Positions 1 through 64,000 of a stretch of 64,000 nucleotides of DNA are shown in pieces. The notes beneath the pieces are model-generated. The model searched no databases. It had not been told where the DNA came from and saw only the letters and a program-made list of their open reading frames with translations. How positions within the stretch are numbered: position 1 is the first letter of the stretch; each line of letters begins with the position of its first letter. Where the stretch lies: the NCBI RefSeq assembly GCF_900184895.1, contig NZ_FXZK01000001.1, forward strand, positions 434,001-498,000, given 5' to 3'. The stretch is from Flavimaricola marinus. Its GTDB lineage: Bacteria > Pseudomonadota > Alphaproteobacteria > Rhodobacterales > Rhodobacteraceae. The position numbers were made by a program, and so were the translations under genes.

Positions 1-754
1 CGTCGACGAGCTCGATCCGCTGCGCCGAGGCGGTTCTCAGCGCCTCGGTCTCTTGCGAGGTGGGTGCGCCGAGGATCCTGACCGCATCCGCGGCGAACAG
101 GTTCGGCATGCCGCCGATCATTCCCGCCCCTCCGGCGACGCGAAGCGCGGGCATGACCCTGTCGTCGCCGGTGAAGATCGCCAGATCCGGGAAGTTGCGG
201 ACCAGCGTCAGCGAATTTTCCAGATCCCCCGTCGAATCCTTGATCCCGACGATCCGGCCCCCGAACCGGTGCAGCAACGCCTCGACCAAGGCGGGCGTAA
301 AGGAAATCCGCGAGAACCGGGGGATGTTATAGAGCACCAGATCGATGTCCGACGCCCCGGAACGGTCGATCATGGCGTCGATGAAGGCCACGATCGCGGG
401 ATCGCCCGGATCGGTGTAGTAGAACGGCGGCAACACCAGCGCCGCCCGACAACCCTGCGCCTCGGCCGCTGCCAACATATCGGCAGCTTCCGTCAGGACC
501 GGCGTCATGATGGCGGGCACTTGGCGGTCGGCGGGAATGCCCGCCGCAATGAGCGCGGCGAGCGCCTCGGCCTTTTCACCGGTCGAGAAGGACGCACCCT
601 CGCCCGTGGTGCCGAACACCGACACGAACGAGCAGCCGTCGCTTAGAACCCGGTCGCAATGCGCCGCCAGCGCGGCGACATTGATTCGGTATGCCGCATC
701 GACCGGCGTCACCGCAGCACAGACGACTCCACTTAGTTCAGCCTTGTTCGACAC
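1..754 (-). CDS. dihydrodipicolinate synthase/N-acetylneuraminate lyase family protein (partial, 3' end off window)
   Basis: Member of the DapA/NanA class I aldolase family, a TIM-barrel enzyme using a Schiff-base lysine on pyruvate or a 2-oxoacid. About 251 codons are visible and the stop lies beyond the left edge. The translation shows the GTTGEG loop (residues 48-53), FYY (111-113), the catalytic Tyr in YNIP (Tyr142) and the Schiff-base Lys in GIKDST (Lys172). I chose the GTG at 754 because TAGGAG lies 6 nt upstream; no ATG fits. It is divergent from a TRAP transporter, so a role in catabolism of an imported sugar acid or amino acid derivative is an inference. The exact substrate (dihydrodipicolinate, sialate, deoxy-sugar acid, hydroxyproline intermediate) cannot be decided from sequence. 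Confidence 0.88.
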   Translation of the reverse strand, partial: MSNKAELSGVVCAAVTPVDAAYRINVAALAAHCDRVLSDGCSFVSVFGTTGEGASFSTGEKAEALAALIAAGIPADRQVPAIMTPVLTEAADMLAAAEAQGCRAALVLPPFYYTDPGDPAIVAFIDAMIDRSGASDIDLVLYNIPRFSRISFTPALVEALLHRFGGRIVGIKDSTGDLENSLTLVRNFPDLAIFTGDDRVMPALRVAGGAGMIGGMPNLFAADAVRILGAPTSQETEALRTASAQRIELVD

Positions 755-774
755 GCGGTTCTCCTACGGCTTTC

Positions 775-791
775 AACTGATACAATCAGTT
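775..791. promoter_or_regulatory. 17-bp palindrome in the dapA-like/dctP divergent promoter region
   Basis: AACTGAT-ACA-ATCAGTT is a perfect 7+7 bp inverted repeat with a 3-nt spacer, 20 bp before the GTG start of the minus-strand aldolase-family gene. Its size suits a dimeric repressor. No regulator gene lies next to it in the window, so the protein that binds is unknown and may lie beyond the left edge. Confidence 0.4.
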
Positions 792-923
792 ATTCGATTA
801 GTGATGCAATCAATGTTTACATCACAGATTGAATGATGCAAGCTCCACCTGTCGAAATTTGGCTATGCAGGGCAAAATCTGCCAAACTGAGTTGCGGCCA
901 ATGACTTGCAAAGGAGGAACTGC

Positions 924-1925
924 ATGTTGACCCGTCGAACAGCGCTCGTTGCGCTATCCACCATTTCAGCCCTGGCGCTCACCGCAGGCGCCGCGCTCGC
1001 GGATGATCCGATCGAAGTGAAATTCACGACGGTTTCGGTCCCCACCGACCTGCACACGCAGGCGATGACGGTGTTCAAGGAGACACTCGACGCGCTGGAA
1101 CCGGACGCGCTGGATATCCAGCTCTACGATTCGGGGTCGCTCTTTGGCCAGAACGGCGACCTTGACGCGCTTCAGCGCGGCAATGCCGAAATGGCCTATG
1201 TGTCGTTCCAGCTTATCGCGGACGCGATCCCGCAGTTTGGCCTTCTGACGGCCGGCTATCTGTTCCAGAACGCCGACCACTACCGGGCCTTCATGGAAAG
1301 CGACATCGGCGCAGAGTTCAAAGACACGGTCCGGGAGGAAATGGGGATCGAGCTTTTGGCCGTCTGCTATCTGGGCACCCGTCAGTTGAACCTGCGCTCG
1401 GCGATGGACATCCAGACCCCCGCCGATCTTGAAGGGCTAAAGCTGCGGATGCCCGGCTCTGATGCGTGGCTGTTCCTTGGCAATGCCCTCGGAGCCAACC
1501 CGACGCCTCTGCCGTTCTCGGAAGTCTACCTCGGCCTGCAGACCGGCACGATCGACGCACAGGACAACCCGCTTCCTACCGTGGACGCCGCGAAGTTCTA
1601 TGAGGTCACCGAACAGATCACCCTGACAAATCACTTGGTCGATGGTCTGCCGATGGCGGTGAACCTGCAAACCTGGGAGCAGCTGAGCGAAGAACAGCGC
1701 GGCCATATGGTCGAGGCCGCTCAGGCCGCTTGCGACTGGAACAACGAGCGCCGCTACGAAGAAGAGGCGCGTCTGGTGTCGTTCTTCGAAGAACAAGGGC
1801 TGACCGTCACCGAACCTGATCTGGATGCGTTCCGCAGCCACGTACAAGAGGTCTACATGACGTCTGACCGTGCCGCGGACTGGCCCGAAGGCTGGGTCGA
1901 AAAGATCAACGCGCTGGCGAACTGA
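924..1925 (+). CDS. dctP: TRAP transporter substrate-binding protein, DctP family
   Basis: Periplasmic solute receptor of a tripartite ATP-independent periplasmic importer. The 333-residue protein starts with a signal peptide (RR near residue 4, hydrophobic stretch, ALA-D cleavage near residue 26). The DctP core follows, including the region with Leu-Arg-Met-Pro-Gly (about 168-172), where the family arginine binds the ligand carboxylate, and GLQTGTIDAQDNP. The ATG at 924 is preceded by AAAGGAGG at ideal spacing; an in-frame ATG at 906 lacks a ribosome site. dctQ and dctM follow directly, making a complete TRAP operon. The substrate is not identifiable; a carboxylated compound is expected from the family. 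Confidence 0.93.
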   Translation: MLTRRTALVALSTISALALTAGAALADDPIEVKFTTVSVPTDLHTQAMTVFKETLDALEPDALDIQLYDSGSLFGQNGDLDALQRGNAEMAYVSFQLIADAIPQFGLLTAGYLFQNADHYRAFMESDIGAEFKDTVREEMGIELLAVCYLGTRQLNLRSAMDIQTPADLEGLKLRMPGSDAWLFLGNALGANPTPLPFSEVYLGLQTGTIDAQDNPLPTVDAAKFYEVTEQITLTNHLVDGLPMAVNLQTWEQLSEEQRGHMVEAAQAACDWNNERRYEEEARLVSFFEEQGLTVTEPDLDAFRSHVQEVYMTSDRAADWPEGWVEKINALAN

Positions 1926-1935
1926 TTGGCGACGA

Positions 1936-2439
1936 ATGCCTAGCAACTCTAGGACAACGGGAGCCAGTGTTCTGATCTGGCTCAAGAGGGGCGCCGATGC
2001 AGTCGGCGTCCTGCTCTTTCTCGCCGCCTTCAGCGGTTTCATCATTCAGGTGTTCTGGCGCTATGTGCTGAACGATCCGCTGGCCTGGACCGAAGAAGTG
2101 GTGATGATCTGCTTCATCTGGACGGTGTTCTGGGCCGCCGCCTTCATGGTTCCGGTGCGCGAGCATGTGTCGTTCGACGTCGTCTACGATGTCGTCGGAG
2201 CACAGACCAAGCGCAGCTTTACCGCCATATCGCTGTCGGCCATCGTCGTCGCCTTTGTCTGGCTGGTTCCCTACACGTGGGACTATCTCGATTTCCTGAC
2301 GCGCAAGAAATCCCCGGTGCTACGGATACAGATGCACTGGATCTACGGCTGCTACATCCTGTTCGTCGCCGCCTTCGCGGCCCAATCGGCCTGGCGTCTG
2401 GCTCAACTCTTCCGCCCCAACTGGCGCGACCAACTGTAA
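1936..2439 (+). CDS. dctQ: TRAP transporter small permease, DctQ family
   Basis: Small four-helix membrane subunit (167 aa) that couples the binding protein to the large permease. Hydrophobic segments lie near residues 18-38, 56-72, 88-108 and 128-150, and the typical 'WRYVLNDPLAWTEEV' stretch of the DctQ family is present. I took the ATG at 1936, 10 bp after the dctP stop; upstream in-frame codons overlap dctP and code for an Arg-rich shadow. It lies between dctP and dctM in the usual order. Confidence 0.9.
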   Translation: MPSNSRTTGASVLIWLKRGADAVGVLLFLAAFSGFIIQVFWRYVLNDPLAWTEEVVMICFIWTVFWAAAFMVPVREHVSFDVVYDVVGAQTKRSFTAISLSAIVVAFVWLVPYTWDYLDFLTRKKSPVLRIQMHWIYGCYILFVAAFAAQSAWRLAQLFRPNWRDQL

Positions 2440-2455
2440 GGATAGGCCCGGTCCG

Positions 2456-3754
2456 ATGATCGCCTCCATCGCATTTCCGCTGATGATCGCCATTCTGGTC
2501 ATCACGACGGTCATGGGGATGCCGCTCGGCATTTCGATGATCGTGTCCTCCATCTTTTACCTGATTATGAGCGGCCGCGACGTGGGCCTTGCCGCCGAAA
2601 TGGTGCTCAACGGCGTCTTCGGCAACTTTGTCGCGCTGGCGGTGCCGCTGTTCATCTTTGCGGCCAACATCATGAACGCGTCAAAGATCTCGGACAGGCT
2701 GCTCAACTTTGCGCTCGCGATGGTGGGCCGATTGCCGGGCGGGTTGGCGCAGGTCAATATCTTTACCAGCCTCCTGTTTTCGGGGATGAGCGGGAGCGCG
2801 GTGTCCGACGTCGCCGGCGTCGGCAAGATCCTGACCAACATGATGACCGAGGGCGACCGGTATCCCCGTGGATTTGCAGGCGCGGTCACGGCCACCTCCT
2901 CGGTCGTCGGGCCGATCTTTCCGCCTTCTATCCCGATGGTATTCTATGCGCTGATCTCGTCCACCTCTGTCGGAGCGCTGTTTCTGGGTGGCGTCGTCCC
3001 GGCGCTGATGGTCGTCGTCACGCTGGGGATCGTCGTGGGCATCGCCGCCAAGATGCGCGGATTTCCCATCGAAAAGGCGGTCCCGCTGCGCCTGATCCCA
3101 ATCATCATCCTGCGCGCCATCCCGCCCCTGATGATGCCTGTGATCCTGTTGGGCGGCATCTACACCGGAGCCTTCACCCCGACCGAAGCTGCGGCGGTTT
3201 CGGCCTTCTACGCGCTGCTTTTGGCGGTCTTTGCCTACCGCTCCATCGGCCTCGCCGAGTTCTTTGAGGTGGTCCATTCCACGGTCAAGACGACGGCGGT
3301 CGTGACCATCGTTCTATGCGGCGCGTTCATCTTCAACTACGTCGTCACCATCGAACGCATTCCGCAGTCCGTCTTTCTGTTCTTTGACCAGTTCGAGCTG
3401 AACACGGTCATGTTTTTTCTGATGATCAACCTGCTGTATCTCGTGCTTGGGTGCTTTCTCGACGTGTCGACGATCATGCTCGTCATCACGCCGCTGTTCA
3501 TCCCCACCGCTGCCGCTCTGGGGATCGATCTGCACCACTTTGGCATCGTCATCGTCTTTAACATGATGATCGGGCTCATCACTCCGCCCTATGGGATATT
3601 GCTGTTTATCATCAAGGCGCTGAACGGGATTCCATTGGGCGAGATGATCCGCGAGATCTGGCTGTTCATCGGGGTGCTGATCGCATTGCTGATGATCATC
3701 ACCTATGTGCCTTCGCTCAGCCTTTGGCTGCCGAGGTTTGCCGGCTTGCTTTGA
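2456..3754 (+). CDS. dctM: TRAP transporter large permease, DctM family
   Basis: The 432-residue large membrane subunit of the TRAP importer, which carries solute using a sodium or proton gradient. It is hydrophobic throughout with about a dozen predicted helices. Family signatures include LFIFAANIMN (about 64-73), the SGMSGSAVSD loop (about 110-119) and GLITPPYG near the C-terminus (about 373-380). It begins 16 bp after dctQ. The next gene (kinase) is convergent, and I saw no clear terminator in the 165 bp between them. Confidence 0.93.
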   Translation: MIASIAFPLMIAILVITTVMGMPLGISMIVSSIFYLIMSGRDVGLAAEMVLNGVFGNFVALAVPLFIFAANIMNASKISDRLLNFALAMVGRLPGGLAQVNIFTSLLFSGMSGSAVSDVAGVGKILTNMMTEGDRYPRGFAGAVTATSSVVGPIFPPSIPMVFYALISSTSVGALFLGGVVPALMVVVTLGIVVGIAAKMRGFPIEKAVPLRLIPIIILRAIPPLMMPVILLGGIYTGAFTPTEAAAVSAFYALLLAVFAYRSIGLAEFFEVVHSTVKTTAVVTIVLCGAFIFNYVVTIERIPQSVFLFFDQFELNTVMFFLMINLLYLVLGCFLDVSTIMLVITPLFIPTAAALGIDLHHFGIVIVFNMMIGLITPPYGILLFIIKALNGIPLGEMIREIWLFIGVLIALLMIITYVPSLSLWLPRFAGLL

Positions 3755-3919
3755 CGGCCTTTCATCTTAAACGCGGTCAGGGCCGTGTTCATGACGGCAC
3801 CTGCCCGTTGGGACGGCCCGACAAGCGTGTCCTTGCTGCATGATACCGTTGGCCTACACACAAACGCTGTGCGTCGGTTCTTCGGCCAATCTGGCGGGCG
3901 CCGCTTGCGGGCAGCGCCG

Positions 3920-4783
3920 TTACACCCCGCCCGCCACGTGGCGTGCTGCGGACAGGTTCGCGGCCCGCACGGCCTCTGCATAGCTCGATCCTTGCGTGAG
4001 AGTGCCGATCAGGACGCCGATGAAATGGTCCCCCGCGCCGTGGGTCGAGACAACGTCGACTTTCTCGCCCGGAACGACGCCCGCCGCGTCGCCGGCGTGA
4101 TAGGCAACACCGCTGCCGCCTGCCGTGACGATGGCGCATTCAAATCGCGCGGCCAGAGCCTTGGCCGCCTCCGCAGCCGCAGGCAGGCTGTCGACCGTTG
4201 CGCCGCACATGGCCTGGGCCTCGATCGAGTTGACGACGACGATATCGACGAGGTCCAGAAAGGTTTCGCTCATCTCGCGCCACGGGGCCGCATTCAAACA
4301 GACGGCCACCCCCCTTTGGCGGGCCATCTGCGCCGCGGCGATGTTCACCGGCTCGGGGATTTCGTTCTGTAGGACGAGATAGCGGGCGTCTTGCCAAAGC
4401 GCGTCGTCCGAAAGGCCCTGCGGGTCGATCTGCAGATTTGCCCCCGACACGATAACCGCGCCGTAATCGCCACTGGCATCGCTGATGGCGACGCTCATGC
4501 CGGTCCCTGCCCCGGCGATCCGGGCGATGTGACCGGTCTGGACCCCGGTTTGCCCAAGGTGGGCCAGCGTGAATGCCGCAAAGTCGTCCTGCCCAACGGC
4601 CGACACCAGACGAGTCGGGCTTCCGCTCCGCGCCGCCGAGACGGCCTGATTGCCGCCCTTGCCGCCGAACTTGGGATGCCAGGATTGGCCGGTGACCGTC
4701 TCGCCCGCTGCCGGTCGGTGCGGCGCGTTCACGAATATGTCGTAGTGGATCGAGCCGACGACGACGATGGCGGGCGAGGTCAT
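3920..4783 (-). CDS. ribokinase-like PfkB family carbohydrate kinase
   Basis: A 287-residue ATP-dependent sugar kinase and the last gene of the minus-strand sugar operon. It shows the N-terminal PfkB glycine motif (GGKGGNQAVSAAR, about 40-52) and the C-terminal anion-hole/catalytic-base motif, here GAGDHF, where most ribokinases have GAGDT/S/A-F; the aspartate is kept. Start: GTG (4792) abuts the regulator stop, but AGGTG lies 6 nt upstream of the ATG at 4783, which I prefer. Its operon position suggests it phosphorylates the imported or isomerised sugar. Ribose, another pentose or a ketohexose are all possible. Confidence 0.88.
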   Translation of the reverse strand: MTSPAIVVVGSIHYDIFVNAPHRPAAGETVTGQSWHPKFGGKGGNQAVSAARSGSPTRLVSAVGQDDFAAFTLAHLGQTGVQTGHIARIAGAGTGMSVAISDASGDYGAVIVSGANLQIDPQGLSDDALWQDARYLVLQNEIPEPVNIAAAQMARQRGVAVCLNAAPWREMSETFLDLVDIVVVNSIEAQAMCGATVDSLPAAAEAAKALAARFECAIVTAGGSGVAYHAGDAAGVVPGEKVDVVSTHGAGDHFIGVLIGTLTQGSSYAEAVRAANLSAARHVAGGV

Positions 4784-4792
4784 GGCAGGCAC

Positions 4793-5656
4793 CTATGGCT
4801 TTCGTTTGGCATCGACGGATTGCATCGTCTTGGACAATTGCGTTTCGGCCAAGGCGAAATCGCGCTGTGCCACACCGACGAAGACCGCGTCCATGATGCT
4901 GAGCTGCGCAATCCGCGCCGCCGCATTCTCGCCCAGCAAGGGCGAGCCCTGCGCGGTCGAACACAGGGTCACGTCGGCCAGCTCGGCCAGTGGCGAACCG
5001 GCGTAGTTGGTCAGCGCGATGCTGCGGGCTCCGTTCTGACGGGCCAGCGTGACCGCCTCGATCACCGCCATGGTCGAACCGGAATGCGAGACCGCGACGA
5101 CGACATCGTCGGGGCCGAGCAACGAGGCGGACATCATCATCATGTGAGTGTCGTCGTAGATGTTGCTGCGCAGTCCGATCCGGAGGAACTTGTGCGACAC
5201 GTCGCGGGCGATCTGGGCGGAACCGCCCAAGCCGTAGAAGTCGCGATTGCGTGCGGCATAGAGCAGGTCGGCCGCACGATCGAACGCGGCCATGTCTAGG
5301 ATCGACATGGTTTCCTCGATCGCCTGCATCGCGGTGTTGAAGACCTTCTTGACGATGTCGGCCGAACTGTCCTCGGGCGAGATCTCCGCATGCAGCGATG
5401 CCACGTCGGATTCGCGGTAGGACACCAGCGCTGCCCGAAAATCGCGATAGCCGTTGAACCCGAGCTTCTTGGCGATCTTGACCACCATCGCATCCGAGAC
5501 ACCGGCATCGTCGGCCACTTCGCGGATCGAGGTCGTCAGGTCGAGGTCCTTGCGGCCAGTGATGGTATTGACCACCCGCGCCTCGAGCGGCGTCATCAGC
5601 GGCATCCGCATCCGAACCTGAGCACCAACAGTCCGCGGGTCGATATTCACATTCAT
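4793..5656 (-). CDS. MurR/RpiR family transcriptional regulator (HTH-SIS)
   Basis: A 287-residue regulator with an N-terminal RpiR helix-turn-helix (about 20-90, 'SIREVADDAGVSDAMVVKIAKKLGF') and a C-terminal SIS sugar-phosphate isomerase fold (about 120-260, 'GLGGSAQIARD' and 'SHSGSTMAVIEA'). Such proteins sense phosphosugars. It overlaps the permease stop by 4 bp (ATGA) and is followed with no gap by the kinase, so it is probably an autoregulated local controller of the sugar operon. Its operator was not identified. Confidence 0.9.
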   Translation of the reverse strand: MNVNIDPRTVGAQVRMRMPLMTPLEARVVNTITGRKDLDLTTSIREVADDAGVSDAMVVKIAKKLGFNGYRDFRAALVSYRESDVASLHAEISPEDSSADIVKKVFNTAMQAIEETMSILDMAAFDRAADLLYAARNRDFYGLGGSAQIARDVSHKFLRIGLRSNIYDDTHMMMMSASLLGPDDVVVAVSHSGSTMAVIEAVTLARQNGARSIALTNYAGSPLAELADVTLCSTAQGSPLLGENAAARIAQLSIMDAVFVGVAQRDFALAETQLSKTMQSVDAKRKP

Positions 5657-6633
5657 CCTTTTCCCCGGGTGGCCCGGTCAATCAGCATCGCGACGATGAT
5701 GATAATACCGGTGGCGAGAAGTTGATAGAACGCTTGAACGTTCATCAGGGTCAGCCCGTTGCGCAGCGATCCCAGAATAACGGCGCCAAGAAGCGTGCCG
5801 ATCACCGACCCCTTTCCGCCCATCAGGGATGCCCCGCCGATGGCGGCTGCGGCGATGGCGTCGAGCTCCCACAGATTGCCCATGGTCGGATCGGCCGCCC
5901 CCAACCGTCCCATGAGGATCATCGAGGCCAGGGCCGCCAGCCCCCCTGAGAGCATGTAGACCGTGATCTTGGTCCGGGCGACCGGAACACCGGCGATCCG
6001 GGCGGCTTCGGGATTGCCGCCAACCGCGAGGATGTATTCCCCCAGCGGGCTTCGGTTCAGCACGATCCACAGGATCGCGGCGACGACGGCGACGATTACC
6101 ACCGGCACCGGAATGCCAGCCAGATCGCCGTTGATGAAGGACCGGAACTCCGGCGGTATGCCAAAGATCGGGTTCCCGCCGGTAAAGATCAGCGACAGGG
6201 CGCGATACAGCGACAGGCCTCCGAGCGTCACGATGAAGGGCTGCAACCCGGCATAGGCAATCAGCGCACCGTTGAAAAAGCCACAAAGCATCCCAGCCCC
6301 GAGGGCGGCGAGCAAGGCCAGCGGCAGCGGCACCCCCGCCACCATCAGGCTCGCCCCGGCGACGGCCGATAGCGCAGCGGTCGGGCCGACAGACAGGTCG
6401 ATGCCGCCAGAAATGATGACGAAGGTCATCCCCAGCGCGATGCAGGCATTGATCGACGATTGCTGCAGGATGTTGAGCAGATTGGGAGCGGTCAGAAAGA
6501 CCGGGCTCAGCACTCCGAAGACGACGAAGATGAGGATCAGGCCCAGGAGGGTGCCCGCATCGCGCAGGTTGAAGGCGGCCGGCAGAAGGCTCTTGAGGCC
6601 GCGCGCCCGGGCGATATCGGTCTGGTCAGTCAT
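5653..6633 (-). CDS. sugar ABC transporter permease, RbsC type
   Basis: A 326-residue inner-membrane permease of the BPD_transp_2 (ribose/xylose/galactose) family. It has eight to ten hydrophobic segments and the family signature 'GGIDLSVGPTAALSAV' near residues 73-88. It overlaps the upstream ATPase by 8 bp and the downstream regulator by 4 bp, showing translational coupling. With the ATPase and binding protein it forms a complete CUT2 importer. Confidence 0.92.
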   Translation of the reverse strand: MTDQTDIARARGLKSLLPAAFNLRDAGTLLGLILIFVVFGVLSPVFLTAPNLLNILQQSSINACIALGMTFVIISGGIDLSVGPTAALSAVAGASLMVAGVPLPLALLAALGAGMLCGFFNGALIAYAGLQPFIVTLGGLSLYRALSLIFTGGNPIFGIPPEFRSFINGDLAGIPVPVVIVAVVAAILWIVLNRSPLGEYILAVGGNPEAARIAGVPVARTKITVYMLSGGLAALASMILMGRLGAADPTMGNLWELDAIAAAAIGGASLMGGKGSVIGTLLGAVILGSLRNGLTLMNVQAFYQLLATGIIIIVAMLIDRATRGKG

Positions 6634-8173
6634 GATGGGCCTCTTGCGGCTGTGGCGGCTCTTGCGGAGCCCGCGCTTTGGATTGGGGAATGGCGTGGGC
6701 GGCGATCCGGCCTTCGGTGATCTCGTCGCCGGACAAGGTCGCGGCGATCCGGCCCTCGCGCATCACAACGACGCGGTCGGACACGCGCAGGATTTCCGTC
6801 ATCTCGGAGCTGACGACGACGATCGCCTTGCCCGCCGCTGCCAGCGTCTCGATCAGCTCGTAAATCTCGGATTTCGCACCGATATCGATGCCCCGCGTCG
6901 GCTCGTCGAACAGCAGGATATCGACGTCGGCGGCCAGCCAGCGGCCGATGATCGCCTTTTGCTGATTGCCGCCTGAGAACAGGCCGATCGCGCGATCTAC
7001 GTCCGGCGGGCGCAGGTGCATCTGCTCCATCAGTGCGGTCGCTTCCTTGCGAAGCGCCTTTCTGCGGATCAGTCCGAAGGACGAAAAGGTCTCCATGCAG
7101 GGCAAGGCGATATTCGATGCAACGCTGCGATCACGGACGATGCCGTCCTTCTTGCGTTCTTCGGGAACGAGGCCGATCCCGGCGTGGATCGCGTCACGAG
7201 GGGAGCGGAAATGGCAGGTCCTCCCGTCCTTGACGATGGTGCCGGTGGAGGCCCGGTCGATGCCCGCCACGAGGCGCAGCATCTCGGTGCGGCCGGAGCC
7301 GACGAGGCCGGCGACGCCAAGCACCTCGCCCTTGTGCAAGGTGAAGCCGGCACCCGAAATCAGCCGACCGTCACCCAGATCAGAGACCGACAAGGCGACC
7401 TCATCGGTGGCGTGGCTGACGTGCCCCTCGGTCTGAACATCCCGGCCGACCATCCGGGCGATGATCTCGGCTTCGCTGGTCTCGGCGATCGTCACGGTCG
7501 TCACGAAACGGCCGTCGCGCAAGACGGTGGCGCGGTCGCAGACCCGGAACACCTCGTTCATCTTGTGCGAGACATAGATGATCGATTTGCCCTGCCCCGC
7601 GAGCTTTTCAATGAGCGCGGCAAGGTTGTCGAATTCGGGCGGAGTCAGCGACGATGTCGGTTCATCCATCGCGATGATGCGGGCGTCATCGAGCAACGCG
7701 CGGGCGATCTCGACGATCTGCTGCTGAGCGACCTTCAGCTCCGACACAGGGCGGGACGGCTCGATCGCGGGATCGAGGTCTGCCAGGATGGCGCGGGCGC
7801 GGGCCTCTTGCGCGCGGCGGTCGACGAGCAGCCCACCGGCCTTGGAAAGCGGCCGCCCCAGAAAGATGTTCTGCGCGACGGTCAGGGCCGGGATCAGCTG
7901 CAATTCCTGATGGATCATCGCGATGCCTGCGGCGCGGGCGCTCTTAGGGTCCGTCAGGTTGACGGGGGTGCCGTCGATGAGGATGCGCCCGGCATTCGCG
8001 GCAAAGACCGCCGACAGGATATTGAGCATCGTCGATTTGCCGGCACCGTTCTCTCCAAGAAGGCCGTGAACCTCGCCGGGCATGACGGAGAAGGACACGT
8101 CGTCGAGGGCCTTGATGCCGGGAAAGCTCTTCTGGATGCCCTCCAGACGCAAGCGTGCAGTTGCCTCTGCCAC
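6626..8173 (-). CDS. sugar ABC transporter ATP-binding protein, RbsA type (two nucleotide-binding domains)
   Basis: A 515-residue CUT2-family ATPase with two tandem ABC domains. Domain 1 has Walker A GENGAGKS (about 40-47) and Walker B IIAMDEPTSSL. Domain 2 has the degenerate P-loop GLVGSGRTE typical of RbsA, signature LFSGGNQQKA and Walker B ILLFDEPTRGID. It energises the RbsC-type permease encoded just downstream (8 bp overlap). A 10-bp hairpin separates it from the binding-protein gene. Confidence 0.93.
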   Translation of the reverse strand: MAEATARLRLEGIQKSFPGIKALDDVSFSVMPGEVHGLLGENGAGKSTMLNILSAVFAANAGRILIDGTPVNLTDPKSARAAGIAMIHQELQLIPALTVAQNIFLGRPLSKAGGLLVDRRAQEARARAILADLDPAIEPSRPVSELKVAQQQIVEIARALLDDARIIAMDEPTSSLTPPEFDNLAALIEKLAGQGKSIIYVSHKMNEVFRVCDRATVLRDGRFVTTVTIAETSEAEIIARMVGRDVQTEGHVSHATDEVALSVSDLGDGRLISGAGFTLHKGEVLGVAGLVGSGRTEMLRLVAGIDRASTGTIVKDGRTCHFRSPRDAIHAGIGLVPEERKKDGIVRDRSVASNIALPCMETFSSFGLIRRKALRKEATALMEQMHLRPPDVDRAIGLFSGGNQQKAIIGRWLAADVDILLFDEPTRGIDIGAKSEIYELIETLAAAGKAIVVVSSEMTEILRVSDRVVVMREGRIAATLSGDEITEGRIAAHAIPQSKARAPQEPPQPQEAHHD

Positions 8174-8204
8174 GGTCGATCCTCCCCTGTTGGTTTGCGA
8201 AAGT

Positions 8205-8233
8205 GGAGCGCCGCGATAGCTCTGCGGCGCTCC
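8205..8233. promoter_or_regulatory. intercistronic hairpin between binding-protein and ATPase genes
   Basis: GGAGCGCCGC and GCGGCGCTCC form a perfect 10-bp stem around a 9-nt loop, in the 74-bp gap after the stop of the binding-protein gene and before the ATPase start (minus strand). There is no T-tract, so it is more likely an mRNA-stabilising or attenuating element than a full terminator. Such elements commonly raise binding protein over membrane components. Confidence 0.55.
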
Positions 8234-8247
8234 GGATCGGGCTCAGA

Positions 8248-9300
8248 TCACTCGGCCAGCAGAGTGGCGCGCAGCGCGGCGGTGTCTTCGACGGCATAGG
8301 CGTCGATATTGTCTGCGGTGATCAGGGCTTGCGGCGTGGCGACGACGCGGGGCAGATCCTGCCCGGCCAGCAAGCGCAGCGCGACCTCCATCGCGACCTC
8401 TCCGGTCAGAACCGGAAAGCTGTCGACAGTGCCGGTCAGGTCACCGGCCCGGATCGACGCATAGGCGTCCGAGATCCCGTCCGTGCCGAACACGGCGACC
8501 TGATCGGCCAGACCGGCGGCCTTGACCGCCTCGACAACGCCCAGCGCCATGCCGTCGTTGTTGGCATAGAAACCGATCAGATCCGGGTGTTGCTGCAGGA
8601 TTGTCGATGCCGCGTCGTAGGCGGTCTCGCGGCTCCAGTTCGCCGGAATGCTGGCAACGACCTCGAAATCTCCGCCAGCCTCGATGGTGGCGGTGAAGCC
8701 ATCGGTGCGCTGCCCTGCGGCGAACACGCCCGGCTGCCCTTCGATCACCGCGACCTTGCCACCCTCGGCATTGTCAATGAACCATTGAGCGACCCGCACG
8801 CCGTTGTCGCGCTGCACGTTGCCCACATATTGCGCGACCGATGGGATCACGGCGTCATTGACGTTGACGACGACCATGCCCTCGGACAGGGCGCTCTCAA
8901 GCGCCGGTTGCAGGTTGTTGTCGGTCTGCGGCGACATGAGCAACGCGTCATAGCCTTGCAGGATCATGTTTTCCGCGATGGACAACTGACCAAGCTGATC
9001 GCCCTCGCTGGGGGCGGCCTGATAGGCAAAGCCGACGTTGCTCGCGTCGGCGGCAGACTGATAACCGATGCCGAGCGAGCGCCAGTATTCGTTGGTCAGG
9101 GTCTTGGACACGCCACCCACGCGGGTGCCGTCGGCCGGTGTCGGCATGGGGCCAAAGCTGGCCTCGAGCTGCGACCAGTCGATCCGGTCGGGTTCGACGT
9201 CGGAGTTGAGCGGCGCGAGGTCCTGCGCGGCGGCAAGGTTGGCCGTCGCCGCCATCAGGCCGGCCACCAGCATGGATCTCAAAGGTGTCGGGTAGTTCAT
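8248..9300 (-). CDS. sugar ABC transporter substrate-binding protein (RbsB/Peripla_BP_4 type)
   Basis: A 350-residue periplasmic receptor. Signal peptide at residues 1-25 (LVAGLMAATANLAAAQD), then a periplasmic binding protein type 1 fold with 'QGYDALLMSPQTDNNLQPAL' and 'YANNDGMALGVVEAVK', the usual sugar-contacting segments. GGGAGGAG precedes the ATG. It lies between the isomerase and the ATPase genes. Ligand unknown; the family binds ribose, xylose, allose and similar sugars. Confidence 0.92.
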   Translation of the reverse strand: MNYPTPLRSMLVAGLMAATANLAAAQDLAPLNSDVEPDRIDWSQLEASFGPMPTPADGTRVGGVSKTLTNEYWRSLGIGYQSAADASNVGFAYQAAPSEGDQLGQLSIAENMILQGYDALLMSPQTDNNLQPALESALSEGMVVVNVNDAVIPSVAQYVGNVQRDNGVRVAQWFIDNAEGGKVAVIEGQPGVFAAGQRTDGFTATIEAGGDFEVVASIPANWSRETAYDAASTILQQHPDLIGFYANNDGMALGVVEAVKAAGLADQVAVFGTDGISDAYASIRAGDLTGTVDSFPVLTGEVAMEVALRLLAGQDLPRVVATPQALITADNIDAYAVEDTAALRATLLAE

Positions 9301-9343
9301 TGGGTCTCCTCCCTTTATGAATTGATGTCTGAGTTGTAAAGTT

Positions 9344-10321
9344 TCAGCGTCCGGCCATCAGGCGCTGGACGATGCGCTGGGACAGCGGTGAATTCTGCTC
9401 GCCGATGGCGCTGCGCAGCTCGTTACTGGCTTCGGCCTGTGCCGCGATGGCGATCAGGCGCTCGGCCATTTCGATGTTGGCCGCGCATTCCTCGACCGGG
9501 TCTATGCCCGAGGCATCGGGGAAGGTGTCGAAGTAGATCACCCCGTCATACCCGTCCCGCGTGATCTGCGTCAGCAGCTCCAGCGTCGCGAGCGGATGCA
9601 CGGAGCCCACCATGAGCCCATCGTCACGCTTGCCGTAGCCGTCGTTGAGATGCACCCCGAGCAGGCGGGACCGCCGCGCAACCTGTGCCGCCGCAAAGGC
9701 GGGCATCTCGTCGGCATACAGCACATGGGCGAAATCCAGCGTGACGCCGAGATTGCCAAGGCCGACCTCGTCGATCGCCAGAAGCGTCGTCGCCACGTCC
9801 GGCAAAAGTGCGAATGATCTCGGCTCGTTAGGCTTGTATTCAATCGAAATCAGACATTCGGGAGCATGCGCCGCGACCTCGCGGATGCCGTCGATCTCGT
9901 CGGCCCACATCTTGGCGTAGTCGCCCTGAAAGCTGTAGTCGAAGCCGTCCTGCCCGAGCCACAGCGTCATCAGCGGCGCGCCCATCTCCAGCGCGGCATC
10001 AATGCCCTGCCTGGTCAGGTCGATCGCCTCACGACGGACAACGGGATCAGGATGCGTAAAGGCCCCGAGCTTGAATCCGGGGTTGGTATAATACCGCATG
10101 GCGAGGCCGTTGATCTGCAACCCCATGTCGTTGATCTCGGCGCGCACGGCCTTTGGCTCGTCGGTCATGTGATCGGGGTAGTTGAGGTCGACGTGGGTCA
10201 AGCCCTCGACCTTCGAGGCCCGCCGCGCGGCCATCATGGGTGTCGGCTTGCCATTGTGGTCCGGCCATTCGGCCTCGGCCTTCGCCGCAAAGGAATTCAA
10301 TCGTGTCGCAAACCGTATCAT
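9344..10321 (-). CDS. sugar isomerase/epimerase, xylose isomerase-like TIM barrel
   Basis: A 325-residue AP_endonuc_2/xylose-isomerase-like enzyme. Putative metal and acid residues sit in ISIEYKPNEPRSF (Glu/Lys of beta strand 5), TLDFAHVLYAD (Asp, His), LGVHLNDGYG (His, Asp) and YFDTFP. The pattern resembles L-rhamnose isomerase/ketose 3-epimerase relatives rather than endonucleases. It is the first gene of the six-gene sugar operon (43 bp before the binding protein), so it probably interconverts the imported sugar before phosphorylation. Exact reaction unknown. Confidence 0.82.
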   Translation of the reverse strand: MIRFATRLNSFAAKAEAEWPDHNGKPTPMMAARRASKVEGLTHVDLNYPDHMTDEPKAVRAEINDMGLQINGLAMRYYTNPGFKLGAFTHPDPVVRREAIDLTRQGIDAALEMGAPLMTLWLGQDGFDYSFQGDYAKMWADEIDGIREVAAHAPECLISIEYKPNEPRSFALLPDVATTLLAIDEVGLGNLGVTLDFAHVLYADEMPAFAAAQVARRSRLLGVHLNDGYGKRDDGLMVGSVHPLATLELLTQITRDGYDGVIYFDTFPDASGIDPVEECAANIEMAERLIAIAAQAEASNELRSAIGEQNSPLSQRIVQRLMAGR

Positions 10322-10658
10322 CTGGCCCTCCGTTGTTCACGCTTTTATATTTTTTTGTGAAGTTGTCAACGCGCGTTTCTCGAAGAGAGGGCCTTATTTC
10401 GGCCAAGATCACCCTGAAGGTTGGGAAAAACAGCTGGTCCGCCCGCGGTGGTGCAGCAGCACGATGCGGCGCCCGATTGCCGCGGCCATAAAGTAACCAA
10501 TTTAAAACAATCCCTTGAGTGCAGGAGAGACACTCCGCCGCCCCCGGCATTCGATATCTGCGCCGACAGAAAAGCGATTGAGCACGGGAACGCAGACCGC
10601 CCCGGCGCGTTCACCCGTTTTACAGCGCCAGTATGCACTCGTTAAAGAAAGGCACATC
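10322..10658. promoter_or_regulatory. divergent promoter region between the sugar operon and catalase
   Basis: This 337-bp gene-free stretch must hold the promoters of the minus-strand sugar operon and the plus-strand catalase. The part next to the isomerase start is AT-rich, with a T-tract around 10346-10358. I saw no convincing OxyR-type or other operator, and no small gene with a ribosome site. Confidence 0.5.
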
Positions 10659-12176
10659 ATGACCGATAAAAAGCCGGGCCCCGCCACGACAACCGACGCG
10701 GGCATTCGCGTCCAGAGCGATGAGCATTCGCTGACCGTCGGGCCCGATGGCCCGATCGTCCTGAATGACCATTACCTGCTCGAGCAGATGGCGAACTTCA
10801 ATCGCGAGCGAATCCCCGAGCGCCAGCCGCACGCCAAGGGCTCCGGTGCCTTCGGGACCTTTGAAACGACGCAGGACGTGTCGAAATACACCAAGGCCAA
10901 GATATTCCAGCCCGGTGCGAGTTGCGACGTCGTCATGCGTTTCTCGACCGTGGCCGGCGAACGGGGCAGCCCGGACACCTGGCGCGACCCGCGTGGCTTC
11001 TCCGTCAAGATGTATATCGAGGACGGCAATTTCGACATGGTCGGGAACAACACCCCGGTGTTCTTCATTCGAGACCCGATGAAGTTCCAGCATTTCATCC
11101 GCAGCCAGAAGCGCCGCGCCGACAACAACCTGCGTGACCACGACATGCAGTGGGACTTCTGGACCCTGTCGCCCGAGAGCGCCCATCAGGTAGCCTATCT
11201 CATGGGCGACCGCGGTATTCCGAGGACATGGCGCGAGATGAACGGCTATTCCAGCCACACCTATTCCCTGATCAACGCCGAAGGCGAGAAGTTCTGGGTG
11301 AAGTTCCACTTTCACACCGATCAAGGCGACGGCAACGCTTACCTGAGCCAGGACGAAGCGGACAAGATGGCCGGGATGGACGGCGACTACCACCGTCGTG
11401 ACCTGTTCAATGCCATTGCGGACGGCGATTTCCCGAGTTGGACACTGAAGTGGCAGATCATGCCCTTCGAAGACGCCAAGACCTACCGGATCAATCCGTT
11501 CGACCTGACCAAGGTCTGGCCTCATGCGGACTATCCCCTGATCGAGGTCGGCAAACTGACGCTGAACCGCAACCCGACCGATTTCCACACCGAGATCGAG
11601 CAGGCCGCGTTTGAGCCAAACAACATGGTGCCGGGCATCGGGTTGTCCCCCGACAAGATGCTTCTCGCCCGCGGGTTTTCCTATGCCGACGCGCATCGGG
11701 CGCGCCTCGGGGTCAACTACAAGCAGATCCCGGTCAACAGCGCCAAATCCCCGGTCCACAGCTATTCCAAGGACGGCGCAGGCCGGACAGAGAAAGTGGC
11801 GGACCCGGTCTATGCGCCGAACTCCTACGGCGGCCCCTCCGCACAGCCGGAACCCCACGACGAGGCGGGGCATTGGCATTCCGACGGCGACATGGTGCGC
11901 CAGGCCTACACCCTGCGCGAAGACGACGACGACTGGACGCAAGCCGGGATTCTGGTGCGAGACGTCATGGACGATGCCGCGCGTGAACGGCTGGTCGGCA
12001 ATGTCGTCGGGCATCTGACGGACGGCGTCAGCGAGAAGGTTCTGGTGCGGGCCTTTGAATACTGGCGCAATATCGACAGCGACGTCGGCGACAGGATCGA
12101 AGCGGGCGTTCGCGAGAAGCTGGGCGGAAAGTCGGACGCGCCCGGCATGGCCTCGGCCAAAAGCATCAGCGGCTAG
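10659..12176 (+). CDS. katA: monofunctional heme catalase
   Basis: A 505-residue small-subunit catalase that dismutates hydrogen peroxide in the cytoplasm. Distal His58 is in [16 protein letters not shown], the distal Asn in [13 protein letters not shown] (about 128-140), and the proximal heme-ligand Tyr in [14 protein letters not shown]. The [14 protein letters not shown] block is also typical. The length fits clade 3 catalases. I use the ATG at 10659 ([10 protein letters not shown]) because the upstream in-frame extension has no family similarity. The gene stands alone and is closed by a strong terminator. Confidence 0.96.
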
Positions 12177-12193
12177 AGCGGCCGTCATCACCG

Positions 12194-12235
12194 AAAAACC
12201 CCGGCGGAACTTCTGTTCCGCCGGGGTTTGCTTTT
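12194..12235 (+). terminator. Rho-independent terminator after catalase
   Basis: AAACCCCGGCGGAAC and GTTCCGCCGGGGTTT form a perfect 15-bp stem with a TTCT loop, followed by GCTTTT, 20 bp after the catalase stop. The A-run on the other side makes it potentially bidirectional, also serving the convergent minus-strand gene that ends at 12258. Confidence 0.92.
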
Positions 12236-12257
12236 GCGGCAGTGGCGAAGGACCTTA

Positions 12258-13910
12258 CTAGACCTGACCGTCGGCCCGCGCCAGAACCCCCTCGGCCCAG
12301 CGATGCGTCGACGCTCCGAAGCAATCGTGCAGGGAGTCTGTCGCGATGACGCTGCCAAGCGACAGGCGGCCAAGCAAGCATAGCCCGGCATTGGCGTCGC
12401 CGTTCCGCGCGACCAGCGAACCGTCCGGCAGAGTGCGCGCGCCGAAGCCGTCTTCGACCTCTGCGATCAGGCCGTCTTCGACCGCGCCGCGGATTAGCGG
12501 ATCGACGATATTCTCCAGGCTCGGGCTTGGCAGCACGCCATCGACCATGACATGCGCCAGCGTCGCGTCATTGCCTTCGATCAACCGCCAACCGACGGGA
12601 TCCAGCACGATGTCGGGATCATCGACCGCCTGCAGACTGACAAGGCCGTCCTCTATCAGAACAAGCAATTGCTCGGATGCCGTCACCGGTGGACCATAGC
12701 TGTAGCGTTTCATCGCCTCGTCGAAACCGACAATCGCGGTGGCCGTGTCGGCAGTAAGGTCGGCACGGTTGACGCCGCTGCGAATGTCGTTCTGCAGCTT
12801 GCGCCATAGCTGCCCCACCACATAGCCCACCGATGGCGGCAATCGCCTGTGCGCCATTTCGATGGTGGTGCGGAGCGCGACGACCGTATCCTGAACGTCC
12901 TGCGTGCCGGGGGAGGAGCGTTCCACGTCGAACCACTGCCGGACCGTCGCCTCGGTGTGAGGAGCCTCCATCGCGGTCAGTATCCGCATCACCGGGCTGA
13001 CGAGAACATCGCAAATGGTCTTCAACGCAGGCTTCGGCCCTTGCCGGACCGCCTCCGCCAGAGCGTCTTGAAACGCCTCCGCTTCATTCGGGCGCAGATC
13101 GTACATGGCGTCGATCTCGGCCGTCGCCGGTTTCGGCGCTGGCGGCACCCCGTCTCGGGAGAACGGCAGTATTCGCGCCGGTTCCCGACCGGACCGGACA
13201 TAGCGCCCGCCCTCGAACCGCCCTGAAAGGCCAAAGGTCAGCATCCGCAGCACATCGTGTGTCGACAGGCCCAGACCACGGATCGCCACATGCCGGCCGG
13301 ACCAGCCTTCGGCCGCCGCGACGAGTTCCGTCGCGGGATAGGCCGGGACGAGGTCGAGCCCGTTCTTGTCGGCGTGCTCCGACCAGCGGCGCAGTTGCGG
13401 ATCGGGTTCCGTTGCCGGTTGGCCGGGGCAGAGAAGCACCTCATCGTAGGGCCCGTGATCGGTATCGCCCGAAACGATCCGCCAGCCATCATCAGTGCGC
13501 GTCACCTCGGTCGCCTTTGCGGCGATGTGAGAGATATCGAAAATCCCTTGCGACGCGGTTCTCAGCGCCCCGAACCGAGCGCGGAGAAACGCCCCGAGAT
13601 CGCACCGGGGCGGGAAATCGTCGGGCGCGTAGGACGTTTGGGACCATGTCGCGAACGGGTCGATCTGATCCCGCAGGATGTCGGGCGGGTCGATCTCGAG
13701 AACCCGGACGGGGATGTTCAGCAGGCACAAGGGGCTTTCGTCGGGATGAAAATTCGGCCCGGCCCCAAGGGCATCGCTTGGATCGAAGATGTCGATCTTG
13801 ACGCCGAGGTTCCGGGTCTTCGCAACCACCGCGAGGGCCTCCAGTGCCCCCAAGCCGCGTGGACCAAACCCGACGACGGCGAGGCTCCGGTCAAACGTAC
13901 GATCAGTCAT
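12258..13910 (-). CDS. FAD/NAD(P)-binding protein (NAD_binding_9 type)
   Basis: A 550-residue protein with an N-terminal dinucleotide-binding motif (VGFGPRGLGALEAL, about 10-23) and a second nucleotide-type motif (HVAIRGLGLSTHDVLRML, mid-protein). This layout is typical of the large FAD-NAD(P)-binding family (PF13454). I start at the ATG at 13910 (MTDRTFDRS), which has AAGGAAC upstream; the longer frame adds an Arg-rich tail. It is the most downstream of five co-directional minus-strand genes. Its substrate and physiological reaction are unknown. Confidence 0.78.
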   Translation of the reverse strand: MTDRTFDRSLAVVGFGPRGLGALEALAVVAKTRNLGVKIDIFDPSDALGAGPNFHPDESPLCLLNIPVRVLEIDPPDILRDQIDPFATWSQTSYAPDDFPPRCDLGAFLRARFGALRTASQGIFDISHIAAKATEVTRTDDGWRIVSGDTDHGPYDEVLLCPGQPATEPDPQLRRWSEHADKNGLDLVPAYPATELVAAAEGWSGRHVAIRGLGLSTHDVLRMLTFGLSGRFEGGRYVRSGREPARILPFSRDGVPPAPKPATAEIDAMYDLRPNEAEAFQDALAEAVRQGPKPALKTICDVLVSPVMRILTAMEAPHTEATVRQWFDVERSSPGTQDVQDTVVALRTTIEMAHRRLPPSVGYVVGQLWRKLQNDIRSGVNRADLTADTATAIVGFDEAMKRYSYGPPVTASEQLLVLIEDGLVSLQAVDDPDIVLDPVGWRLIEGNDATLAHVMVDGVLPSPSLENIVDPLIRGAVEDGLIAEVEDGFGARTLPDGSLVARNGDANAGLCLLGRLSLGSVIATDSLHDCFGASTHRWAEGVLARADGQV

Positions 13911-13959
13911 TGGTGATGTTCCTTGAAAACGGCGGCACGGCGATCGGAGCCGTCGCGGG

Positions 13960-14409
13960 CTATTGGGAGGCGTAGAGCGGGATCGTCGACACGGCCATCT
14001 TTGCCGTCCCGTTCTGGACCTCGCGGCCGTGGGCCACATAGACCAGCGTCTGATTGGCCTCGTCAAAAATCCGCGTGACCCTGAGTGATTTCCAGATGAT
14101 CGAGCGCCGCTCGGAAAAGACGGACTCCCCGTCGCGGCTGCGGTCGATGTCTCCGATTTCGATCGGCCCGGTCTGGCGGCACGAGATGGCGGAGTTCGAC
14201 GGGTCTTCGAACCAGTTGCCGTTCGACAACCGGTCGATCAACCCGCGTTCGAAATAGGTCACGTGACAGGTCACGCCGCTGACTTCGGGGTCGGCGAAGG
14301 CTTCGACGATGATATCGTTGCCGAGCCAGTCGACATCGACATTCCCGACGACCTCCGACTGGGCGGCCGTCGCGCACAGGGTGGTCAGGACGGCGATCAG
14401 GGCTTTCAT
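13960..14409 (-). CDS. creA: CreA family protein
   Basis: A 149-residue small exported protein. The signal peptide is about residues 1-18 (MKALIAVLTTLCATAAQSE). The mature part matches the CreA family: WLGNDIIVEAFADPEVSGVTCHVTYF, then DPSNSAISCRQTGPI with the paired cysteines. Function is unknown even in Escherichia coli. It shares a 4-bp ATGA overlap with the App1-like gene upstream, so the two are translationally coupled. Confidence 0.88.
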   Translation of the reverse strand: MKALIAVLTTLCATAAQSEVVGNVDVDWLGNDIIVEAFADPEVSGVTCHVTYFERGLIDRLSNGNWFEDPSNSAISCRQTGPIEIGDIDRSRDGESVFSERRSIIWKSLRVTRIFDEANQTLVYVAHGREVQNGTAKMAVSTIPLYASQ

Positions 14410-15434
14410 GTCGGTTTCCTCTCCATGTCGGTCAAGAACAAATCGGGCCGCGCCAGAGCGAGCTGCTCGGCGAAACCGTCAAAGGACGGCCCGGCAAAGG
14501 TGGGCGTGCGCGTTTCGAGCAGGCGGTCCCGGTCGCGCAGATCGAGGGCATCCATCCCCGGACCGGGCGCACGCAACCCGACCGCGGCGATCCGGTCGCC
14601 ATGTCGCTCGATCGCGGCATGATAGATTTGGGCGTCGTGCTGGCCGGTGTCGCCAAGCAGCACCGCGGGCAGATCCGGATACACGCTGAGAATGTGATCT
14701 ATGCTCGCCCCCTTGTGGTTGCCGTGCCCCTCGGTGATGAACTGGGTCTCGCTCAGCCCCAGATCGCGCAGGAACATCGGCCCCGGAACGATGCCCGTGT
14801 TGTCGAAGACCTGCCGCAGGAAACCATGCAGGTTCCACGGCGACGAGCTGACGTAGAAGATCGGATTGCGCCCGTCGTCGGACAGGCAAGTCGTCAAGGC
14901 GATGGCATCCGCAAAGGCCCGCCGGGTCCGGGAACTGCCGGTGAACGTGGTATAGAGATTGCGCAGAAGCGAATAGGCGCCCGTCTCCATCATCGTGTCG
15001 TCGATATCCGAGATCACGAGGAACCGCGCGTCTGATCGCGGTGCGAATACCGGGCAAGGCACCGGCTCGGCCCGCCCCTCGACGAAGACGTCTTCGCTGC
15101 TCCACCCATCGCGCCCATCGGCCGGAAGCACGAGGGTGAAATACCCCTCCTCGTCGGTTTGCGCCTCGGTATTGGCGCAGCGCACGGTCGTATTCGCCAC
15201 TTCGTCGGTGAAGAACAACAGGAACATGCGGTGAAAGTTGTCCCATTTCGATTGGCCGTCCATCCCGTCATCGCCCCGCAACTCGGACAGGACGCGCCCG
15301 CGCACGATGATCTGGTCGCGCGTCGCATAGCCGATATAGGGATCGATCTCGCGCCCCGTGGCGGGCCGGTGAAACACCCGATCCGCCACACGTTCCGTTC
15401 GCAATGCCAGCCGATGCAGAAGGCGTTTGATCAA
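14406..15434 (-). CDS. App1 family protein, phosphatidate phosphatase-like (DUF2183)
   Basis: A 342-residue protein with the haloacid-dehalogenase-type catalytic motif DIDDT (Asp143, Asp145, Thr147) of the App1/DUF2183 family. This is the conserved catalytic domain of yeast phosphatidate phosphatase App1. Later motifs IFYVSSSPWN and LLGDTGQHD match the family. An N-terminal beta-rich part (about 40-125) precedes the catalytic domain. The start is TTG at 15434, with GGAGAG 4 nt upstream. Overlap with creA suggests a shared envelope or lipid role, but that is inference. Confidence 0.85.
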   Translation of the reverse strand: MIKRLLHRLALRTERVADRVFHRPATGREIDPYIGYATRDQIIVRGRVLSELRGDDGMDGQSKWDNFHRMFLLFFTDEVANTTVRCANTEAQTDEEGYFTLVLPADGRDGWSSEDVFVEGRAEPVPCPVFAPRSDARFLVISDIDDTMMETGAYSLLRNLYTTFTGSSRTRRAFADAIALTTCLSDDGRNPIFYVSSSPWNLHGFLRQVFDNTGIVPGPMFLRDLGLSETQFITEGHGNHKGASIDHILSVYPDLPAVLLGDTGQHDAQIYHAAIERHGDRIAAVGLRAPGPGMDALDLRDRDRLLETRTPTFAGPSFDGFAEQLALARPDLFLTDMERKPT

Positions 15435-15518
15435 GGCGCTCTCCAGAGAGTTGTTTTCGTCAAACGCGCGAAACGCCGAAAAGTCCCCGTCGGCGGCGAG
15501 ATTCTTTGTCGTGGGGTG

Positions 15519-16943
15519 TTATGGCACCGCCAACGCCTTCGCTGCGACGAGGTCTCGGGTCAGGGCCTGCCGAGCGGCCTCTTGGTCGGCCCGCTCGGGC
15601 AGCCGCAGAATATGCGCGGGATGATAGGTGATCAGGGCCGGCACGCCGCCGAGGCCCGGCTCTGTCCTGCCCCGCCGCGCCGCAATTGCATCCTTGCGCC
15701 CGGTCAGCGCGAGCGCGGCCGTCGCCCCCAGCGCCACGATGATCTGCGGCTTGACCTGCCTGATCTCGGTGTCGAGCCAGAAGCGACAATGCTCGACCTC
15801 GTGTCGATCCGGCGTCTGGTGGATCCGGCGTTTGCCCCGCACCTCATGTTTGAAGTGCTTGACCGCGTTCGTCAGATAGACCGCGTCGCGCTGCAATCCT
15901 GCCTGCTGCATGGCGTGAAGCAGGACTTGGCCCGCCGGCCCGACGAAGGGGCGGCCCTCGAGATCCTCGCGGTCGCCCGGCTGCTCTCCGACGACCATGA
16001 TGCCCGCTTGTTCCGGCCCCTCTCCCGCAACGACCTGCGTCGCCTGACAATGCAGCGGACAGCGTTGGCACCCCGCCAAAGCAGCGGCAAGCCCGCTTGA
16101 CGGCCCGTCCCAATAGGTGCCGCGCGTGGCCGCGCTCTGCACCCGGGCGGTGCGCAGCGGCGGCAAGGTGGGGGCGGCCTCGGCCATCGCCCGCGCCCGG
16201 GCCGGAGCCTCGGATATCAGGCGCGGGATCGACGCCGCTTCGGGCAGGTTCTTCCAGTATTTCTTCGGCATCTCCGAGGTCATCGCATTCACCTTCAACC
16301 GGGCCGGATTGAAGATATTGCAGAAATAGGTGGTCCAGAGATCCTCGTGGGCGTCCTCCAGCAACTCCGGCTTCGGCATATCCAGGGCAAAGCGAAGCGC
16401 ACCGGCTTCGAATATCGCCGTGACATCGGGGGTCACGATCCGCCAATCCATATCCGCGAACCGTTTGGAAAAGAAAGTCGCCGTGGGTTCGACGGTGTGG
16501 TGCGTCGGCTCGAACCACGCGGCAAAGCTGCGCCGGGCGGCCTCCGGGTCTCCGATCTCGCGAAACCGGACGAACGCCTTCATCTTGTGCTGGCAGCGAT
16601 GGACGGCCTTCTCCATTTCCCGCAGCGATTGCACCAGCGGATCGGCACGGTCCTGCATCAGGCCGCGTTCCCGTTGCAGCCGGTGCAGACACGCATAGAG
16701 CTTGTCAAAACGGCGCTGGTCGGCATGCCAGACCACGGATTGCGCCAGTGAAACGAAGGATTTCGGCACCTTGATCTGGCTGGCATCCACCTTGGGCGGC
16801 TGGATGACCTCGTCAAACAGGCCGCCGGCCGCCTCCTGCCCGAAGGTCACATCCTCCGGCGAGAGGCCTGCGGCAAGGCAGGCACGGGCGGCGTCTCGCC
16901 ATGCCTTGTCCACCCCGAGGCGCGGCAGGACGATCCGTTGCAT
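15519..16943 (-). CDS. udgX: DUF4130-UdgX fusion: uracil-DNA glycosylase superfamily protein
   Basis: A 474-residue two-domain protein. Residues about 1-245 form the DUF4130 (TIGR03915) domain of unknown function. Residues about 270-474 form a UDG-superfamily domain of UdgX type: GEQPGDRED (319-327), TNAVKHFK (358-365), KRRIHQTP (371-378) and the C-terminal ITYHPAHILR. In UdgX the His of KRRIH (here His375) forms a covalent bond to the deoxyribose after uracil excision, so the protein is expected to bind uracil-DNA irreversibly. Cysteines 292, 295, 299 and 386 are candidate 4Fe-4S ligands. The start overlaps the radical SAM stop (TGATG), so the two are coupled. Confidence 0.92.
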   Translation of the reverse strand: MQRIVLPRLGVDKAWRDAARACLAAGLSPEDVTFGQEAAGGLFDEVIQPPKVDASQIKVPKSFVSLAQSVVWHADQRRFDKLYACLHRLQRERGLMQDRADPLVQSLREMEKAVHRCQHKMKAFVRFREIGDPEAARRSFAAWFEPTHHTVEPTATFFSKRFADMDWRIVTPDVTAIFEAGALRFALDMPKPELLEDAHEDLWTTYFCNIFNPARLKVNAMTSEMPKKYWKNLPEAASIPRLISEAPARARAMAEAAPTLPPLRTARVQSAATRGTYWDGPSSGLAAALAGCQRCPLHCQATQVVAGEGPEQAGIMVVGEQPGDREDLEGRPFVGPAGQVLLHAMQQAGLQRDAVYLTNAVKHFKHEVRGKRRIHQTPDRHEVEHCRFWLDTEIRQVKPQIIVALGATAALALTGRKDAIAARRGRTEPGLGGVPALITYHPAHILRLPERADQEAARQALTRDLVAAKALAVP

Positions 16944-18178
16944 CAGAACAGGCTCAACTGCTCGGGTGGCGGCGCGAACCGCGCTCGCAGGTCGGCGCTA
17001 TCCGTCAACCCGCCGGGAGACCAGCCTTGGGCGGTGATGAACACCCGCGCCTTCTTCAGCGACGCTCCGAGGCGGGCGACGTCTTCATAGCGCAAGGTCC
17101 GGTGACGGCGGGTCGCGATGATCCGATTGACGGTCTTCACCCCGAAACCCGGCACCCTGAGAAGCATCTCGCGCGGGGCCGAGTTGACATCGACCGGAAA
17201 GCCCTCGCGATGTGCCAGGGCCCAGGCGAGTTTCGGGTCGATCTCCAGATCGAGGTTGCCGCCCAGCGCCGTGTCGGTGATCTCGTCCAGCCGGAAGTCG
17301 TAGAACCGCAACAGCCAATCGGCCTGATAAAGCCGATGCTCTCGCTGCAGCGGCGGGCTGACGAGGGGCAGCCGCGAGGAGGCGTCGGGGATCGGGCTGA
17401 AGGCGGAATAATAGACCCGTTTGAGGCCGTAAGAGCCGTAGAGCCGTGTGGACTGACCAAGAATGGTGGCGTCATTCGCGCCGTCCGCACCGACGATCAC
17501 CTGCGTCGACTGGCCCGCGGGCGCAAAGCGTGGCGGGCGCTTGCCGCTGTGGGATCTGTCCTTGCTGGCGATGCTGCGCAGCTTCACGTCCGCCATCGCC
17601 TTGCGGATCTGGTCGGGGCTTTTCTCGGGCGCATAGTCCTTGACCGCCTGATCGGTCGGCAGTTCGACATTGATCGACAGCCGATCCGCGAGCCGCCCCG
17701 CTTCTGCGATCAGTTCAGGGGCAGCATCCGGGATGGTCTTGAGGTGGATATAGCCGCGGAAATTCTCCTCCTCGCGCAGTTTGCGGGCGATCCGGACCAT
17801 ATCCTCCATCGTCTTGTCGGGCGAACGGATGATCCCCGACGACAGGAACAGGCCTTCGATGTAGTTGCGGCGATAGAAATCGATCGTCAGCTTCACCACC
17901 TCGTCGACGGAGAACCGCACCCGCTCCACGTTGGAGGACACCCGATTGACGCAATAGACGCAGTCGTAGATGCAGAAATTGGTCATCAGGATCTTGAGCA
18001 AGCTGATGCAACGCCCGTCAGGTGCGTAGGAATGACAAATGCCGGAACCGGTGTTCGATCCCAGACCCTTGCCGTCGCGTGAATCCCGCTTGGTCGACCC
18101 CGACGATGCGCAGGAGGCATCGTATTTGGCCGCATCGCTCAAGATCGCGAGCTTTTCGTTGATTGTTCTTTGCGCCAT
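16943..18178 (-). CDS. putative DNA modification/repair radical SAM protein (TIGR03916 type)
   Basis: A 411-residue radical SAM enzyme. The cluster motif is Cys69-X3-Cys73-X2-Cys76 (NFCIYDCVYC). Further cysteines at 23, 48 and 57 near the N-terminus could hold an extra cluster. The C-terminal third contains helix-hairpin-helix-like DNA-binding sequence (NSAPREMLLRVPGFGVKTVN). The family is found next to DUF4130/UdgX genes and is named a putative DNA modification/repair protein; no reaction is established. It is the first gene of the run, with udgX overlapping its stop by 1 nt, and is divergent from the 50-residue protein and topoisomerase genes. Confidence 0.9.
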   Translation of the reverse strand: MAQRTINEKLAILSDAAKYDASCASSGSTKRDSRDGKGLGSNTGSGICHSYAPDGRCISLLKILMTNFCIYDCVYCVNRVSSNVERVRFSVDEVVKLTIDFYRRNYIEGLFLSSGIIRSPDKTMEDMVRIARKLREEENFRGYIHLKTIPDAAPELIAEAGRLADRLSINVELPTDQAVKDYAPEKSPDQIRKAMADVKLRSIASKDRSHSGKRPPRFAPAGQSTQVIVGADGANDATILGQSTRLYGSYGLKRVYYSAFSPIPDASSRLPLVSPPLQREHRLYQADWLLRFYDFRLDEITDTALGGNLDLEIDPKLAWALAHREGFPVDVNSAPREMLLRVPGFGVKTVNRIIATRRHRTLRYEDVARLGASLKKARVFITAQGWSPGGLTDSADLRARFAPPPEQLSLF

Positions 18179-18388
18179 GCGTTCTTGTTATGTTCTCATT
18201 AACCCCAGTGCAACCGAACAGTTTGTCGCGGCCCCGCCCGCGGTGCGTTCCGTGGCGTCGGGTGGCAGATTCTCGCCAAGGCGCGGAACTCTTGGGGCCG
18301 GCGAAAGGTTTGCAAGACAGGATCTGCTGCCCTGCCCCGCCCAATCGGGTGAGAGCATAGGGCGGAGAAACGACGAAAGGACTACACC

Positions 18389-18541
18389 ATGACAGCCAAG
18401 CCACACACGCCGACAAGCGACAGCGACGACCGCACGGTGATCGACCTCAAAGGGTCCGAACAGCACCACGACCTGAAGGACAAGGACGGCAAGAAATCGT
18501 CCGACAAATCCGCCAAGGCGAAGTCGGACGACAAGAAATAA
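18389..18541 (+). CDS. small charged hypothetical protein (50 aa)
   Basis: Reads as 50 residues, MTAKPHTPTSDSDDRTV followed by a tail extremely rich in Lys, Asp and Ser, ending in DDKK. GAAAGG lies 8 nt upstream of the ATG. It has no hydrophobic segment and is predicted to be disordered. It precedes the DUF2945 gene by 63 bp and may be the first gene of that operon. I recognise no family. Codon choice and a good ribosome site favour a real gene. Confidence 0.6.
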   Translation: MTAKPHTPTSDSDDRTVIDLKGSEQHHDLKDKDGKKSSDKSAKAKSDDKK

Positions 18542-18604
18542 GTGCCTCCGCCGCACTCGCCCGGCCATGTCGGGCGGCGCGGCCTAGCTGAGAAAGGTGA
18601 TGTC

Positions 18605-18820
18605 ATGAGTGACATTCGCGAAGGCGACACAGTGGAGTGGGATTGGGGGAACGGCACTGGCACCGGGACGGTGCAGTCGGTTTTTGCCCATGAAACCACC
18701 CGCAAGATCAAGGGGTCCGAGGTCACCCGCAAAGGCTCCAAGGACGACCCTGCCCTGTATATCAAACAGGATGACGGTGACGCGGTTCTGAAACTGGCGT
18801 CCGAGGTCGAGCGCAAATGA
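18605..18820 (+). CDS. DUF2945 / hypervirulence-associated TUDOR-domain protein
   Basis: A 71-residue protein matching the DUF2945 family: DTVEWDWGNGTGTGTV, then ITRKIKG-like HETTRKIKGSEVTR and DDPALYIKQDDGDAVLKLASEV. The fold is Tudor/SH3-like and the function is unknown. AAAGGTGA precedes the ATG at 18605. Its stop overlaps the topoisomerase IB start (ATGA), so the two are made together, which hints at a nucleic-acid-related task. Confidence 0.85.
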   Translation: MSDIREGDTVEWDWGNGTGTGTVQSVFAHETTRKIKGSEVTRKGSKDDPALYIKQDDGDAVLKLASEVERK

Positions 18821-19779
18821 CGCCCGGTCTGGTCTATGTCTCCGACACGGACCCCGGCATCTCGCGGCGCCGCTGCGGCCGCGGCTTCACCTATATCGCG
18901 CCCGACGGCACCACCATCGCCAGAGGGCCGGAGCGCAAGCGGATCGAGGCTCTCGCCGTTCCGCCCGCCTATGAAGGCGTGTGGATATGTCCGATCGAAA
19001 TCGGTCACATTCAGGCCACCGGCCGCGACGCCCGCAACAGAAAGCAATACCGGTATCACCCTGACTGGTCCGCCGCTCAGGCAGAGACCAAGTTCCAGCA
19101 TCTGCTCGAGTTCGGTGCCGCCCTCCCGGCGATACGCCGCCGTGTCGACAGGGATATCGCCTCGCCGCCCGGTGACGAGGAATTCGCCCTCGCCGCCGCC
19201 ATCATGCTGATCGACCGGACCTCGCTGCGGGTCGGCAATACCAGTTCCGCCCGCGAGAACGGCAGCTATGGCGCATTGACCCTGAAGCGGCGGCATCTGA
19301 GGCTGTCCAAGGACGGGATCAGGCTCAACTTTACCGCCAAGAGCGGCAAGAAGGTGCGCCAGAACATCACCGACCGCAAACTGCAGAAACTGCTGCACAA
19401 GGTCAGCGACCTGTCGGGCGCGACGCTCCTGTCCTGGACCGACGACGAAGGCGTCAGCCACTCCGTCTCCTCGCAGAAACTCAATGCCTATCTCTCCGAT
19501 GCCGCGGGCGACGCGGATATAACGGCGAAGTCATTCCGCACCTGGGCCGGAACGCTTGCGGCCTTTGAATGCGCGGAAAAGGGCGGGGCGAGCATCAGCG
19601 ACATGGCGCAATCCGCCGCCCAGCGCCTGCACAACACCCCGACCGTCGCGCGGAACAGCTATATTCACCCCGCCGTTATCGAACTGGCAGACGCGGAGAC
19701 CGTCATGATCAAACCCGAGAAGATCAGTGGCCTGCTTGCTGCCGAGCAACGTCTCATGGGGTATCTGGCGACCACCTAG
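18817..19779 (+). CDS. DNA topoisomerase IB (poxvirus-like)
   Basis: A 320-residue bacterial type IB topoisomerase that relaxes supercoils through a 3'-phosphotyrosyl intermediate. The active-site Tyr is Tyr282 (ARNSYIHP). Catalytic arginines appear at Arg138 (SLRVGN) and Arg241 (SFRTWAGT), with a lysine in the LKRRH block (about 156-160). An N-terminal DNA-clamp domain covers about residues 20-95. It overlaps DUF2945 by 4 bp. Confidence 0.93.
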   Translation: MTPGLVYVSDTDPGISRRRCGRGFTYIAPDGTTIARGPERKRIEALAVPPAYEGVWICPIEIGHIQATGRDARNRKQYRYHPDWSAAQAETKFQHLLEFGAALPAIRRRVDRDIASPPGDEEFALAAAIMLIDRTSLRVGNTSSARENGSYGALTLKRRHLRLSKDGIRLNFTAKSGKKVRQNITDRKLQKLLHKVSDLSGATLLSWTDDEGVSHSVSSQKLNAYLSDAAGDADITAKSFRTWAGTLAAFECAEKGGASISDMAQSAAQRLHNTPTVARNSYIHPAVIELADAETVMIKPEKISGLLAAEQRLMGYLATT

Positions 19780-20109
19780 CCGCCAACCGCCGCCGCGATG
19801 CTCCATCTTGGCGCGATCGATCCATTAGTCCTTCGTTCACCCGGTCGTCGAAATCGTCCCTCACAATGCGCGCAGCAACCCCGCAGAGCGTTGTAGCGGC
19901 ACGATATGCCTGCGCCTTGAATTTACGGGAGAAGCGATTGGATTGACCGTCGCTCCCGATCAATTGGCTTCCGGCCCCGCCCCCTTTCTAGAGCTTCATC
20001 ACCGGGCACGGACCCGCAGCCCGCAATGGCGCGAAGCGGCCTCGGGCGGGACTGGCCGGACAGAGGTTTTGCAGGTGATGCCGGTGCGGCGAACGTCGGT
20101 GCGGCTCGA
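19780..20109. other. gene-free spacer between topoisomerase IB and the metallophosphoesterase
   Basis: A 330-bp convergent spacer. A minus-strand frame of 69 codons (19754-19963) overlaps the topoisomerase end and lacks a ribosome site or recognisable domain, so I did not call it. No strong terminator hairpin with a T-run was found. Confidence 0.5.
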
Positions 20110-21708
20110 CTAGCTTGGCGGATCGAGGCGGGCCTGAAGCGCGTTGCGCGCCGAGCCTATTGCCAGTTCGGCCGCAAGCATACGGATGAGCGGTGCGATC
20201 AACCCCATCGCCGGGCGCGAGGCAGGCCGGTCTGCCGGCTCCGAGGCCGGGGGCTCCGACTTGGCGAAACGGGCGGCGAGCTGCGTGCAGAGGTCGCGCC
20301 GGTCGGGCGACAGCCCCGCGGCGGGCCCGCCTCCCGCCTCGCGCAGGCGATAGACGTCCACGAAGATCTCGCGCAAAGGCAGGTCGGACTGCAAAGGCTC
20401 GCTCTGTCCAAAAAGCCCGGGCAACATCGACAGTGGCACTTCGAGGAGCGGGCGCAGCCCCGGCGGCCAGTCGTCGTCCAGCCGGCGGTTCAGGACAATG
20501 GCGCGGAAATGGCGATCGAGAAAGGCCGGGTAGTCGGGTGCCTCCGCGACGGCACGGAGCAAATCGAGCTCATCGGCGGCGGTGCCGATGGCGGTGCGAA
20601 GCTCTACTCGGTAGCGCGGGGAGGCGCAATCCCAACCGGGGGCGTCGCCAAGCGGGCGATCATGCAGGTGCCAGCCACCGGCCCCGATCTCCAGCAGTTT
20701 CCAGCCCGCGGGCAAGGCGACGGTAGAGGGAACGGCGACATTGAGCAAAGCCCCGTCCGCGCCAACCCCCGGTCCCTCCGCCAGCGCATCCACATGCCAA
20801 TGACCGCTGAAATGCAGCCCGATGCCAGTGGCGGCAATGCGGGCGGTCACCTCCGGCTCCGGCATCCTGCGGCCCCGGCCGGCGGCCTGCGCCGCGGTCA
20901 TGGCATTGCCGAATATGTCGGCCACAGGGTAGTGTGAAAAGGTGACGAGCTGCTTGCCCGCCTGCCGTGCGCGGGTCGCCACGTCCCGCATCCAGGGCAG
21001 CAGGTGAGGCTTGTGCGCAAGGGTGGCGATCCAACCCTCCTTGCCGTGGTCAATGAAGCCGCCCTGCCCGTCCGGTCGGTATACATTGGCGTCGATGGAC
21101 AGCAGCCAGAGGTCCGGCACAGGCTCGACCAGATAGGACGCGTCGGGAACGCGGGCCACGGCGCCGGTCGGGCCGGTCATCGACACACAGCGATCCTCGG
21201 GCTCTGCGGAGCGGCCAAAGGGCGTCTCCCAGTGCAAGTCGCGGGGGTCCGGGCGATAGCCGAAAGCGGCTCCCTGATGCATCGCCTCCTCCAGCCCGAT
21301 CATGCGCATGTCGTGGAGATCGGCCGCGTCACCCTCTCTTGGCACGGAATAGAGCCGGCCTTCGGCATCGACGCAGCCCTTGCTCAGCGGCTTTCCATGA
21401 GTGCCCCATTGATCGTGATTGCCGGGGGTGAGGAAGAATCTCGTGCCAAAGCGGGCGGTGTGGGCGGCAAGACGCGCACGGGCGGCGGCCCAGTTGGCCG
21501 ACTGGCCATCGTCCGTCAGGTCGCCGACGATCAGGCAGATGTCCGCGCGGTCCGCTCCGATCTGTGCCAGCGCCCGGTCCAACGCCGCACCGCTCTCGTT
21601 GAAGACGCGAGTCGAGCGGCAACTGTCGCCGAGGCTTCGGACCACATCGCCACCCGGCCAGCGGGTGTCGTGCAGATGCGGATCGGCAAGGACCGCGATG
21701 CGGATCAT
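20110..21708 (-). CDS. calcineurin-like metallophosphoesterase
   Basis: A 532-residue protein with the full metallophosphoesterase signature: ADPHLHD (residues 7-13, DxH), GDLTDDG (GDxxDxG), GNHDQWG, TFSHYP and GHWHVD. Two metals are expected. The catalytic part covers roughly residues 1-330; the C-terminal 200 residues are unassigned. The ATG at 21708 (MIRIAVLADPH) is chosen because the fold begins there. The start overlaps the stop of the 108-residue gene by 4 bp. No signal peptide, so probably cytoplasmic. Substrate unknown. Confidence 0.87.
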   Translation of the reverse strand: MIRIAVLADPHLHDTRWPGGDVVRSLGDSCRSTRVFNESGAALDRALAQIGADRADICLIVGDLTDDGQSANWAAARARLAAHTARFGTRFFLTPGNHDQWGTHGKPLSKGCVDAEGRLYSVPREGDAADLHDMRMIGLEEAMHQGAAFGYRPDPRDLHWETPFGRSAEPEDRCVSMTGPTGAVARVPDASYLVEPVPDLWLLSIDANVYRPDGQGGFIDHGKEGWIATLAHKPHLLPWMRDVATRARQAGKQLVTFSHYPVADIFGNAMTAAQAAGRGRRMPEPEVTARIAATGIGLHFSGHWHVDALAEGPGVGADGALLNVAVPSTVALPAGWKLLEIGAGGWHLHDRPLGDAPGWDCASPRYRVELRTAIGTAADELDLLRAVAEAPDYPAFLDRHFRAIVLNRRLDDDWPPGLRPLLEVPLSMLPGLFGQSEPLQSDLPLREIFVDVYRLREAGGGPAAGLSPDRRDLCTQLAARFAKSEPPASEPADRPASRPAMGLIAPLIRMLAAELAIGSARNALQARLDPPS

Positions 21709-22031
21709 CGCAGTCCCTCCGGGGCCGGGACTTCGCCGCCGATGCGGTCGACAAGGCCGATCCGGTCGGAGGCGCTGCGACGAGCCTCCACCGGCAACGG
21801 TTTCGGCGCGGCGTGCCATTCGTCCTCGTGCAAGGCGCCGGACAGCGCCACAAATGCCACCGAGCCGCTGCGCCCGCCGCGCCAGTTGACGAGCCCGTTG
21901 CCCCGATCCCGCGAGTGGTAGCTGGCCCGCTCAATCAGGCTGATGTCGGGCCGGGCATGGCGCGGGGCGGTCTCGGGGTCTGCTCCGATCTCGGTATTTC
22001 TGGTCGTGGTGCCGGTCGCGCCGTCGGACAT
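21705..22031 (-). CDS. hypothetical protein (108 aa)
   Basis: An unrecognised 108-residue protein whose stop overlaps the metallophosphoesterase start (ATGA); AAAGGAAGA precedes its ATG. It has no signal peptide or membrane segment. The middle contains WRGGRSGSVAFVALSGALHEDEWHA. Coupling to the phosphoesterase suggests a functional partner, but nothing in the sequence names a function. Confidence 0.6.
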   Translation of the reverse strand: MSDGATGTTTRNTEIGADPETAPRHARPDISLIERASYHSRDRGNGLVNWRGGRSGSVAFVALSGALHEDEWHAAPKPLPVEARRSASDRIGLVDRIGGEVPAPEGLR

Positions 22032-22039
22032 GCAGTCTT

Positions 22040-22330
22040 CCTTTCATGCAGATTTGGGCTCGAAGCGTCGGCGTCCGCGGGGCAGAGGTCGATGCCGGTT
22101 GCGGCGTTGATCGCCCCGGCGAGCGCCGGAACGACCGCGAGCACCGGGCCGCCCTCCGCCAGCCCGTCCGGCGGCAAGGCGCTGACCCACCCCCCTCGGC
22201 CACAAGAAAGAGGCCCTCGACGCAGTCCCAAGCATTCATGTGACGTTCAGCATAACCGCCCGAGCGGCGGTCCGCCACATATGCCAGACCAGCGCCGGCA
22301 ACGCCGCGCCCGACACGCAGCCCGCGCCGT
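22040..22330 (-). pseudogene. inositol monophosphatase family C-terminal remnant, frameshifted
   Basis: Two overlapping minus-strand frames together read like the C-terminal third of an inositol-monophosphatase protein: GLAYVADRRSGGYAERHMNAWD-CVEGLFLVAEGG, then in the next frame WVSALPPDG and GGPVLAVVPALAGAINAATG. The join falls at a run of six G (plus-strand C 22190-22195); one extra G would restore the frame. The N-terminal two thirds, including the metal-binding DP(I/L)DGT motif, are absent. It is either a decayed gene or a sequencing slip in an already truncated copy. It sits under the promoter region of the amidase gene. Confidence 0.5.
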
Positions 22331-22473
22331 CGCGCTTGGCGCTTGGATGCCCGGCCGGCGGCGAGAGCGGGCAACGGCCCGGGGCGCAACTATGCACGGG
22401 GCCACAGAAAATCCCGTTGACTCGACGCGCCGCGCGCCTAAGCTCGGGGGGCATTCTGCGACGAAGGTGTGAG

Positions 22474-23907
22474 ATGGATAGCCATACAACTCAGGATGCG
22501 ACCGACCTGGCCGCTCTGATCGCGACGGGCGCGGCCTCGCCGCAGGAGCTTTTGCAAGAGGCGCTGGATCGGGTAGATGCCGTGAACGGCACACTCAATT
22601 GCGTCGTCCTCACACAAGAAGACGTGGCCCGTAGCGACATTGCAAAGGGCCTGCCGGACGGACCGTTCCGGGGCGTGCCGTTTCTCTTGAAAGACCTCGG
22701 TGCCGAGGCGAGGGACTTTCCGTCCCACAACGGCTCGGCGCTGCTGCGCGACACGCGGTATTCCTACGACAGCGAGATATTTCTGCGAATGCGCGCCACC
22801 GGCGTCGTGACCTTTGGGCGCACGACAGCGCCGGAAGGCGGCGTCGGGCCTGTCACGGAGGCTGCGGTCTACGGCGGCCCCACGCGCAACCCCTGGGATC
22901 CGGAGCGCACTCCGGGGGGGTCGTCGGGAGGCGCCGGTGCCGCCGTTGCGGCGGGTATCGTGCCGTTCGCACACGGCTCTGACGGTGGCGGATCGATCCG
23001 TATTCCGGCCTCGAACTGCGGCCTGTTCGGGTTCAAGGCCACGCGGGCGCGATTCCCGGATGGCCCTGCCGCGGGCGAGGGCTGGGCGGGCATGGCGACA
23101 GACGGGTTTCTGACCCGCTCTGTCCGCGACAATGCCACCATGATGGATGCCTGCGCCGGAGCGGACAAGGGCGCGCCTTATGCCGCCCCCGCCATGCCGG
23201 TGAGCTATAGCGAGGCCATCTCGCGCCCTCCGAAACGACTGCGCATCGGCCTGTGTGACACGACGTTCACAGGCAAGCCGATCCATGCGGATTGCGCCGC
23301 GGCGGTTAGGGAAACCGCCCTCCTGTTGGAAAGCCTCGGCCATGCGGTGGTGCCGATGGTCCCGCAGGCCGATCATTTGGGCATGATGCGGGCCTGGACC
23401 CGGATCGTGGCCTGCGGCACGGCGCTCGGGATCGACCACGCGCTCAAGGGCCGCCCGCTGCGGGACGGCGAAGTGCAGGGGGTTTCGCGGAGCGCCATCG
23501 ACTTTGCCCGCACGATCAGCGGAGCCGACTATCTGGACGCGGTGGGTGAGATACACGCCTATGGGCGGAAGATGGCGGCGGTGTTCGACGAGTGCGACAT
23601 CCTTCTGTCGTCCACCATGGCAGAGCCTCCCGCCGTGGTCGGCCGCTTTACCCACGACCGCGACGATTTCGAGAATTATCGCACCGGACCCGGCGGTGTG
23701 TTCGAATATTCGCCGTTCTGCGCGGCATTCAACGCCAGCGGTCAACCGGCGGCGTCCGTGCCGATGCATTGGTCTGCCGAGGGTTTGCCGATCGGCGTCC
23801 ACCTCGCCGCGGCCTTCGGGGACGACGCCACCCTGATCGCGCTCTGCGCAGAGCTCGAGCAGGCCAAACCCTGGGCGCATCGCTGGCCGCCTGTGTGCGC
23901 CAAATAA
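22474..23907 (+). CDS. amidase (amidase signature family)
   Basis: A 477-residue amidase signature hydrolase with the Ser-cisSer-Lys triad: Lys73 (PFLLKDLG), Ser150 in TPGGSSGG and nucleophile Ser174 in [10 protein letters not shown]. The length is normal for the family. The ATG at 22474 has GAAGG upstream; the longer reading starts in the pseudogene region. It is 52 bp before a PotA-type ATPase gene and runs the same way, so it may hydrolyse an amide taken up by that transporter. Specific substrate unknown. Confidence 0.92.
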
Positions 23908-23959
23908 CTTGCCCAATCAACGAATGCCCCGCACAATCGGGGTTCGGGGGAGAATTGAA

Positions 23960-25015
23960 GTGAGCATCAAGGTCGCTGTCGCCGCGCGGAATGTCGGCAA
24001 GATTTACGGTGCCGGCGCAGCTGCCGTGAACGCGCTTGGCGACGTCTCCATCGACATCCAGCAGGGCGAATTCTTCACCCTTCTGGGCCCGTCCGGATGC
24101 GGCAAGACGACGTTGCTGCGCTGCATTGCTGGGTTCGAGACGCCGACATCGGGAACGATCCTGCTATCGGGGCGCGACATCACTCACACGCCGCCCTCTG
24201 CGCGGCCGGTGAACACGGTGTTTCAGTCCTACGCGCTGTTTCCTCACCTGACCGTGGCCGACAACGTGGGCTTTGGTCTGAAAATGCAGGGCAAGTCGCG
24301 CAGCGAGGTCGCATCGACCGTCGCGCGGGTGCTGGACCTCGTCAAACTCGAAGCCTTTGCCGACAGACTACCGGCGCAGATGTCCGGCGGCCAACAGCAG
24401 CGCGTGGCGCTTGCGCGGGCGCTCGCCCCCGCACCCGAGGTTCTTCTGCTCGACGAGCCGCTCTCCGCGCTCGACCTGAAGCTCCGCAAGGAGATGCAGA
24501 GCGAACTCAAGCGCCTGCAGACCGAAACCGGGATCACCTTCGTGTTCGTCACCCACGATCAGGAAGAGGCGCTGACGATGTCCAACCGGATCGCGGTGAT
24601 GTCGGCCGGCGAGCTTCTGCAGGTCGGAACACCGCGAGACATCTACGACCGCCCGGTCAACCGCTTCGTCGCGGATTTCATCGGGGAAACGAATTTCCTC
24701 GTCGGCGAGGTGGACGGCACGGCCGTGCGGATTGCATCGGGGGAACGCCTGGACGTTCCCCTCAACGGTCAGACAGGGCGCGTCACCCTCGCCATCCGGC
24801 CCGAACAGATCAAGATCGGCACCGTGCCGGGTGGGCTAGCCGCCACGGTCACCGACGCGACCTATCTGGGCACCGACACCCATTATGCCCTCGCCTTGTC
24901 AGACGGCAGCGCCCTGGTCGCCCGCGTCCAGAGCCGGACCGGAGACGACTTCGCCGTAGGGGACACCGTCGGCGTGACCGTCGATGCGAGCGCGGTTCAG
25001 GTGCTCAAGGAATGA
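23960..25015 (+). CDS. polyamine-type ABC transporter ATP-binding protein (PotA-like)
   Basis: A 351-residue ABC ATPase. Walker [10 protein letters not shown] (43-51), signature [15 protein letters not shown], Walker [14 protein letters not shown] and a C-terminal TOBE domain (about 275-350). The start is GTG at 23960 with GGGGGAG upstream; no ATG fits. It shares ATGA with the first permease gene. With the two permeases and the PotD-like protein it forms a complete spermidine/putrescine-family importer; the true ligand is not determined. Confidence 0.93.
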
Positions 25016-25923
25016 GCGGGCCTGCTGCATCCAAGCGCCCGCGCAGCAATGGCGCGACAGGCTGGCTCTTGTCCGCACCGGCGCTCATCCTGCTGGCGAT
25101 TGCCGCCACTGGCCCGTTGTTCATCGTGATCCTCTATTCCTTTCTCGAAAAGGGCGATTATTCCGGCGTGCGCTGGATATTGTCCGGCGATGCATGGTTC
25201 CGGGTCTTTTTCGAGAAGGACATCTTCGACGGAACGGTCAGCCTTGCCGATGCGAACCTCGCGATCATCTGGCGATCGGTCAAACTGTCGCTGGCGACGA
25301 CGATCATCACCTTTGGTCTGGGCCTGCCGACCGCGTGGTTCATCGCCACCAGGCCCGCCACGCAACGGGCGTTCTGGCTGTTCCTGATCACCATCCCGTT
25401 CTGGACGAACCTGCTGATCCGGACCTTCGCGATCATGGAGGTGATCCGCAATCAGGGACTGCTGAACACGTTTCTCCTCCATTACGGCGTGATCTCGGAG
25501 CCGATCCAGATCCTCTACACCGACACAGCGGTGCTGATCGGCATGGCCTATGTCTATCTGCCGTTGATGGTCCTGCCGCTCTTCGCGGCCATCGACCGGT
25601 TTGATTTCAAGCTGATCGAGGCGGGCTATGACCTTTACGCCACGCGGATCAAGGTCTTGCGGCGGGTCATTCTGCCGATCATCCGGCCGGGCATCGTCGC
25701 CGGATGCATCCTCGTCTTCATTCCCAGCCTCGGGGCCTATGTCACGCCGAGAGTGCTGGGCGGGGGCAAGAACATGATGATCGGCAACTTCATCGAACTG
25801 CAATTCGGCCAGGGACAGAACTGGCCGCTCGGTGCGGCGCTGTCGACGATGCTGCTCATCATCGTTCTGGGCTCACTGGTCGTCTACATGCGCGTCTCCG
25901 CTCGGGAGGAACCCCATGGCTAG
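25012..25923 (+). CDS. polyamine-type ABC transporter permease 1 (PotB-like)
   Basis: A 303-residue inner-membrane permease with about six helices and the EAA loop ([26 protein letters not shown], about 203-228) that docks to the ATPase. It overlaps the ATPase gene by 4 bp and the next permease gene by 8 bp. The N-terminal 17 residues are basic and cytoplasmic. Confidence 0.92.
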
Positions 25924-26722
25924 GCCCCGCGCATTCGACGTGACCACCCTGCCCGGCTTCACCTTCATTGCGATCGTGTCGTTCCTGCTGCTCTACGCGC
26001 CGATCGTCACGCTGGTGATCTACAGCTTCAACGCCGGCGACTCGGTGAACCTCTGGGGCGGGTTCTCGCTGAAATGGTATCATGTGGCGGCCGGAAACGA
26101 GGCCGTGCAGGGGGCCGCGATCCGGTCGTTCATCATCGCGACATGGGCCTCGGTCATCGCCACGACGGTCGCCACCATGGCCGCGCTTGGCACCACCCGG
26201 CGGGGCAAATACCGGGGCCAGTCGCTGATCTACATCATCATCAACCAGCCCTTGATGGTGCCGGAAATCGTGACGGCCGTGGCGCTCTTGATCTTCTTTT
26301 CCTCGGTCAAGATCGCGACGGGCTATACCGGGCTGGGCTACCTGATCCTTGCCCATTCCGCCTTCTGCGTGCCTTTTGCCTATCTGCCGATCAAGGCGCG
26401 GCTCGAGGGGATGGACATCAATATGGAGACCGCCGCAGCCGACCTGTACGCGACGCCGTGGAAAGCGTTTCGGCATGTCACCCTGCCGCTACTGGCGCCC
26501 GGCATCATCGCCGGTGCCATGCTCGCCTTCATCATTTCGCTCGACGACGTGATCATCACGGAGTTCGTGAAGTCCGCCGGGCAGGACACGCTGCCCACCT
26601 ATATGCTCGGCCAGTTGCGGCGTGCGCTGACGCCGGAGGTCAACGCCATCTCGACGGTGTTGCTGGCCCTGAGCATCGTTATACTCGCCTTGTTTTCAGT
26701 CGTAACCCGCAAGCGGGGCTGA
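25916..26722 (+). CDS. polyamine-type ABC transporter permease 2 (PotC-like)
   Basis: A 268-residue permease with the EAA-type loop (METAAADLYATPWKAFRHVTLPLLAPGI, about 171-197) and about six helices. GGGAGGA precedes the ATG at 25916, inside the end of the first permease gene, so the two are coupled. The C-terminal segment SIVILALFSVVTRKRG ends with a basic tail typical of the family. Confidence 0.92.
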   Translation: MARPRAFDVTTLPGFTFIAIVSFLLLYAPIVTLVIYSFNAGDSVNLWGGFSLKWYHVAAGNEAVQGAAIRSFIIATWASVIATTVATMAALGTTRRGKYRGQSLIYIIINQPLMVPEIVTAVALLIFFSSVKIATGYTGLGYLILAHSAFCVPFAYLPIKARLEGMDINMETAAADLYATPWKAFRHVTLPLLAPGIIAGAMLAFIISLDDVIITEFVKSAGQDTLPTYMLGQLRRALTPEVNAISTVLLALSIVILALFSVVTRKRG

Positions 26723-26751
26723 ACCCGCTTCATGTCCAACGGAGAGTCACC

Positions 26752-27777
26752 ATGAAGACCCTACTTCTTGCCACCAGCGCCCTGATGGGCACAGCCATCG
26801 CGGCACATGCCGAGGGCACTTTGAATCTCTACAACTGGGGCAACTACACCAGCCCCGAATTGATCGAGGCCTTCACCGCCGAGACAGGCATCGAAGTGAC
26901 GATCACCGACTATGACAGCAACACCACAGCCCTTGCCAAGATCGAGGCCGGCGGCTCGGGATTTGATCTGGTGGTGCCGACGGCGAACTACGTGCCGATC
27001 TATGTCGAAAAGGGGCTGCTGGCCGAGCTGGACCATTCGCGCCTCGAGAACTTCGGCAACATCGCCTCCGAATGGGTCGACGTCGCCTGGGATCCGGGCC
27101 GCATGTACACCGTGCCGTGGCAGTGGGGCACGACGGGCGTTGCCGTGAACACCGCCGTCTATGACGGTGACGTCAACACCTCGGACATCTTCCTGCGCCC
27201 GCCTGCCGAACTGGTCGGTCAGGTCAACGTCGTACCCGAGATGAGCGACGTCATGGCGCTCGCGATCTTCAATGTGGGCGGCGAGGCCTGCACCGACGAT
27301 CTCGACGTGCTGCGTCAGGTTCGCGATCTGCTTCAGGAGGCCAAGGGATCGTGGCTGTCGATGGATTACGGCACCACCGACAAGCTCTCTACCGGCGATT
27401 ATGCCGCCAGCGTCAACTGGAACGGTTCGACCATGCGGGCGCGGCTGAACAACCCCGACGTGGTCTACGGCTACCCCGTCGAAGGCTATCCGCTGTGGAT
27501 GGACTCGGTCGGGCTCCTGTCGGACGCCACGAACGTCGACGAAGCCTATGCCTTCCTCGATTTCATCATGAGGCCCGAGAGCGCGGCCATGATCTCGGAA
27601 TTCGCGCGCTACGCCAACGGGATCACCGGTTCGGAGGAATTCATGCCCGAAGACATGCTGACGGCGCCCGAGATCATCGTTCCGGCAGAGTTCGTGGCAG
27701 CGGGGCGCTTCCTGCCGACATGCCCGCCCAGCACGACCGAGCTTTACACCTCGATCTGGACCGATCTGGTGAAATAA
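26752..27777 (+). CDS. polyamine-type ABC transporter substrate-binding protein (PotD-like)
   Basis: A 341-residue periplasmic protein with signal peptide MKTLLLATSALMGTAIAAHA. The mature start GTLNLYNWGNYTSPELIEAF is a hallmark of PotD/PotF relatives. Later segments GSGFDLVVPTANYVPIY and VPWQWGTTGVAVN also fit. It is the last gene of the amidase-transporter run. Ligand not assignable. Confidence 0.92.
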   Translation: MKTLLLATSALMGTAIAAHAEGTLNLYNWGNYTSPELIEAFTAETGIEVTITDYDSNTTALAKIEAGGSGFDLVVPTANYVPIYVEKGLLAELDHSRLENFGNIASEWVDVAWDPGRMYTVPWQWGTTGVAVNTAVYDGDVNTSDIFLRPPAELVGQVNVVPEMSDVMALAIFNVGGEACTDDLDVLRQVRDLLQEAKGSWLSMDYGTTDKLSTGDYAASVNWNGSTMRARLNNPDVVYGYPVEGYPLWMDSVGLLSDATNVDEAYAFLDFIMRPESAAMISEFARYANGITGSEEFMPEDMLTAPEIIVPAEFVAAGRFLPTCPPSTTELYTSIWTDLVK

Positions 27778-27785
27778 GGACAGTC

Positions 27786-27808
27786 CGGCGGGGCTCCGCG
27801 CCCCGCCG
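27786..27808. terminator. GC-rich hairpin between convergent potD-like and RND genes
   Basis: CGGCGGGG and CCCCGCCG pair as an 8-bp stem around a 7-nt loop, in the 35 bp between the stops of two convergent genes. There is no T-run on either side, so it may act as a transcript end-stabiliser or a weak bidirectional terminator. Confidence 0.5.
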
Positions 27809-27812
27809 ACAC

Positions 27813-30800
27813 TCAGGCCCCGATATCCGCCGCGGCCTCCGCACGAAGCCTGCGGGTGGCGGCACCGGGAGCCGCGCCCCAGACCGCGATCCAGCGATAG
27901 AAGATCGGCGTCAGGAACAGGGTGAAGACTGTCGCGAACCCCAGTCCCCCGACGATCACCCAGCCGACGGCGATGCGCGCCTCTGCGCCGGCGCCGGACG
28001 TCAGGATCAAGGGCAGGCCGCCAAAAACAGTGGACACCATCGTCATCATAACCGGACGGATGCGGAGCCGAAGCGCGTTGCGGATCGCGCTGTCGATATC
28101 TTCGCCGGCCTCACGCAGCTGGTTTGCGAATTCCACGATCAGGATGCCGTTTTTGGCCATTACCCCGATCAGCATGACGAGGCCGATCTGACTGTAGTAG
28201 TTCAGGGATCCGCCGGTCATCGAAATCGCCAGCAATGCGGCGGCAAGGCCGAACGGCACGGTCAGCATGATGACGACCGCGCTGGCAAAGCTTTCGAACT
28301 GGGCGGCGAGCACCAGAAGCACCACGATCAGCGCCACGCCAAAGACGGCATACATCCCGGCGGCCGTGTCATCGAGCGTTGCCGCCTCGCCCGTAAAGGT
28401 GATGGCCATGCCGTCGGGCAAGACATCGTCCGCAATTGTCAGCAATTGATCCATCGCGGTCGACAGATCGCCCCCTTCGCCGAGATTGGCCTGCAGCGGC
28501 ACGGCCAATGATCCGCCCAGACGAATGATCTGCGCGTCGCTGACCACCGTCTCCAGCGAGGCGACGGCAGACAGCGGGACATAGGCGCCGCTGTCGAGAC
28601 GTATGGACATCGATTCGATGTCGGAGGGATCATCGATCGGCGGGCCACCGGGAACGACGTTCACGCCGACCTCGGTATCGTCGGAAAAGACGGTGACCGC
28701 GACGTCGCCCTGCACCAATGCACGGACGAGGCGGGTGACGTCCGACCCGTTTAGCCCCATCTCGCGTGCCGCGGTGTCATCGACGGACACTTCCAACTGC
28801 GCATCCACGCTGTTGTTGGACAGCTGCGGGTTCAGGAATGCGCCATCCTGCGACATGGCTGCGGCGAGGCGCTCGGCGGCCGCCGTCATGTCCTCTAGAT
28901 TGGTGCCCGTGACCGCAAAGCCGAGCCCGCCACCCGCGCCGCGGATATTGAGACTGTTGGTGGAACGGGCGCTGACCTGCACACCGGGCACCGCGGACAA
29001 CCGGCCGCTGATCTGCGCAACAAGCTCTTGTTGGGAATAGTCGCGGTCGGCCCAATCCGGCAGGCGAACGACGATCGACGCGCTGGTGCCTCCGCCGATG
29101 CCGATAATGCTTTGCACCGCCTCGATCTCTCCGGAGTCGAGATAGGGCGCGAGGATATCCTCGATCAACAGCACCTGCGAGTCCAGATAGTCGACGGTCG
29201 TGTCCGACGCCCCCCGCGCCTGCACCAGAAAGAACCCCCGGTCTTCCTGTGGGGTCACAGTGGAGGGCAGCGTCGTCGCCGCCCCCGCGGCAATGATGGC
29301 AAAGCCCAGAGCGACGGACAGCACGAGCACCGGCGTCCGAATGGCCATATCCATGATCCGGTCAAACGCCTGCGAGAGCGCACCCGGCTTTACGTTTCTG
29401 TCGGCATCGGGCGTTCTTGCCGGGTCCAGCAGGGCCGCCAGAACCGGTGCCAGCGTCAGGGCCGTGACGGACGACAGCGTGACCGCAAAGGCGAGCACGA
29501 AGCCGAATTCCGAAAACACGCCCCCGGCCTGACCGGGCAGGAAGGAAATCGGAATAAACACGGCCGCAAGCGTCGCCGTCGTCGAGATGACCGCGAAGAA
29601 CACCTCGTTGGTTCCGGCGGCGGCGGCGGCATAGACGCCCATGCCCGCCTTGCGTTTGCGCACGATGTTTTCGATGACGACGATGGCGTCGTCCACGACC
29701 ATCCCCGTCGCCAGAACCAGCGCCAGTAGGCTGATCGTGTTGACGGAGAACCCGGTCAGCCAGATCGCGGCCAATGTGCCGATCAGAGCCACGGGGATCG
29801 TGACCGCGGGGATGAGCGTCGCACGCGGCGAGCGCAGGAACAGGAAGATCACGCCAATGACGATGGCGGTCGCCAGAAGCATGGATTTGACGACCTCTCG
29901 GATCGACCCTTCGATGAAGGTCCCGTCGTCCGAAGTAACCAACAACTGCACGCCGTCGGGCAACTGGTCACGCAGCTCCTCGACGGCCAACCCCACATCG
30001 CGCGAGATCTCGAGCGTGTTGCCGACGGATTGCCGCGTGATATCGAGGCTGACCGCCGTCTCGCCATTCACTCGTGTAAGGACGCTGGCGTCTTGGGGAA
30101 CCAGTTGAACAAAGGCGACATCGGCAACCTGCGTCGTGTCGTCGATCAGCAACTGGTTGATCGTCTCGACCGTCACCTCCTCGTTGCCGACGCGCAGAGA
30201 CAGGGTTTGAGATTGCGTCGTGAGCGACCCAAGAGCGGTATCGTCGCGCAGCCGCGTCAGGGCCGTCGAGACGTCAAAGATGGTCAGGCCGCGGCTCAAC
30301 AGCGAAGGCAGGTTCACCGCGACCCGGAATTCGTTGGCCCGGTTGCCGCGCACGGTCACTTCGGCGATTCCGTCGATCAGGGACAGGCGCTCGTAAACCA
30401 TCCCCTCTGCGATCTGGGTCAGCTCGTCGAAACTGGCGTCGCCCAAAAGGGCGAGCCGGATGATCGCGTCGGCGTTGCTGTCGCTCTTGCTGACGCTCGG
30501 ATCGTCGATGTCGTCGGGCAGCGCCCGCAGGGTTGACGACACGATCTCGCGTGCCTCGTTGGCGGCCACGTCCACGTCGGTCCCGTCCGTCAGGTCGATG
30601 GTGATGCGGCTGGTTCCGGTGCTGGAGCTCGATTCGATGTAGGACATGCCGTCCAGCGCGCTCAGGGCATCCTCCAGAACCTGAGTCACTTCCGTGTCCA
30701 CCGTGCTGGCCACGGCCCCGTCATAGGTGGTCCGCACGGACAGGACGGGTTGATCCACATCGGGCATTTCGCGAATGTCGACGCTGCCCAGCGCCGCCAG

Positions 30801-30902
30801 CCCGGCAATGACGATGAGCAGGTTCAGAACGATCCCGAGGATCGGCCGCCCGACGAAAAGGTCCGCGAACCCGGCCTTGTGTGCTCTCGTCTCGAAGCTC
30901 AT
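27813..30902 (-). CDS. RND efflux transporter permease subunit (AcrB/MdtB-like)
   Basis: A 1029-residue resistance-nodulation-division pump subunit with the usual two repeats of a transmembrane segment plus large periplasmic loop. The TM4 region carries the proton-relay pair in TGMVVDDAIVVIENI, and the second half has QIGLVMLIGVMAKNGILIVEF. The start MSFETRAHKAGFADLFVGRP at 30902 overlaps the adaptor stop by 4 bp. No outer-membrane channel gene is adjacent, so a channel encoded elsewhere is presumably used. Confidence 0.94.
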   Translation of the reverse strand: MSFETRAHKAGFADLFVGRPILGIVLNLLIVIAGLAALGSVDIREMPDVDQPVLSVRTTYDGAVASTVDTEVTQVLEDALSALDGMSYIESSSSTGTSRITIDLTDGTDVDVAANEAREIVSSTLRALPDDIDDPSVSKSDSNADAIIRLALLGDASFDELTQIAEGMVYERLSLIDGIAEVTVRGNRANEFRVAVNLPSLLSRGLTIFDVSTALTRLRDDTALGSLTTQSQTLSLRVGNEEVTVETINQLLIDDTTQVADVAFVQLVPQDASVLTRVNGETAVSLDITRQSVGNTLEISRDVGLAVEELRDQLPDGVQLLVTSDDGTFIEGSIREVVKSMLLATAIVIGVIFLFLRSPRATLIPAVTIPVALIGTLAAIWLTGFSVNTISLLALVLATGMVVDDAIVVIENIVRKRKAGMGVYAAAAAGTNEVFFAVISTTATLAAVFIPISFLPGQAGGVFSEFGFVLAFAVTLSSVTALTLAPVLAALLDPARTPDADRNVKPGALSQAFDRIMDMAIRTPVLVLSVALGFAIIAAGAATTLPSTVTPQEDRGFFLVQARGASDTTVDYLDSQVLLIEDILAPYLDSGEIEAVQSIIGIGGGTSASIVVRLPDWADRDYSQQELVAQISGRLSAVPGVQVSARSTNSLNIRGAGGGLGFAVTGTNLEDMTAAAERLAAAMSQDGAFLNPQLSNNSVDAQLEVSVDDTAAREMGLNGSDVTRLVRALVQGDVAVTVFSDDTEVGVNVVPGGPPIDDPSDIESMSIRLDSGAYVPLSAVASLETVVSDAQIIRLGGSLAVPLQANLGEGGDLSTAMDQLLTIADDVLPDGMAITFTGEAATLDDTAAGMYAVFGVALIVVLLVLAAQFESFASAVVIMLTVPFGLAAALLAISMTGGSLNYYSQIGLVMLIGVMAKNGILIVEFANQLREAGEDIDSAIRNALRLRIRPVMMTMVSTVFGGLPLILTSGAGAEARIAVGWVIVGGLGFATVFTLFLTPIFYRWIAVWGAAPGAATRRLRAEAAADIGA

Positions 30903-32047
30903 ACGCCCTGCCCCCCGGCGGATCGCGCGGCCACGACCTGCGCCCCGTCGCGCAGCTTCGATGCTCCTTCGGTCACGATTTGCGCGCCGATGGGGGCGTC
31001 GGTCTCGAGCCAGACCAGATCGCCGTCGCGATAGCGAATGGTGACCGGAACGCGGGTGCTGCTGCCGTCTTCCGCGACCCATATGCCCGCGCCTGTGCGG
31101 TCCCACGTGATTGCGGTGGCTGGCACCACCGGCAACGGCGGCGTCTCGTCGATCATCCGGATCGCAAAGGTCATCCCAGCCAGCAGAACACCCTCGGAAT
31201 TGTCGATTTCCGCCTGCACGGTCACGCTGCGCGACAGGCTGTCGAGGCGGCTGTCAAAGGCCGTCACGACGCCTTCGAAAACCCGCCCGGTATAGGTCGG
31301 CGTGGTGACAAGCACCGGTTTGCCCTCGGCCAGCAGACCGATCGCGCGTTCTGGCACCTCGAAAGTGGCCAACAGCGTCGCCGCATCGTCCAGCGTGACG
31401 ATCGGATCGCCGTTCGACAACCGGTCTCCGATGCTCACGTCGCTCAGACCGAGGCGGCCCGAGATCGGTGCCACGACCGTGCGGTTTTCCAGCGCGAGCT
31501 CGGCCAGACCCACATTCGCCTCTGCCAGCCGCAGCGCCACTTCGGCCTCGGACAGGGCCACGTCCGTGACAACGGCATTGCCGTTCTGGTGAAGCCCTTC
31601 GTAGCGGGACACCGTCGCCTGCGCCTGATCGCGGTTTGCCTGCGAGATCTCCAGCGCGAGCTGTTCGCTGCGATCGTCGAGCCGGAGAAGAACCTCGCCC
31701 TGCTCGACCAGCGCATTGGCCCGCAGCGCGGTTTCGACGACTTCGCCCGCTTCGGTCGCGACGACCTCGGCACGGCGCAGGGCCACCGCACTGCCGACCG
31801 TGCGCAATTCGAGCGTGTAAGGGCGTTCCTCGAGCGGTGCCAGAACGACGGTCGTCGCCCGCCCCTGCCCTCGCGGCCCACCGTTGGGCTGCCGGGCCTC
31901 TGGAGTGCCCGTTGCTGCGGCGTCCTCGGCAACGGCACCGCCCCAAAGCTGCGCAACCTGCTCGGGCACGCCAAATGCGACCCCGTAGGCACCCGCCAAC
32001 ACGCCCGCAGAGAGGACGAGAACGCTCAAAGACTTCAGGGCCTTCAT
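30899..32047 (-). CDS. RND efflux periplasmic adaptor (membrane fusion protein)
   Basis: A 382-residue HlyD/MexA-type adaptor. An N-terminal signal/anchor (MKALKSLSVLVLSAGVLAGAYGVAFG) is followed by a barrel-sandwich (lipoyl) half, VVETALRANALVEQGEVLLRL, an alpha-hairpin (about 115-175), and the second half VVAPISGRLGLSDVSIGDRL. The upstream in-frame extension is rejected because the signal peptide begins at 32047. It is coupled to the RND gene by ATGA. Confidence 0.92.
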   Translation of the reverse strand: MKALKSLSVLVLSAGVLAGAYGVAFGVPEQVAQLWGGAVAEDAAATGTPEARQPNGGPRGQGRATTVVLAPLEERPYTLELRTVGSAVALRRAEVVATEAGEVVETALRANALVEQGEVLLRLDDRSEQLALEISQANRDQAQATVSRYEGLHQNGNAVVTDVALSEAEVALRLAEANVGLAELALENRTVVAPISGRLGLSDVSIGDRLSNGDPIVTLDDAATLLATFEVPERAIGLLAEGKPVLVTTPTYTGRVFEGVVTAFDSRLDSLSRSVTVQAEIDNSEGVLLAGMTFAIRMIDETPPLPVVPATAITWDRTGAGIWVAEDGSSTRVPVTIRYRDGDLVWLETDAPIGAQIVTEGASKLRDGAQVVAARSAGGQGV

Positions 32048-32765
32048 TGCGCCTGCCTCCCCTTGCTCGACATCATCCTTTGGGCGTGAGGAGCGAGAAC
32101 CATTGCGTCGGTGACGCGCGTTCTCGCTGCCGTCCAAGCCTGGTTCCCGCGCCTCGAAGCGTCGCGTTCTCTTGATAAATCGATCATGCTGGAAATCTGC
32201 CTGTTGCGTCTCTTACGGCTTCTACGGATCGGCGGCGAGGTTCCGTCGCGGACAACCAGAAAGTTTTGCGCGAGGCATCGAGGGGGTGACAACACCTTGT
32301 TCCGAAGGGGAAGTTCCCGCCCACCGGGCCCATGGGAAATCGATCGACAGTTGGCCGTGCGCTCAATCGGGTGCGTCAGCTATACCGATAGCGCAGCGGA
32401 AACGGTCAAGGCGAGATGACACGCCGACCCGACACTTTGAGGCTCGTTCACGCGCGTTCAGTAACGCCGTATCGCGCACCGCCATTCGCCTGAACAATTC
32501 TGACTAAATTTATCAGGTTGACATACCCGACAAGTTCACTCAGGATTATCGCCAGCAGGCCGCCGCACTCAACAGCGTCGACCGGCGGTGTAAACAGTCG
32601 AGGGTTTCTTCCAATGCAGCCGATTCCGAACGCGCCGTTTCGCCGCCTCGCGGCACACAGTTGCCGCCGCCAGCACAGTTTCCCCCGCGAAAGCGTTCCG
32701 GCGAGGGCCGGAACTGCACCCGGCACTCCGTCTCTGGCGCCGACCAGCAGAGAGGGCCTGCCCGC
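32048..32765. other. 718-bp divergent intergenic region
   Basis: Separates the RND adaptor (minus) from the imelysin operon (plus). It holds the candidate iron-box promoter near 32501-32546. The rest (about 32060-32490 and 32560-32760) contains only short frames without ribosome sites. I see no regulator gene for either neighbour here and no RNA gene I recognise. Confidence 0.5.
32501..32546 (+). promoter_or_regulatory. candidate iron-responsive promoter (TGA-N9-TCA box next to -35)
   Basis: TGACTAAATTTATCA (32501-32515) fits the TGA-N9-TCA iron-responsive (IRO) box known for RirA-type regulation in alphaproteobacteria. Two bases later stands a perfect -35, TTGACA (32518-32523), and 17 bp after that CAGGAT, a weak -10. 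The box-promoter arrangement points toward the imelysin operon, a kind of operon usually linked to iron. It lies about 220 bp upstream of the first start codon, so a long leader is implied. Confidence 0.5.
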
Positions 32766-33242
32766 ATGAGCCGCTCTCCCCATATCCGGGGCGGCGCCCC
32801 TGTCGGCTTTCTCACCGAACTGGACGGGATCGAGGCCGCCTCCGTGATCTACCTCCGGCTCTGGTCGGATGGGCCGGATGCACAGGCCCAGGTCTGCCAA
32901 GACCTCGCCACCAGCCTCGGCGCGGAACGGGGCAGACGTGCGGTGCAGTCCTTCGAGACGCTTTGCGCCATGTTTGCCACGCACGGCCGGCGCCCGCTGA
33001 TGCGTCACTCGGTGAAATGCAAATGCCTCGGGGCCGACGAATCGTGTTTTGCCAACTTCATCGCGACCGCCGCGACCGGCGAACGCGAGGATGCGATGCT
33101 GATCGCGACATTGCTCGTGCGGCCGGATGTGGCCCCGCTGATCGCGTCGCTCGCCGCCGATTTCGGCCATGCGCTGATGCGGATGAGTCCCGCCGCCCCG
33201 CGAGACCTATCGCCATCACAAAACCCGCAAACACTCCACTGA
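32766..33242 (+). CDS. hypothetical protein with Cys/His cluster, first gene of the imelysin operon
   Basis: A 158-residue cytoplasmic-looking protein with no signal peptide. The striking segment is RHSVKCKCLGADESCFANFI (about 80-99), with three cysteines and a histidine that could bind a metal or cluster. The rest is helical and Ala/Leu-rich. The ATG at 32766 is used; the upstream in-frame extension lacks support. It precedes the imelysin gene by 13 bp, so they are probably co-transcribed. I recognise no named family. A role in iron sensing or handling is a guess from context only. Confidence 0.75.
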   Translation: MSRSPHIRGGAPVGFLTELDGIEAASVIYLRLWSDGPDAQAQVCQDLATSLGAERGRRAVQSFETLCAMFATHGRRPLMRHSVKCKCLGADESCFANFIATAATGEREDAMLIATLLVRPDVAPLIASLAADFGHALMRMSPAAPRDLSPSQNPQTLH

Positions 33243-33255
33243 CAGGACAGACCAC

Positions 33256-34518
33256 ATGACCAGACCCACGCTTACTGCAACGGCCATCGCATTGGCGCTC
33301 GCCACGCCCGCCTTTGCCGTCGAGCCCGCCGAGGTCCTCGAAACCTACGCCGACATCGCCGCCGCCAACTACGAGGACAGCCTGATTACGGCGCAGCGGT
33401 TGCAGGCCGCGGTCGATGCATTGGTTTCAGAGCCGTCCGCAGAGGCGCTTTCCGCCGCCCGCGCCGCATGGCTGGCCGCCCGCGTGCCCTATCAGCAGAC
33501 CGAAGTCTTTCGCTTTGGCAATGCCATCGTCGACGACTGGGAGGGCAAGGTGAACGCCTGGCCGCTGGACGAGGGGCTGATCGACTATGTCGACGCCTCC
33601 TATGGCGGGCCGTCGGATGAAAACGCCTTCGCCACGCTCAACGTGATCGCGACTCCGATCCTGACGTTGTCGGGCCAAGAGATCGACGCAACCGAGATCA
33701 CTCCGGCCCTGCTGCAAGACACCCTGCACGAAGCCGACGGCGTCGAGGCCAACGTCGCCACCGGCTACCATGCCATCGAGTTCCTGCTCTGGGGGCAAGA
33801 CCTGAACCGGCACGCGGCCGGTGCCGGAAACCGGCCATGGACCGACTACGCCGCCGGTGAAGACTGCACCAACGGCAACTGTGATCGCCGCGCCGCCTAT
33901 CTGACGGCGGCCACCGAACTGCTGGTCTCGGATCTCGAAGACATGACCGCGGCCTGGGCCGATGGCGGCGCGGCGCGGTCCGACCTCATGGCCGATCAGA
34001 GCGCCGGGATCTCGGCCATTCTGACCGGCATGGGATCGCTGTCCTACGGTGAAACCGCCGGCGAGCGGATGCGCCTCGGCGTCATGCTCAACGATCCCGA
34101 GGAAGAGCATTCCTGCTTTGCCGACAACACCCATAACGATCACTTCTACAACAGCGTCGGCATTCAGAACGTTTATCGGGGCGAATACATCCGGGTCGAT
34201 GGCAGCGTCGTGACCGGACCGTCCCTGTCCGACCTCGTGGCCGAGACCGACGCGGCGCTCGACGCCGAAATGCAAGGCAAGCTCAGCGATGCGGTCATGG
34301 CGTTGGGTCGGATCAAGATCGCCGCCGAAGCCGGGTTTGCCTATGATCAGATGCTGGAGCGCGGCAATGCCGCCGGCGAAGCACTCATCATGGGCGGCGT
34401 GAACGGGTTGATCGACCAGACCCGCTCGATCGAGCGAGTGATCGCGGCGCTGGGCGTCGAAGGGGTCGGGATCGAAGGGTCTGACAGCCTCGACGATCCG
34501 AACGCCGTGTTTCAATAA
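33256..34518 (+). CDS. imelysin family protein (IrpA-like)
   Basis: A 420-residue periplasmic protein with signal peptide about residues 1-21 (LTATAIALALATPAFAVE). It carries the imelysin GxHxxE signature as GYHAIEFLLWGQ (about 171-182) and the paired-repeat helical layout of the M75 family. The family includes iron-regulated IrpA; despite the name, proteolysis is doubtful for most members and an iron-linked role is favoured. It is followed after 196 bp by the di-heme oxidoreductase gene. Confidence 0.92.
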   Translation: MTRPTLTATAIALALATPAFAVEPAEVLETYADIAAANYEDSLITAQRLQAAVDALVSEPSAEALSAARAAWLAARVPYQQTEVFRFGNAIVDDWEGKVNAWPLDEGLIDYVDASYGGPSDENAFATLNVIATPILTLSGQEIDATEITPALLQDTLHEADGVEANVATGYHAIEFLLWGQDLNRHAAGAGNRPWTDYAAGEDCTNGNCDRRAAYLTAATELLVSDLEDMTAAWADGGAARSDLMADQSAGISAILTGMGSLSYGETAGERMRLGVMLNDPEEEHSCFADNTHNDHFYNSVGIQNVYRGEYIRVDGSVVTGPSLSDLVAETDAALDAEMQGKLSDAVMALGRIKIAAEAGFAYDQMLERGNAAGEALIMGGVNGLIDQTRSIERVIAALGVEGVGIEGSDSLDDPNAVFQ

Positions 34519-34714
34519 ACTCACCGGGCTGGCCGGGCTGATCGCATGATTTTCAGCCCCGGTCAGCCCAAGTGGAAACATGCACCAGAGCCGCCCGCAA
34601 GGCGAGACGTCCCTACTCCCGCCTTGCGCATAGACCTGCCGGCTGAGACCATCACCTCGGCATGGCACAGACCTGCCGCCGCAGCGCCCCTACGGCCAAG
34701 CGCGATGAGGACCC

Positions 34715-36292
34715 ATGCGCAGTTTGACACGATCCAGATGGATGACGCCGAGCCACCTGCTGCTGGCGACGTTGGCCGCGGGCTCCGTGGCCTTGGCCGA
34801 TACGCCCGCACGACCCGCCTATGTCGGCTTGGGTGATCCGCACCTGAATGTCGTTCCGCGCACCGAGGCCGAGGCAGCCCGGATCGCCGCGGCCACGGCG
34901 CGCGCCACTGATTTCACATCCGCCCAAGCCTACGAAGAGCGGCCTGCGGGCGCGGCAACCGTGCGCGTGCTGCCCGACGCGAATGCGTTTTCCCAGCCAT
35001 CCGGCAACATCAGCTTCGAGGACGAGCTGGAGTTCAAGCTGGGCAACGGGTTGTTCCGCAAGCTCTGGGTGTCTTCACCCTCCTCCACACTGGCTTCCGA
35101 CGGATTGGGTCCGTTGTTCAACGCGCGATCCTGCCAGCGGTGCCACATCAAGGACGGGCGCGGGCATCCGCCGGAAAACGCAGACGACAACGCCGTGTCG
35201 ATGTTTCTGCGGGTGTCGATCATGGATCCCGAGGGCGGGGCGGAAAGTGCTGCCGTCGCGGAAATCGCCGACTACATCGCCACCCTGCCCGATCCGACCT
35301 ACGGGTCGCAATTGCAGGACTTTGCCGTGCCGGGCCATGCCTCGGAATACAGGCTCGCGGTGCGCTATGACGAGGAAATCGTGCGCCTTGCAGATGGCAC
35401 CGAGGTCGCCTTGCGGCATCCGACCTACGAGGCCGCCAATCTGGGATATGGCCCGCTCCACGAGGGGGCCATGCTGTCACCGAGGGTCGCCCCGCAAATG
35501 ATCGGGCTGGGCTTGCTGGAGGCGATACCGGCCGCCGATCTGCTCGCGAATGCCGACCCCGACGATCTCGACGGCAATGGTATCTCCGGCCGGCCCAACA
35601 TCGTCTGGTCGGTGCAGTTCGACCAGCCCATGCTGGGGCGGTTCGGCCTCAAGGCCGGCAGCCCCACGATCATGGAACAATCGGCCAGCGCCTTCGCGGG
35701 CGACATCGGCATCTCTACCCCGCTGTTTCCGGCAGGTGCGGGGGAATGCACGGCCAACCAGACGCTCTGTCAGGCCGCCATCCACGGCGACAACGACGAC
35801 CGTGGCACCGAGATCGACGCCGAAGGCATGGATCTGGTGACCTTCTACAGCCGCAACCTCGGCGTCCCTGCCCGCCGCGACGTGGATGATCCAGAGGTGC
35901 TGCGCGGCAAGGAAATCTTCCACTCCCTCGGCTGCACCTCCTGCCACACCCCCAGCTTTGTCACCCACCGGCTCGCGGATCAGCCCGAACAGAGCTTTCA
36001 GTTGATATGGCCTTACACCGATCTGTTGCTGCACGACATGGGGCCGGGCCTCGCCGACGATCGTCCGGAAGGCCGTGCGACGGGACGGGAATGGCGGACG
36101 CCGCCACTGTGGGGCATCGGTCTGACCCGGCAGGTCAGCGGTCATACCTATTTCCTGCATGACGGCCGGGCACGGTCGCTGATCGAGGCGATCCTTTGGC
36201 ATGGGGGCGAGGCTCAGGCCGCGCGGGACTCCGTGGTCAACCTGCCAGCCGAGGATCGCGCCGCACTTGTGAGATTTCTGGAGAGCCTATGA
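34715..36292 (+). CDS. di-heme oxidoreductase family protein (DHOR, putative thiol oxidoreductase)
   Basis: A 525-residue periplasmic c-type cytochrome. Signal peptide LLLATLAAGSVALA, then heme motifs CQRCH (Cys140, Cys143, His144) and CTSCH (Cys407, Cys410, His411). It matches the DHOR family (COG3488). GAGG precedes the ATG at 34715; MTPSH at 34742 is an alternative. It overlaps the second imelysin gene by 4 bp. The imelysin-DHOR-imelysin-DUF1513 order recurs in proteobacteria and suggests a redox step in iron acquisition, though the reaction is not established. Confidence 0.92.
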   Translation: MRSLTRSRWMTPSHLLLATLAAGSVALADTPARPAYVGLGDPHLNVVPRTEAEAARIAAATARATDFTSAQAYEERPAGAATVRVLPDANAFSQPSGNISFEDELEFKLGNGLFRKLWVSSPSSTLASDGLGPLFNARSCQRCHIKDGRGHPPENADDNAVSMFLRVSIMDPEGGAESAAVAEIADYIATLPDPTYGSQLQDFAVPGHASEYRLAVRYDEEIVRLADGTEVALRHPTYEAANLGYGPLHEGAMLSPRVAPQMIGLGLLEAIPAADLLANADPDDLDGNGISGRPNIVWSVQFDQPMLGRFGLKAGSPTIMEQSASAFAGDIGISTPLFPAGAGECTANQTLCQAAIHGDNDDRGTEIDAEGMDLVTFYSRNLGVPARRDVDDPEVLRGKEIFHSLGCTSCHTPSFVTHRLADQPEQSFQLIWPYTDLLLHDMGPGLADDRPEGRATGREWRTPPLWGIGLTRQVSGHTYFLHDGRARSLIEAILWHGGEAQAARDSVVNLPAEDRAALVRFLESL

Positions 36293-37296
36293 AACGATAC
36301 CTTCTCGCCGCGACGCTGGTCTGCGCGCCGGTCCAGGCAGCGGCGGACCCGTCGATCCCCGACATCATCGACGATCACATCCTGCCCCGGTTCGAGGCGC
36401 TGGCCACCACCACCGACACCCTGTCACATGTGGCCCAAGAGACATGTCTTCCCGCCTCAGAGGATCTGCGTCGCGCCTACGGGATCGCGTTCGATGCGTG
36501 GATTTCGGCCAGCCATCTGCGGTTCGGCCCGACCGAGGTCGATGATCGCGCCTTTGCGCTGGCCTTCTGGCCCGACAGCCGTGGTGCCACACCGCAGGCG
36601 CTGGCCAAGCTGATCGCGGATCAGGACCCCATCGCCTTCGATCCAGACAGCTACGCCGATGTCTCGATCGCGGCACGCGGGTTCTACGCGCTCGAATTCC
36701 TGATCTACGACGATGCGCTGTTGCAGCAGGGCGACGCGCAATACCATTGCACGCTGGTTCAGACGGTCGCCGCGGATATCGCCGCAACCGCTGCCGCCAT
36801 CCATCGCGATTGGGTTGAGGAACATGCCGATGTTCTGCTGACCCCCGGCGCGGAGGCGCTCTACCGCAATGATGAGGAGGTTCTCAGAGAGCTGCTCAAG
36901 GCGCTGACAGCCGGGCTGCAATTCACGCAGGACAGCCGCCTCGGCCGTCCACTGGGCACGTTTGAGCGGCCCCGGCCGACGCGGGCCGAGGCGCGCAGAT
37001 CGGGGCGTTCGGCACGGCATGTCACGCTGAGCCTCGAGGCCCTGCACGATCTGGCCGGGCATCTGGCCGCAGGCGACGCCGCGCTGACCGCGACGCTCGA
37101 CCAGCAGTTCGCCGACGCGCTGGCGAGGCTCGCCGAACTGGATGTTCCCGTGTTTGCCGGTGTCTCCGACCCACAAACCCGCTTCAGGATCGAGGTCCTC
37201 AGTCAGGCCGTCGGCACCATTCGCACGACGGTCCTGACTGGGCTGGGCCAGGCACTGGGCGTTTCGGCCGGCTTCAACGCGCTCGACGGTGATTGA
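36289..37296 (+). CDS. imelysin family protein (second copy)
   Basis: A 335-residue exported protein. Signal peptide MKRYLLAATLVCAPVQAAAD, then an imelysin-like domain. The GxHxxE motif of the first copy is replaced by ARGFYALEFLIYD (about 129-141), where Tyr stands in place of His, so metal binding may be lost or altered. It overlaps the di-heme gene by 4 bp. The divergence between the two copies suggests different roles in one complex. Confidence 0.88.
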   Translation: MKRYLLAATLVCAPVQAAADPSIPDIIDDHILPRFEALATTTDTLSHVAQETCLPASEDLRRAYGIAFDAWISASHLRFGPTEVDDRAFALAFWPDSRGATPQALAKLIADQDPIAFDPDSYADVSIAARGFYALEFLIYDDALLQQGDAQYHCTLVQTVAADIAATAAAIHRDWVEEHADVLLTPGAEALYRNDEEVLRELLKALTAGLQFTQDSRLGRPLGTFERPRPTRAEARRSGRSARHVTLSLEALHDLAGHLAAGDAALTATLDQQFADALARLAELDVPVFAGVSDPQTRFRIEVLSQAVGTIRTTVLTGLGQALGVSAGFNALDGD

Positions 37297-37297
37297 G

Positions 37298-38374
37298 ATG
37301 GCAACGAGCCGCCGCCAGTTCATCGCGGGGTTGCTGGCCACCGGGCTGGCCCCCAAGCCGACATGGGCCGATGCGGGATCGCCGTCGTTCCTGTCCGCGG
37401 GCGCCCTCCGCGACGGCACATTCGTGCTCTGTGGGATCGACGCCGCTCTGAACCCCACCTTCCGGCTTCGGCTGCCGGCCCGCGGGCACGCCGCCGCAGC
37501 GCATCCGTCAAGACCCGAAGCCGTCGCCTTCGCCCGCCGCCCCGGGGCCTTTGCCGTCGTGATCGACTGCGTGTCGGGCGAGCAGGCCGCCATGCTGACA
37601 GCTCCGGCTGGCCGGCACTTCTATGGTCACGGCGCGTTCTCCTCCGATGGGCAGCTGCTCTACACCACGGAAAACGACTACGAGGCGGGCCGGGGCCGGA
37701 TCGGCGTCTGGGACGCGACGGCAGGCTATGTCCGCATCGACGAATGGGACGGCGGAGGCATCGGTCCGCATGATATCAAACGCCTGCCGGGGTCCGAAAG
37801 CCTTGTCGTGGCCAACGGCGGTATCGAGACCCACCCGGAGTCAGGGCGCACGAAGCTGAACATCGCCACGATGACGCCAAACCTCGCCTATCTGCGGGAC
37901 GGCGCGATCATCGAGACGGTCGAATTGCCACGAGACATGCACAAGAACTCGATCCGGCATCTCGCGATCTGCTCGGATCAACGGGTGGCCTTCGGGATGC
38001 AATGGCAGGGAGACGGGCGCGCGCCGTCACTCGTCGGGCATCACCGGCTGGGGGAACAGGTCACGCTCATGCCACCGGACAGCGACGCGGGACGGGACAT
38101 GCAAGGATATGTCGGAAGCATCGCTGTTTCGGCCGACGGGCGGACCATCGCCGCCACCTCGCCCCGCGGCAACGTCGTGCAGACCTATGACGTCGAAGCG
38201 GCAGAACAGATCGGATCGCTGACCATCGAGGATGTGTGTGGCGTCGTGCAAGTGCCGGGCGGCTTTGCCGTCACCAGCGGAACCGGCGAGTTGCGCTACC
38301 TTGGAGACACGCTGCCCACTGGTCCCGGCCGCCGCAATGATCTGGCTTGGGACAACCACCTGATCCAGATCTGA
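37298..38374 (+). CDS. DUF1513 family protein, Tat-exported beta-propeller-like
   Basis: A 358-residue protein with a twin-arginine signal (TSRRQFIAGLLATGLA). The body has repeated beta-rich segments (HGAFSSDGQLLYTTENDYE, GGIGPHDIKRLPG, VANGGIETHPESGR) characteristic of the DUF1513 family, which resembles WD/YVTN propellers. It starts 2 nt after the imelysin stop; GTG at 37289 is an alternative start. Tat export fits a cofactor-bound or pre-folded protein. It closes the iron-type operon. Function unknown. Confidence 0.88.
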   Translation: MATSRRQFIAGLLATGLAPKPTWADAGSPSFLSAGALRDGTFVLCGIDAALNPTFRLRLPARGHAAAAHPSRPEAVAFARRPGAFAVVIDCVSGEQAAMLTAPAGRHFYGHGAFSSDGQLLYTTENDYEAGRGRIGVWDATAGYVRIDEWDGGGIGPHDIKRLPGSESLVVANGGIETHPESGRTKLNIATMTPNLAYLRDGAIIETVELPRDMHKNSIRHLAICSDQRVAFGMQWQGDGRAPSLVGHHRLGEQVTLMPPDSDAGRDMQGYVGSIAVSADGRTIAATSPRGNVVQTYDVEAAEQIGSLTIEDVCGVVQVPGGFAVTSGTGELRYLGDTLPTGPGRRNDLAWDNHLIQI

Positions 38375-38456
38375 GCCGCCCGGAGAGCGATGTCCCCGCG
38401 GGAGCAGCGCAGGTTAACAGCGCCGGCCCCGAAGGCATCTGCCTGCAGTCCATCCT

Positions 38457-39158
38457 CTATCCGGCGTCGATGGCGCGAATCTCTGCAAGGATGGGCAAGT
38501 GATCCGAAGGGTGACGCCCCTTGGCCTTGCTCGGCGGGTCGATCACTCGGACATGCAGACGGTCGCAATGCGCGATGCGGTCCAGCGCCCCCATCGGCAA
38601 TGTCGAAGGGAAGGTCCGCCCCGGTGTCAGGATCGTATATCGACGGGCCAGTCGTCCGAGGCCCACCTTGCGCGACCATTCGTTGAAATCGCCAAGGATG
38701 ACAGTCGGGCGCTCGGGCAACGCGTCGAGCTCCTCGCGAATATGATCCAGCTGCGCACGGCGCGAGTGGCGCAACAGGCCAAGGTGCACGCCGACAACGC
38801 GCAGATCAGGCAGATCCACCGCGACGGCGCCGCGCGGCTCCAGCCCAGGCAGGGCAAAGCGATAGATCTTGTCAGCCGAAAGGTCGGGCCGCGCCAAGAG
38901 GGCAATGCCGTGCCAACCGAGGCTGACATCGTTCTCGGCCACGGGCAGCGGGCGCAGCCCGGTGTGGCTTTCGATCAAAGGCAACGGCAGGGCCGTGGGG
39001 CGCGACCCCATGCGGAAATCCGCCTCCTGCAGCGCGACGACATCGGCCTTGAACGCGGCAATCGCCGCCATGACGCGCAGCGGATCACGGCGCAGATCCG
39101 TGCCCAATCCGGCGCGGATGTTGTAGCTAGCCAGCCGTAGGGGTGCGAAATCGGACAT
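38457..39158 (-). CDS. endonuclease/exonuclease/phosphatase family protein
   Basis: A 233-residue EEP-fold hydrolase: ASYNIRAGLGTD (Asn near the start), ALQEADFR (metal-binding Glu), VVGVHLGLL, VILGDFNEWS (catalytic Asp-x-Asn) and HPSDHLPI (catalytic His). There is no signal peptide. The family acts on nucleic acids, phospholipid headgroups or inositol phosphates, so the substrate is undecided. The start at 39158 is 40 bp from the divergent DUF2238 gene. The longer frame upstream would run through that gene and was rejected. Confidence 0.88.
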   Translation of the reverse strand: MSDFAPLRLASYNIRAGLGTDLRRDPLRVMAAIAAFKADVVALQEADFRMGSRPTALPLPLIESHTGLRPLPVAENDVSLGWHGIALLARPDLSADKIYRFALPGLEPRGAVAVDLPDLRVVGVHLGLLRHSRRAQLDHIREELDALPERPTVILGDFNEWSRKVGLGRLARRYTILTPGRTFPSTLPMGALDRIAHCDRLHVRVIDPPSKAKGRHPSDHLPILAEIRAIDAG

Positions 39159-39198
39159 ATGTCCTATATTGGGGCCAACGCAGCAGAACGGAACCCCC

Positions 39199-39843
39199 AT
39201 GCTCTCCAAGGCCAGCCCAATCGTCGTCCTGATCGTCCAGATCATCCTGCTGGCCGAGGCCGTGACGGGGCTCTGGACGCAGGCTTGGTCTGCCGTCTTC
39301 GTGGCCCTTGCCACGCTCGGGCTGACGTTCTTGCCAAACCGCTTTGCCCGCTTTCTCGGGATCGAACTGCCCAGAACGATCTTGACCGCGATGGTCGTCT
39401 TCATCTTCGCGACGCTGTTCCTCGGTGAGGTTGCGGATTTTTACGAACGATTCTGGTGGTGGGATGTGGCGCTGCACTTCTCTTCGGCGCTGAGCTTCGG
39501 CGCGATGGGCTTCCTGCTCATCTTCATGTTGTTCGAAGGTGACCGCTATGCCGCACCGGCCTGGGCACTGGCGGCGCTCGCCTTTTGCGTCGGGCTGTCG
39601 ATCGGCACGCTCTGGGAGATATTCGAATTCACCATGGATCAGGTATTCGGCATGAACATGCAGAAATCCGGGCTGATCGATACGATGAAGGATCTCATCA
39701 TCGACACCGCCGGCGCCGCCATCGGCGCCTTTTCCGGATACCTCTATCTCAAGGGCCGCCAATTCGGCGGGTTGGGCGCCGTCTTGGAGCAATTCGTGCA
39801 GGCCAACCGGCGCTTCTACGGCAAGCTCCGCAAGAAGAAGTAA
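39199..39843 (+). CDS. DUF2238 (YjdF-like) inner-membrane protein
   Basis: A 214-residue membrane protein with about six helices. Signature stretches WWDVALHFSSALSFGAMGF, GTLWEIFEFTMDQVFGMNMQ and DTMKDLIIDTAGAAIGA match the DUF2238/COG3647 family. Conserved Asp, His and Glu in the membrane suggest ion or cofactor binding, but no function is known. The ATG at 39199 is preferred to an upstream TTG. Confidence 0.85.
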   Translation: MLSKASPIVVLIVQIILLAEAVTGLWTQAWSAVFVALATLGLTFLPNRFARFLGIELPRTILTAMVVFIFATLFLGEVADFYERFWWWDVALHFSSALSFGAMGFLLIFMLFEGDRYAAPAWALAALAFCVGLSIGTLWEIFEFTMDQVFGMNMQKSGLIDTMKDLIIDTAGAAIGAFSGYLYLKGRQFGGLGAVLEQFVQANRRFYGKLRKKK

Positions 39844-40055
39844 GGGCGAGCCACCGCGGCTGGAAGCGCAACGGGTCGCCAGGACCCTGCCCGCCACGCC
39901 CTTACCACCGGGCTCCGCCCCGCGTCTGCCCAAATGCCGCAGTGAGCGCGGCGGACCTCCCGCATCGTATCACTCCCTGCCCCGAGGTGGACCGGCCCCT
40001 CCCCGCGCATGAGCAATGTAGAAGGCGACGACCGCAAGCCGTTCCGGATCTGCGG

Positions 40056-41000
40056 CTACGGTTGCACGGGGTCGCGAGAAAGGCATGTGCCGATGGCTTT
40101 CCCAAAGACGTCACCGATCAATCCAGACATGGTTCTGCCGGGCTCAGCGGCCGGGGCGAACACCTCGACCCCGTGGTATCCTCCGGCCACGGAGTGGAAC
40201 TCCGCCGCGACGCCGGCATCGGCAAGCCGCGAGAAATAGTCGACGTTCTCGGCGTGAAAGAGATCGCAGTCCCCTGCGATACCGAAAGCGGGCGGCAAAT
40301 CCGTCAGGTCGCCTGCGCAGGACGGTGCGGCATAAGGCGTCGCGGGCTCCCCATCCAGATACAAGCGCCACGCGAGACGGTTCTTCCCGGCGCTCCAGGA
40401 CAGGTTCGCCGGGTCGATATCCGTGGTGAACGTGCGATGATCGAGCATCGCGCCGACCGTAAACATCGCCCCGATCGACCCCGTTCCGCGATCCCGCGAC
40501 AGAAGGCATAGAGCTGCCGCCAAGCCGCCTCCGGCGCTCAGCCCCATGACCATTGCCGGATGATCGGTCGCCCCGAGAGCCGCGGCATCTGTCTTCAGCC
40601 AGAGCAGAACGTCATGGCAATCATCAAGGGCCGCCGGGTAAGGCTCTTCCAAGGACCGTCGATAATGCGGCGCGACGATGATCGATGGCCGTGCCGCCAT
40701 GAGCCGGGCAAACAGACGGTAATCCTGCCTCGGGGCACCGATGGCGTAACCGCCGCCATGCAGATGCAATACGACTGGCAAGGGGCCGGCGGCGTTTTCT
40801 GGCCGGAACACCTCGACCTTGATCGAGCTTCCGTCCTGACGAGGGACCCGCTTGATGTCCCGGCGAACGCCGCGCGGCAAGACCCAACCCGTCGCGTAGG
40901 CCATCGCGTGCATCATCCGCAAACCTGCAACGCTATCGGGAAGTGCCCGAACAAGGCGAAACGCGGCGGTGTTTGTCGAGGGGTGAGCTCGGGCGCACAT
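40056..41000 (-). CDS. alpha/beta hydrolase, hormone-sensitive-lipase-type esterase
   Basis: A 314-residue esterase with the HSL-family oxyanion motif HGGGY (81-85), nucleophile Ser155 in GLSAGG, an acid in AGDCDLFHAE and His in AGGYHGVE. It probably hydrolyses short acyl esters in the cytoplasm. A later Met (MMHAMAYATG, residue 29) is an alternative start. The gene stands alone. It is followed on the left by a 212-bp spacer after DUF2238 with nothing recognised. Confidence 0.9.
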   Translation of the reverse strand: MCARAHPSTNTAAFRLVRALPDSVAGLRMMHAMAYATGWVLPRGVRRDIKRVPRQDGSSIKVEVFRPENAAGPLPVVLHLHGGGYAIGAPRQDYRLFARLMAARPSIIVAPHYRRSLEEPYPAALDDCHDVLLWLKTDAAALGATDHPAMVMGLSAGGGLAAALCLLSRDRGTGSIGAMFTVGAMLDHRTFTTDIDPANLSWSAGKNRLAWRLYLDGEPATPYAAPSCAGDLTDLPPAFGIAGDCDLFHAENVDYFSRLADAGVAAEFHSVAGGYHGVEVFAPAAEPGRTMSGLIGDVFGKAIGTCLSRDPVQP

Positions 41001-41431
41001 CTAGTCGAGCACTCTTTCCAGCCCGGGGAACGCACGGCCGAGAGAAGCCGTCGGGCTCATACGCCCCCGCCAATTGCCGGGCGCTCCTTCGCAGAAATCG
41101 GACTCGGGCGGATCGACGGAGCACCTTTTTGCGGGGCCCGGTCCCGCGTGGAACTGGATCTCAGAATTGGCTTTCAGAATCATGCGCGGCCTATCGAATA
41201 GCAGGTGGTTGGGCGGCCCCGTATTGGGCCAAACATTCGGGAAACAAGGTCGAGAAGCGGGTCTGACATGTGGGCAGTCGATCAACCAGAGGTCTGTTCC
41301 ATATCCGGCCTGCATCTCTCCTGCGCTCCGTCGTGTTCCGAGCCATTGGGGAACGATGACCCCTTGTTCATATAAGTGTGCAATCCATCGCGACCGCCAA
41401 GAGCAAAACGTATCCTTGCCGCCAAAACTCC
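41001..41431. other. 431-bp region without a supported gene
   Basis: Frames exist on both strands (for example 41001-41567 minus and 41074-41571 plus), but they overlap each other and the TetR gene, lack ribosome sites and show no recognisable domains. Base composition is somewhat lower in GC than the neighbours, which could mark an old insertion or decayed gene. Confidence 0.4.
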
Positions 41432-41896
41432 ATGTCGAAACGGGGCCAATCGACGCGCGAGAAGCGAAAAACCGGACCCCGCGACGAGATAGTGAATGCG
41501 GCCAAAGTAGTCTTTGGTGCCTCGGGTATCGACGCTGCAAGCGTCGAGGAAATCGCCCGTCGCGCATCTGAAACGCGCAAGGCAGTCTACAATCAATTCG
41601 CCCCCAAGGAAGACGTCGCCGACCAAATGCTTGCCAGAATGGAAGCCTCGGTCGAGCCCCTCTATCGCGACCGGATCCCGTCTGACGAAAACACCGACTT
41701 CCTGTCGACGGCCCTGTTGGGCAACTATGCTCAGGCCATGATCACGGTGATCTCGGACTTTCCTTACGACCCCAAGCAGATCAGGAGGATCGTTCGCGTG
41801 CTGATCGAGTGCATCGGCCGCACCCATTCCAATTCGTCGCCCGGTCGGTCCGAGACGGCCAGAGGCATGACGCCGTCGGTCATAGCCCCGGACTGA
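41432..41896 (+). CDS. TetR/AcrR family transcriptional regulator (short)
   Basis: A 154-residue protein with a clear TetR DNA-binding domain (about residues 14-60): IVNAAKVVFGASGIDAASVEEIARRA then SETRKAVYNQFAPKEDVADQM. Typical TetR proteins have 180-220 residues; here the ligand-binding part ends early in GMTPSVIAPD, so it may be C-terminally truncated. No continuation was found in the other frames. I chose MSKRGQSTREKRK at 41432. It lies 231 bp upstream of the Gfo/Idh gene and may be unrelated to it. Confidence 0.8.
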   Translation: MSKRGQSTREKRKTGPRDEIVNAAKVVFGASGIDAASVEEIARRASETRKAVYNQFAPKEDVADQMLARMEASVEPLYRDRIPSDENTDFLSTALLGNYAQAMITVISDFPYDPKQIRRIVRVLIECIGRTHSNSSPGRSETARGMTPSVIAPD

Positions 41897-42092
41897 CATG
41901 CGCTTTTGAGGCCGGAATTGACACAAACGCAGCCGCTGAAAGTGCGGGAGCCTGCACTTCCCAGTATCGCTGGCCCAGGGCGGAAACGCCCCCATCATTC
42001 CCTTTGCGCTCGGAAAACATCTCGAACGCCAATTCCCGATATATCGCGACAGAAACACCCCCAACGGCTATTGCCGACCGCTCGAGTTTCAT

Positions 42093-42104
42093 CTAGTATA
42101 CTAG
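42093..42104. promoter_or_regulatory. GntR-type operator upstream of the Gfo/Idh-manD operon
   Basis: CTAGTATACTAG is a perfect 12-bp palindrome, 24 bp before the ATG of the oxidoreductase gene. It differs by one base from the two operator copies at 47472 and 47492 beside the GntR gene. The core GTATAC with flanking purine/pyrimidine symmetry is typical of FadR/FCD-type GntR sites. Confidence 0.7.
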
Positions 42105-42127
42105 TCTCCCAAATGGAGACTTGAGAC

Positions 42128-43267
42128 ATGGCGGACAGACTAAAGGTGCTGGTCTTCGGGACCGGATTTGCAGGCCAAGGCCATGTCGACGCATTCCGTG
42201 CCGCAGGTGCAGATATCGTCGGCATCGTGGGGAGGACGGGCGGTGTCGTCTCTGACGTGGCGCGAAAGATGGCGATTCCATATGCGGGAACGGATTGGGA
42301 CGCGGCGCTGGCCGCTTGCCAGCCTGATATCGTCTCGATCGCGACCCCGGGCGGAACGCACTACGCCCCGATCAAGCAGGCGATTGCGCGAGGCTGCCAC
42401 GTGTTCTGCGAAAAGCCGATGACGGCGAGCGGCGACACCTCGGCAGAGCTCTATGAACTCGCCCGCAAGCGAGGGGTCAAGACGGCCTACGCGGCGAGCT
42501 TTCGCTATACGCCGAGCGTCTTGCACGCCAAGCGGCTGGTCGCCGAGGGCGCCATTGGTGAGCCGACCGAGGTCGAATGCATCTCGCACTTCAACCTCGA
42601 GCGGGGGATACCCTTTGGTTGGTCGCACAGCAAAAAGGACGGCGGCGGCCGTCTGAACAACAACTTCACCCACAACCTGTCGATTGTGACCTCGGTGGTG
42701 GGCGAGACCGTTCTGTCTATTCTCGGCGAAGTGCGCGACGACCTGAAAAGGGCTCCGATCGTCCAAGGGGTCCACAACTTCGCGACGCGCCGGGACTACA
42801 TCCCCGAAGACCTGAACGACCCGTCACTCGAATGGGGCGAAAGCGATGTGGAGTGGTCCTATACCGTCATGGCCCGTCTGCGGAGTTCATTCGCCGCGGA
42901 ACCGGTCTCGGTGCTGTTCAAACATGGCGGGCTCGTGCCGCGGTTCCACGACGACCACATCGTGTTTTACGGCACCAAGGGGGCCATCTACCTCAAAGGG
43001 CATTATGGCAGCGGGCCGTTGTCATACTGGGGCGAGAGCAAGTCATGGGCCGAGCTTCCGCTGCCGCCCGACATCCAAGCGTCCCGGCCCGATGTCACCG
43101 GCGAGACAGAGCAATGCTGGCACACCCTCGCGGAGATATTCGTCCGAGACATTCGCGGCGAAGAGGTCGCGCCCTACCCGACCTTTCGCGAAGGCAGCCG
43201 GTATCAGCACATCATCGATCTGATCCGCACCAACGATGCCTGGACCGACGTGCAACATCTGGCCTGA
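42128..43267 (+). CDS. Gfo/Idh/MocA family oxidoreductase
   Basis: A 379-residue NAD(P)-dependent sugar or sugar-acid dehydrogenase. The Rossmann motif is VFGTGFAGQGH (9-19) and the catalytic motif CEKP has Lys96. The GGGRLNNNFTHNL segment resembles the active-site Asp/His helix region of the family. It is followed 15 bp later by a mannonate dehydratase gene, and an operator shared with the alginate-type operon precedes it. By context it may interconvert a uronate and an aldonate (for example mannuronate and mannonate), but the substrate is not shown by sequence. Confidence 0.9.
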   Translation: MADRLKVLVFGTGFAGQGHVDAFRAAGADIVGIVGRTGGVVSDVARKMAIPYAGTDWDAALAACQPDIVSIATPGGTHYAPIKQAIARGCHVFCEKPMTASGDTSAELYELARKRGVKTAYAASFRYTPSVLHAKRLVAEGAIGEPTEVECISHFNLERGIPFGWSHSKKDGGGRLNNNFTHNLSIVTSVVGETVLSILGEVRDDLKRAPIVQGVHNFATRRDYIPEDLNDPSLEWGESDVEWSYTVMARLRSSFAAEPVSVLFKHGGLVPRFHDDHIVFYGTKGAIYLKGHYGSGPLSYWGESKSWAELPLPPDIQASRPDVTGETEQCWHTLAEIFVRDIRGEEVAPYPTFREGSRYQHIIDLIRTNDAWTDVQHLA

Positions 43268-43282
43268 ACAAAGGATGACCAA

Positions 43283-44509
43283 ATGAAGATCATCGACGCG
43301 AAAGTATTCATCGGCGGCCCCGCCAAGAACTACGTGACCCTCAAGATCATGACCGATCAAGGCGTCTACGGCCTCGGCGACGCGACACTGAACAACCGTG
43401 AAACCCTGCCGGCGGCCTACCTGCAGGACTACCTCATTCCGAACCTGATCGGCCTGGACCCAAGACGAAGCGAGGACATCTGGCAATTCTTCTATCGCGG
43501 AGCCTATTTCCGGCGCGGCCCCATCGCCATGGCGGCGTTCGGCGCGATCGACATGGCGCTATGGGACATCAAGGGCAAGCTCGCGAACATGCCGGTTTAC
43601 GAGCTGTTCGGCGGTCTGAGCCGCGATGGCGCGATGGTCTACGCCCATGCCACCGGCAGCGATCTCGAAGACCTGATGGATTCGATCTCACACTACGTCG
43701 AGCAGGGCTATAAGGCGGTCCGCGTGCAGTGCGGCATTCCCGGCATGCCGACGGCGAGCTACGCCGTCCCCGAGCACAAGGGCGAGGGCAAGCACTACAT
43801 CACCGACTTCGCCGGCATCCGCCCCAAGGTGGAGGTCTGGGACACCGATAAATACCTGCGCTACATGCCCGACGCCTTGGCCGAAATCCGCGACCGCTTT
43901 GGCCCGGACCTGAAGATCCTCCACGACGTTCATCATCGCCTGCTGCCGCGAGAGGCGGCGGAGTTCGCCAAGGCCGTCGAGCCTGCCAGGCTGTTCTGGC
44001 TGGAAGATCCGACCCCGGCCGAGGATCAGAACGCCCTGCGCATGATCAGACAGCATTCCACGACGCCAATCGCCATCGGTGAGGTCTTCAATTCGGTCTG
44101 GGACTGCAATCGTCTGATCGAGGACGAGTTGATCGACTTCATCCGCATCGCGGTGACATACGGCGGCGGGATCACACCAGTGAAACGGATCGTCGATCTT
44201 GCAGGTCTGCACAATGTGCGCACCGGTTTTCACGGAGCGCCCAGCCACTCGCCGATATCCATGGCCGCTCAATCGCACCTGAACGCATGGGCGCCCAACT
44301 TTGGCATTCAGGAGTATCTTGTGCTCGGCACGCCCGAATGTGACGCGCTTTTTCCGTCGGATCATCGGATGGACAACGGTATGATCCATGTCAGCGACGC
44401 CCCCGGCTTGGGAGTGGACTTCGACGAAACCGAAGCGAAACGCTATAGCTACAAACCCGGCAGTCATCCGGTTGTGCGGCTGCAAGACGGGACGATGTGG
44501 AACTACTAG
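43283..44509 (+). CDS. manD: D-mannonate dehydratase family protein (ManD/RspA, enolase superfamily)
   Basis: A 408-residue enolase-superfamily enzyme that dehydrates D-mannonate (or D-gluconate in some members) to 2-keto-3-deoxygluconate. The metal ligands appear as Asp215 (LHDVHH), Glu241 (WLEDPTP) and Glu267 (AIGEVFN). The catalytic pair is Tyr160 and His217, with His317 in GFHGAPSHSPI. The loop with Pro-Glu-His-Lys (163-166) matches ManD rather than other subgroups. High- and low-activity ManD proteins share these motifs, so in vitro activity should be confirmed before assigning flux. Confidence 0.88.
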   Translation: MKIIDAKVFIGGPAKNYVTLKIMTDQGVYGLGDATLNNRETLPAAYLQDYLIPNLIGLDPRRSEDIWQFFYRGAYFRRGPIAMAAFGAIDMALWDIKGKLANMPVYELFGGLSRDGAMVYAHATGSDLEDLMDSISHYVEQGYKAVRVQCGIPGMPTASYAVPEHKGEGKHYITDFAGIRPKVEVWDTDKYLRYMPDALAEIRDRFGPDLKILHDVHHRLLPREAAEFAKAVEPARLFWLEDPTPAEDQNALRMIRQHSTTPIAIGEVFNSVWDCNRLIEDELIDFIRIAVTYGGGITPVKRIVDLAGLHNVRTGFHGAPSHSPISMAAQSHLNAWAPNFGIQEYLVLGTPECDALFPSDHRMDNGMIHVSDAPGLGVDFDETEAKRYSYKPGSHPVVRLQDGTMWNY

Positions 44510-44536
44510 GCGGCGAAAGCCGGGCATCCGGCGGCT

Positions 44537-45013
44537 GTGAAAGGGAGAACGGTCATCTCGAGCACGCAAATCGCAGTGAGGCAGGCGCAGCGTTCAGACT
44601 CCGACGAGGTGGCAGCGCTTGCGCGCGTGTCGCGGGCCCATTTCCTTCCCTACCTGCCCAAGCTGCATTCGCTCGAAGACGACAAGAAGTTCTATCGAAA
44701 CAGGGTCTTCTCCGAATGCGACGTCTGGGTTGCGGAAGACGGGTCGACGATTGTCGGCTTCTGCGCGTTTCAGGTCGGATGGGTCGATCATCTCTACCTG
44801 TTGCCGTCGCACGTCGGCCGATCAATTGGATTGTCGCTGCTCGACAAGGCAAAGGAGCGCCACGACATGCTGCAATTGTGGGTCTTTCAGCGCAATGTCC
44901 GTGCCGTGAATTTCTATGAACGCAACGGCTTTGAGAGGGTCAAAGAGACCGACGGGTCCGGCAACGAGGAGAAGTGCCCCGATGCCCTGTATGAATGGCG
45001 TCGGCAGGTCTGA
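44537..45013 (+). CDS. GNAT family N-acetyltransferase
   Basis: A 158-residue acetyltransferase. The GNAT core is visible as VWVAEDGSTIVGFCAF, then VDHLYLLPSHVGRSIGLSLLDKAKER (acetyl-CoA site, about 82-107) and LWVFQRNVRAVNFYERNGFE. The start is GTG at 44537, since no ATG fits; a second GTG at 44576 is possible. It follows manD by 27 bp and may belong to the same transcript. The acetyl acceptor is unknown. Confidence 0.82.
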   Translation: MKGRTVISSTQIAVRQAQRSDSDEVAALARVSRAHFLPYLPKLHSLEDDKKFYRNRVFSECDVWVAEDGSTIVGFCAFQVGWVDHLYLLPSHVGRSIGLSLLDKAKERHDMLQLWVFQRNVRAVNFYERNGFERVKETDGSGNEEKCPDALYEWRRQV

Positions 45014-45181
45014 CGTGGGTGGCGGTCCCAACACCCGGGTAAAATATTGGGCGCGGTTCGTCCCGCAAGCCAAGTGCTCGATCCGACGACCGCACCGGAC
45101 GCCGTTGGCGGTGGTCGACGGCGTCCGACAAGGGCCCAGCGCAAATCGTGCCTGCTCGCCGAGTGCGCCACAAAAAGCAGC

Positions 45182-46546
45182 CTAAACCGCAATATCGGCG
45201 CGCTTCCAATCGCCGCGAAACAGGCGCCGGTGAAAGGCCGGGAACTTGATCAGCTCCTCTATCAGGGTGATCGACAAGACCCAAAAGGCGCTCAGGTCCA
45301 GATACACCACGGCCAGAACGGTCGCCGGCACGCGAAACAACCACTGGGACCAGATGAAGATATACATCACGTGGAGCGTGTCTCCGCTGGCACGCAAGGT
45401 GTTGCCGCAAATCGCGTTCGACCCTTTGGGGAACGGCAATAGCAGCAGTATCGGCACAAAGCCGATCAGCATTGAGCGGGTCTCGACGTTGAGGTCCGCG
45501 TATAGCAGATTTGCCGACAGGCAGACTGCGGCAAGAAAGATCGCAACGGCAGCAGCCGCGACAAAGGCTCCCCGCCATGCCCTGCCGAGAAACTGATCCA
45601 GCACCGCCTCGGGATGTTTCTTCCCCAAGAGCTGTGCGACGATGATGCCAGTCGCCTGCGCCCACTGCATCCCGATGGTTCCGGTGACCATGATCCAAGG
45701 GGCAATGATCGTCATCGCGGCAAACTCGTTCAAACTGAGCCGCGCATAGATCAACGTGCAAATCTGGGTGGCAAAGGTCGCGCTGAAGAACGTCGCGGCG
45801 ATGGGCAAGGAGAACGCAAGGTGGCGTCTCAGGCTGCGCCCAAAGCTGGACTGGCGCCAGCCCACGACGCGCCGCAAATGCCCATCTACCCTGACCCAAC
45901 TATAGACGAGGAACCCAACCTGCACGCAGATCGCAATGGCACTGCCCATCGCCGCCCCTTTTACGCCGAAGGCCGGAAAGCCGAAGTATCCGTAGATCAG
46001 CACGATGCTCGTCGCGACGTTGACCGGAACGGACAGGCAAAAGCTGTAGAGCGGCAGCTTCGTGCGTCCGCAGCCGTTGAAGTAGCTCGAAAGGCATTGG
46101 CCGACGGCTTCGCCGAGGATGACCAGCGAAAAGATCGCGAGATAGTCGACCGAGAGCGACGCGACGTCAGCGTTCGGTGCCATCGCGTCGATCACCGGCC
46201 GCCCCAGCACGAGAATGAGCGCAAGCCCAACGGCACCCACGGCGAGGTTGACCGTCATGCCTGCTGCAAGCGCCGATTTCAGAAAGACCGCATCACCGGT
46301 GCCAAAGGCTTGCGCCGTTCGGATCTGCATCGCGTTGGAAAAGGCGAGAATCGCTCCCAAGACGAACCCCGCGATGGCGGCAGCCAGCCCCATCGCGGCC
46401 AGCGAGGTTTCCCCGAGCGCCGACACCAGATAGGCGTCGATCACCACGGTGCCGTGCAGCATGATCGCCTTTAGCGTCATGGGCCAGGCCAGACCGAATA
46501 CGTCCCAGACGGTTGGGCCGGAGGGAACGTCGCTATTGTGACTCAT
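45182..46546 (-). CDS. MATE family efflux transporter
   Basis: A 454-residue membrane protein with about twelve helices in two MatE halves. Segments LAWPMTLKAIMLHGTVVIDAYLVSALG and LSVPVNVATSIVLIYGYFGFPAFGVKGAAMGS are typical. It would export a cationic or other compound using Na+ or H+. It lies 89 bp downstream of the GntR gene on the same strand, so it may be co-transcribed and controlled by it. That placement inside a uronate-utilisation locus is unusual. Confidence 0.9.
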   Translation of the reverse strand: MSHNSDVPSGPTVWDVFGLAWPMTLKAIMLHGTVVIDAYLVSALGETSLAAMGLAAAIAGFVLGAILAFSNAMQIRTAQAFGTGDAVFLKSALAAGMTVNLAVGAVGLALILVLGRPVIDAMAPNADVASLSVDYLAIFSLVILGEAVGQCLSSYFNGCGRTKLPLYSFCLSVPVNVATSIVLIYGYFGFPAFGVKGAAMGSAIAICVQVGFLVYSWVRVDGHLRRVVGWRQSSFGRSLRRHLAFSLPIAATFFSATFATQICTLIYARLSLNEFAAMTIIAPWIMVTGTIGMQWAQATGIIVAQLLGKKHPEAVLDQFLGRAWRGAFVAAAAVAIFLAAVCLSANLLYADLNVETRSMLIGFVPILLLLPFPKGSNAICGNTLRASGDTLHVMYIFIWSQWLFRVPATVLAVVYLDLSAFWVLSITLIEELIKFPAFHRRLFRGDWKRADIAV

Positions 46547-46635
46547 CGGTGCGATCTTCTTTGTCCGTTATGGCCGCAGCCCGACGACCCCGCATCCTGC
46601 GGTTGCCAGACAGCTTCGGTCGGAATTCACGGTGT

Positions 46636-47328
46636 TCAGCCGTCGAGCTTCTCGAAATAATTGGCGTTGGTGGCCGAAATCCATTCGATGGTCTCGTCGA
46701 GCCTCGACAAATGCAGCACGCCGGCATCGACGGCTCTGGTCTCATCATGGGATGTCACTGCGTCGGCGATCTTGCGATGGTCCTCCACAAGTTCCGGCAT
46801 CCGGTCGACCTTGGAGAGGCCCAACATGCACAAGCGGTCGACCTTCGATTTCTCGGCCATGATGACTTCGAATGCGAATTCGGCCTGCGCGATGGCGCAA
46901 AGTGTTTGGTGAAATGCGTAGTCGAGTGCGCCGAACCCCTCGACGTCTCGCGCAGCGAGGGCCTTTTCCTGGTCAGCGAGTGCTGCGTCGAGACTGGCAG
47001 CCCCTTCTGCATCGCAGAGTCGCGCCGCCCGGCAAAGAACCTCCTTCTCGACGGACAGCCGCACGAAACGCGATTTCACGATCTCTCTGGTCGAGAAGCG
47101 TTTCACTTCGGTGGCGCGTTGCGGCCGGATCACGAGCAGATCGAGATTGGCCAGCCGACTGAAGGCATCGCGGACGGGCTGGCGTGACACACCGAACTGC
47201 GCCGCGATATCCGATTCCGAAATCCTGTCACCGGGGCGCAAGCCAAGTGTCAGGATCTCTTCGTGAAGATAATCGAAGATCTCTTCGACGCTCGTGCGTC
47301 TATCGCGTGTCTGGTTCACCTGCACCAT
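46636..47328 (-). CDS. GntR family transcriptional regulator, FCD (FadR) subfamily
   Basis: A 230-residue repressor-type regulator. The N-terminal winged helix is about residues 8-75 (GDRISESDIAAQFGVSRQPVRDAFSRL). The C-terminal FCD effector domain (about 85-220) carries metal-binding Asp/His positions in DYAFHQTLCAIA, EDHRKIADAV and LHLSRLDE. TGGAG precedes the ATG at 47328. It is divergent from the alginate-type transporter operon and sits beside two CTAGTATACCAG sites; a third lies before the Gfo/Idh gene. It probably senses a uronate-derived metabolite. Confidence 0.9.
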   Translation of the reverse strand: MVQVNQTRDRRTSVEEIFDYLHEEILTLGLRPGDRISESDIAAQFGVSRQPVRDAFSRLANLDLLVIRPQRATEVKRFSTREIVKSRFVRLSVEKEVLCRAARLCDAEGAASLDAALADQEKALAARDVEGFGALDYAFHQTLCAIAQAEFAFEVIMAEKSKVDRLCMLGLSKVDRMPELVEDHRKIADAVTSHDETRAVDAGVLHLSRLDETIEWISATNANYFEKLDG

Positions 47329-47471
47329 TACAAAACTCCAAATAGCATTGCTTCTCTTGCCGATACGGGAAGCCGGCCCGGGCGTCACGGCGCGGCGCGG
47401 CGCGCGAAGTAGTTCCGATGCCGCTCGATTGAGAAGCTCCTCTCGTCTTTACGCTACTATAACTTTTAATA

Positions 47472-47503
47472 CTAGTATACCAGATCTTTTACTAGTATAC
47501 CAG
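47472..47503. promoter_or_regulatory. two tandem GntR-type operators in the gntR/algS divergent promoter region
   Basis: CTAGTATACCAG occurs twice (47472-47483 and 47492-47503), start to start 20 bp, about two helical turns, so bound dimers would lie on one face of DNA. Each copy is an 11/12 match to the palindrome CTAGTATACTAG at 42093. The sites lie 73-104 bp upstream of the transporter ATPase gene and about 145 bp from the gntR start, placed to control both directions. Confidence 0.75.
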
Positions 47504-47575
47504 TTTGCGAGGAGCGGCGAATCGGCCGTCAGGATCAATTCGCAGAATTCGAGCTGCACTTAAGGGGAGGCCAGC

Positions 47576-48679
47576 ATGGCAGGTGTCAGTCTACAGGGAA
47601 TCGTGAAGACCTACGGCGGGCTTCAAGTGGTCCATGGCATCGATCTGGAAGTGCAGGAAAAGGAATTCGTGGTTCTTGTCGGCCCGTCCGGCTGCGGCAA
47701 ATCCACGACGCTTCGCATGATCGCCGGGCTGGAGGAAATCACCGACGGCGACCTGACCATCGACGATCGTCACGTCAATCGCGTCGCCCCCAAGGACCGC
47801 GACGTTGCCATGGTCTTTCAGAACTACGCGCTCTACCCGCATCTGAACGTCGCCGACAACATCGCGTTCGGCCTACGCATCCGCAAGGAAAGCAAGGAAG
47901 CGATCGCTTCGTCAGTGCAGGAAGTGGGCGATATCCTCGGGCTGACTCCCTATCTCGAGCGGCGTCCGGCGGATCTGTCGGGCGGGCAGCGCCAGCGCGT
48001 CGCCATGGGCCGCGCGATCGTGCGCCGCCCCAAGGTCTTTCTCTTCGACGAGCCGCTGTCCAACCTCGACGCCAAATTGCGCACCCAGATGCGCGCCGAG
48101 ATCAAGCGGCTGCACAAGCGCCTCGGCGTGACGTCGATCTACGTCACCCACGATCAGATCGAGGCGATGACGCTGGCCGACCGGATCGTCGTGATGCACG
48201 ACGGCAGGATCGAACAGATCGGCACGCCGATGGATTTGTTCCTGAACCCGGTCAACACCTTCGTGGCCGAGTTCCTTGGCGCGCCGCCGATGAACATGAT
48301 CAAGGCGACCATCGCGTCCGGTGGCTCCAGCCCCGTCGCAGAGTTCGACGGCAACAAGGTGCCATTGGCGCCGATCCCTTCGTTGCAGAACGCCGTCGGG
48401 CGAGACGTCATCCTCGGCGTCAGGCCCGAATTCGTGACGGTGGCCGATCACACCGTGCCCGACCGCGTCGCCGTCGACGTCGATCTGATCGAGACGCTCG
48501 GGTCCGAAGCCCTGGTCCACGCAAGCCTTCAGGGCGCACCCTTCGTGATCCGGACAGAGACCGTCGGACAAATGCGCCTGCTGGACAACATCTCCGGCTT
48601 CACCATCGAGCCGCATCTGATCCGCGTCTTCGATGCACAGACAGGCATGGCCCTGCCCGGACAGGTGATGGTGCAATGA
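47576..48679 (+). CDS. algS: ABC transporter ATP-binding protein (AlgS/UgpC-like)
   Basis: A 367-residue CUT1-type sugar importer ATPase. Walker A GPSGCGKST (36-44), signature LSGGQRQRVAMGRAI, Walker B VFLFDEPLSNLDA and a C-terminal TOBE/OB region (about 240-365). It is the first gene of the operon and overlaps the next by ATGA. In Sphingomonas the AlgS dimer energises uptake of alginate oligosaccharides; the assignment here follows from the neighbouring permeases, receptor and lyase. Confidence 0.88.
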   Translation: MAGVSLQGIVKTYGGLQVVHGIDLEVQEKEFVVLVGPSGCGKSTTLRMIAGLEEITDGDLTIDDRHVNRVAPKDRDVAMVFQNYALYPHLNVADNIAFGLRIRKESKEAIASSVQEVGDILGLTPYLERRPADLSGGQRQRVAMGRAIVRRPKVFLFDEPLSNLDAKLRTQMRAEIKRLHKRLGVTSIYVTHDQIEAMTLADRIVVMHDGRIEQIGTPMDLFLNPVNTFVAEFLGAPPMNMIKATIASGGSSPVAEFDGNKVPLAPIPSLQNAVGRDVILGVRPEFVTVADHTVPDRVAVDVDLIETLGSEALVHASLQGAPFVIRTETVGQMRLLDNISGFTIEPHLIRVFDAQTGMALPGQVMVQ

Positions 48680-49671
48680 GCAACGATCCGAATTTCACCG
48701 GGCCCAGCACCGAAGAACTGGTCTTTGATGCCAGCGAAGCCCGGCGCCGCCGCAAGCCCAGCCGCATGGTCAGGCTCGGCGATCACATGAAGCGGGAATG
48801 GCAGCTCTATCTGATGCTGCTGCCCACAATTCTGTGGCTCGTCATCTTTCTCTACAAGCCTATGTATGGGCTGCAGATCGCGTTCAAGGACTACTCGATC
48901 TTTCGCGGGATCTCGGCCAGTCCCTGGGTCGGTTTCGAGCACTTCCACACGCTGTTCAACAACGACCAGTTTCTCAGAGCCCTCCGCAACACCATCATCA
49001 TGAGCTTCTATGGTCTGATGTTCGGCTTTCCGGTGCCGATCATGTTGGCGCTGATGTTCAACGAAGTGCTCAATCAGACCTTCAAAAAGTCGGTCCAGAC
49101 CATCGTCTATCTGCCGCACTTCATCTCGTCGGTGATCATCGCAGGCATTGTCATCACGGCATTCTCGCCGTCCGCGGGCATCGTGAATACGATCATCGGC
49201 TGGTTCGGTGTCGAACCGATCTACTTCCTCACGAAACCCGAATGGTTCCGCCCGATCTTCGTCGGAACGGGGATCTGGCAGGAGGCCGGCTTTCAATCCA
49301 TCGTCTACCTCGCCGCCATCGCGGGCGTCTCGCCCACACTCTACGAATCCGCCGTGGTGGACGGGGCGAGCCGCTGGCAGATGATCTGGAAGATCACGGT
49401 GCCGTCGATCCTGCCGACGATCATCATTATGTTGATCATCCGCATCGGCAACATCCTCGAGATCTCCTTCGAGATGATCATCCTGCTCTATCAGCCGGCG
49501 ACCTACGAAACGGCGGATGTGGTCAACACCTTCATCTACCGGCAGGGCCTTCAGGGCGGACAATACGACTTTGCCGCCGCCGCCGGCCTGTTCAACGCCG
49601 TGGTCGCCTTCACCCTGGTGATGACCGCAAACACCATCTCAAAGCGCTATTCGCGCACATCGCTTTGGTAG
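48676..49671 (+). CDS. algM1: ABC transporter permease AlgM1-like (LplB family)
   Basis: A 331-residue inner-membrane permease, close in length to Sphingomonas AlgM1. There are about six helices; the basic N-terminus (about 20-37) is cytoplasmic. The EAA-type loop reads YESAVVDGASRWQMIWKITVPSI (about 225-247). It overlaps algS by 4 bp and precedes the second permease by 13 bp. Confidence 0.85.
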   Translation: MSNDPNFTGPSTEELVFDASEARRRRKPSRMVRLGDHMKREWQLYLMLLPTILWLVIFLYKPMYGLQIAFKDYSIFRGISASPWVGFEHFHTLFNNDQFLRALRNTIIMSFYGLMFGFPVPIMLALMFNEVLNQTFKKSVQTIVYLPHFISSVIIAGIVITAFSPSAGIVNTIIGWFGVEPIYFLTKPEWFRPIFVGTGIWQEAGFQSIVYLAAIAGVSPTLYESAVVDGASRWQMIWKITVPSILPTIIIMLIIRIGNILEISFEMIILLYQPATYETADVVNTFIYRQGLQGGQYDFAAAAGLFNAVVAFTLVMTANTISKRYSRTSLW

Positions 49672-49684
49672 GGGACCAGACGCC

Positions 49685-50566
49685 ATGACAAACATGAACC
49701 TCTACTCGCGCGGCGATAAGCTCTTCGTCATCCTCAACATGGTTCTGATCGGCCTGTTCGCACTCTCGGCGCTGTATCCGTTCATCTACATCACGTCGCT
49801 GTCGATGAGCACCGGCTTCGAGGCCCGCGCCGGCAACGTCATCCTGACGCCGATCGGGTTCACGCTGGAGGCCTACAAGCAGGTGCTGAGCGAGCCGCAA
49901 TTCTGGACGAGCTACAAGAACACCTTCATCTATACCATCGGCGGCACCTTGATGAGCCTCGTGCTGATCATTCCGGGCGCCTATGCCCTGTCGAGGCCAC
50001 AGCTCTACGGGCGCAGATTCTGGAACCTCGCCGTCGCTTTCACGATGTGGTTTCACGCCGGTCTGATCCCGTTCTTTCTGAATATGCGCGATCTCGGACT
50101 GCTCGACAGCTACTTCGGCATCATCATCGGATTTGCGGTCAACGGCTTCAACATCATCCTGTTGCGGAACTTCTTCGAAGGGATCCCGCAATCGTTCGAG
50201 GAAGCCGCGCGGATGGACGGGGCCAACGAATTCCAGGTGCTCTGGAAGGTCTACATGCCGCTGTCCAAACCGGCCATCGCGACGGTCGCGCTGTTCTGCA
50301 TCGTGTCACGTTGGAACGGGTTCTTCTGGGCGATGGTCCTCTTGCAAGACGAGGACAAGATCCCGCTGCAGGTCTATCTGCGCCACGTCATCACCGAACT
50401 GACGGATGACGAGGCCTTTGCCGCCACGCTGATCAACGCGCCCTACTCCGTCGAGACGGTCAGTGCGGCGATCATCGTCTGCTCGATCATCCCGATCCTG
50501 CTCGTCTACCCCTTTCTCCAAAAATACTTCAGCAAGGGCATCTTGCTGGGCGGAGTGAAGGAATAA
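49685..50566 (+). CDS. algM2: ABC transporter permease AlgM2-like (LplC family)
   Basis: A 293-residue permease, the same length as I recall for AlgM2. It has six helices and an EAA-type loop EEAARMDGANEFQVLWKVYMPLS (about 176-198). It pairs with the first permease to form the membrane pore for oligosaccharides delivered by the binding protein encoded 29 bp downstream. Confidence 0.85.
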   Translation: MTNMNLYSRGDKLFVILNMVLIGLFALSALYPFIYITSLSMSTGFEARAGNVILTPIGFTLEAYKQVLSEPQFWTSYKNTFIYTIGGTLMSLVLIIPGAYALSRPQLYGRRFWNLAVAFTMWFHAGLIPFFLNMRDLGLLDSYFGIIIGFAVNGFNIILLRNFFEGIPQSFEEAARMDGANEFQVLWKVYMPLSKPAIATVALFCIVSRWNGFFWAMVLLQDEDKIPLQVYLRHVITELTDDEAFAATLINAPYSVETVSAAIIVCSIIPILLVYPFLQKYFSKGILLGGVKE

Positions 50567-50595
50567 CTCGGAACTCGCATCCAAGGGAGGATTTC

Positions 50596-52161
50596 ATGCG
50601 AAAACTACCACTCTCACTCGTCATGCTGGCCACAACGGCCATGACGGCCCCAGCCTTCGCGGACGGACACTTGCAGATTGTTGACGAACCGACCGAACTG
50701 ACGATCCACATGCATTGGCCGCGCGCACAAGGCTATGGCGTCGGCGGCGATGCGAGCCAGATCTACCCGGTGGAACAGGCCGCTCGCGACATGACCGGTA
50801 TCTCACTGATCGACGAGACCTTCGGCAAGAACACCACCGACAGCGCGGAAGCGATGAACCTGCTGATCGCCGCCGGTGACATGCCCGACATCGTCGGGGG
50901 TCACCTGATCCAGCAGCCGGTCAACGAATACGGCCCACAAGGTGCCTTCGTCCCGCTCAACGATCTTGTGGCCGAGCACGCTCCCAACATCCAGGCGTTC
51001 TGGGACAGCCACCCCGGTCTGCAAGAGGCGATCTCGGCCTATGACGGCAACTATTACTACATCCCCTATCTGCCCGACGGCGAATTCGGCCGCGCGTGGT
51101 ATATCCGTCAGGATTGGCTGGATGCACTCGGCCTCGAACAGCCGCAAAACGTCGACGAACTCTACGAGGTGATGGTCGCGTTCCGGGATCAGGATCCCAA
51201 CGGCAACGGCCTTGCCGACGAGGTCCCGTACTTTGCCCGCCAATGGGAAGAAGTGAACCGGCTGCTGACGCTCTGGGACGCCCGTTCCTCCGGCTCCGAC
51301 ACCTATCACGACTTTTACGTCAACGAGGCCGGTCAGGTCGTTCATCCCTATGCGCAAGACGCCTATATGGTCGGCCTGTCCAACATCGCCAAATGGTATG
51401 AGGAAGGCCTGATCGACGCCGAGATCTTTACGCGCGGCTCCTCCTCGCGTGACTATCTGCTGGGCGAGAACCTGGGCGGCATCACCCATGACTGGTTCGC
51501 CTCCACCTCGGGCTACAACGCAGCCCTAGCGGACAAGGTCGAAGGCTTCAACTTCGTGCCGTTCCTGCCGCCGGCCTCGGTCAGCGGCGTGCGGATGGAA
51601 GAGCACCGCCGCATTCCGATCAAGCCCGACGGATGGGCGATCAGCTATGCAGCCGCCGATCCGGTCACAGTCGTCAAATACTTCGACTTCTGGTTCACCG
51701 AAGAGGGCCGCCTTCTGTCCAACTTCGGCGTCGAGGGCCGGACATGGGACATGGTCGATGGCGAACCGGTCTACAAGCCGGAAGTGCTGAACAGCGATCA
51801 GGCGGTCAACAGCCAGATGTATCTGGAAGGCGCCCAGATCCAGCGCGGCTATTGGCAGGACTACCGCTATGAATGGCAGTGGACCGCAGAAGCCGCCCGC
51901 GAAGGCATCGAGCTCTATTCCGCCAATGATCTCCTTGTCGATCAGTTCCTCGGGGTGGCGTTCAACGAAGACGAGCAGGCCATCTATGACCGCTACTGGC
52001 CGTCGCTTCGGACATACATGCTCGAACGCAATCAGGCGTGGATCCTCGGATCCGGCGACGTCGAGGCCGACTGGGACGACTACATCGAGACGCTCAACGA
52101 CATGGGCTACCAGGTAGTGCTCGACGTCATGAACTCGGCCTACGCCCGCCAGTACGGCTAA
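50596..52161 (+). CDS. algQ: oligosaccharide-binding protein, AlgQ1/AlgQ2-like
   Basis: A 521-residue periplasmic receptor, much longer than ordinary sugar receptors and matching AlgQ1/AlgQ2. Signal peptide about 1-22 (LATTAMTAPAFADG). A calcium-binding EF-hand-like loop DPNGNGLADE (Asp200, Asn202, Asn204, Asp208, Glu209) matches the Ca site of the AlgQ proteins. AAGGGAGG precedes the ATG. A perfect hairpin follows the stop, probably raising its level over the downstream lyase. Binding of alginate oligomers is likely; related acidic glycans remain possible. Confidence 0.87.
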   Translation: MRKLPLSLVMLATTAMTAPAFADGHLQIVDEPTELTIHMHWPRAQGYGVGGDASQIYPVEQAARDMTGISLIDETFGKNTTDSAEAMNLLIAAGDMPDIVGGHLIQQPVNEYGPQGAFVPLNDLVAEHAPNIQAFWDSHPGLQEAISAYDGNYYYIPYLPDGEFGRAWYIRQDWLDALGLEQPQNVDELYEVMVAFRDQDPNGNGLADEVPYFARQWEEVNRLLTLWDARSSGSDTYHDFYVNEAGQVVHPYAQDAYMVGLSNIAKWYEEGLIDAEIFTRGSSSRDYLLGENLGGITHDWFASTSGYNAALADKVEGFNFVPFLPPASVSGVRMEEHRRIPIKPDGWAISYAAADPVTVVKYFDFWFTEEGRLLSNFGVEGRTWDMVDGEPVYKPEVLNSDQAVNSQMYLEGAQIQRGYWQDYRYEWQWTAEAAREGIELYSANDLLVDQFLGVAFNEDEQAIYDRYWPSLRTYMLERNQAWILGSGDVEADWDDYIETLNDMGYQVVLDVMNSAYARQYG

Positions 52162-52176
52162 CCCGTCACCAAAACC

Positions 52177-52202
52177 GCGTGGCCGGGCCAATCCGGCCAC
52201 GC
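52177..52202. promoter_or_regulatory. intercistronic hairpin between algQ-like and lyase genes
   Basis: GCGTGGCCGG and CCGGCCACGC form a perfect 10-bp stem with a 6-nt loop, 16 bp after the algQ-like stop and before the lyase ribosome site. It lacks a T-run on the plus strand, so partial attenuation or 3'-end protection of the receptor mRNA is more likely than full termination. Confidence 0.6.
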
Positions 52203-52235
52203 TCCCTCCCCCGTATCAGAACACAAGGCTCTGCA

Positions 52236-54557
52236 ATGTCCGCCAAGACACTCTCCAAGCTCGACGAACCGAAAGCGGGCCGCCTGATGATCCAGTATGC
52301 GCCGGATGCCAAGACCGACGTGGTCGAGAATCCGCCCCGCTTCACGTGGCTGCCGGTCATCGCGGACGAGGCACAGTATGTGTTGCGGGTGTCCACCGAC
52401 CCCGCCTACCCGGCGCAGGCAACAAAGACATTTGCCAGGCTGCCACTCAACTTCTTTACGCCGGACGTGACCTTCCCCGCGGGCGATTATCACTGGTCCT
52501 ATGCGGTCTGCGATCCGAACACCGGCAAACCGGTGACCAATTGGAGCAGCTCGCGTGCGTTCACCATCGCCGGTGATCTGGCCGAAACGCCCCTGGCGTC
52601 GCGCGACAAGCGGTTCGCAAAGGCCACCACGGCGCATCCGCGCTTGTGGTTGCAGCCGGACCGGCTCGAGGCGTTTCGCCAGGATGTCTCCAAGGACGCC
52701 GGGCATTGTTCGTGGTCGAACTTCTACGAGAAATCGGTCCTGCCATGGATGACGCGCGACGTCATGTCCGAACCGGCCGGATACCCCGATCACAAGCGGG
52801 TCGCCCCGATTTGGCGGCAGACCTATATCGATCTGCAAGAGCATATGTATGCGGTGCGCCACCTCGCCATCGGCGGGCAGGTCACCAAGGACGGCGATAT
52901 GCTGGGCCGCGCCAAGGCGTGGCTCCTGGAGGCCGCAAGCTGGGATCCGATGGGGGTCACCTCGCGAGCCTATACCGACGAATGGGCCTACCGGGTCACC
53001 AACACGCTCACATGGGGCTACGATTGGCTCTATGACCACCTGAGCGACACAGAGCGGGCCACGGTGCGTGCAGCCCTGCTGGAACGCACGCGCGATATCG
53101 CGGATCACGCGATGCACAATGCCAAGATCCACCTCTTTCCCTTTGACAGCCACGCCGTGCGCTCGGTCTCGCTGACGCTCGTGCCTGCCTGCATCGCCCT
53201 TTTGGGCGACGACGATGACGACGAAGCCCGCGACTGGCTGAACTACTGCATCGAGTTTCTGTTCACCGTCTATTCCCCCTGGGGCGACAGCGACGGCGGC
53301 TGGGCCGAAGGCACGAATTACTGGATGATGGGCATGGCCTATCTGATCGATGCGGCCAACCTGCTGAAGTCCTACGCCGGGCTCGATCTCTACAAGCGTC
53401 CGTTCTTTCAACACACCGCCGATTTCCCGCTGTTCTGCAAGGCGCCCAACACCCGCCGCGCGACCTTTGGCGACGACAGCACGATGGGCGAGCTGCCGGG
53501 GATCAAGACCGGCATGAACATGCGCCAGTTCGCCGGCGAGACGGGCAACGGCGCATATCAGTGGTATTTCGAAGAGCTGAACCGCCTCAATCCCGGCACC
53601 GAGATGGCATTCTACAACTGGGGTTGGTGGGATACGAATTTCGATGAGCTGGTGTATCTGACCTGCTGCCCCGCCATCGAGGCCACGCCACCGGCCAGCG
53701 GAATGCGCCATTTCAAGGGCATCGGCTGGGTCGGAATTCAGCATGAAATGGCTGACCCGGATCAGCACATGCAACTGGTCTTCAAGTCCTCGGCCTTCGG
53801 ATCGATCAGTCACAGCCACGGAGATCAGAACGCCTTCTGCCTTGCTGCCTATGGCGAGGATATGGCGATCCAGTCCGGCTACTACGTCGCCTTCAACTCG
53901 ACGATGCACCAGAAATGGCGGCGGCAGACCCGGTCCAAGAACGCGATCCTGATCAACGGGAAAGGCCAGTATGCCGAAAAGGACAAGGCCAGAGCGATGG
54001 CCGCCTCCGGCAAGATCCTCGCCGCAGAGCAACGCAAGGACCACTATTATCTGCGTGGCGACGCCACGGCGGCCTATCAGAGCCTGTCGCCCGAAGTGAC
54101 CCTGGCCGAGCGCGAAATCTACTTTGTGCGGAACAGCTATTTCGTCATCGTCGACAGCGTCGATGCCGAAACGCCGGTCACGTTGGGATGGCTTCTGCAT
54201 GCCAACGCCCCGTTCGAGCTTGGCCAGACGTCCTTTCGCAACATCGGCGAACGGGCGGGCTTCTATGGACAGGTGGTCTGGTCGGAGGCCGGAAAACCCA
54301 CGATGTCGCAGCACACCGGATTTCCGGATGTCGACCCGTCGGAATACGAAGGGCTGCCCGTCAGCACCTGTCTGACGGCGCAATATCCTGCCTCGACCCG
54401 TCACCGGATTGCGACCTTGCTCGTGCCCTACCGGCTGAGCGATCCGAAGCGGATTTTCCACTTCCTCGACGATCAGGGCTACGACGCGGATTTGTATTTC
54501 ACGGACGCCGACGAAAACAGCTTCCGTGTGGTGATGAAGAAGCTGGCCAAGACGTGA
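52236..54557 (+). CDS. polysaccharide lyase, PL15-type exolytic oligoalginate lyase (DUF4962/heparinase II-III)
   Basis: A 773-residue enzyme, near the size of the Agrobacterium exolytic alginate lyase Atu3025 (about 776). It has an N-terminal beta domain (about 20-115, DUF4962), an alpha/alpha toroid (about 125-400) and a heparinase II/III-like beta-sandwich from about 480, with SHSHGDQNAFCLAAYGE. His306 (FDSHAVRS) and Tyr362 (EGTNYW) align in position and spacing with the catalytic His and Tyr reported for PL15. No signal peptide is seen, so it would act in the cytoplasm on imported oligomers, releasing unsaturated monouronates. AAGG precedes the ATG at 52236. Confidence 0.86.
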   Translation: MSAKTLSKLDEPKAGRLMIQYAPDAKTDVVENPPRFTWLPVIADEAQYVLRVSTDPAYPAQATKTFARLPLNFFTPDVTFPAGDYHWSYAVCDPNTGKPVTNWSSSRAFTIAGDLAETPLASRDKRFAKATTAHPRLWLQPDRLEAFRQDVSKDAGHCSWSNFYEKSVLPWMTRDVMSEPAGYPDHKRVAPIWRQTYIDLQEHMYAVRHLAIGGQVTKDGDMLGRAKAWLLEAASWDPMGVTSRAYTDEWAYRVTNTLTWGYDWLYDHLSDTERATVRAALLERTRDIADHAMHNAKIHLFPFDSHAVRSVSLTLVPACIALLGDDDDDEARDWLNYCIEFLFTVYSPWGDSDGGWAEGTNYWMMGMAYLIDAANLLKSYAGLDLYKRPFFQHTADFPLFCKAPNTRRATFGDDSTMGELPGIKTGMNMRQFAGETGNGAYQWYFEELNRLNPGTEMAFYNWGWWDTNFDELVYLTCCPAIEATPPASGMRHFKGIGWVGIQHEMADPDQHMQLVFKSSAFGSISHSHGDQNAFCLAAYGEDMAIQSGYYVAFNSTMHQKWRRQTRSKNAILINGKGQYAEKDKARAMAASGKILAAEQRKDHYYLRGDATAAYQSLSPEVTLAEREIYFVRNSYFVIVDSVDAETPVTLGWLLHANAPFELGQTSFRNIGERAGFYGQVVWSEAGKPTMSQHTGFPDVDPSEYEGLPVSTCLTAQYPASTRHRIATLLVPYRLSDPKRIFHFLDDQGYDADLYFTDADENSFRVVMKKLAKT

Positions 54558-54630
54558 CGAGACGAGACGAATGCTGCCACACGGGGCCGCCCTGCCCGTG
54601 CCTGGCCGATCCCACCCGACGGAGACGTGA

Positions 54631-54960
54631 ATGACAAAGAACTACTTTCCCGCAAACGAAAACGAACTGGTCGATGTCGGAGGCGGGCTGACCCGAAAGG
54701 TCGCCGCGTACAATGACAACGTGATGTGCGTCGAAGTGCATTTCGAAGCCGGCACGGTGGCGGCGCGGCACCATCACCCGCACGAGCAGGTCACCTACGT
54801 CATGTCCGGCAAGTTCGAGTTCACCGTGGGCGACGACACCTACACCGTGTCCGCGGGGGATTCTCTTTATAAGAAATCGAATATCGAACATGGAGCGACC
54901 TGCATCGAAGCCGGGACGCTCCTCGATATCTTCACGCCGCACCGTGAAGATTTTCTTTGA
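54631..54960 (+). CDS. kdgF: KdgF family cupin, unsaturated uronate linearising enzyme
   Basis: A 109-residue single-domain cupin. Metal-ligand pattern: His47/His49 in ARHHHPHEQVTYV, Gln53 and His87 in NIEHGA, as in KdgF proteins. KdgF converts the cyclic 4,5-unsaturated uronate released by pectate or alginate lyases to the open-chain keto form. GGAG precedes the ATG. Its position between the exolytic lyase and a dehydrogenase fits this job exactly. Confidence 0.88.
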   Translation: MTKNYFPANENELVDVGGGLTRKVAAYNDNVMCVEVHFEAGTVAARHHHPHEQVTYVMSGKFEFTVGDDTYTVSAGDSLYKKSNIEHGATCIEAGTLLDIFTPHREDFL

Positions 54961-54998
54961 TCCAACCATCAACAAGACGACAAAAGGGAGAACATGGC

Positions 54999-55880
54999 AT
55001 GTCCAAACCCGTCATTGGCTTTATCGGCCTCGGCCTCATGGGAGGCAATATGGTTGAGAACCTTCAAAAGAAGGGTTTCGATCTCGTCGTGATGGATCTC
55101 AACAAGGATGCCGTCGAGGCGGTCCTTGCCCGTGGCAACGCAAAGCAGGCCGGATCGCCCAAAGAACTGGCCGAGGCGAGCGACATCGTGATGCTGTGTC
55201 TCACGACGTCCGACGTGGTCGAAAAGGTCGTCTACGGCGACGACGGCATTCTGGCCGGCATCAAGCCCGGTGCCGTGCTCATCGATTTCGGCACCTCGAT
55301 CCCCGCATCGACCCGCAAGATCGGTGCCGATCTGGCGGCAAAGGGTGCGGGCATGGTCGATGCCCCGCTCGGTCGGACTCCGGCCCATGCCAAGGACGGC
55401 CTGCTGAATATCATGGCGGCCGGCGACAGGGAGACCTTCGACAAGGTCAAGCCGGTGCTCGACGAACAGGGCGAGAACGTATTCTATCTCGGCGCGCTGG
55501 GCGCGGGGCATGTGACGAAGTTGATCAACAACTTCATGGGCATGACCACGGTCTGCACGATGAGCCAGGCCTTTGCCGTGGCAGATCGCGCCGGCGTCGA
55601 TCGCAAGCAGCTCTATGACATCATGTCCACCGGCCCGTCCAATTCGCCCTTCATGGGCTTTTGCAAGAACTACGCAATCGACGGGATCAGCGATCTGGGC
55701 TTTTCGATCAACAACGCCAACAAGGATCTCGGCTATTTCCTCAGAATGGCCGAGGATTTGGGCACGCAAGCCGAGATCGCACAGGGCACGTCAAAGAACC
55801 TTCAGGCCGCCGTCGCCGCAGGCATGGGGGAAGGGAACGTGCCGGAAATCTTCGACTATTTCCTGACGCTGGAAAAATAG
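54999..55880 (+). CDS. beta-hydroxyacid dehydrogenase family oxidoreductase (candidate DEH reductase)
   Basis: A 293-residue member of the 3-hydroxyisobutyrate/tartronate-semialdehyde reductase family. Dinucleotide motif GLGLMGGNM (10-18), substrate segment around residues 118-130 (GMVDAPLGRTPAH) and catalytic Lys174 in GHVTKLINNF. Asp33 at the end of the second beta strand suggests NAD(H) rather than NADP(H). AAAGGGAG lies 8 nt before the ATG at 54999. In this operon it most plausibly reduces 4-deoxy-erythro-5-hexoseulose uronate to KDG, an inference from context. Confidence 0.85.
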   Translation: MSKPVIGFIGLGLMGGNMVENLQKKGFDLVVMDLNKDAVEAVLARGNAKQAGSPKELAEASDIVMLCLTTSDVVEKVVYGDDGILAGIKPGAVLIDFGTSIPASTRKIGADLAAKGAGMVDAPLGRTPAHAKDGLLNIMAAGDRETFDKVKPVLDEQGENVFYLGALGAGHVTKLINNFMGMTTVCTMSQAFAVADRAGVDRKQLYDIMSTGPSNSPFMGFCKNYAIDGISDLGFSINNANKDLGYFLRMAEDLGTQAEIAQGTSKNLQAAVAAGMGEGNVPEIFDYFLTLEK

Positions 55881-56086
55881 AGCGGGCCCCGGCTCAGCAC
55901 CTCGACGCAGAAAGGCGAGGCACCCCCGACGACTATCGCAATCGCTGCCGACGGCGGTCGTTATGTTGGGGGGCTCGGCTTTGCAAACCGACGCCGGTGA
56001 GTGTCGATGTGACGAACGACACTACCGCCGGCGGTGCCACGGCCGACGGGCCGGTCGAACAACTATCGCAGCAAAGGAGCCGCGCC

Positions 56087-56836
56087 ATGCCGAACCCACA
56101 GCCTGCCGACACGATCTCGCTTCGGCCGGACACTCTGGATATGCTGGCGCGGGCCAGCACAGCCACCGTGGCGACGCTGTTGTTCAAGCGAGGATACCAG
56201 AACGCCTACGTCCAAGGCGCGGCAGCCCTTGGCGCAGGCAAGCGCACAATGGTCGGCCCGGCCTACACTTTGCGCTACATTCCGACGCGCCCGGACACCG
56301 ATCCGCTCGACGCCTTCCGCGAGCCGGACCATCCGCAACGGGTCGCCGTCGAGGAATGCCCCACGGGGGCGGTTCTGGTCATGGACTGCCGGCAGGACGC
56401 CTCCGCCGCCTCGGCCGGCTCGATCCTGTTGACCCGGCTCGAGATGCGAGGGGCCGCCGGGGTCGTCACCGATGGCGGCATTCGCGACGCGGCAGGCGCG
56501 GCGGCGCTGGACATGCCGGTCTTTGCCGCCAAACCTTCCGCCCCGACGAACCTGACCAAACATCATGCGGTCGATATCGGCCTGCCGATCGCTTGCGGCG
56601 GCGTTGCCGTCTATCCGGGTGACATCGTCTTGGGCGATGATGACGGCGTGATGATCATCCCCCGCCATCTGGCAGACGACATAGCGACCGAAAGCGTCGG
56701 GATGGAGCTGTTCGAAGCCTTCGTCCTCGAAGAAGTCAGACGCGGCGTTTCGATCCGGGGGCTCTACCCGCCGACGGACCCGAAAACGCTGGAGCGGTTC
56801 GAGGCATGGAAAGCCGAAGGCACGGGGCCGGGCTGA
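56087..56836 (+). CDS. RraA/HMG aldolase family protein
   Basis: A 249-residue member of the RraA-like family, which includes 4-hydroxy-4-methyl-2-oxoglutarate aldolase and oxaloacetate decarboxylase. The conserved core is VTDGGIRDAAGAAALDMPVFA (Arg and Asp of the active site, about 134-152) with GDDDGVMIIPR. AAAGGAG precedes the ATG at 56087. It lies 206 bp after the dehydrogenase, so it may have its own promoter. An aldolase acting on a 2-keto-deoxy acid is possible; regulatory RNase E inhibition is less likely for this subgroup. Confidence 0.85.
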   Translation: MPNPQPADTISLRPDTLDMLARASTATVATLLFKRGYQNAYVQGAAALGAGKRTMVGPAYTLRYIPTRPDTDPLDAFREPDHPQRVAVEECPTGAVLVMDCRQDASAASAGSILLTRLEMRGAAGVVTDGGIRDAAGAAALDMPVFAAKPSAPTNLTKHHAVDIGLPIACGGVAVYPGDIVLGDDDGVMIIPRHLADDIATESVGMELFEAFVLEEVRRGVSIRGLYPPTDPKTLERFEAWKAEGTGPG

Positions 56837-57042
56837 ACGCCCCTCTCCGCCGCAATCGCAGGTTTGCCTGCGGCTCGAACGCGAGCCACGCGCTTTGGTC
56901 AGCAGCCGGTTGCGGCTTGCAAACCGATCCTTCGGACCCGGACTTGCGGCGTCACGGCCCGGTCGCGCCCGAATGCCGTTCGGCTGACCGGCGCGGCAAT
57001 GGCACGACCCTTGGTCACTTTGCCCGTCGCGACGCTATGGCA

Positions 57043-57975
57043 TCAGTCGCGGGACACGATCAGATCAGCCCCCTCCGGCGCCTCGAAAAACGCGACGCAC
57101 CTTTCGACGAACATCTGCACCAGCCGCCGCTTCGGTCCCGGGGCGAAGCCAAGCGAAAGCGTGACACCCGAGGTTGATCCGGCGACCGGCAAACAGCGCA
57201 CCGCGCCGCCCGCATAGGGCGGCACCTCGCGGGGCCGCATGTTCAACAGTGACACGCCTGCGCCGGCGGCAACCAACGAACGCACCATCTCGGTCGAGTT
57301 GGCGGTGGCGACGATCTGAAAGTCTTCGCCGCTCTGCTCCAAAAGGTCCATGTAATACCCCCGCGCGGCGGGGCGGTCCAAAAGGATCAGCGGTTCGCGC
57401 GCAACCTGCGAAACGGTCACCGCCGCCCCCGCCGCCAAGGGATGATCCGCCGGACACAGACAATAGGTCGGCGCAAAGATCAGCGGCTGCGCTGCAATCT
57501 GCGGGCTGGGCAACTCGGCCACAAACAGGATCACGTCAAGCTGGCCATCGATCAGCCCCGCCTGCACGGTCGCGTTGTCGCCTTCGATGAACGAAAGCGA
57601 CACCTCGGGATGAGCGGCAAGGATCGGTGCACAAATCTCGGGAAGAAAAGCAGGCGCGATCGGCGCGTTGTATCCGATGACCAACGTCCCGGAAAACGCC
57701 GACTGCAGGTCGGAAACGTCGGTGAGCATCGCGTCATATCGCTCCAGCAGATCGTCGATGCGGCGCTGCACGTCCCGGCCCGCCTTCGTCGGAAAGACGC
57801 CCTTCGACCGCGCCCTCGTCACCAAGGCCATGCCAAAGGCCGCTTCGGCCTGATCGAGGGCCGCCGCAATGGCAGACGGTGCCACATGCATGGCCTCGGC
57901 CGCGGCGGTGAGGCTTCCCGATCGCAGGGCCGCTTGGACATAGCGCATCGCGCGCAGGGACAGGGACAAAGGCAC
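57043..57975 (-). CDS. LysR family transcriptional regulator
   Basis: A 310-residue LysR protein. Winged helix-turn-helix at residues 5-65 (AALRSGSLTAAAEAMHVAPSAIAAALDQAE), substrate-binding domain about 92-300. The start is GTG at 57975; a TTG two codons later sits at a better distance (8 nt) from GGAGG and is a real alternative. It is divergent from the flavoprotein gene, with a palindrome covering its start, so it probably regulates both. Confidence 0.9.
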   Translation of the reverse strand: MPLSLSLRAMRYVQAALRSGSLTAAAEAMHVAPSAIAAALDQAEAAFGMALVTRARSKGVFPTKAGRDVQRRIDDLLERYDAMLTDVSDLQSAFSGTLVIGYNAPIAPAFLPEICAPILAAHPEVSLSFIEGDNATVQAGLIDGQLDVILFVAELPSPQIAAQPLIFAPTYCLCPADHPLAAGAAVTVSQVAREPLILLDRPAARGYYMDLLEQSGEDFQIVATANSTEMVRSLVAAGAGVSLLNMRPREVPPYAGGAVRCLPVAGSTSGVTLSLGFAPGPKRRLVQMFVERCVAFFEAPEGADLIVSRD

Positions 57976-57998
57976 TACCTCCGAAATTCAGAGGTAGT
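57974..57998. promoter_or_regulatory. 25-bp imperfect palindrome, candidate LysR binding site
   Basis: ACTACCTC and GAGGTAGT are perfectly complementary arms around a near-symmetric 9-bp centre CGAAATTCA, giving 22 of 25 symmetric positions. It overlaps the LysR start codon and its ribosome site (GGAGG on the minus strand), so binding there would repress the regulator itself. It lies about 78 bp before the flavoprotein gene start. Confidence 0.55.
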
Positions 57999-58075
57999 AT
58001 CGCTCATAATACACTTTTTCCAAGGAACGTTTCTCTGGCACGCTGGAAATGCTCATTCCAGATCGCAGGTCCCAG

Positions 58076-60511
58076 ATGAAAACCAGAACCAAAGTTGTCG
58101 TCATCGGCGGAGGCATTGCAGGCTGCTCGACGCTCTTTCACCTGACGCAAGAGGGTTGGACCGATGTCGTGCTCGTCGAACGAAACGAGCTGACCAGCGG
58201 CACGACCTGGCACTCGGCCGCGCAAGTCACCAACTTCGGCATGAACCAGACCATGGTCGGCCTGAAATCCCATTCCATCAGACTCTATCAGGAACTGGCG
58301 GCCGACCCCGACTATCCGATCAACTACCATCATGGCGACGGCGGAATCCGCCTCGCCAACACGCCCGAGCAGATACAGGGCTATCGCCATTTCGCGTCGA
58401 TGGCTCGCGGGATGGGGGTCGAATACGAAATACTGGACGCAGAGGAATGCGCCCGCCGGCATCCGCTGATCTCTACCGACCGGCTGTTGGGCGGGCTGTG
58501 GGACGGGATGGACGGCGACATCGACCCCGCGCAGCTCTGTCAGGCTCTGGCGCGCCGCGCCCGAAATGCGGGCGCCGAGGTCTACCGCAACACGCCCGTC
58601 ACGGGCCTCAGCCAGCACAAGGACGACACCTGGACGGTGCATACCGAACACGGCGACATTGACTGCGACATCGTGGTGAACGCCTGCGGCTACCGGGTCA
58701 ACGAGGTCGGCGCGATGATGGGGGTCCACCATCCCGTCGCCTCGATGGAGCACCAGTATTTCCTCACCGAACCGATCCAGGCGATTGCGGATTTCGGCAA
58801 ACGCGTCCCCCTGCTGCGCTGTCCGATAGACGATTTCTATTCGCGGCAGGAAAAGCAGGGGCTGCTCGTCGGCTTCTACGAGCAGGACTGCAAGACCTGG
58901 GGCTTGGACGGGATCGACCCGAACTTCGTCAATGCCTTGTGCCCGGATGACATCGACCGGGTCATGCCGGTGCTGGAAAACGTCTTCAAGCGGATGCCTG
59001 TGCTCGCAGAGGTCGGCATTCATACCATCGTCAACGGCCCGATAACCTACACCATCGACGGCGCGCCTCTGGTCGGTCCGATCCCTGGCAAACGCAACGC
59101 CTTCTGCATCATCGGGCTGCGCGCCGGGCTGGGCGAAGGGGGTGGGCATGGCTGGCTCTTGGCGCAGCAGATCGTGCATGGCGAGGCATGTTATGACACT
59201 TGGGTCATCGATCCACGCCGGTTTTCCGACCACACCAACGTGGAGCTGACCGCGCTGAAGGCGATCGAGGACTATCAGAACGAGTTCCGCTTTCACTTCC
59301 CGCACGAGCACCGCCCTGCCGGACGCCCCGCCAAGACGACTCCGCTGACGCCGGTATTGGCCGCCGAGGGCGCGGCGTTTACGGTCGTGAACGGCTGGGA
59401 GCGGGTGGACTACATCAAGCCCGCGCCGGATTTTCACCCCAGCCTTACCTTCGATTTCGACGAGGCGTTCGACGTGATCGGCGCAGAGGTGCGGAACGTG
59501 GCCGAAAACGTCGGCATGACGGAGGTGAATGGCTTCAACCGGATCGAGATCACGGGCGCGGACCGACACACCTTTCTGGACCGGATGCTCTGCGGAGCCG
59601 TCACCAAACGCGACGGGCGCGTCGGCTTGGGGTATCTGCTCAACCACCACGGCTGCCTGAAGAGCGAAGCGACGGTGGCCAATCTGCCGGCCTCGGATCG
59701 TGGTCCGGCGCGGGTCTGGTATGGGTCGGCCGCAGCCAGTGAAATCCACGACATGGATTGGCTGAAAGCGCATCAGCATCCGGGCGAGGATGTGCAATTT
59801 CGCAGCCTGACCAACGACTATACGATCCTTGTGCTGGCGGGGCCGAAATCACGGGCCGTCCTCTCGGCCTGCGCCCGCAGCGACTGGTCGAAGGAGGCGT
59901 TTCCCTGGCTGTCGGTGCGCGAATGTTTCATAGGTTTTGCCCCCGCCATCGTCATGGGCGTCAGCTTTTCGGGGGAATTGGCTTATGAAATTCATGTCCC
60001 CAACGCCTCGCTCTATGCCGCCTATCTGGCGCTGCGCAAGGCAGGCGAGGCGCATTGCCTGACGCTGTTCGGCGCACGCGCTGTCAATTCGATGCGGATG
60101 GAGAAGGGGTTCCTGCACTGGAAGGCTGACCTGATAACCGAGTTCGATCCGTTTGAGACCGGGCTCTCACGGTTCGTGAAGCTGGACAAAGCCGATTTCA
60201 TTGGCAAAGGCGCGCTCCTCGACCGGCGGGCCGCGGGACCGGTGAAACAGCTCGTGACGCTGAGGATCGATGCCCGTCATGCCCCGGCCCATCCGGGGGC
60301 GTCGCTGATGAAGGGAGCTACAGTCGTGGGAACGGTCACCTCGGCGGATTGGGGGCACCGGCTTGGCATGAACTTGGCCTACGCCTTCGTAGACCCGGCG
60401 CTCGCCACGGTCGGCACTGTGATCCAGTTGGACATGTATGGAGATCTGGTTGACGCCGAAGTCATCGCGCCATCTCCATACGATCCGAAATTTGAACGGA
60501 TGAGGGGCTAG
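58076..60511 (+). CDS. FAD-dependent oxidoreductase, dimethylglycine/sarcosine dehydrogenase family (DAO-GcvT fusion)
   Basis: An 811-residue flavoprotein. FAD motif VVIGGGIAGCSTLFHL (about 7-22). The TSGTTWHSAAQ segment contains the histidine that binds FAD covalently in dimethylglycine dehydrogenase. The DAO domain covers about 5-370, and a GcvT-like folate-binding domain plus C-terminal barrel cover about 420-805. It oxidatively demethylates an N-methyl compound and passes the carbon to tetrahydrofolate. I prefer the ATG at 58076 (AGGT upstream); an ATG at 58049 adds nine residues. No demethylation partner genes follow. Confidence 0.9.
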   Translation: MKTRTKVVVIGGGIAGCSTLFHLTQEGWTDVVLVERNELTSGTTWHSAAQVTNFGMNQTMVGLKSHSIRLYQELAADPDYPINYHHGDGGIRLANTPEQIQGYRHFASMARGMGVEYEILDAEECARRHPLISTDRLLGGLWDGMDGDIDPAQLCQALARRARNAGAEVYRNTPVTGLSQHKDDTWTVHTEHGDIDCDIVVNACGYRVNEVGAMMGVHHPVASMEHQYFLTEPIQAIADFGKRVPLLRCPIDDFYSRQEKQGLLVGFYEQDCKTWGLDGIDPNFVNALCPDDIDRVMPVLENVFKRMPVLAEVGIHTIVNGPITYTIDGAPLVGPIPGKRNAFCIIGLRAGLGEGGGHGWLLAQQIVHGEACYDTWVIDPRRFSDHTNVELTALKAIEDYQNEFRFHFPHEHRPAGRPAKTTPLTPVLAAEGAAFTVVNGWERVDYIKPAPDFHPSLTFDFDEAFDVIGAEVRNVAENVGMTEVNGFNRIEITGADRHTFLDRMLCGAVTKRDGRVGLGYLLNHHGCLKSEATVANLPASDRGPARVWYGSAAASEIHDMDWLKAHQHPGEDVQFRSLTNDYTILVLAGPKSRAVLSACARSDWSKEAFPWLSVRECFIGFAPAIVMGVSFSGELAYEIHVPNASLYAAYLALRKAGEAHCLTLFGARAVNSMRMEKGFLHWKADLITEFDPFETGLSRFVKLDKADFIGKGALLDRRAAGPVKQLVTLRIDARHAPAHPGASLMKGATVVGTVTSADWGHRLGMNLAYAFVDPALATVGTVIQLDMYGDLVDAEVIAPSPYDPKFERMRG

Positions 60512-60795
60512 GCGATCAGCACCGATGTGTCGCCGCTGGATCGAATACTTCAAGGCGGCAATCGCGCCCGGTTTTGAGACCAACCACTTGTGGGCCGTTC
60601 GCAGATACAGAGAGCATCCGGCGCGGGCGTCGCGCCGCCCACATCAACAACCGTACGTCGCGTGGGCCGAACACACCCGGCCCTCTGGCGCGAATAGCGA
60701 ACCGGCCGTTTTGCGACTATTCATCCGACACGGTTGGACCTACGCTAACGAATTAGAATTTTCGGCGATCGACAGCCAGTTCGGGAGAGCATTCG

Positions 60796-62436
60796 TTGTC
60801 ATCCTTGCGCTTCGGCGAATTCATCTTTGCGCCGAGCGAGCGCAAGCTGACCCGCGACGGGATCGAATTGCCTCTGGGCGCCCGCGCCTTCGACATGCTG
60901 AGCTTTCTCGTCGAAAACCGCCATCGCGTCCTGACGAAGTCGGAGATACTCGACGCCGTCTGGCCGGAGATCGCGGTCGAGGAAAGCAATCTCACCGTGC
61001 AGGTATCGGCCTTGCGAAAGGCGCTTGGCCCAAAGGCGGTGGCAACGATACCGGGTCGGGGCTACCAGTTCGTCCTGCCTGTCGAGGAGGGTCCGCCTCC
61101 CCCGACACCAACCCCCGAAAAAGACACAAGCGACGGGCCGAAGATCCTCGTGCTGCCCTTCGCGAATACGTCGAACGATCCCGATCAGGAATACTTCTCC
61201 GACGGCATCACCGAAGACATCATCACCGATCTGTCCAAGGTTGCCGCGCTTTCCGTGATCGCCCGCAACACTGCGTTCACGTTCAAGGGGCGCGCCGTCG
61301 ACGTCATGCAAACGGCGCAGCGAATGTCACTGTCTCATGTGGTCGAGGGCAGCGTGCGAAAAGCCGGGGATCGCATTCGGATCAACGCCCAACTCGTTGA
61401 CGGGGCCACCGGGCATTCGATCTGGTCAGACCGGTTCGACCGCCACCTGACCGACATCTTCGATCTTCAGGATCAGATTGCCGAGGCCATCGTCACAGCA
61501 CTCAGGGTCAGGCTCGTCCCGTCCGAACGCGTGGCAATCCAGTCGCGCCCGACCGACAACCCCGAAGCCTATGAAATCTATCTGCAAGCGCGCTATCACC
61601 ACACACGCTTGGACAGGCAGAACTTCGCAATTGCGCGCCGCCTCGCTCAAAAGGCGCTTGAAATCGACCCCAATTACGATCTGGCATGGGCGCTTCTTGC
61701 GATCAGTCAGACCGGGCTTCACGCCCTTTCGGCCTCGGACGACCATGGCCTGCATGCGGCTGAACGCGCCCTCGCTCTGAACTCGGATCTCTCCGAGGCA
61801 CTTGCGGCCAAAGCCTTTGTCCTCGCCGGTCTCGGACGCTTCGACGAGGCTTTCGAGCTTCACGAACGCTCGCTTGAACTCGACCCGGAGTCCTACGACG
61901 TGCGCTTTCTCTATGGCCGTACATGTTTTCAGACCGGGCGGCACGCCGATGCCATCGTGCACTGGGAACGCGCATCCGAGCTTTCGGAAGCGGACTTGGC
62001 GGCGACCTCCCATCTCGCGATGTGCTATCGGGCAACAGGCCAGCACGCGAAGGTGCTGGACTCGGCCCGCCGCACGCTCGAGCGGGCGGAGCGGGTGCTT
62101 TCAGAGAACTCGTCGGATTCCTACGCGCTGATCAGCGGGGTGGGTGCCTATGCAAAATTGGGAGAAGCCGACCGCGCCAAGCAATGGGCTCTGCGGGTCA
62201 AGGCCGTTGATCCCGACGATCCAAGCATCGACTACAACATTGCTTGCGCGATGGCGCTGCTCGGTGAAACAGAGGCCGCACTCGATACGCTCGACGCTTG
62301 CCTGGCGCGGGTCGACCCCCTCACCTTCTCGGTCTGGGTCGGACAGGACAGCGACCTCGACGCCCTGCGCGATCACCCTCGCTTTCAGCGCCTCGTTCGC
62401 GACCTCGATGCGCGAGCGGCCGACGCAAAGGCTTAG
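60796..62436 (+). CDS. winged-helix transcriptional regulator with TolB-like and TPR domains
   Basis: A 546-residue protein. An OmpR/CadC-type winged helix (residues 1-100: RVLTKSEILDAVWPEIAVEESNLTVQVSALRKAL), a Pro-rich linker (98-110), a TolB/FlgO-like domain (about 115-235: ILVLPFANTSNDPDQEYFSDGITEDI) and TPR repeats (about 255-530). No transmembrane helix is present, unlike CadC. The start is TTG at 60796, with GGGAGAG 6 nt upstream; no ATG fits. The target genes and signal are unknown. Confidence 0.88.
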   Translation: MSSLRFGEFIFAPSERKLTRDGIELPLGARAFDMLSFLVENRHRVLTKSEILDAVWPEIAVEESNLTVQVSALRKALGPKAVATIPGRGYQFVLPVEEGPPPPTPTPEKDTSDGPKILVLPFANTSNDPDQEYFSDGITEDIITDLSKVAALSVIARNTAFTFKGRAVDVMQTAQRMSLSHVVEGSVRKAGDRIRINAQLVDGATGHSIWSDRFDRHLTDIFDLQDQIAEAIVTALRVRLVPSERVAIQSRPTDNPEAYEIYLQARYHHTRLDRQNFAIARRLAQKALEIDPNYDLAWALLAISQTGLHALSASDDHGLHAAERALALNSDLSEALAAKAFVLAGLGRFDEAFELHERSLELDPESYDVRFLYGRTCFQTGRHADAIVHWERASELSEADLAATSHLAMCYRATGQHAKVLDSARRTLERAERVLSENSSDSYALISGVGAYAKLGEADRAKQWALRVKAVDPDDPSIDYNIACAMALLGETEAALDTLDACLARVDPLTFSVWVGQDSDLDALRDHPRFQRLVRDLDARAADAKA

Positions 62437-62645
62437 TTGTTCGACAAAGCCCTTTCGTTTCGTGCAGCCGTCGCTGGTCGTTCGCCAGCCAAATCTCGGG
62501 CAACTCCCGGAATTCTCGCCGTCGTTCCGAACCTTTCCGAAGTTTTCGGACCGATTAGGGCCGCTTCAGGACATGCAACCTTCCTCTTGCCAATCTGGTC
62601 GCACGAACCAGCCAGTCCGGCAAATTCTTCAGAAGGATACCCGCC

Positions 62646-62861
62646 ATGACCGATTTCCTGACGCAGCAGCAACCCCTTGCGCTCACCTCGTCGCCCACAC
62701 GCGGCCTGCGCCTCCCATTGACCCTCTTGAGGCATCTCTTCAGCTCGCGCCGCACACCCCAAATCGATCTCCGCTGCGCCAATGATCATTTCCTCAAAGA
62801 CATCGGCCTTGACCGCTCTAACGAGGTTGCACCAAGCTCCTCACACTACAGGCCATGGTGA
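62646..62861 (+). CDS. DUF1127 (YjiS-like) domain protein
   Basis: A 71-residue basic protein. The C-terminal half, LRHLFSSRR then NDHFLKDIGLDRSN, matches the DUF1127 motif, which includes small RNA-associated regulatory proteins in alphaproteobacteria. AGAAGG lies at good distance before the ATG. It is convergent with nirV and follows a 209-bp spacer after the winged-helix gene in which nothing else was recognised. Confidence 0.8.
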   Translation: MTDFLTQQQPLALTSSPTRGLRLPLTLLRHLFSSRRTPQIDLRCANDHFLKDIGLDRSNEVAPSSSHYRPW

Positions 62862-62889
62862 CCGAAGCCGCGGCACCACGGCGGCACCG

Positions 62890-63630
62890 TCAAAGGCTGC
62901 GCTCGGTAACCAGCCTCATGCCCAGATGCGACGGCGGTGTGCCGACGGCACAGCCGCCACGGGCAGGATCGCGAACCAGAAACGGAATGGCGGCGACATG
63001 CTCGCCCCCGACAAAGTAAGCAGGGCAGCGGCCCGTGTCGGCGTCGCCGGAATAGCACTCGTTCGTCCATTCCCACACGCTGCCGTTCAAATCTGCGATC
63101 CCCTCGGGCGTGGTGGCAAAGCTGCCTTGGGGTTTCAGCGCCCGCGAGGCGAGGCCTTCCACCAGATAGGCAGACGCCCATGTCAGTTCGGGATCGGAAA
63201 AGATCGGATCAGGCGTTTCCGGTAGAACCGATTGAGCCATGAACGCCCATTCCTCCGAGGTTGGCAGCCGCCACTCATGGCGCGTGACCTTGCTGATCCA
63301 ATGCAGATATTCCTGCACGTCCAGATAGTTGAGCCCGGTTGCGGGAACGGTCATCGGGTCTTGGTCGGGCCTTGCACGCAGCGCCATCGAGCATCCGCTC
63401 TGCTCGAAACACCTGTTCCACTCGGCGATCGTCACCTCGTAGCGTTGCACAAACAGCGCGCGCCCGTCCGGCAATTCCACAGCCCGTGGCGCCATCTCGG
63501 GCGCATATGCAAGGTCGGGGCCACGCAATGCGAGCGCGGCCCCGACAACGAGCGCCGCCCCCACCATGCCCGTCATCGCGACCCCGAGGGGACAACGTTT
63601 CGACAGAACAGAGCGCAGGGCGGCAAACAT
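62890..63630 (-). CDS. nirV: NirV-like formylglycine-generating-enzyme (SUMF1) family protein
   Basis: A 246-residue protein with an N-terminal hydrophobic anchor (about 15-35, GMVGAALVVGAALAL) and a SUMF1/FGE-sulfatase domain: RYEVTIAEWNRCF, HEWRLPTSEEWAFMA, NGSVWEWTNECYSG and a C-terminal GGCAVGTPPSHLGMRLV. It lies 17 bp downstream of nirK on the same strand, the position of nirV in other Rhodobacterales denitrifiers. Its role in copper nitrite reductase maturation is not settled. It is probably periplasm-facing. Confidence 0.87.
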   Translation of the reverse strand: MFAALRSVLSKRCPLGVAMTGMVGAALVVGAALALRGPDLAYAPEMAPRAVELPDGRALFVQRYEVTIAEWNRCFEQSGCSMALRARPDQDPMTVPATGLNYLDVQEYLHWISKVTRHEWRLPTSEEWAFMAQSVLPETPDPIFSDPELTWASAYLVEGLASRALKPQGSFATTPEGIADLNGSVWEWTNECYSGDADTGRCPAYFVGGEHVAAIPFLVRDPARGGCAVGTPPSHLGMRLVTERSL

Positions 63631-63647
63631 CGGTCTCGCCTTTCCGT

Positions 63648-64000
63648 TCAGGTGGCAAAGGCACGCGGGGCGACGACCTGTTCCATCAGGTTGTTGTCCC
63701 ATTCACCTTCGACCACGAAGTGTGCCGTGGCCCCCAGCATCACGCCCTCGATGAGGTTGTGATTGACGTAGGCATAGACGCCCGGCTGTTCGAATGTGTA
63801 CATCGCCGCGACGGCACTCCCGCCCCGCACGAACCAGGTTTCCATGTCGCGCAAGGGCGGGTCGGTGAAGGAGGATTCCCAAACATAGCTGCCATGACCA
63901 CCGATCAGGTGCGGGCGACTGTCGCGGTTGGCCTGATTGTGGATCATCAGAACAGTCTCGCCGACCTTGGATGTCAGCGCGTTCTCCCCGGTCAGGGCAC
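63648..64000 (-). CDS. nirK: copper-containing nitrite reductase NirK (partial, 5' end off window)
   Basis: The C-terminal 117 codons of NirK; the reading frame stays open to the right edge. Conserved blocks include [48 protein letters not shown] and [11 protein letters not shown], whose His is the type 2 copper ligand. The enzyme reduces nitrite to nitric oxide in the periplasm during denitrification. Its promoter and N-terminal copper sites lie outside the window. Confidence 0.93.

Follow-up and report, generated by a model that had tools for sequence, protein, structure and literature searches.

A radical SAM-DUF4130 gene pair with a LexA-type box and an optional UdgX domain in Flavimaricola marinus and other Pseudomonadota

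The locus described here lies on the minus strand of a 64,000-nucleotide stretch of the Flavimaricola marinus genome (the window; contig NZ_FXZK01000001.1, positions 434,001 to 498,000). With a probability that we place at roughly 60%, it is an SOS-inducible two-gene operon in which a radical SAM protein and DUF4130 form the core that processes a DNA lesion, and in which UdgX is an optional uracil-capturing domain. The data support a genuine, conserved functional unit of the two proteins, which very probably acts on DNA. By computation, we showed the pairing and co-direction of the genes, a conserved LexA box, intact catalytic motifs, the dispensability of UdgX and, in some families, the proximity of the pair to mutasome genes.

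Gene organization and protein families

The first gene of the pair (16943..18178, minus strand) encodes a radical SAM protein of 411 amino acids of the TIGR03916 / COG4277 type, the second (15519..16943, minus strand) a DUF4130-UdgX fusion protein of 474 amino acids whose start codon shares one base with the stop codon of the first gene. This overlap (TGATG; ...CTGTTCTGATGCAACGG on the minus strand), with base 16943 common to both reading frames, had been read correctly in the initial annotation. In a search with NCBIfam profiles, the radical SAM protein matched TIGR03916 over its full length with 580.1 bits (curated cut-off 343.5), and the Pfam Radical_SAM profile gave 46 bits. The TIGR03915 gene expected next to a TIGR03916 gene is directly adjacent, sharing base 16943 with it. 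The PADLOC families for anti-phage defence gave no match to the pair at E ≤ 0.01.

Both proteins of the window thus belong, with scores above the cut-offs, to the families rSAM_link_UDG (TIGR03916) and SAM_7_link_chp (TIGR03915), the latter often fused to UdgX (TIGR03914), which make up the COG4277-COG1573 operon. Gene order and fusion are identical to those of this operon, the SOS control reported for a homologue (PMC8565304) matches the box found upstream of the window pair, and there is no essential difference, the window pair being a typical alphaproteobacterial copy. Its novelty had been overstated in the initial annotation, which presented an uncharacterised DNA-processing pair: the association of DUF4130, radical SAM protein and UDG was published in 2013 (PMC3765255), and the SOS-regulated operon is described in PMC8565304. 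Since, in addition, the family names rSAM_link_UDG and SAM_7_link_chp already record the linkage, this locus represents a typical copy of a known, biochemically uncharacterised kind.

The radical SAM protein has exactly six cysteines. C69, C73 and C76 form the CX3CX2C cluster motif CIYDCVYC (17951..17974, minus strand; residues 69-76), which had been proposed before and was confirmed here, the three cysteines being present in 124/124 aligned sequences. The remaining three, C23, C48 (followed by H49) and C57, precede this motif (18008..18112, minus strand) and could serve as ligands for an Fe-S cluster or metal site beyond the first. C48, H49 and C57 are found in all 124 aligned radical SAM proteins and C23 in 123 of them, the exception (L029) being a fetched reading frame that is truncated. 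In the predicted model, the region of the extra cysteines has low confidence, with pLDDT below 50 at residues 23-34 and 41-50. Lipoyl synthase and MiaB hold an auxiliary cluster of which three additional N-terminal cysteines are reminiscent. The best 50 PDB matches in a fold search were broad, with biotin synthase, HydG/HydE, MiaB, viperin, lipoyl synthase and others, all at a TM score of 0.30-0.43 of the query. The initial annotation had also noted a helix-hairpin-helix DNA-binding sequence. A helix-hairpin-helix-like segment (VDVNSAPREMLLRVPGFGVKTVNRIIATRRH; 17102..17194, minus strand; residues 329-359) is indeed present, with helices predicted at residues 336-339 and 347-357, but the similarity is by itself weak: the profile matches were to ComEA and RuvA chains in the PDB, with E values of 0.04-0.08 over residues of about 323-380.

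Direct reversal of a lesion in the manner of spore photoproduct lyase, with the radical SAM protein acting on a crosslinked or saturated base and DUF4130 recognizing the lesion, would be in keeping with a radical SAM fold carrying a DNA-binding-like segment and with control by DNA damage. The associated radical SAM proteins have been called SplB-like (PMC3765255), and splB is SOS-controlled in several species (PMC8565304). Radical SAM chemistry on DNA, as known for SplB, is expected of the window protein, too. However, TIGR03916 was the only NCBIfam model matched at E ≤ 0.001, the spore photoproduct lyase model giving no match at this threshold, no spore photoproduct lyase was found among the best 50 PDB fold matches, and the window protein differs from SplB by three extra invariant cysteines N-terminal to the cluster motif and by its obligate DUF4130 partner. 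To our knowledge, spore photoproduct lyase has no three extra N-terminal cysteines in such an arrangement, and we consider a direct reversal of this type quite unlikely.

In the fusion protein, the DUF4130 / TIGR03915 domain covers residues 13-236 (16236..16907, minus strand; 189.9 bits, cut-off 112.25), and the Pfam DUF4130 profile matched the N-terminal part with 127 bits (cut-off 27). The near-invariant polar set of this domain comprises Y83, H119, R126, E145, R161, D197, W203, Y206, N212, R215, W230 and E235. Judged from the alignment, the residues H119, R126, E145, R161, N212, R215 and E235 within this set would be typical of an active site or a nucleic-acid pocket. A sequence profile search of the PDB revealed no relatives of DUF4130, and both fold searches with the model of the whole fusion protein were filled by UDG matches.

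The UdgX / TIGR03914 domain follows at residues 239-466 (15546..16229, minus strand; 296 bits, cut-off 190), and Pfam likewise assigns a UDG domain to the second protein beside DUF4130. It matched the Mycobacterium smegmatis UdgX in the PDB with an E value of about 1e-47 by sequence, is 46-47% identical to it in Foldseek alignments and superimposes on its fold with a TM score of 0.84-0.94, normalised to the target. Besides the TIGR03914 match, it carries the further marks of UdgX that are also found in the M. smegmatis protein (PDB 6ail, 6ajo), namely motif A (GEQPG; 15975..15989, minus strand; residues 319-323), present in 98/101 fused domains, and the KRRIH loop (15819..15833, minus strand; residues 371-375, followed by QTP) with the cross-linking His375. 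The latter corresponds to H109 of M. smegmatis UdgX, whose role has been described (PMC10359453). The earlier reading of the second protein as DUF4130 fused to a UdgX domain with KRRIHQTP therefore holds. Across the family, the catalytic His and Glu are kept in 116/118 aligned UdgX domains, and by its residues the catalytic loop of the fusion protein is intact. Differences to the M. smegmatis enzyme are motif B, which reads HPAHILR in the window protein (residues 441-447) instead of HPS(S/A)(L/V)(L/V)R, and the context, since the window domain is fused to DUF4130 inside an SOS operon; its cross-linking activity is predicted.

Conservation of the pair and the optional UdgX module

We surveyed 349 genomes of Pseudomonadota, 70 of which contained the radical SAM family above the cut-off, so that about one fifth of the sampled genomes carry the pair. 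In all 70, a DUF4130 gene was present no more than 3.1 kb away on the same contig and strand, and in nearly all cases the profile ends of the two genes were separated by about 100 bp at most. The same result was obtained with 80 independently fetched GTDB loci, in which a DUF4130 gene was located directly downstream of the radical SAM gene in 80/80 cases. Co-occurrence beyond chance, for which the initial annotation had proposed a neighbourhood survey, is thus established. The corresponding Fisher test on genome counts gave p of about 2e-69, a statistic that ignores phylogeny, and the side-by-side count is therefore the stronger argument. Pairwise distances of the proteins were correlated as well (Spearman 0.69 for radical SAM protein and DUF4130, 0.53 for radical SAM protein and UdgX).

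The recurrent neighbour clusters of the pair were mostly ordinary local genes or antisense reading frames, those of interest being imuB/dnaE2 (see below). A hemerythrin gene was a recurrent neighbour in one family. A viral origin of the pair was considered and rejected; only two loci were found in IMG/VR. The pair in 'Acinetobacter phage MD-2021a' sits between glyS/glyQ, aroE, hemF and dxs, and this record therefore has the appearance of a bacterial contig. In Bacteroides phage BKO1-TP1, a record that also contains a transposase and a Mor-type activator, the DUF4130 stretch is located at the very end and probably represents host flank. Metal data from an RB-TnSeq study of P. stutzeri were set aside, the radical SAM match there being NirJ, which belongs to another family than TIGR03916.

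The UdgX domain is less constant than the two other components. In 16/70 pair-positive genomes, DUF4130 occurs without it, and no UdgX match above the family cut-off was found elsewhere in these 16 genomes; one more genome (G194), cut by a contig end, was left out of this count. Among the GTDB loci, 7/80 have complete DUF4130 genes that end before UdgX (L010, L013, L022, L031, L049, L068, L075). In a tree built from 121 radical SAM proteins, the distribution of UdgX requires 11 changes, and at least 9 of these are forced by well supported branches. Conversely, UdgX is present without the pair in 11 of the 349 genomes. At locus L105 (G071), the radical SAM gene has been lost, and an intact UdgX is preceded by no more than the final part of DUF4130. 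A Bacteroides control genome contains both the radical SAM and the DUF4130 family but gave no UdgX match. Taken together, these cases indicate a mutual dependence of radical SAM protein and DUF4130, with UdgX being autonomous.

These distributions bear on the function put forward in the initial annotation, according to which the substrate that the radical SAM protein and DUF4130 would process or release is UdgX covalently bound to DNA, or else a modified base recognized by UdgX. That most alphaproteobacterial members have DUF4130 fused to UdgX, with an intact cross-linking His, would agree with this proposal. It is a poor fit, however, because the pair thrives without UdgX in the genomes and loci listed above, with at least 9 changes on the tree, because UdgX persists without the pair, and because the SOS box described below tracks DUF4130 and the radical SAM gene rather than solo UdgX. 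We therefore regard adduct release as highly improbable. As UdgX is an optional extra, the pair probably handles damaged DNA in the SOS response instead of releasing trapped UdgX. What stands of the two-protein repair system suggested earlier is a conserved unit that very probably acts on DNA, and the release of UdgX adducts is not supported as its core function.

LexA boxes and association with the mutasome

An exact GTTC-N7-GTTC sequence (GAACATAACAAGAAC; 18181..18195, minus strand), the LexA motif of Alphaproteobacteria (PMC8565304), spans positions -17 to -3 relative to the start codon of the radical SAM gene. The clade-specific box in the promoter region thus predicts that the window operon belongs to the LexA regulon. 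This box was absent from the initial annotation and is the main clue to the pair. Of the 81 distinct alphaproteobacterial loci (82 rows, one locus being represented twice), 79 had an exact GTTC-N7-GTTC motif within 200 bp upstream of the pair, mostly exactly at -17, compared to 12/1640 shuffled sequences and 35/1640 random windows. Within the genome, the motif is not enriched (120 matches, 142 for the reversed control), and the evidence therefore lies in the conservation and position of the box, a single match carrying little information. Among 42 further loci, 20 had GTTC-N7-GTTC; of the other 22, which were mostly from other classes, 14 contained an exact CTGT-N8-ACAG motif of the gamma/beta type and five this motif with one mismatch (exact in 2/660 shuffles). 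LexA control thus appears to be kept across classes although the LexA motif has changed.

The box also occurs at loci lacking UdgX, and no exact box of either type was found at solo UdgX genes (0/13). DUF4130 genes without a radical SAM gene (L102-L104, L106) carry an exact LexA box; the DUF4130 proteins of L102, L103 and L104 may act alone, or these loci may be decaying. The homologous COG1573-COG4277 operon has been described as a putative base-excision-repair unit under SOS regulation; its SOS control has been published in Bacteroidetes (PMC8565304), and that article cites reports of such control in Verrucomicrobia and Alphaproteobacteria (Caulobacter).

LexA control is a property that the pair shares with the ImuA-ImuB-DnaE2 mutasome, and the two are associated across genomes. 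dnaE2 was present in 63/70 pair-positive and 84/279 pair-negative genomes, counts that ignore phylogeny. Within the Alphaproteobacteria alone, the numbers were 46/48 and 45/63, respectively (p = 9e-4, likewise ignoring phylogeny). In nine genomes, dnaE2 is located about 2-2.5 kb from the radical SAM gene. At L123, imuB, the radical SAM gene, the DUF4130-UdgX gene and dnaE2 follow each other in this order on one strand, imuB and the radical SAM gene being 1.2 kb apart. Four genera of family f6 (G087, G131, G155, G250) have the pair co-directional with and just upstream of dnaE2, directly so on the same strand in G131, G155 and G250, and in these four genera the pair apparently forms part of the imuB-dnaE2 mutasome cassette. 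At L060, L122 and L125, the pair and imuB-dnaE2 are arranged divergently. The physical linkage is limited to few families; in the window genome, dnaE2 is found on another contig (G000:C28), 2.9 kb downstream of a LexA-type box. The pair itself is not a polymerase component.

The association with dnaE2/imuB and the LexA control would also be expected if the pair were a mutagenesis enzyme that modifies normal or damaged bases, e.g., thymines, during the SOS response and thereby feeds error-prone polymerases, with UdgX handling uracil-like products in some lineages. DUF4130 has been proposed to be related to mutagenesis, together with SplB-like radical SAM proteins and UDGs that 'might modify thymines' (PMC3765255). 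Repair is, however, equally compatible with LexA control and mutasome linkage, and the members lacking UdgX have no glycosylase domain to act on the product. A role of this kind is in our estimation unlikely.

Proposed function and significance

In the preferred reading, an SOS-inducible operon with a lesion-processing radical SAM-DUF4130 core, RecA filaments would trigger cleavage of LexA, which would leave the box overlapping the operon start, so that both proteins would be made together. The radical SAM protein would bind DNA, probably via its C-terminal helix-hairpin-helix-like segment, and the 5'-deoxyadenosyl radical would act on a base, or on a sugar-base bond, that has been damaged; the probable site is single-stranded DNA or its vicinity. 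As obligate partner, DUF4130 would either provide the pocket for the lesion or catalyse a second step. Where UdgX is fused, it would covalently capture uracil sites in the same DNA and might thereby shield the abasic site during error-prone synthesis by ImuB/DnaE2. Complex formation, binding of damaged DNA, radical chemistry on DNA and the shielding role of UdgX are steps that we infer. A more specific version, which we offer tentatively and rate as unlikely, assumes a two-cluster enzyme with an arrangement like that of lipoyl synthase and MiaB, in which C23, C48, possibly H49, and C57 would hold a second Fe-S cluster or metal site. Together with DUF4130 as co-catalyst, this enzyme would edit a DNA lesion at SOS gaps for ImuB/DnaE2, and this radical repair or editing of DNA would be unlike the reaction of spore photoproduct lyase.

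To what was known of this gene pair, the present analysis has added a quantification of the dispensability of UdgX, the conservation of the LexA box across classes with a change of motif, and the proximity to imuB-dnaE2. The dispensability of UdgX, the retained LexA control and the adjacency to dnaE2 suggest that survival and mutagenesis under SOS conditions, and not responses to uracil alone, are the phenotypes to look for. The results also guide a comparison of natural DUF4130 proteins with and without UdgX and the choice of residues to mutate. The pair represents a conserved, SOS-controlled radical enzyme pair, biochemically uncharacterised, that is widespread in bacteria.

Gene order within and around the pair

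In the window, a bacterial topoisomerase IB gene (18817-19779, plus strand) lies upstream of the pair formed by the radical SAM gene and the DUF4130-UdgX fusion gene, and is transcribed away from it. Farther along, an imelysin (Peptidase_M75) gene is followed in the same direction by a di-haem oxidoreductase gene (33256-36292, plus strand). At three loci, all of family f6, a hemerythrin (HHE) gene separates the radical SAM and DUF4130 genes (5222-5770, minus strand, in L133; also L098 and L099), and L098 and L099 carry additional inserted genes. In genome G155 (locus L129), the UdgX part falls in two frames (2315-4825 and 4059-4724), reflecting either a frameshift or an assembly error; the rest of the pair is complete.

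Plasmid and phage records

In the plasmid collection, the radical SAM gene was found in 158 records, many of them from Phaeobacter, Leisingera, Paracoccus and Sulfitobacter, and the majority of these plasmids were predicted to be non-mobilizable. In the phage collection, the record 'Acinetobacter phage MD-2021a' (L142, CAKLQH020000003.1) contains glyS, aroE, hemF and dxs and appears to be a mislabelled bacterial chromosome contig. The record of Bacteroides phage BKO1-TP1 (L143, PQ571268.1), which encodes a transposase and a Mor-type activator, has a DUF4130 stretch at its extreme end (45-563), probably host DNA next to the phage end.

DUF4130 genes without the radical SAM partner and the mutasome

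In three cases (L102 in G217, L103 in G287 and L104 in G200), a DUF4130 gene that lacks its radical SAM partner has a LexA box and adjoins imuB; L103 also lacks UdgX. Because the final conserved residues of DUF4130 are altered in L102 and L103, these two genes may be in decay. Genome G322 harbors, besides a normal pair and a solo UdgX gene, a divergent extra DUF4130-UdgX copy (L106, G322:C5:278022-279416), which has no radical SAM gene and its own CTGT-N8-ACAG box.

The complete pair is also found beside mutasome genes. In L123 (G087, 556-9689), L127 (G131), L129 (G155) and G250 (G250:C1:951132-957314), dnaE2 is located directly downstream of the radical SAM and DUF4130-UdgX genes in the same direction, and in L123 imuB is located upstream of them. 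The arrangement looks as if the pair had been inserted into the mutasome cassette.
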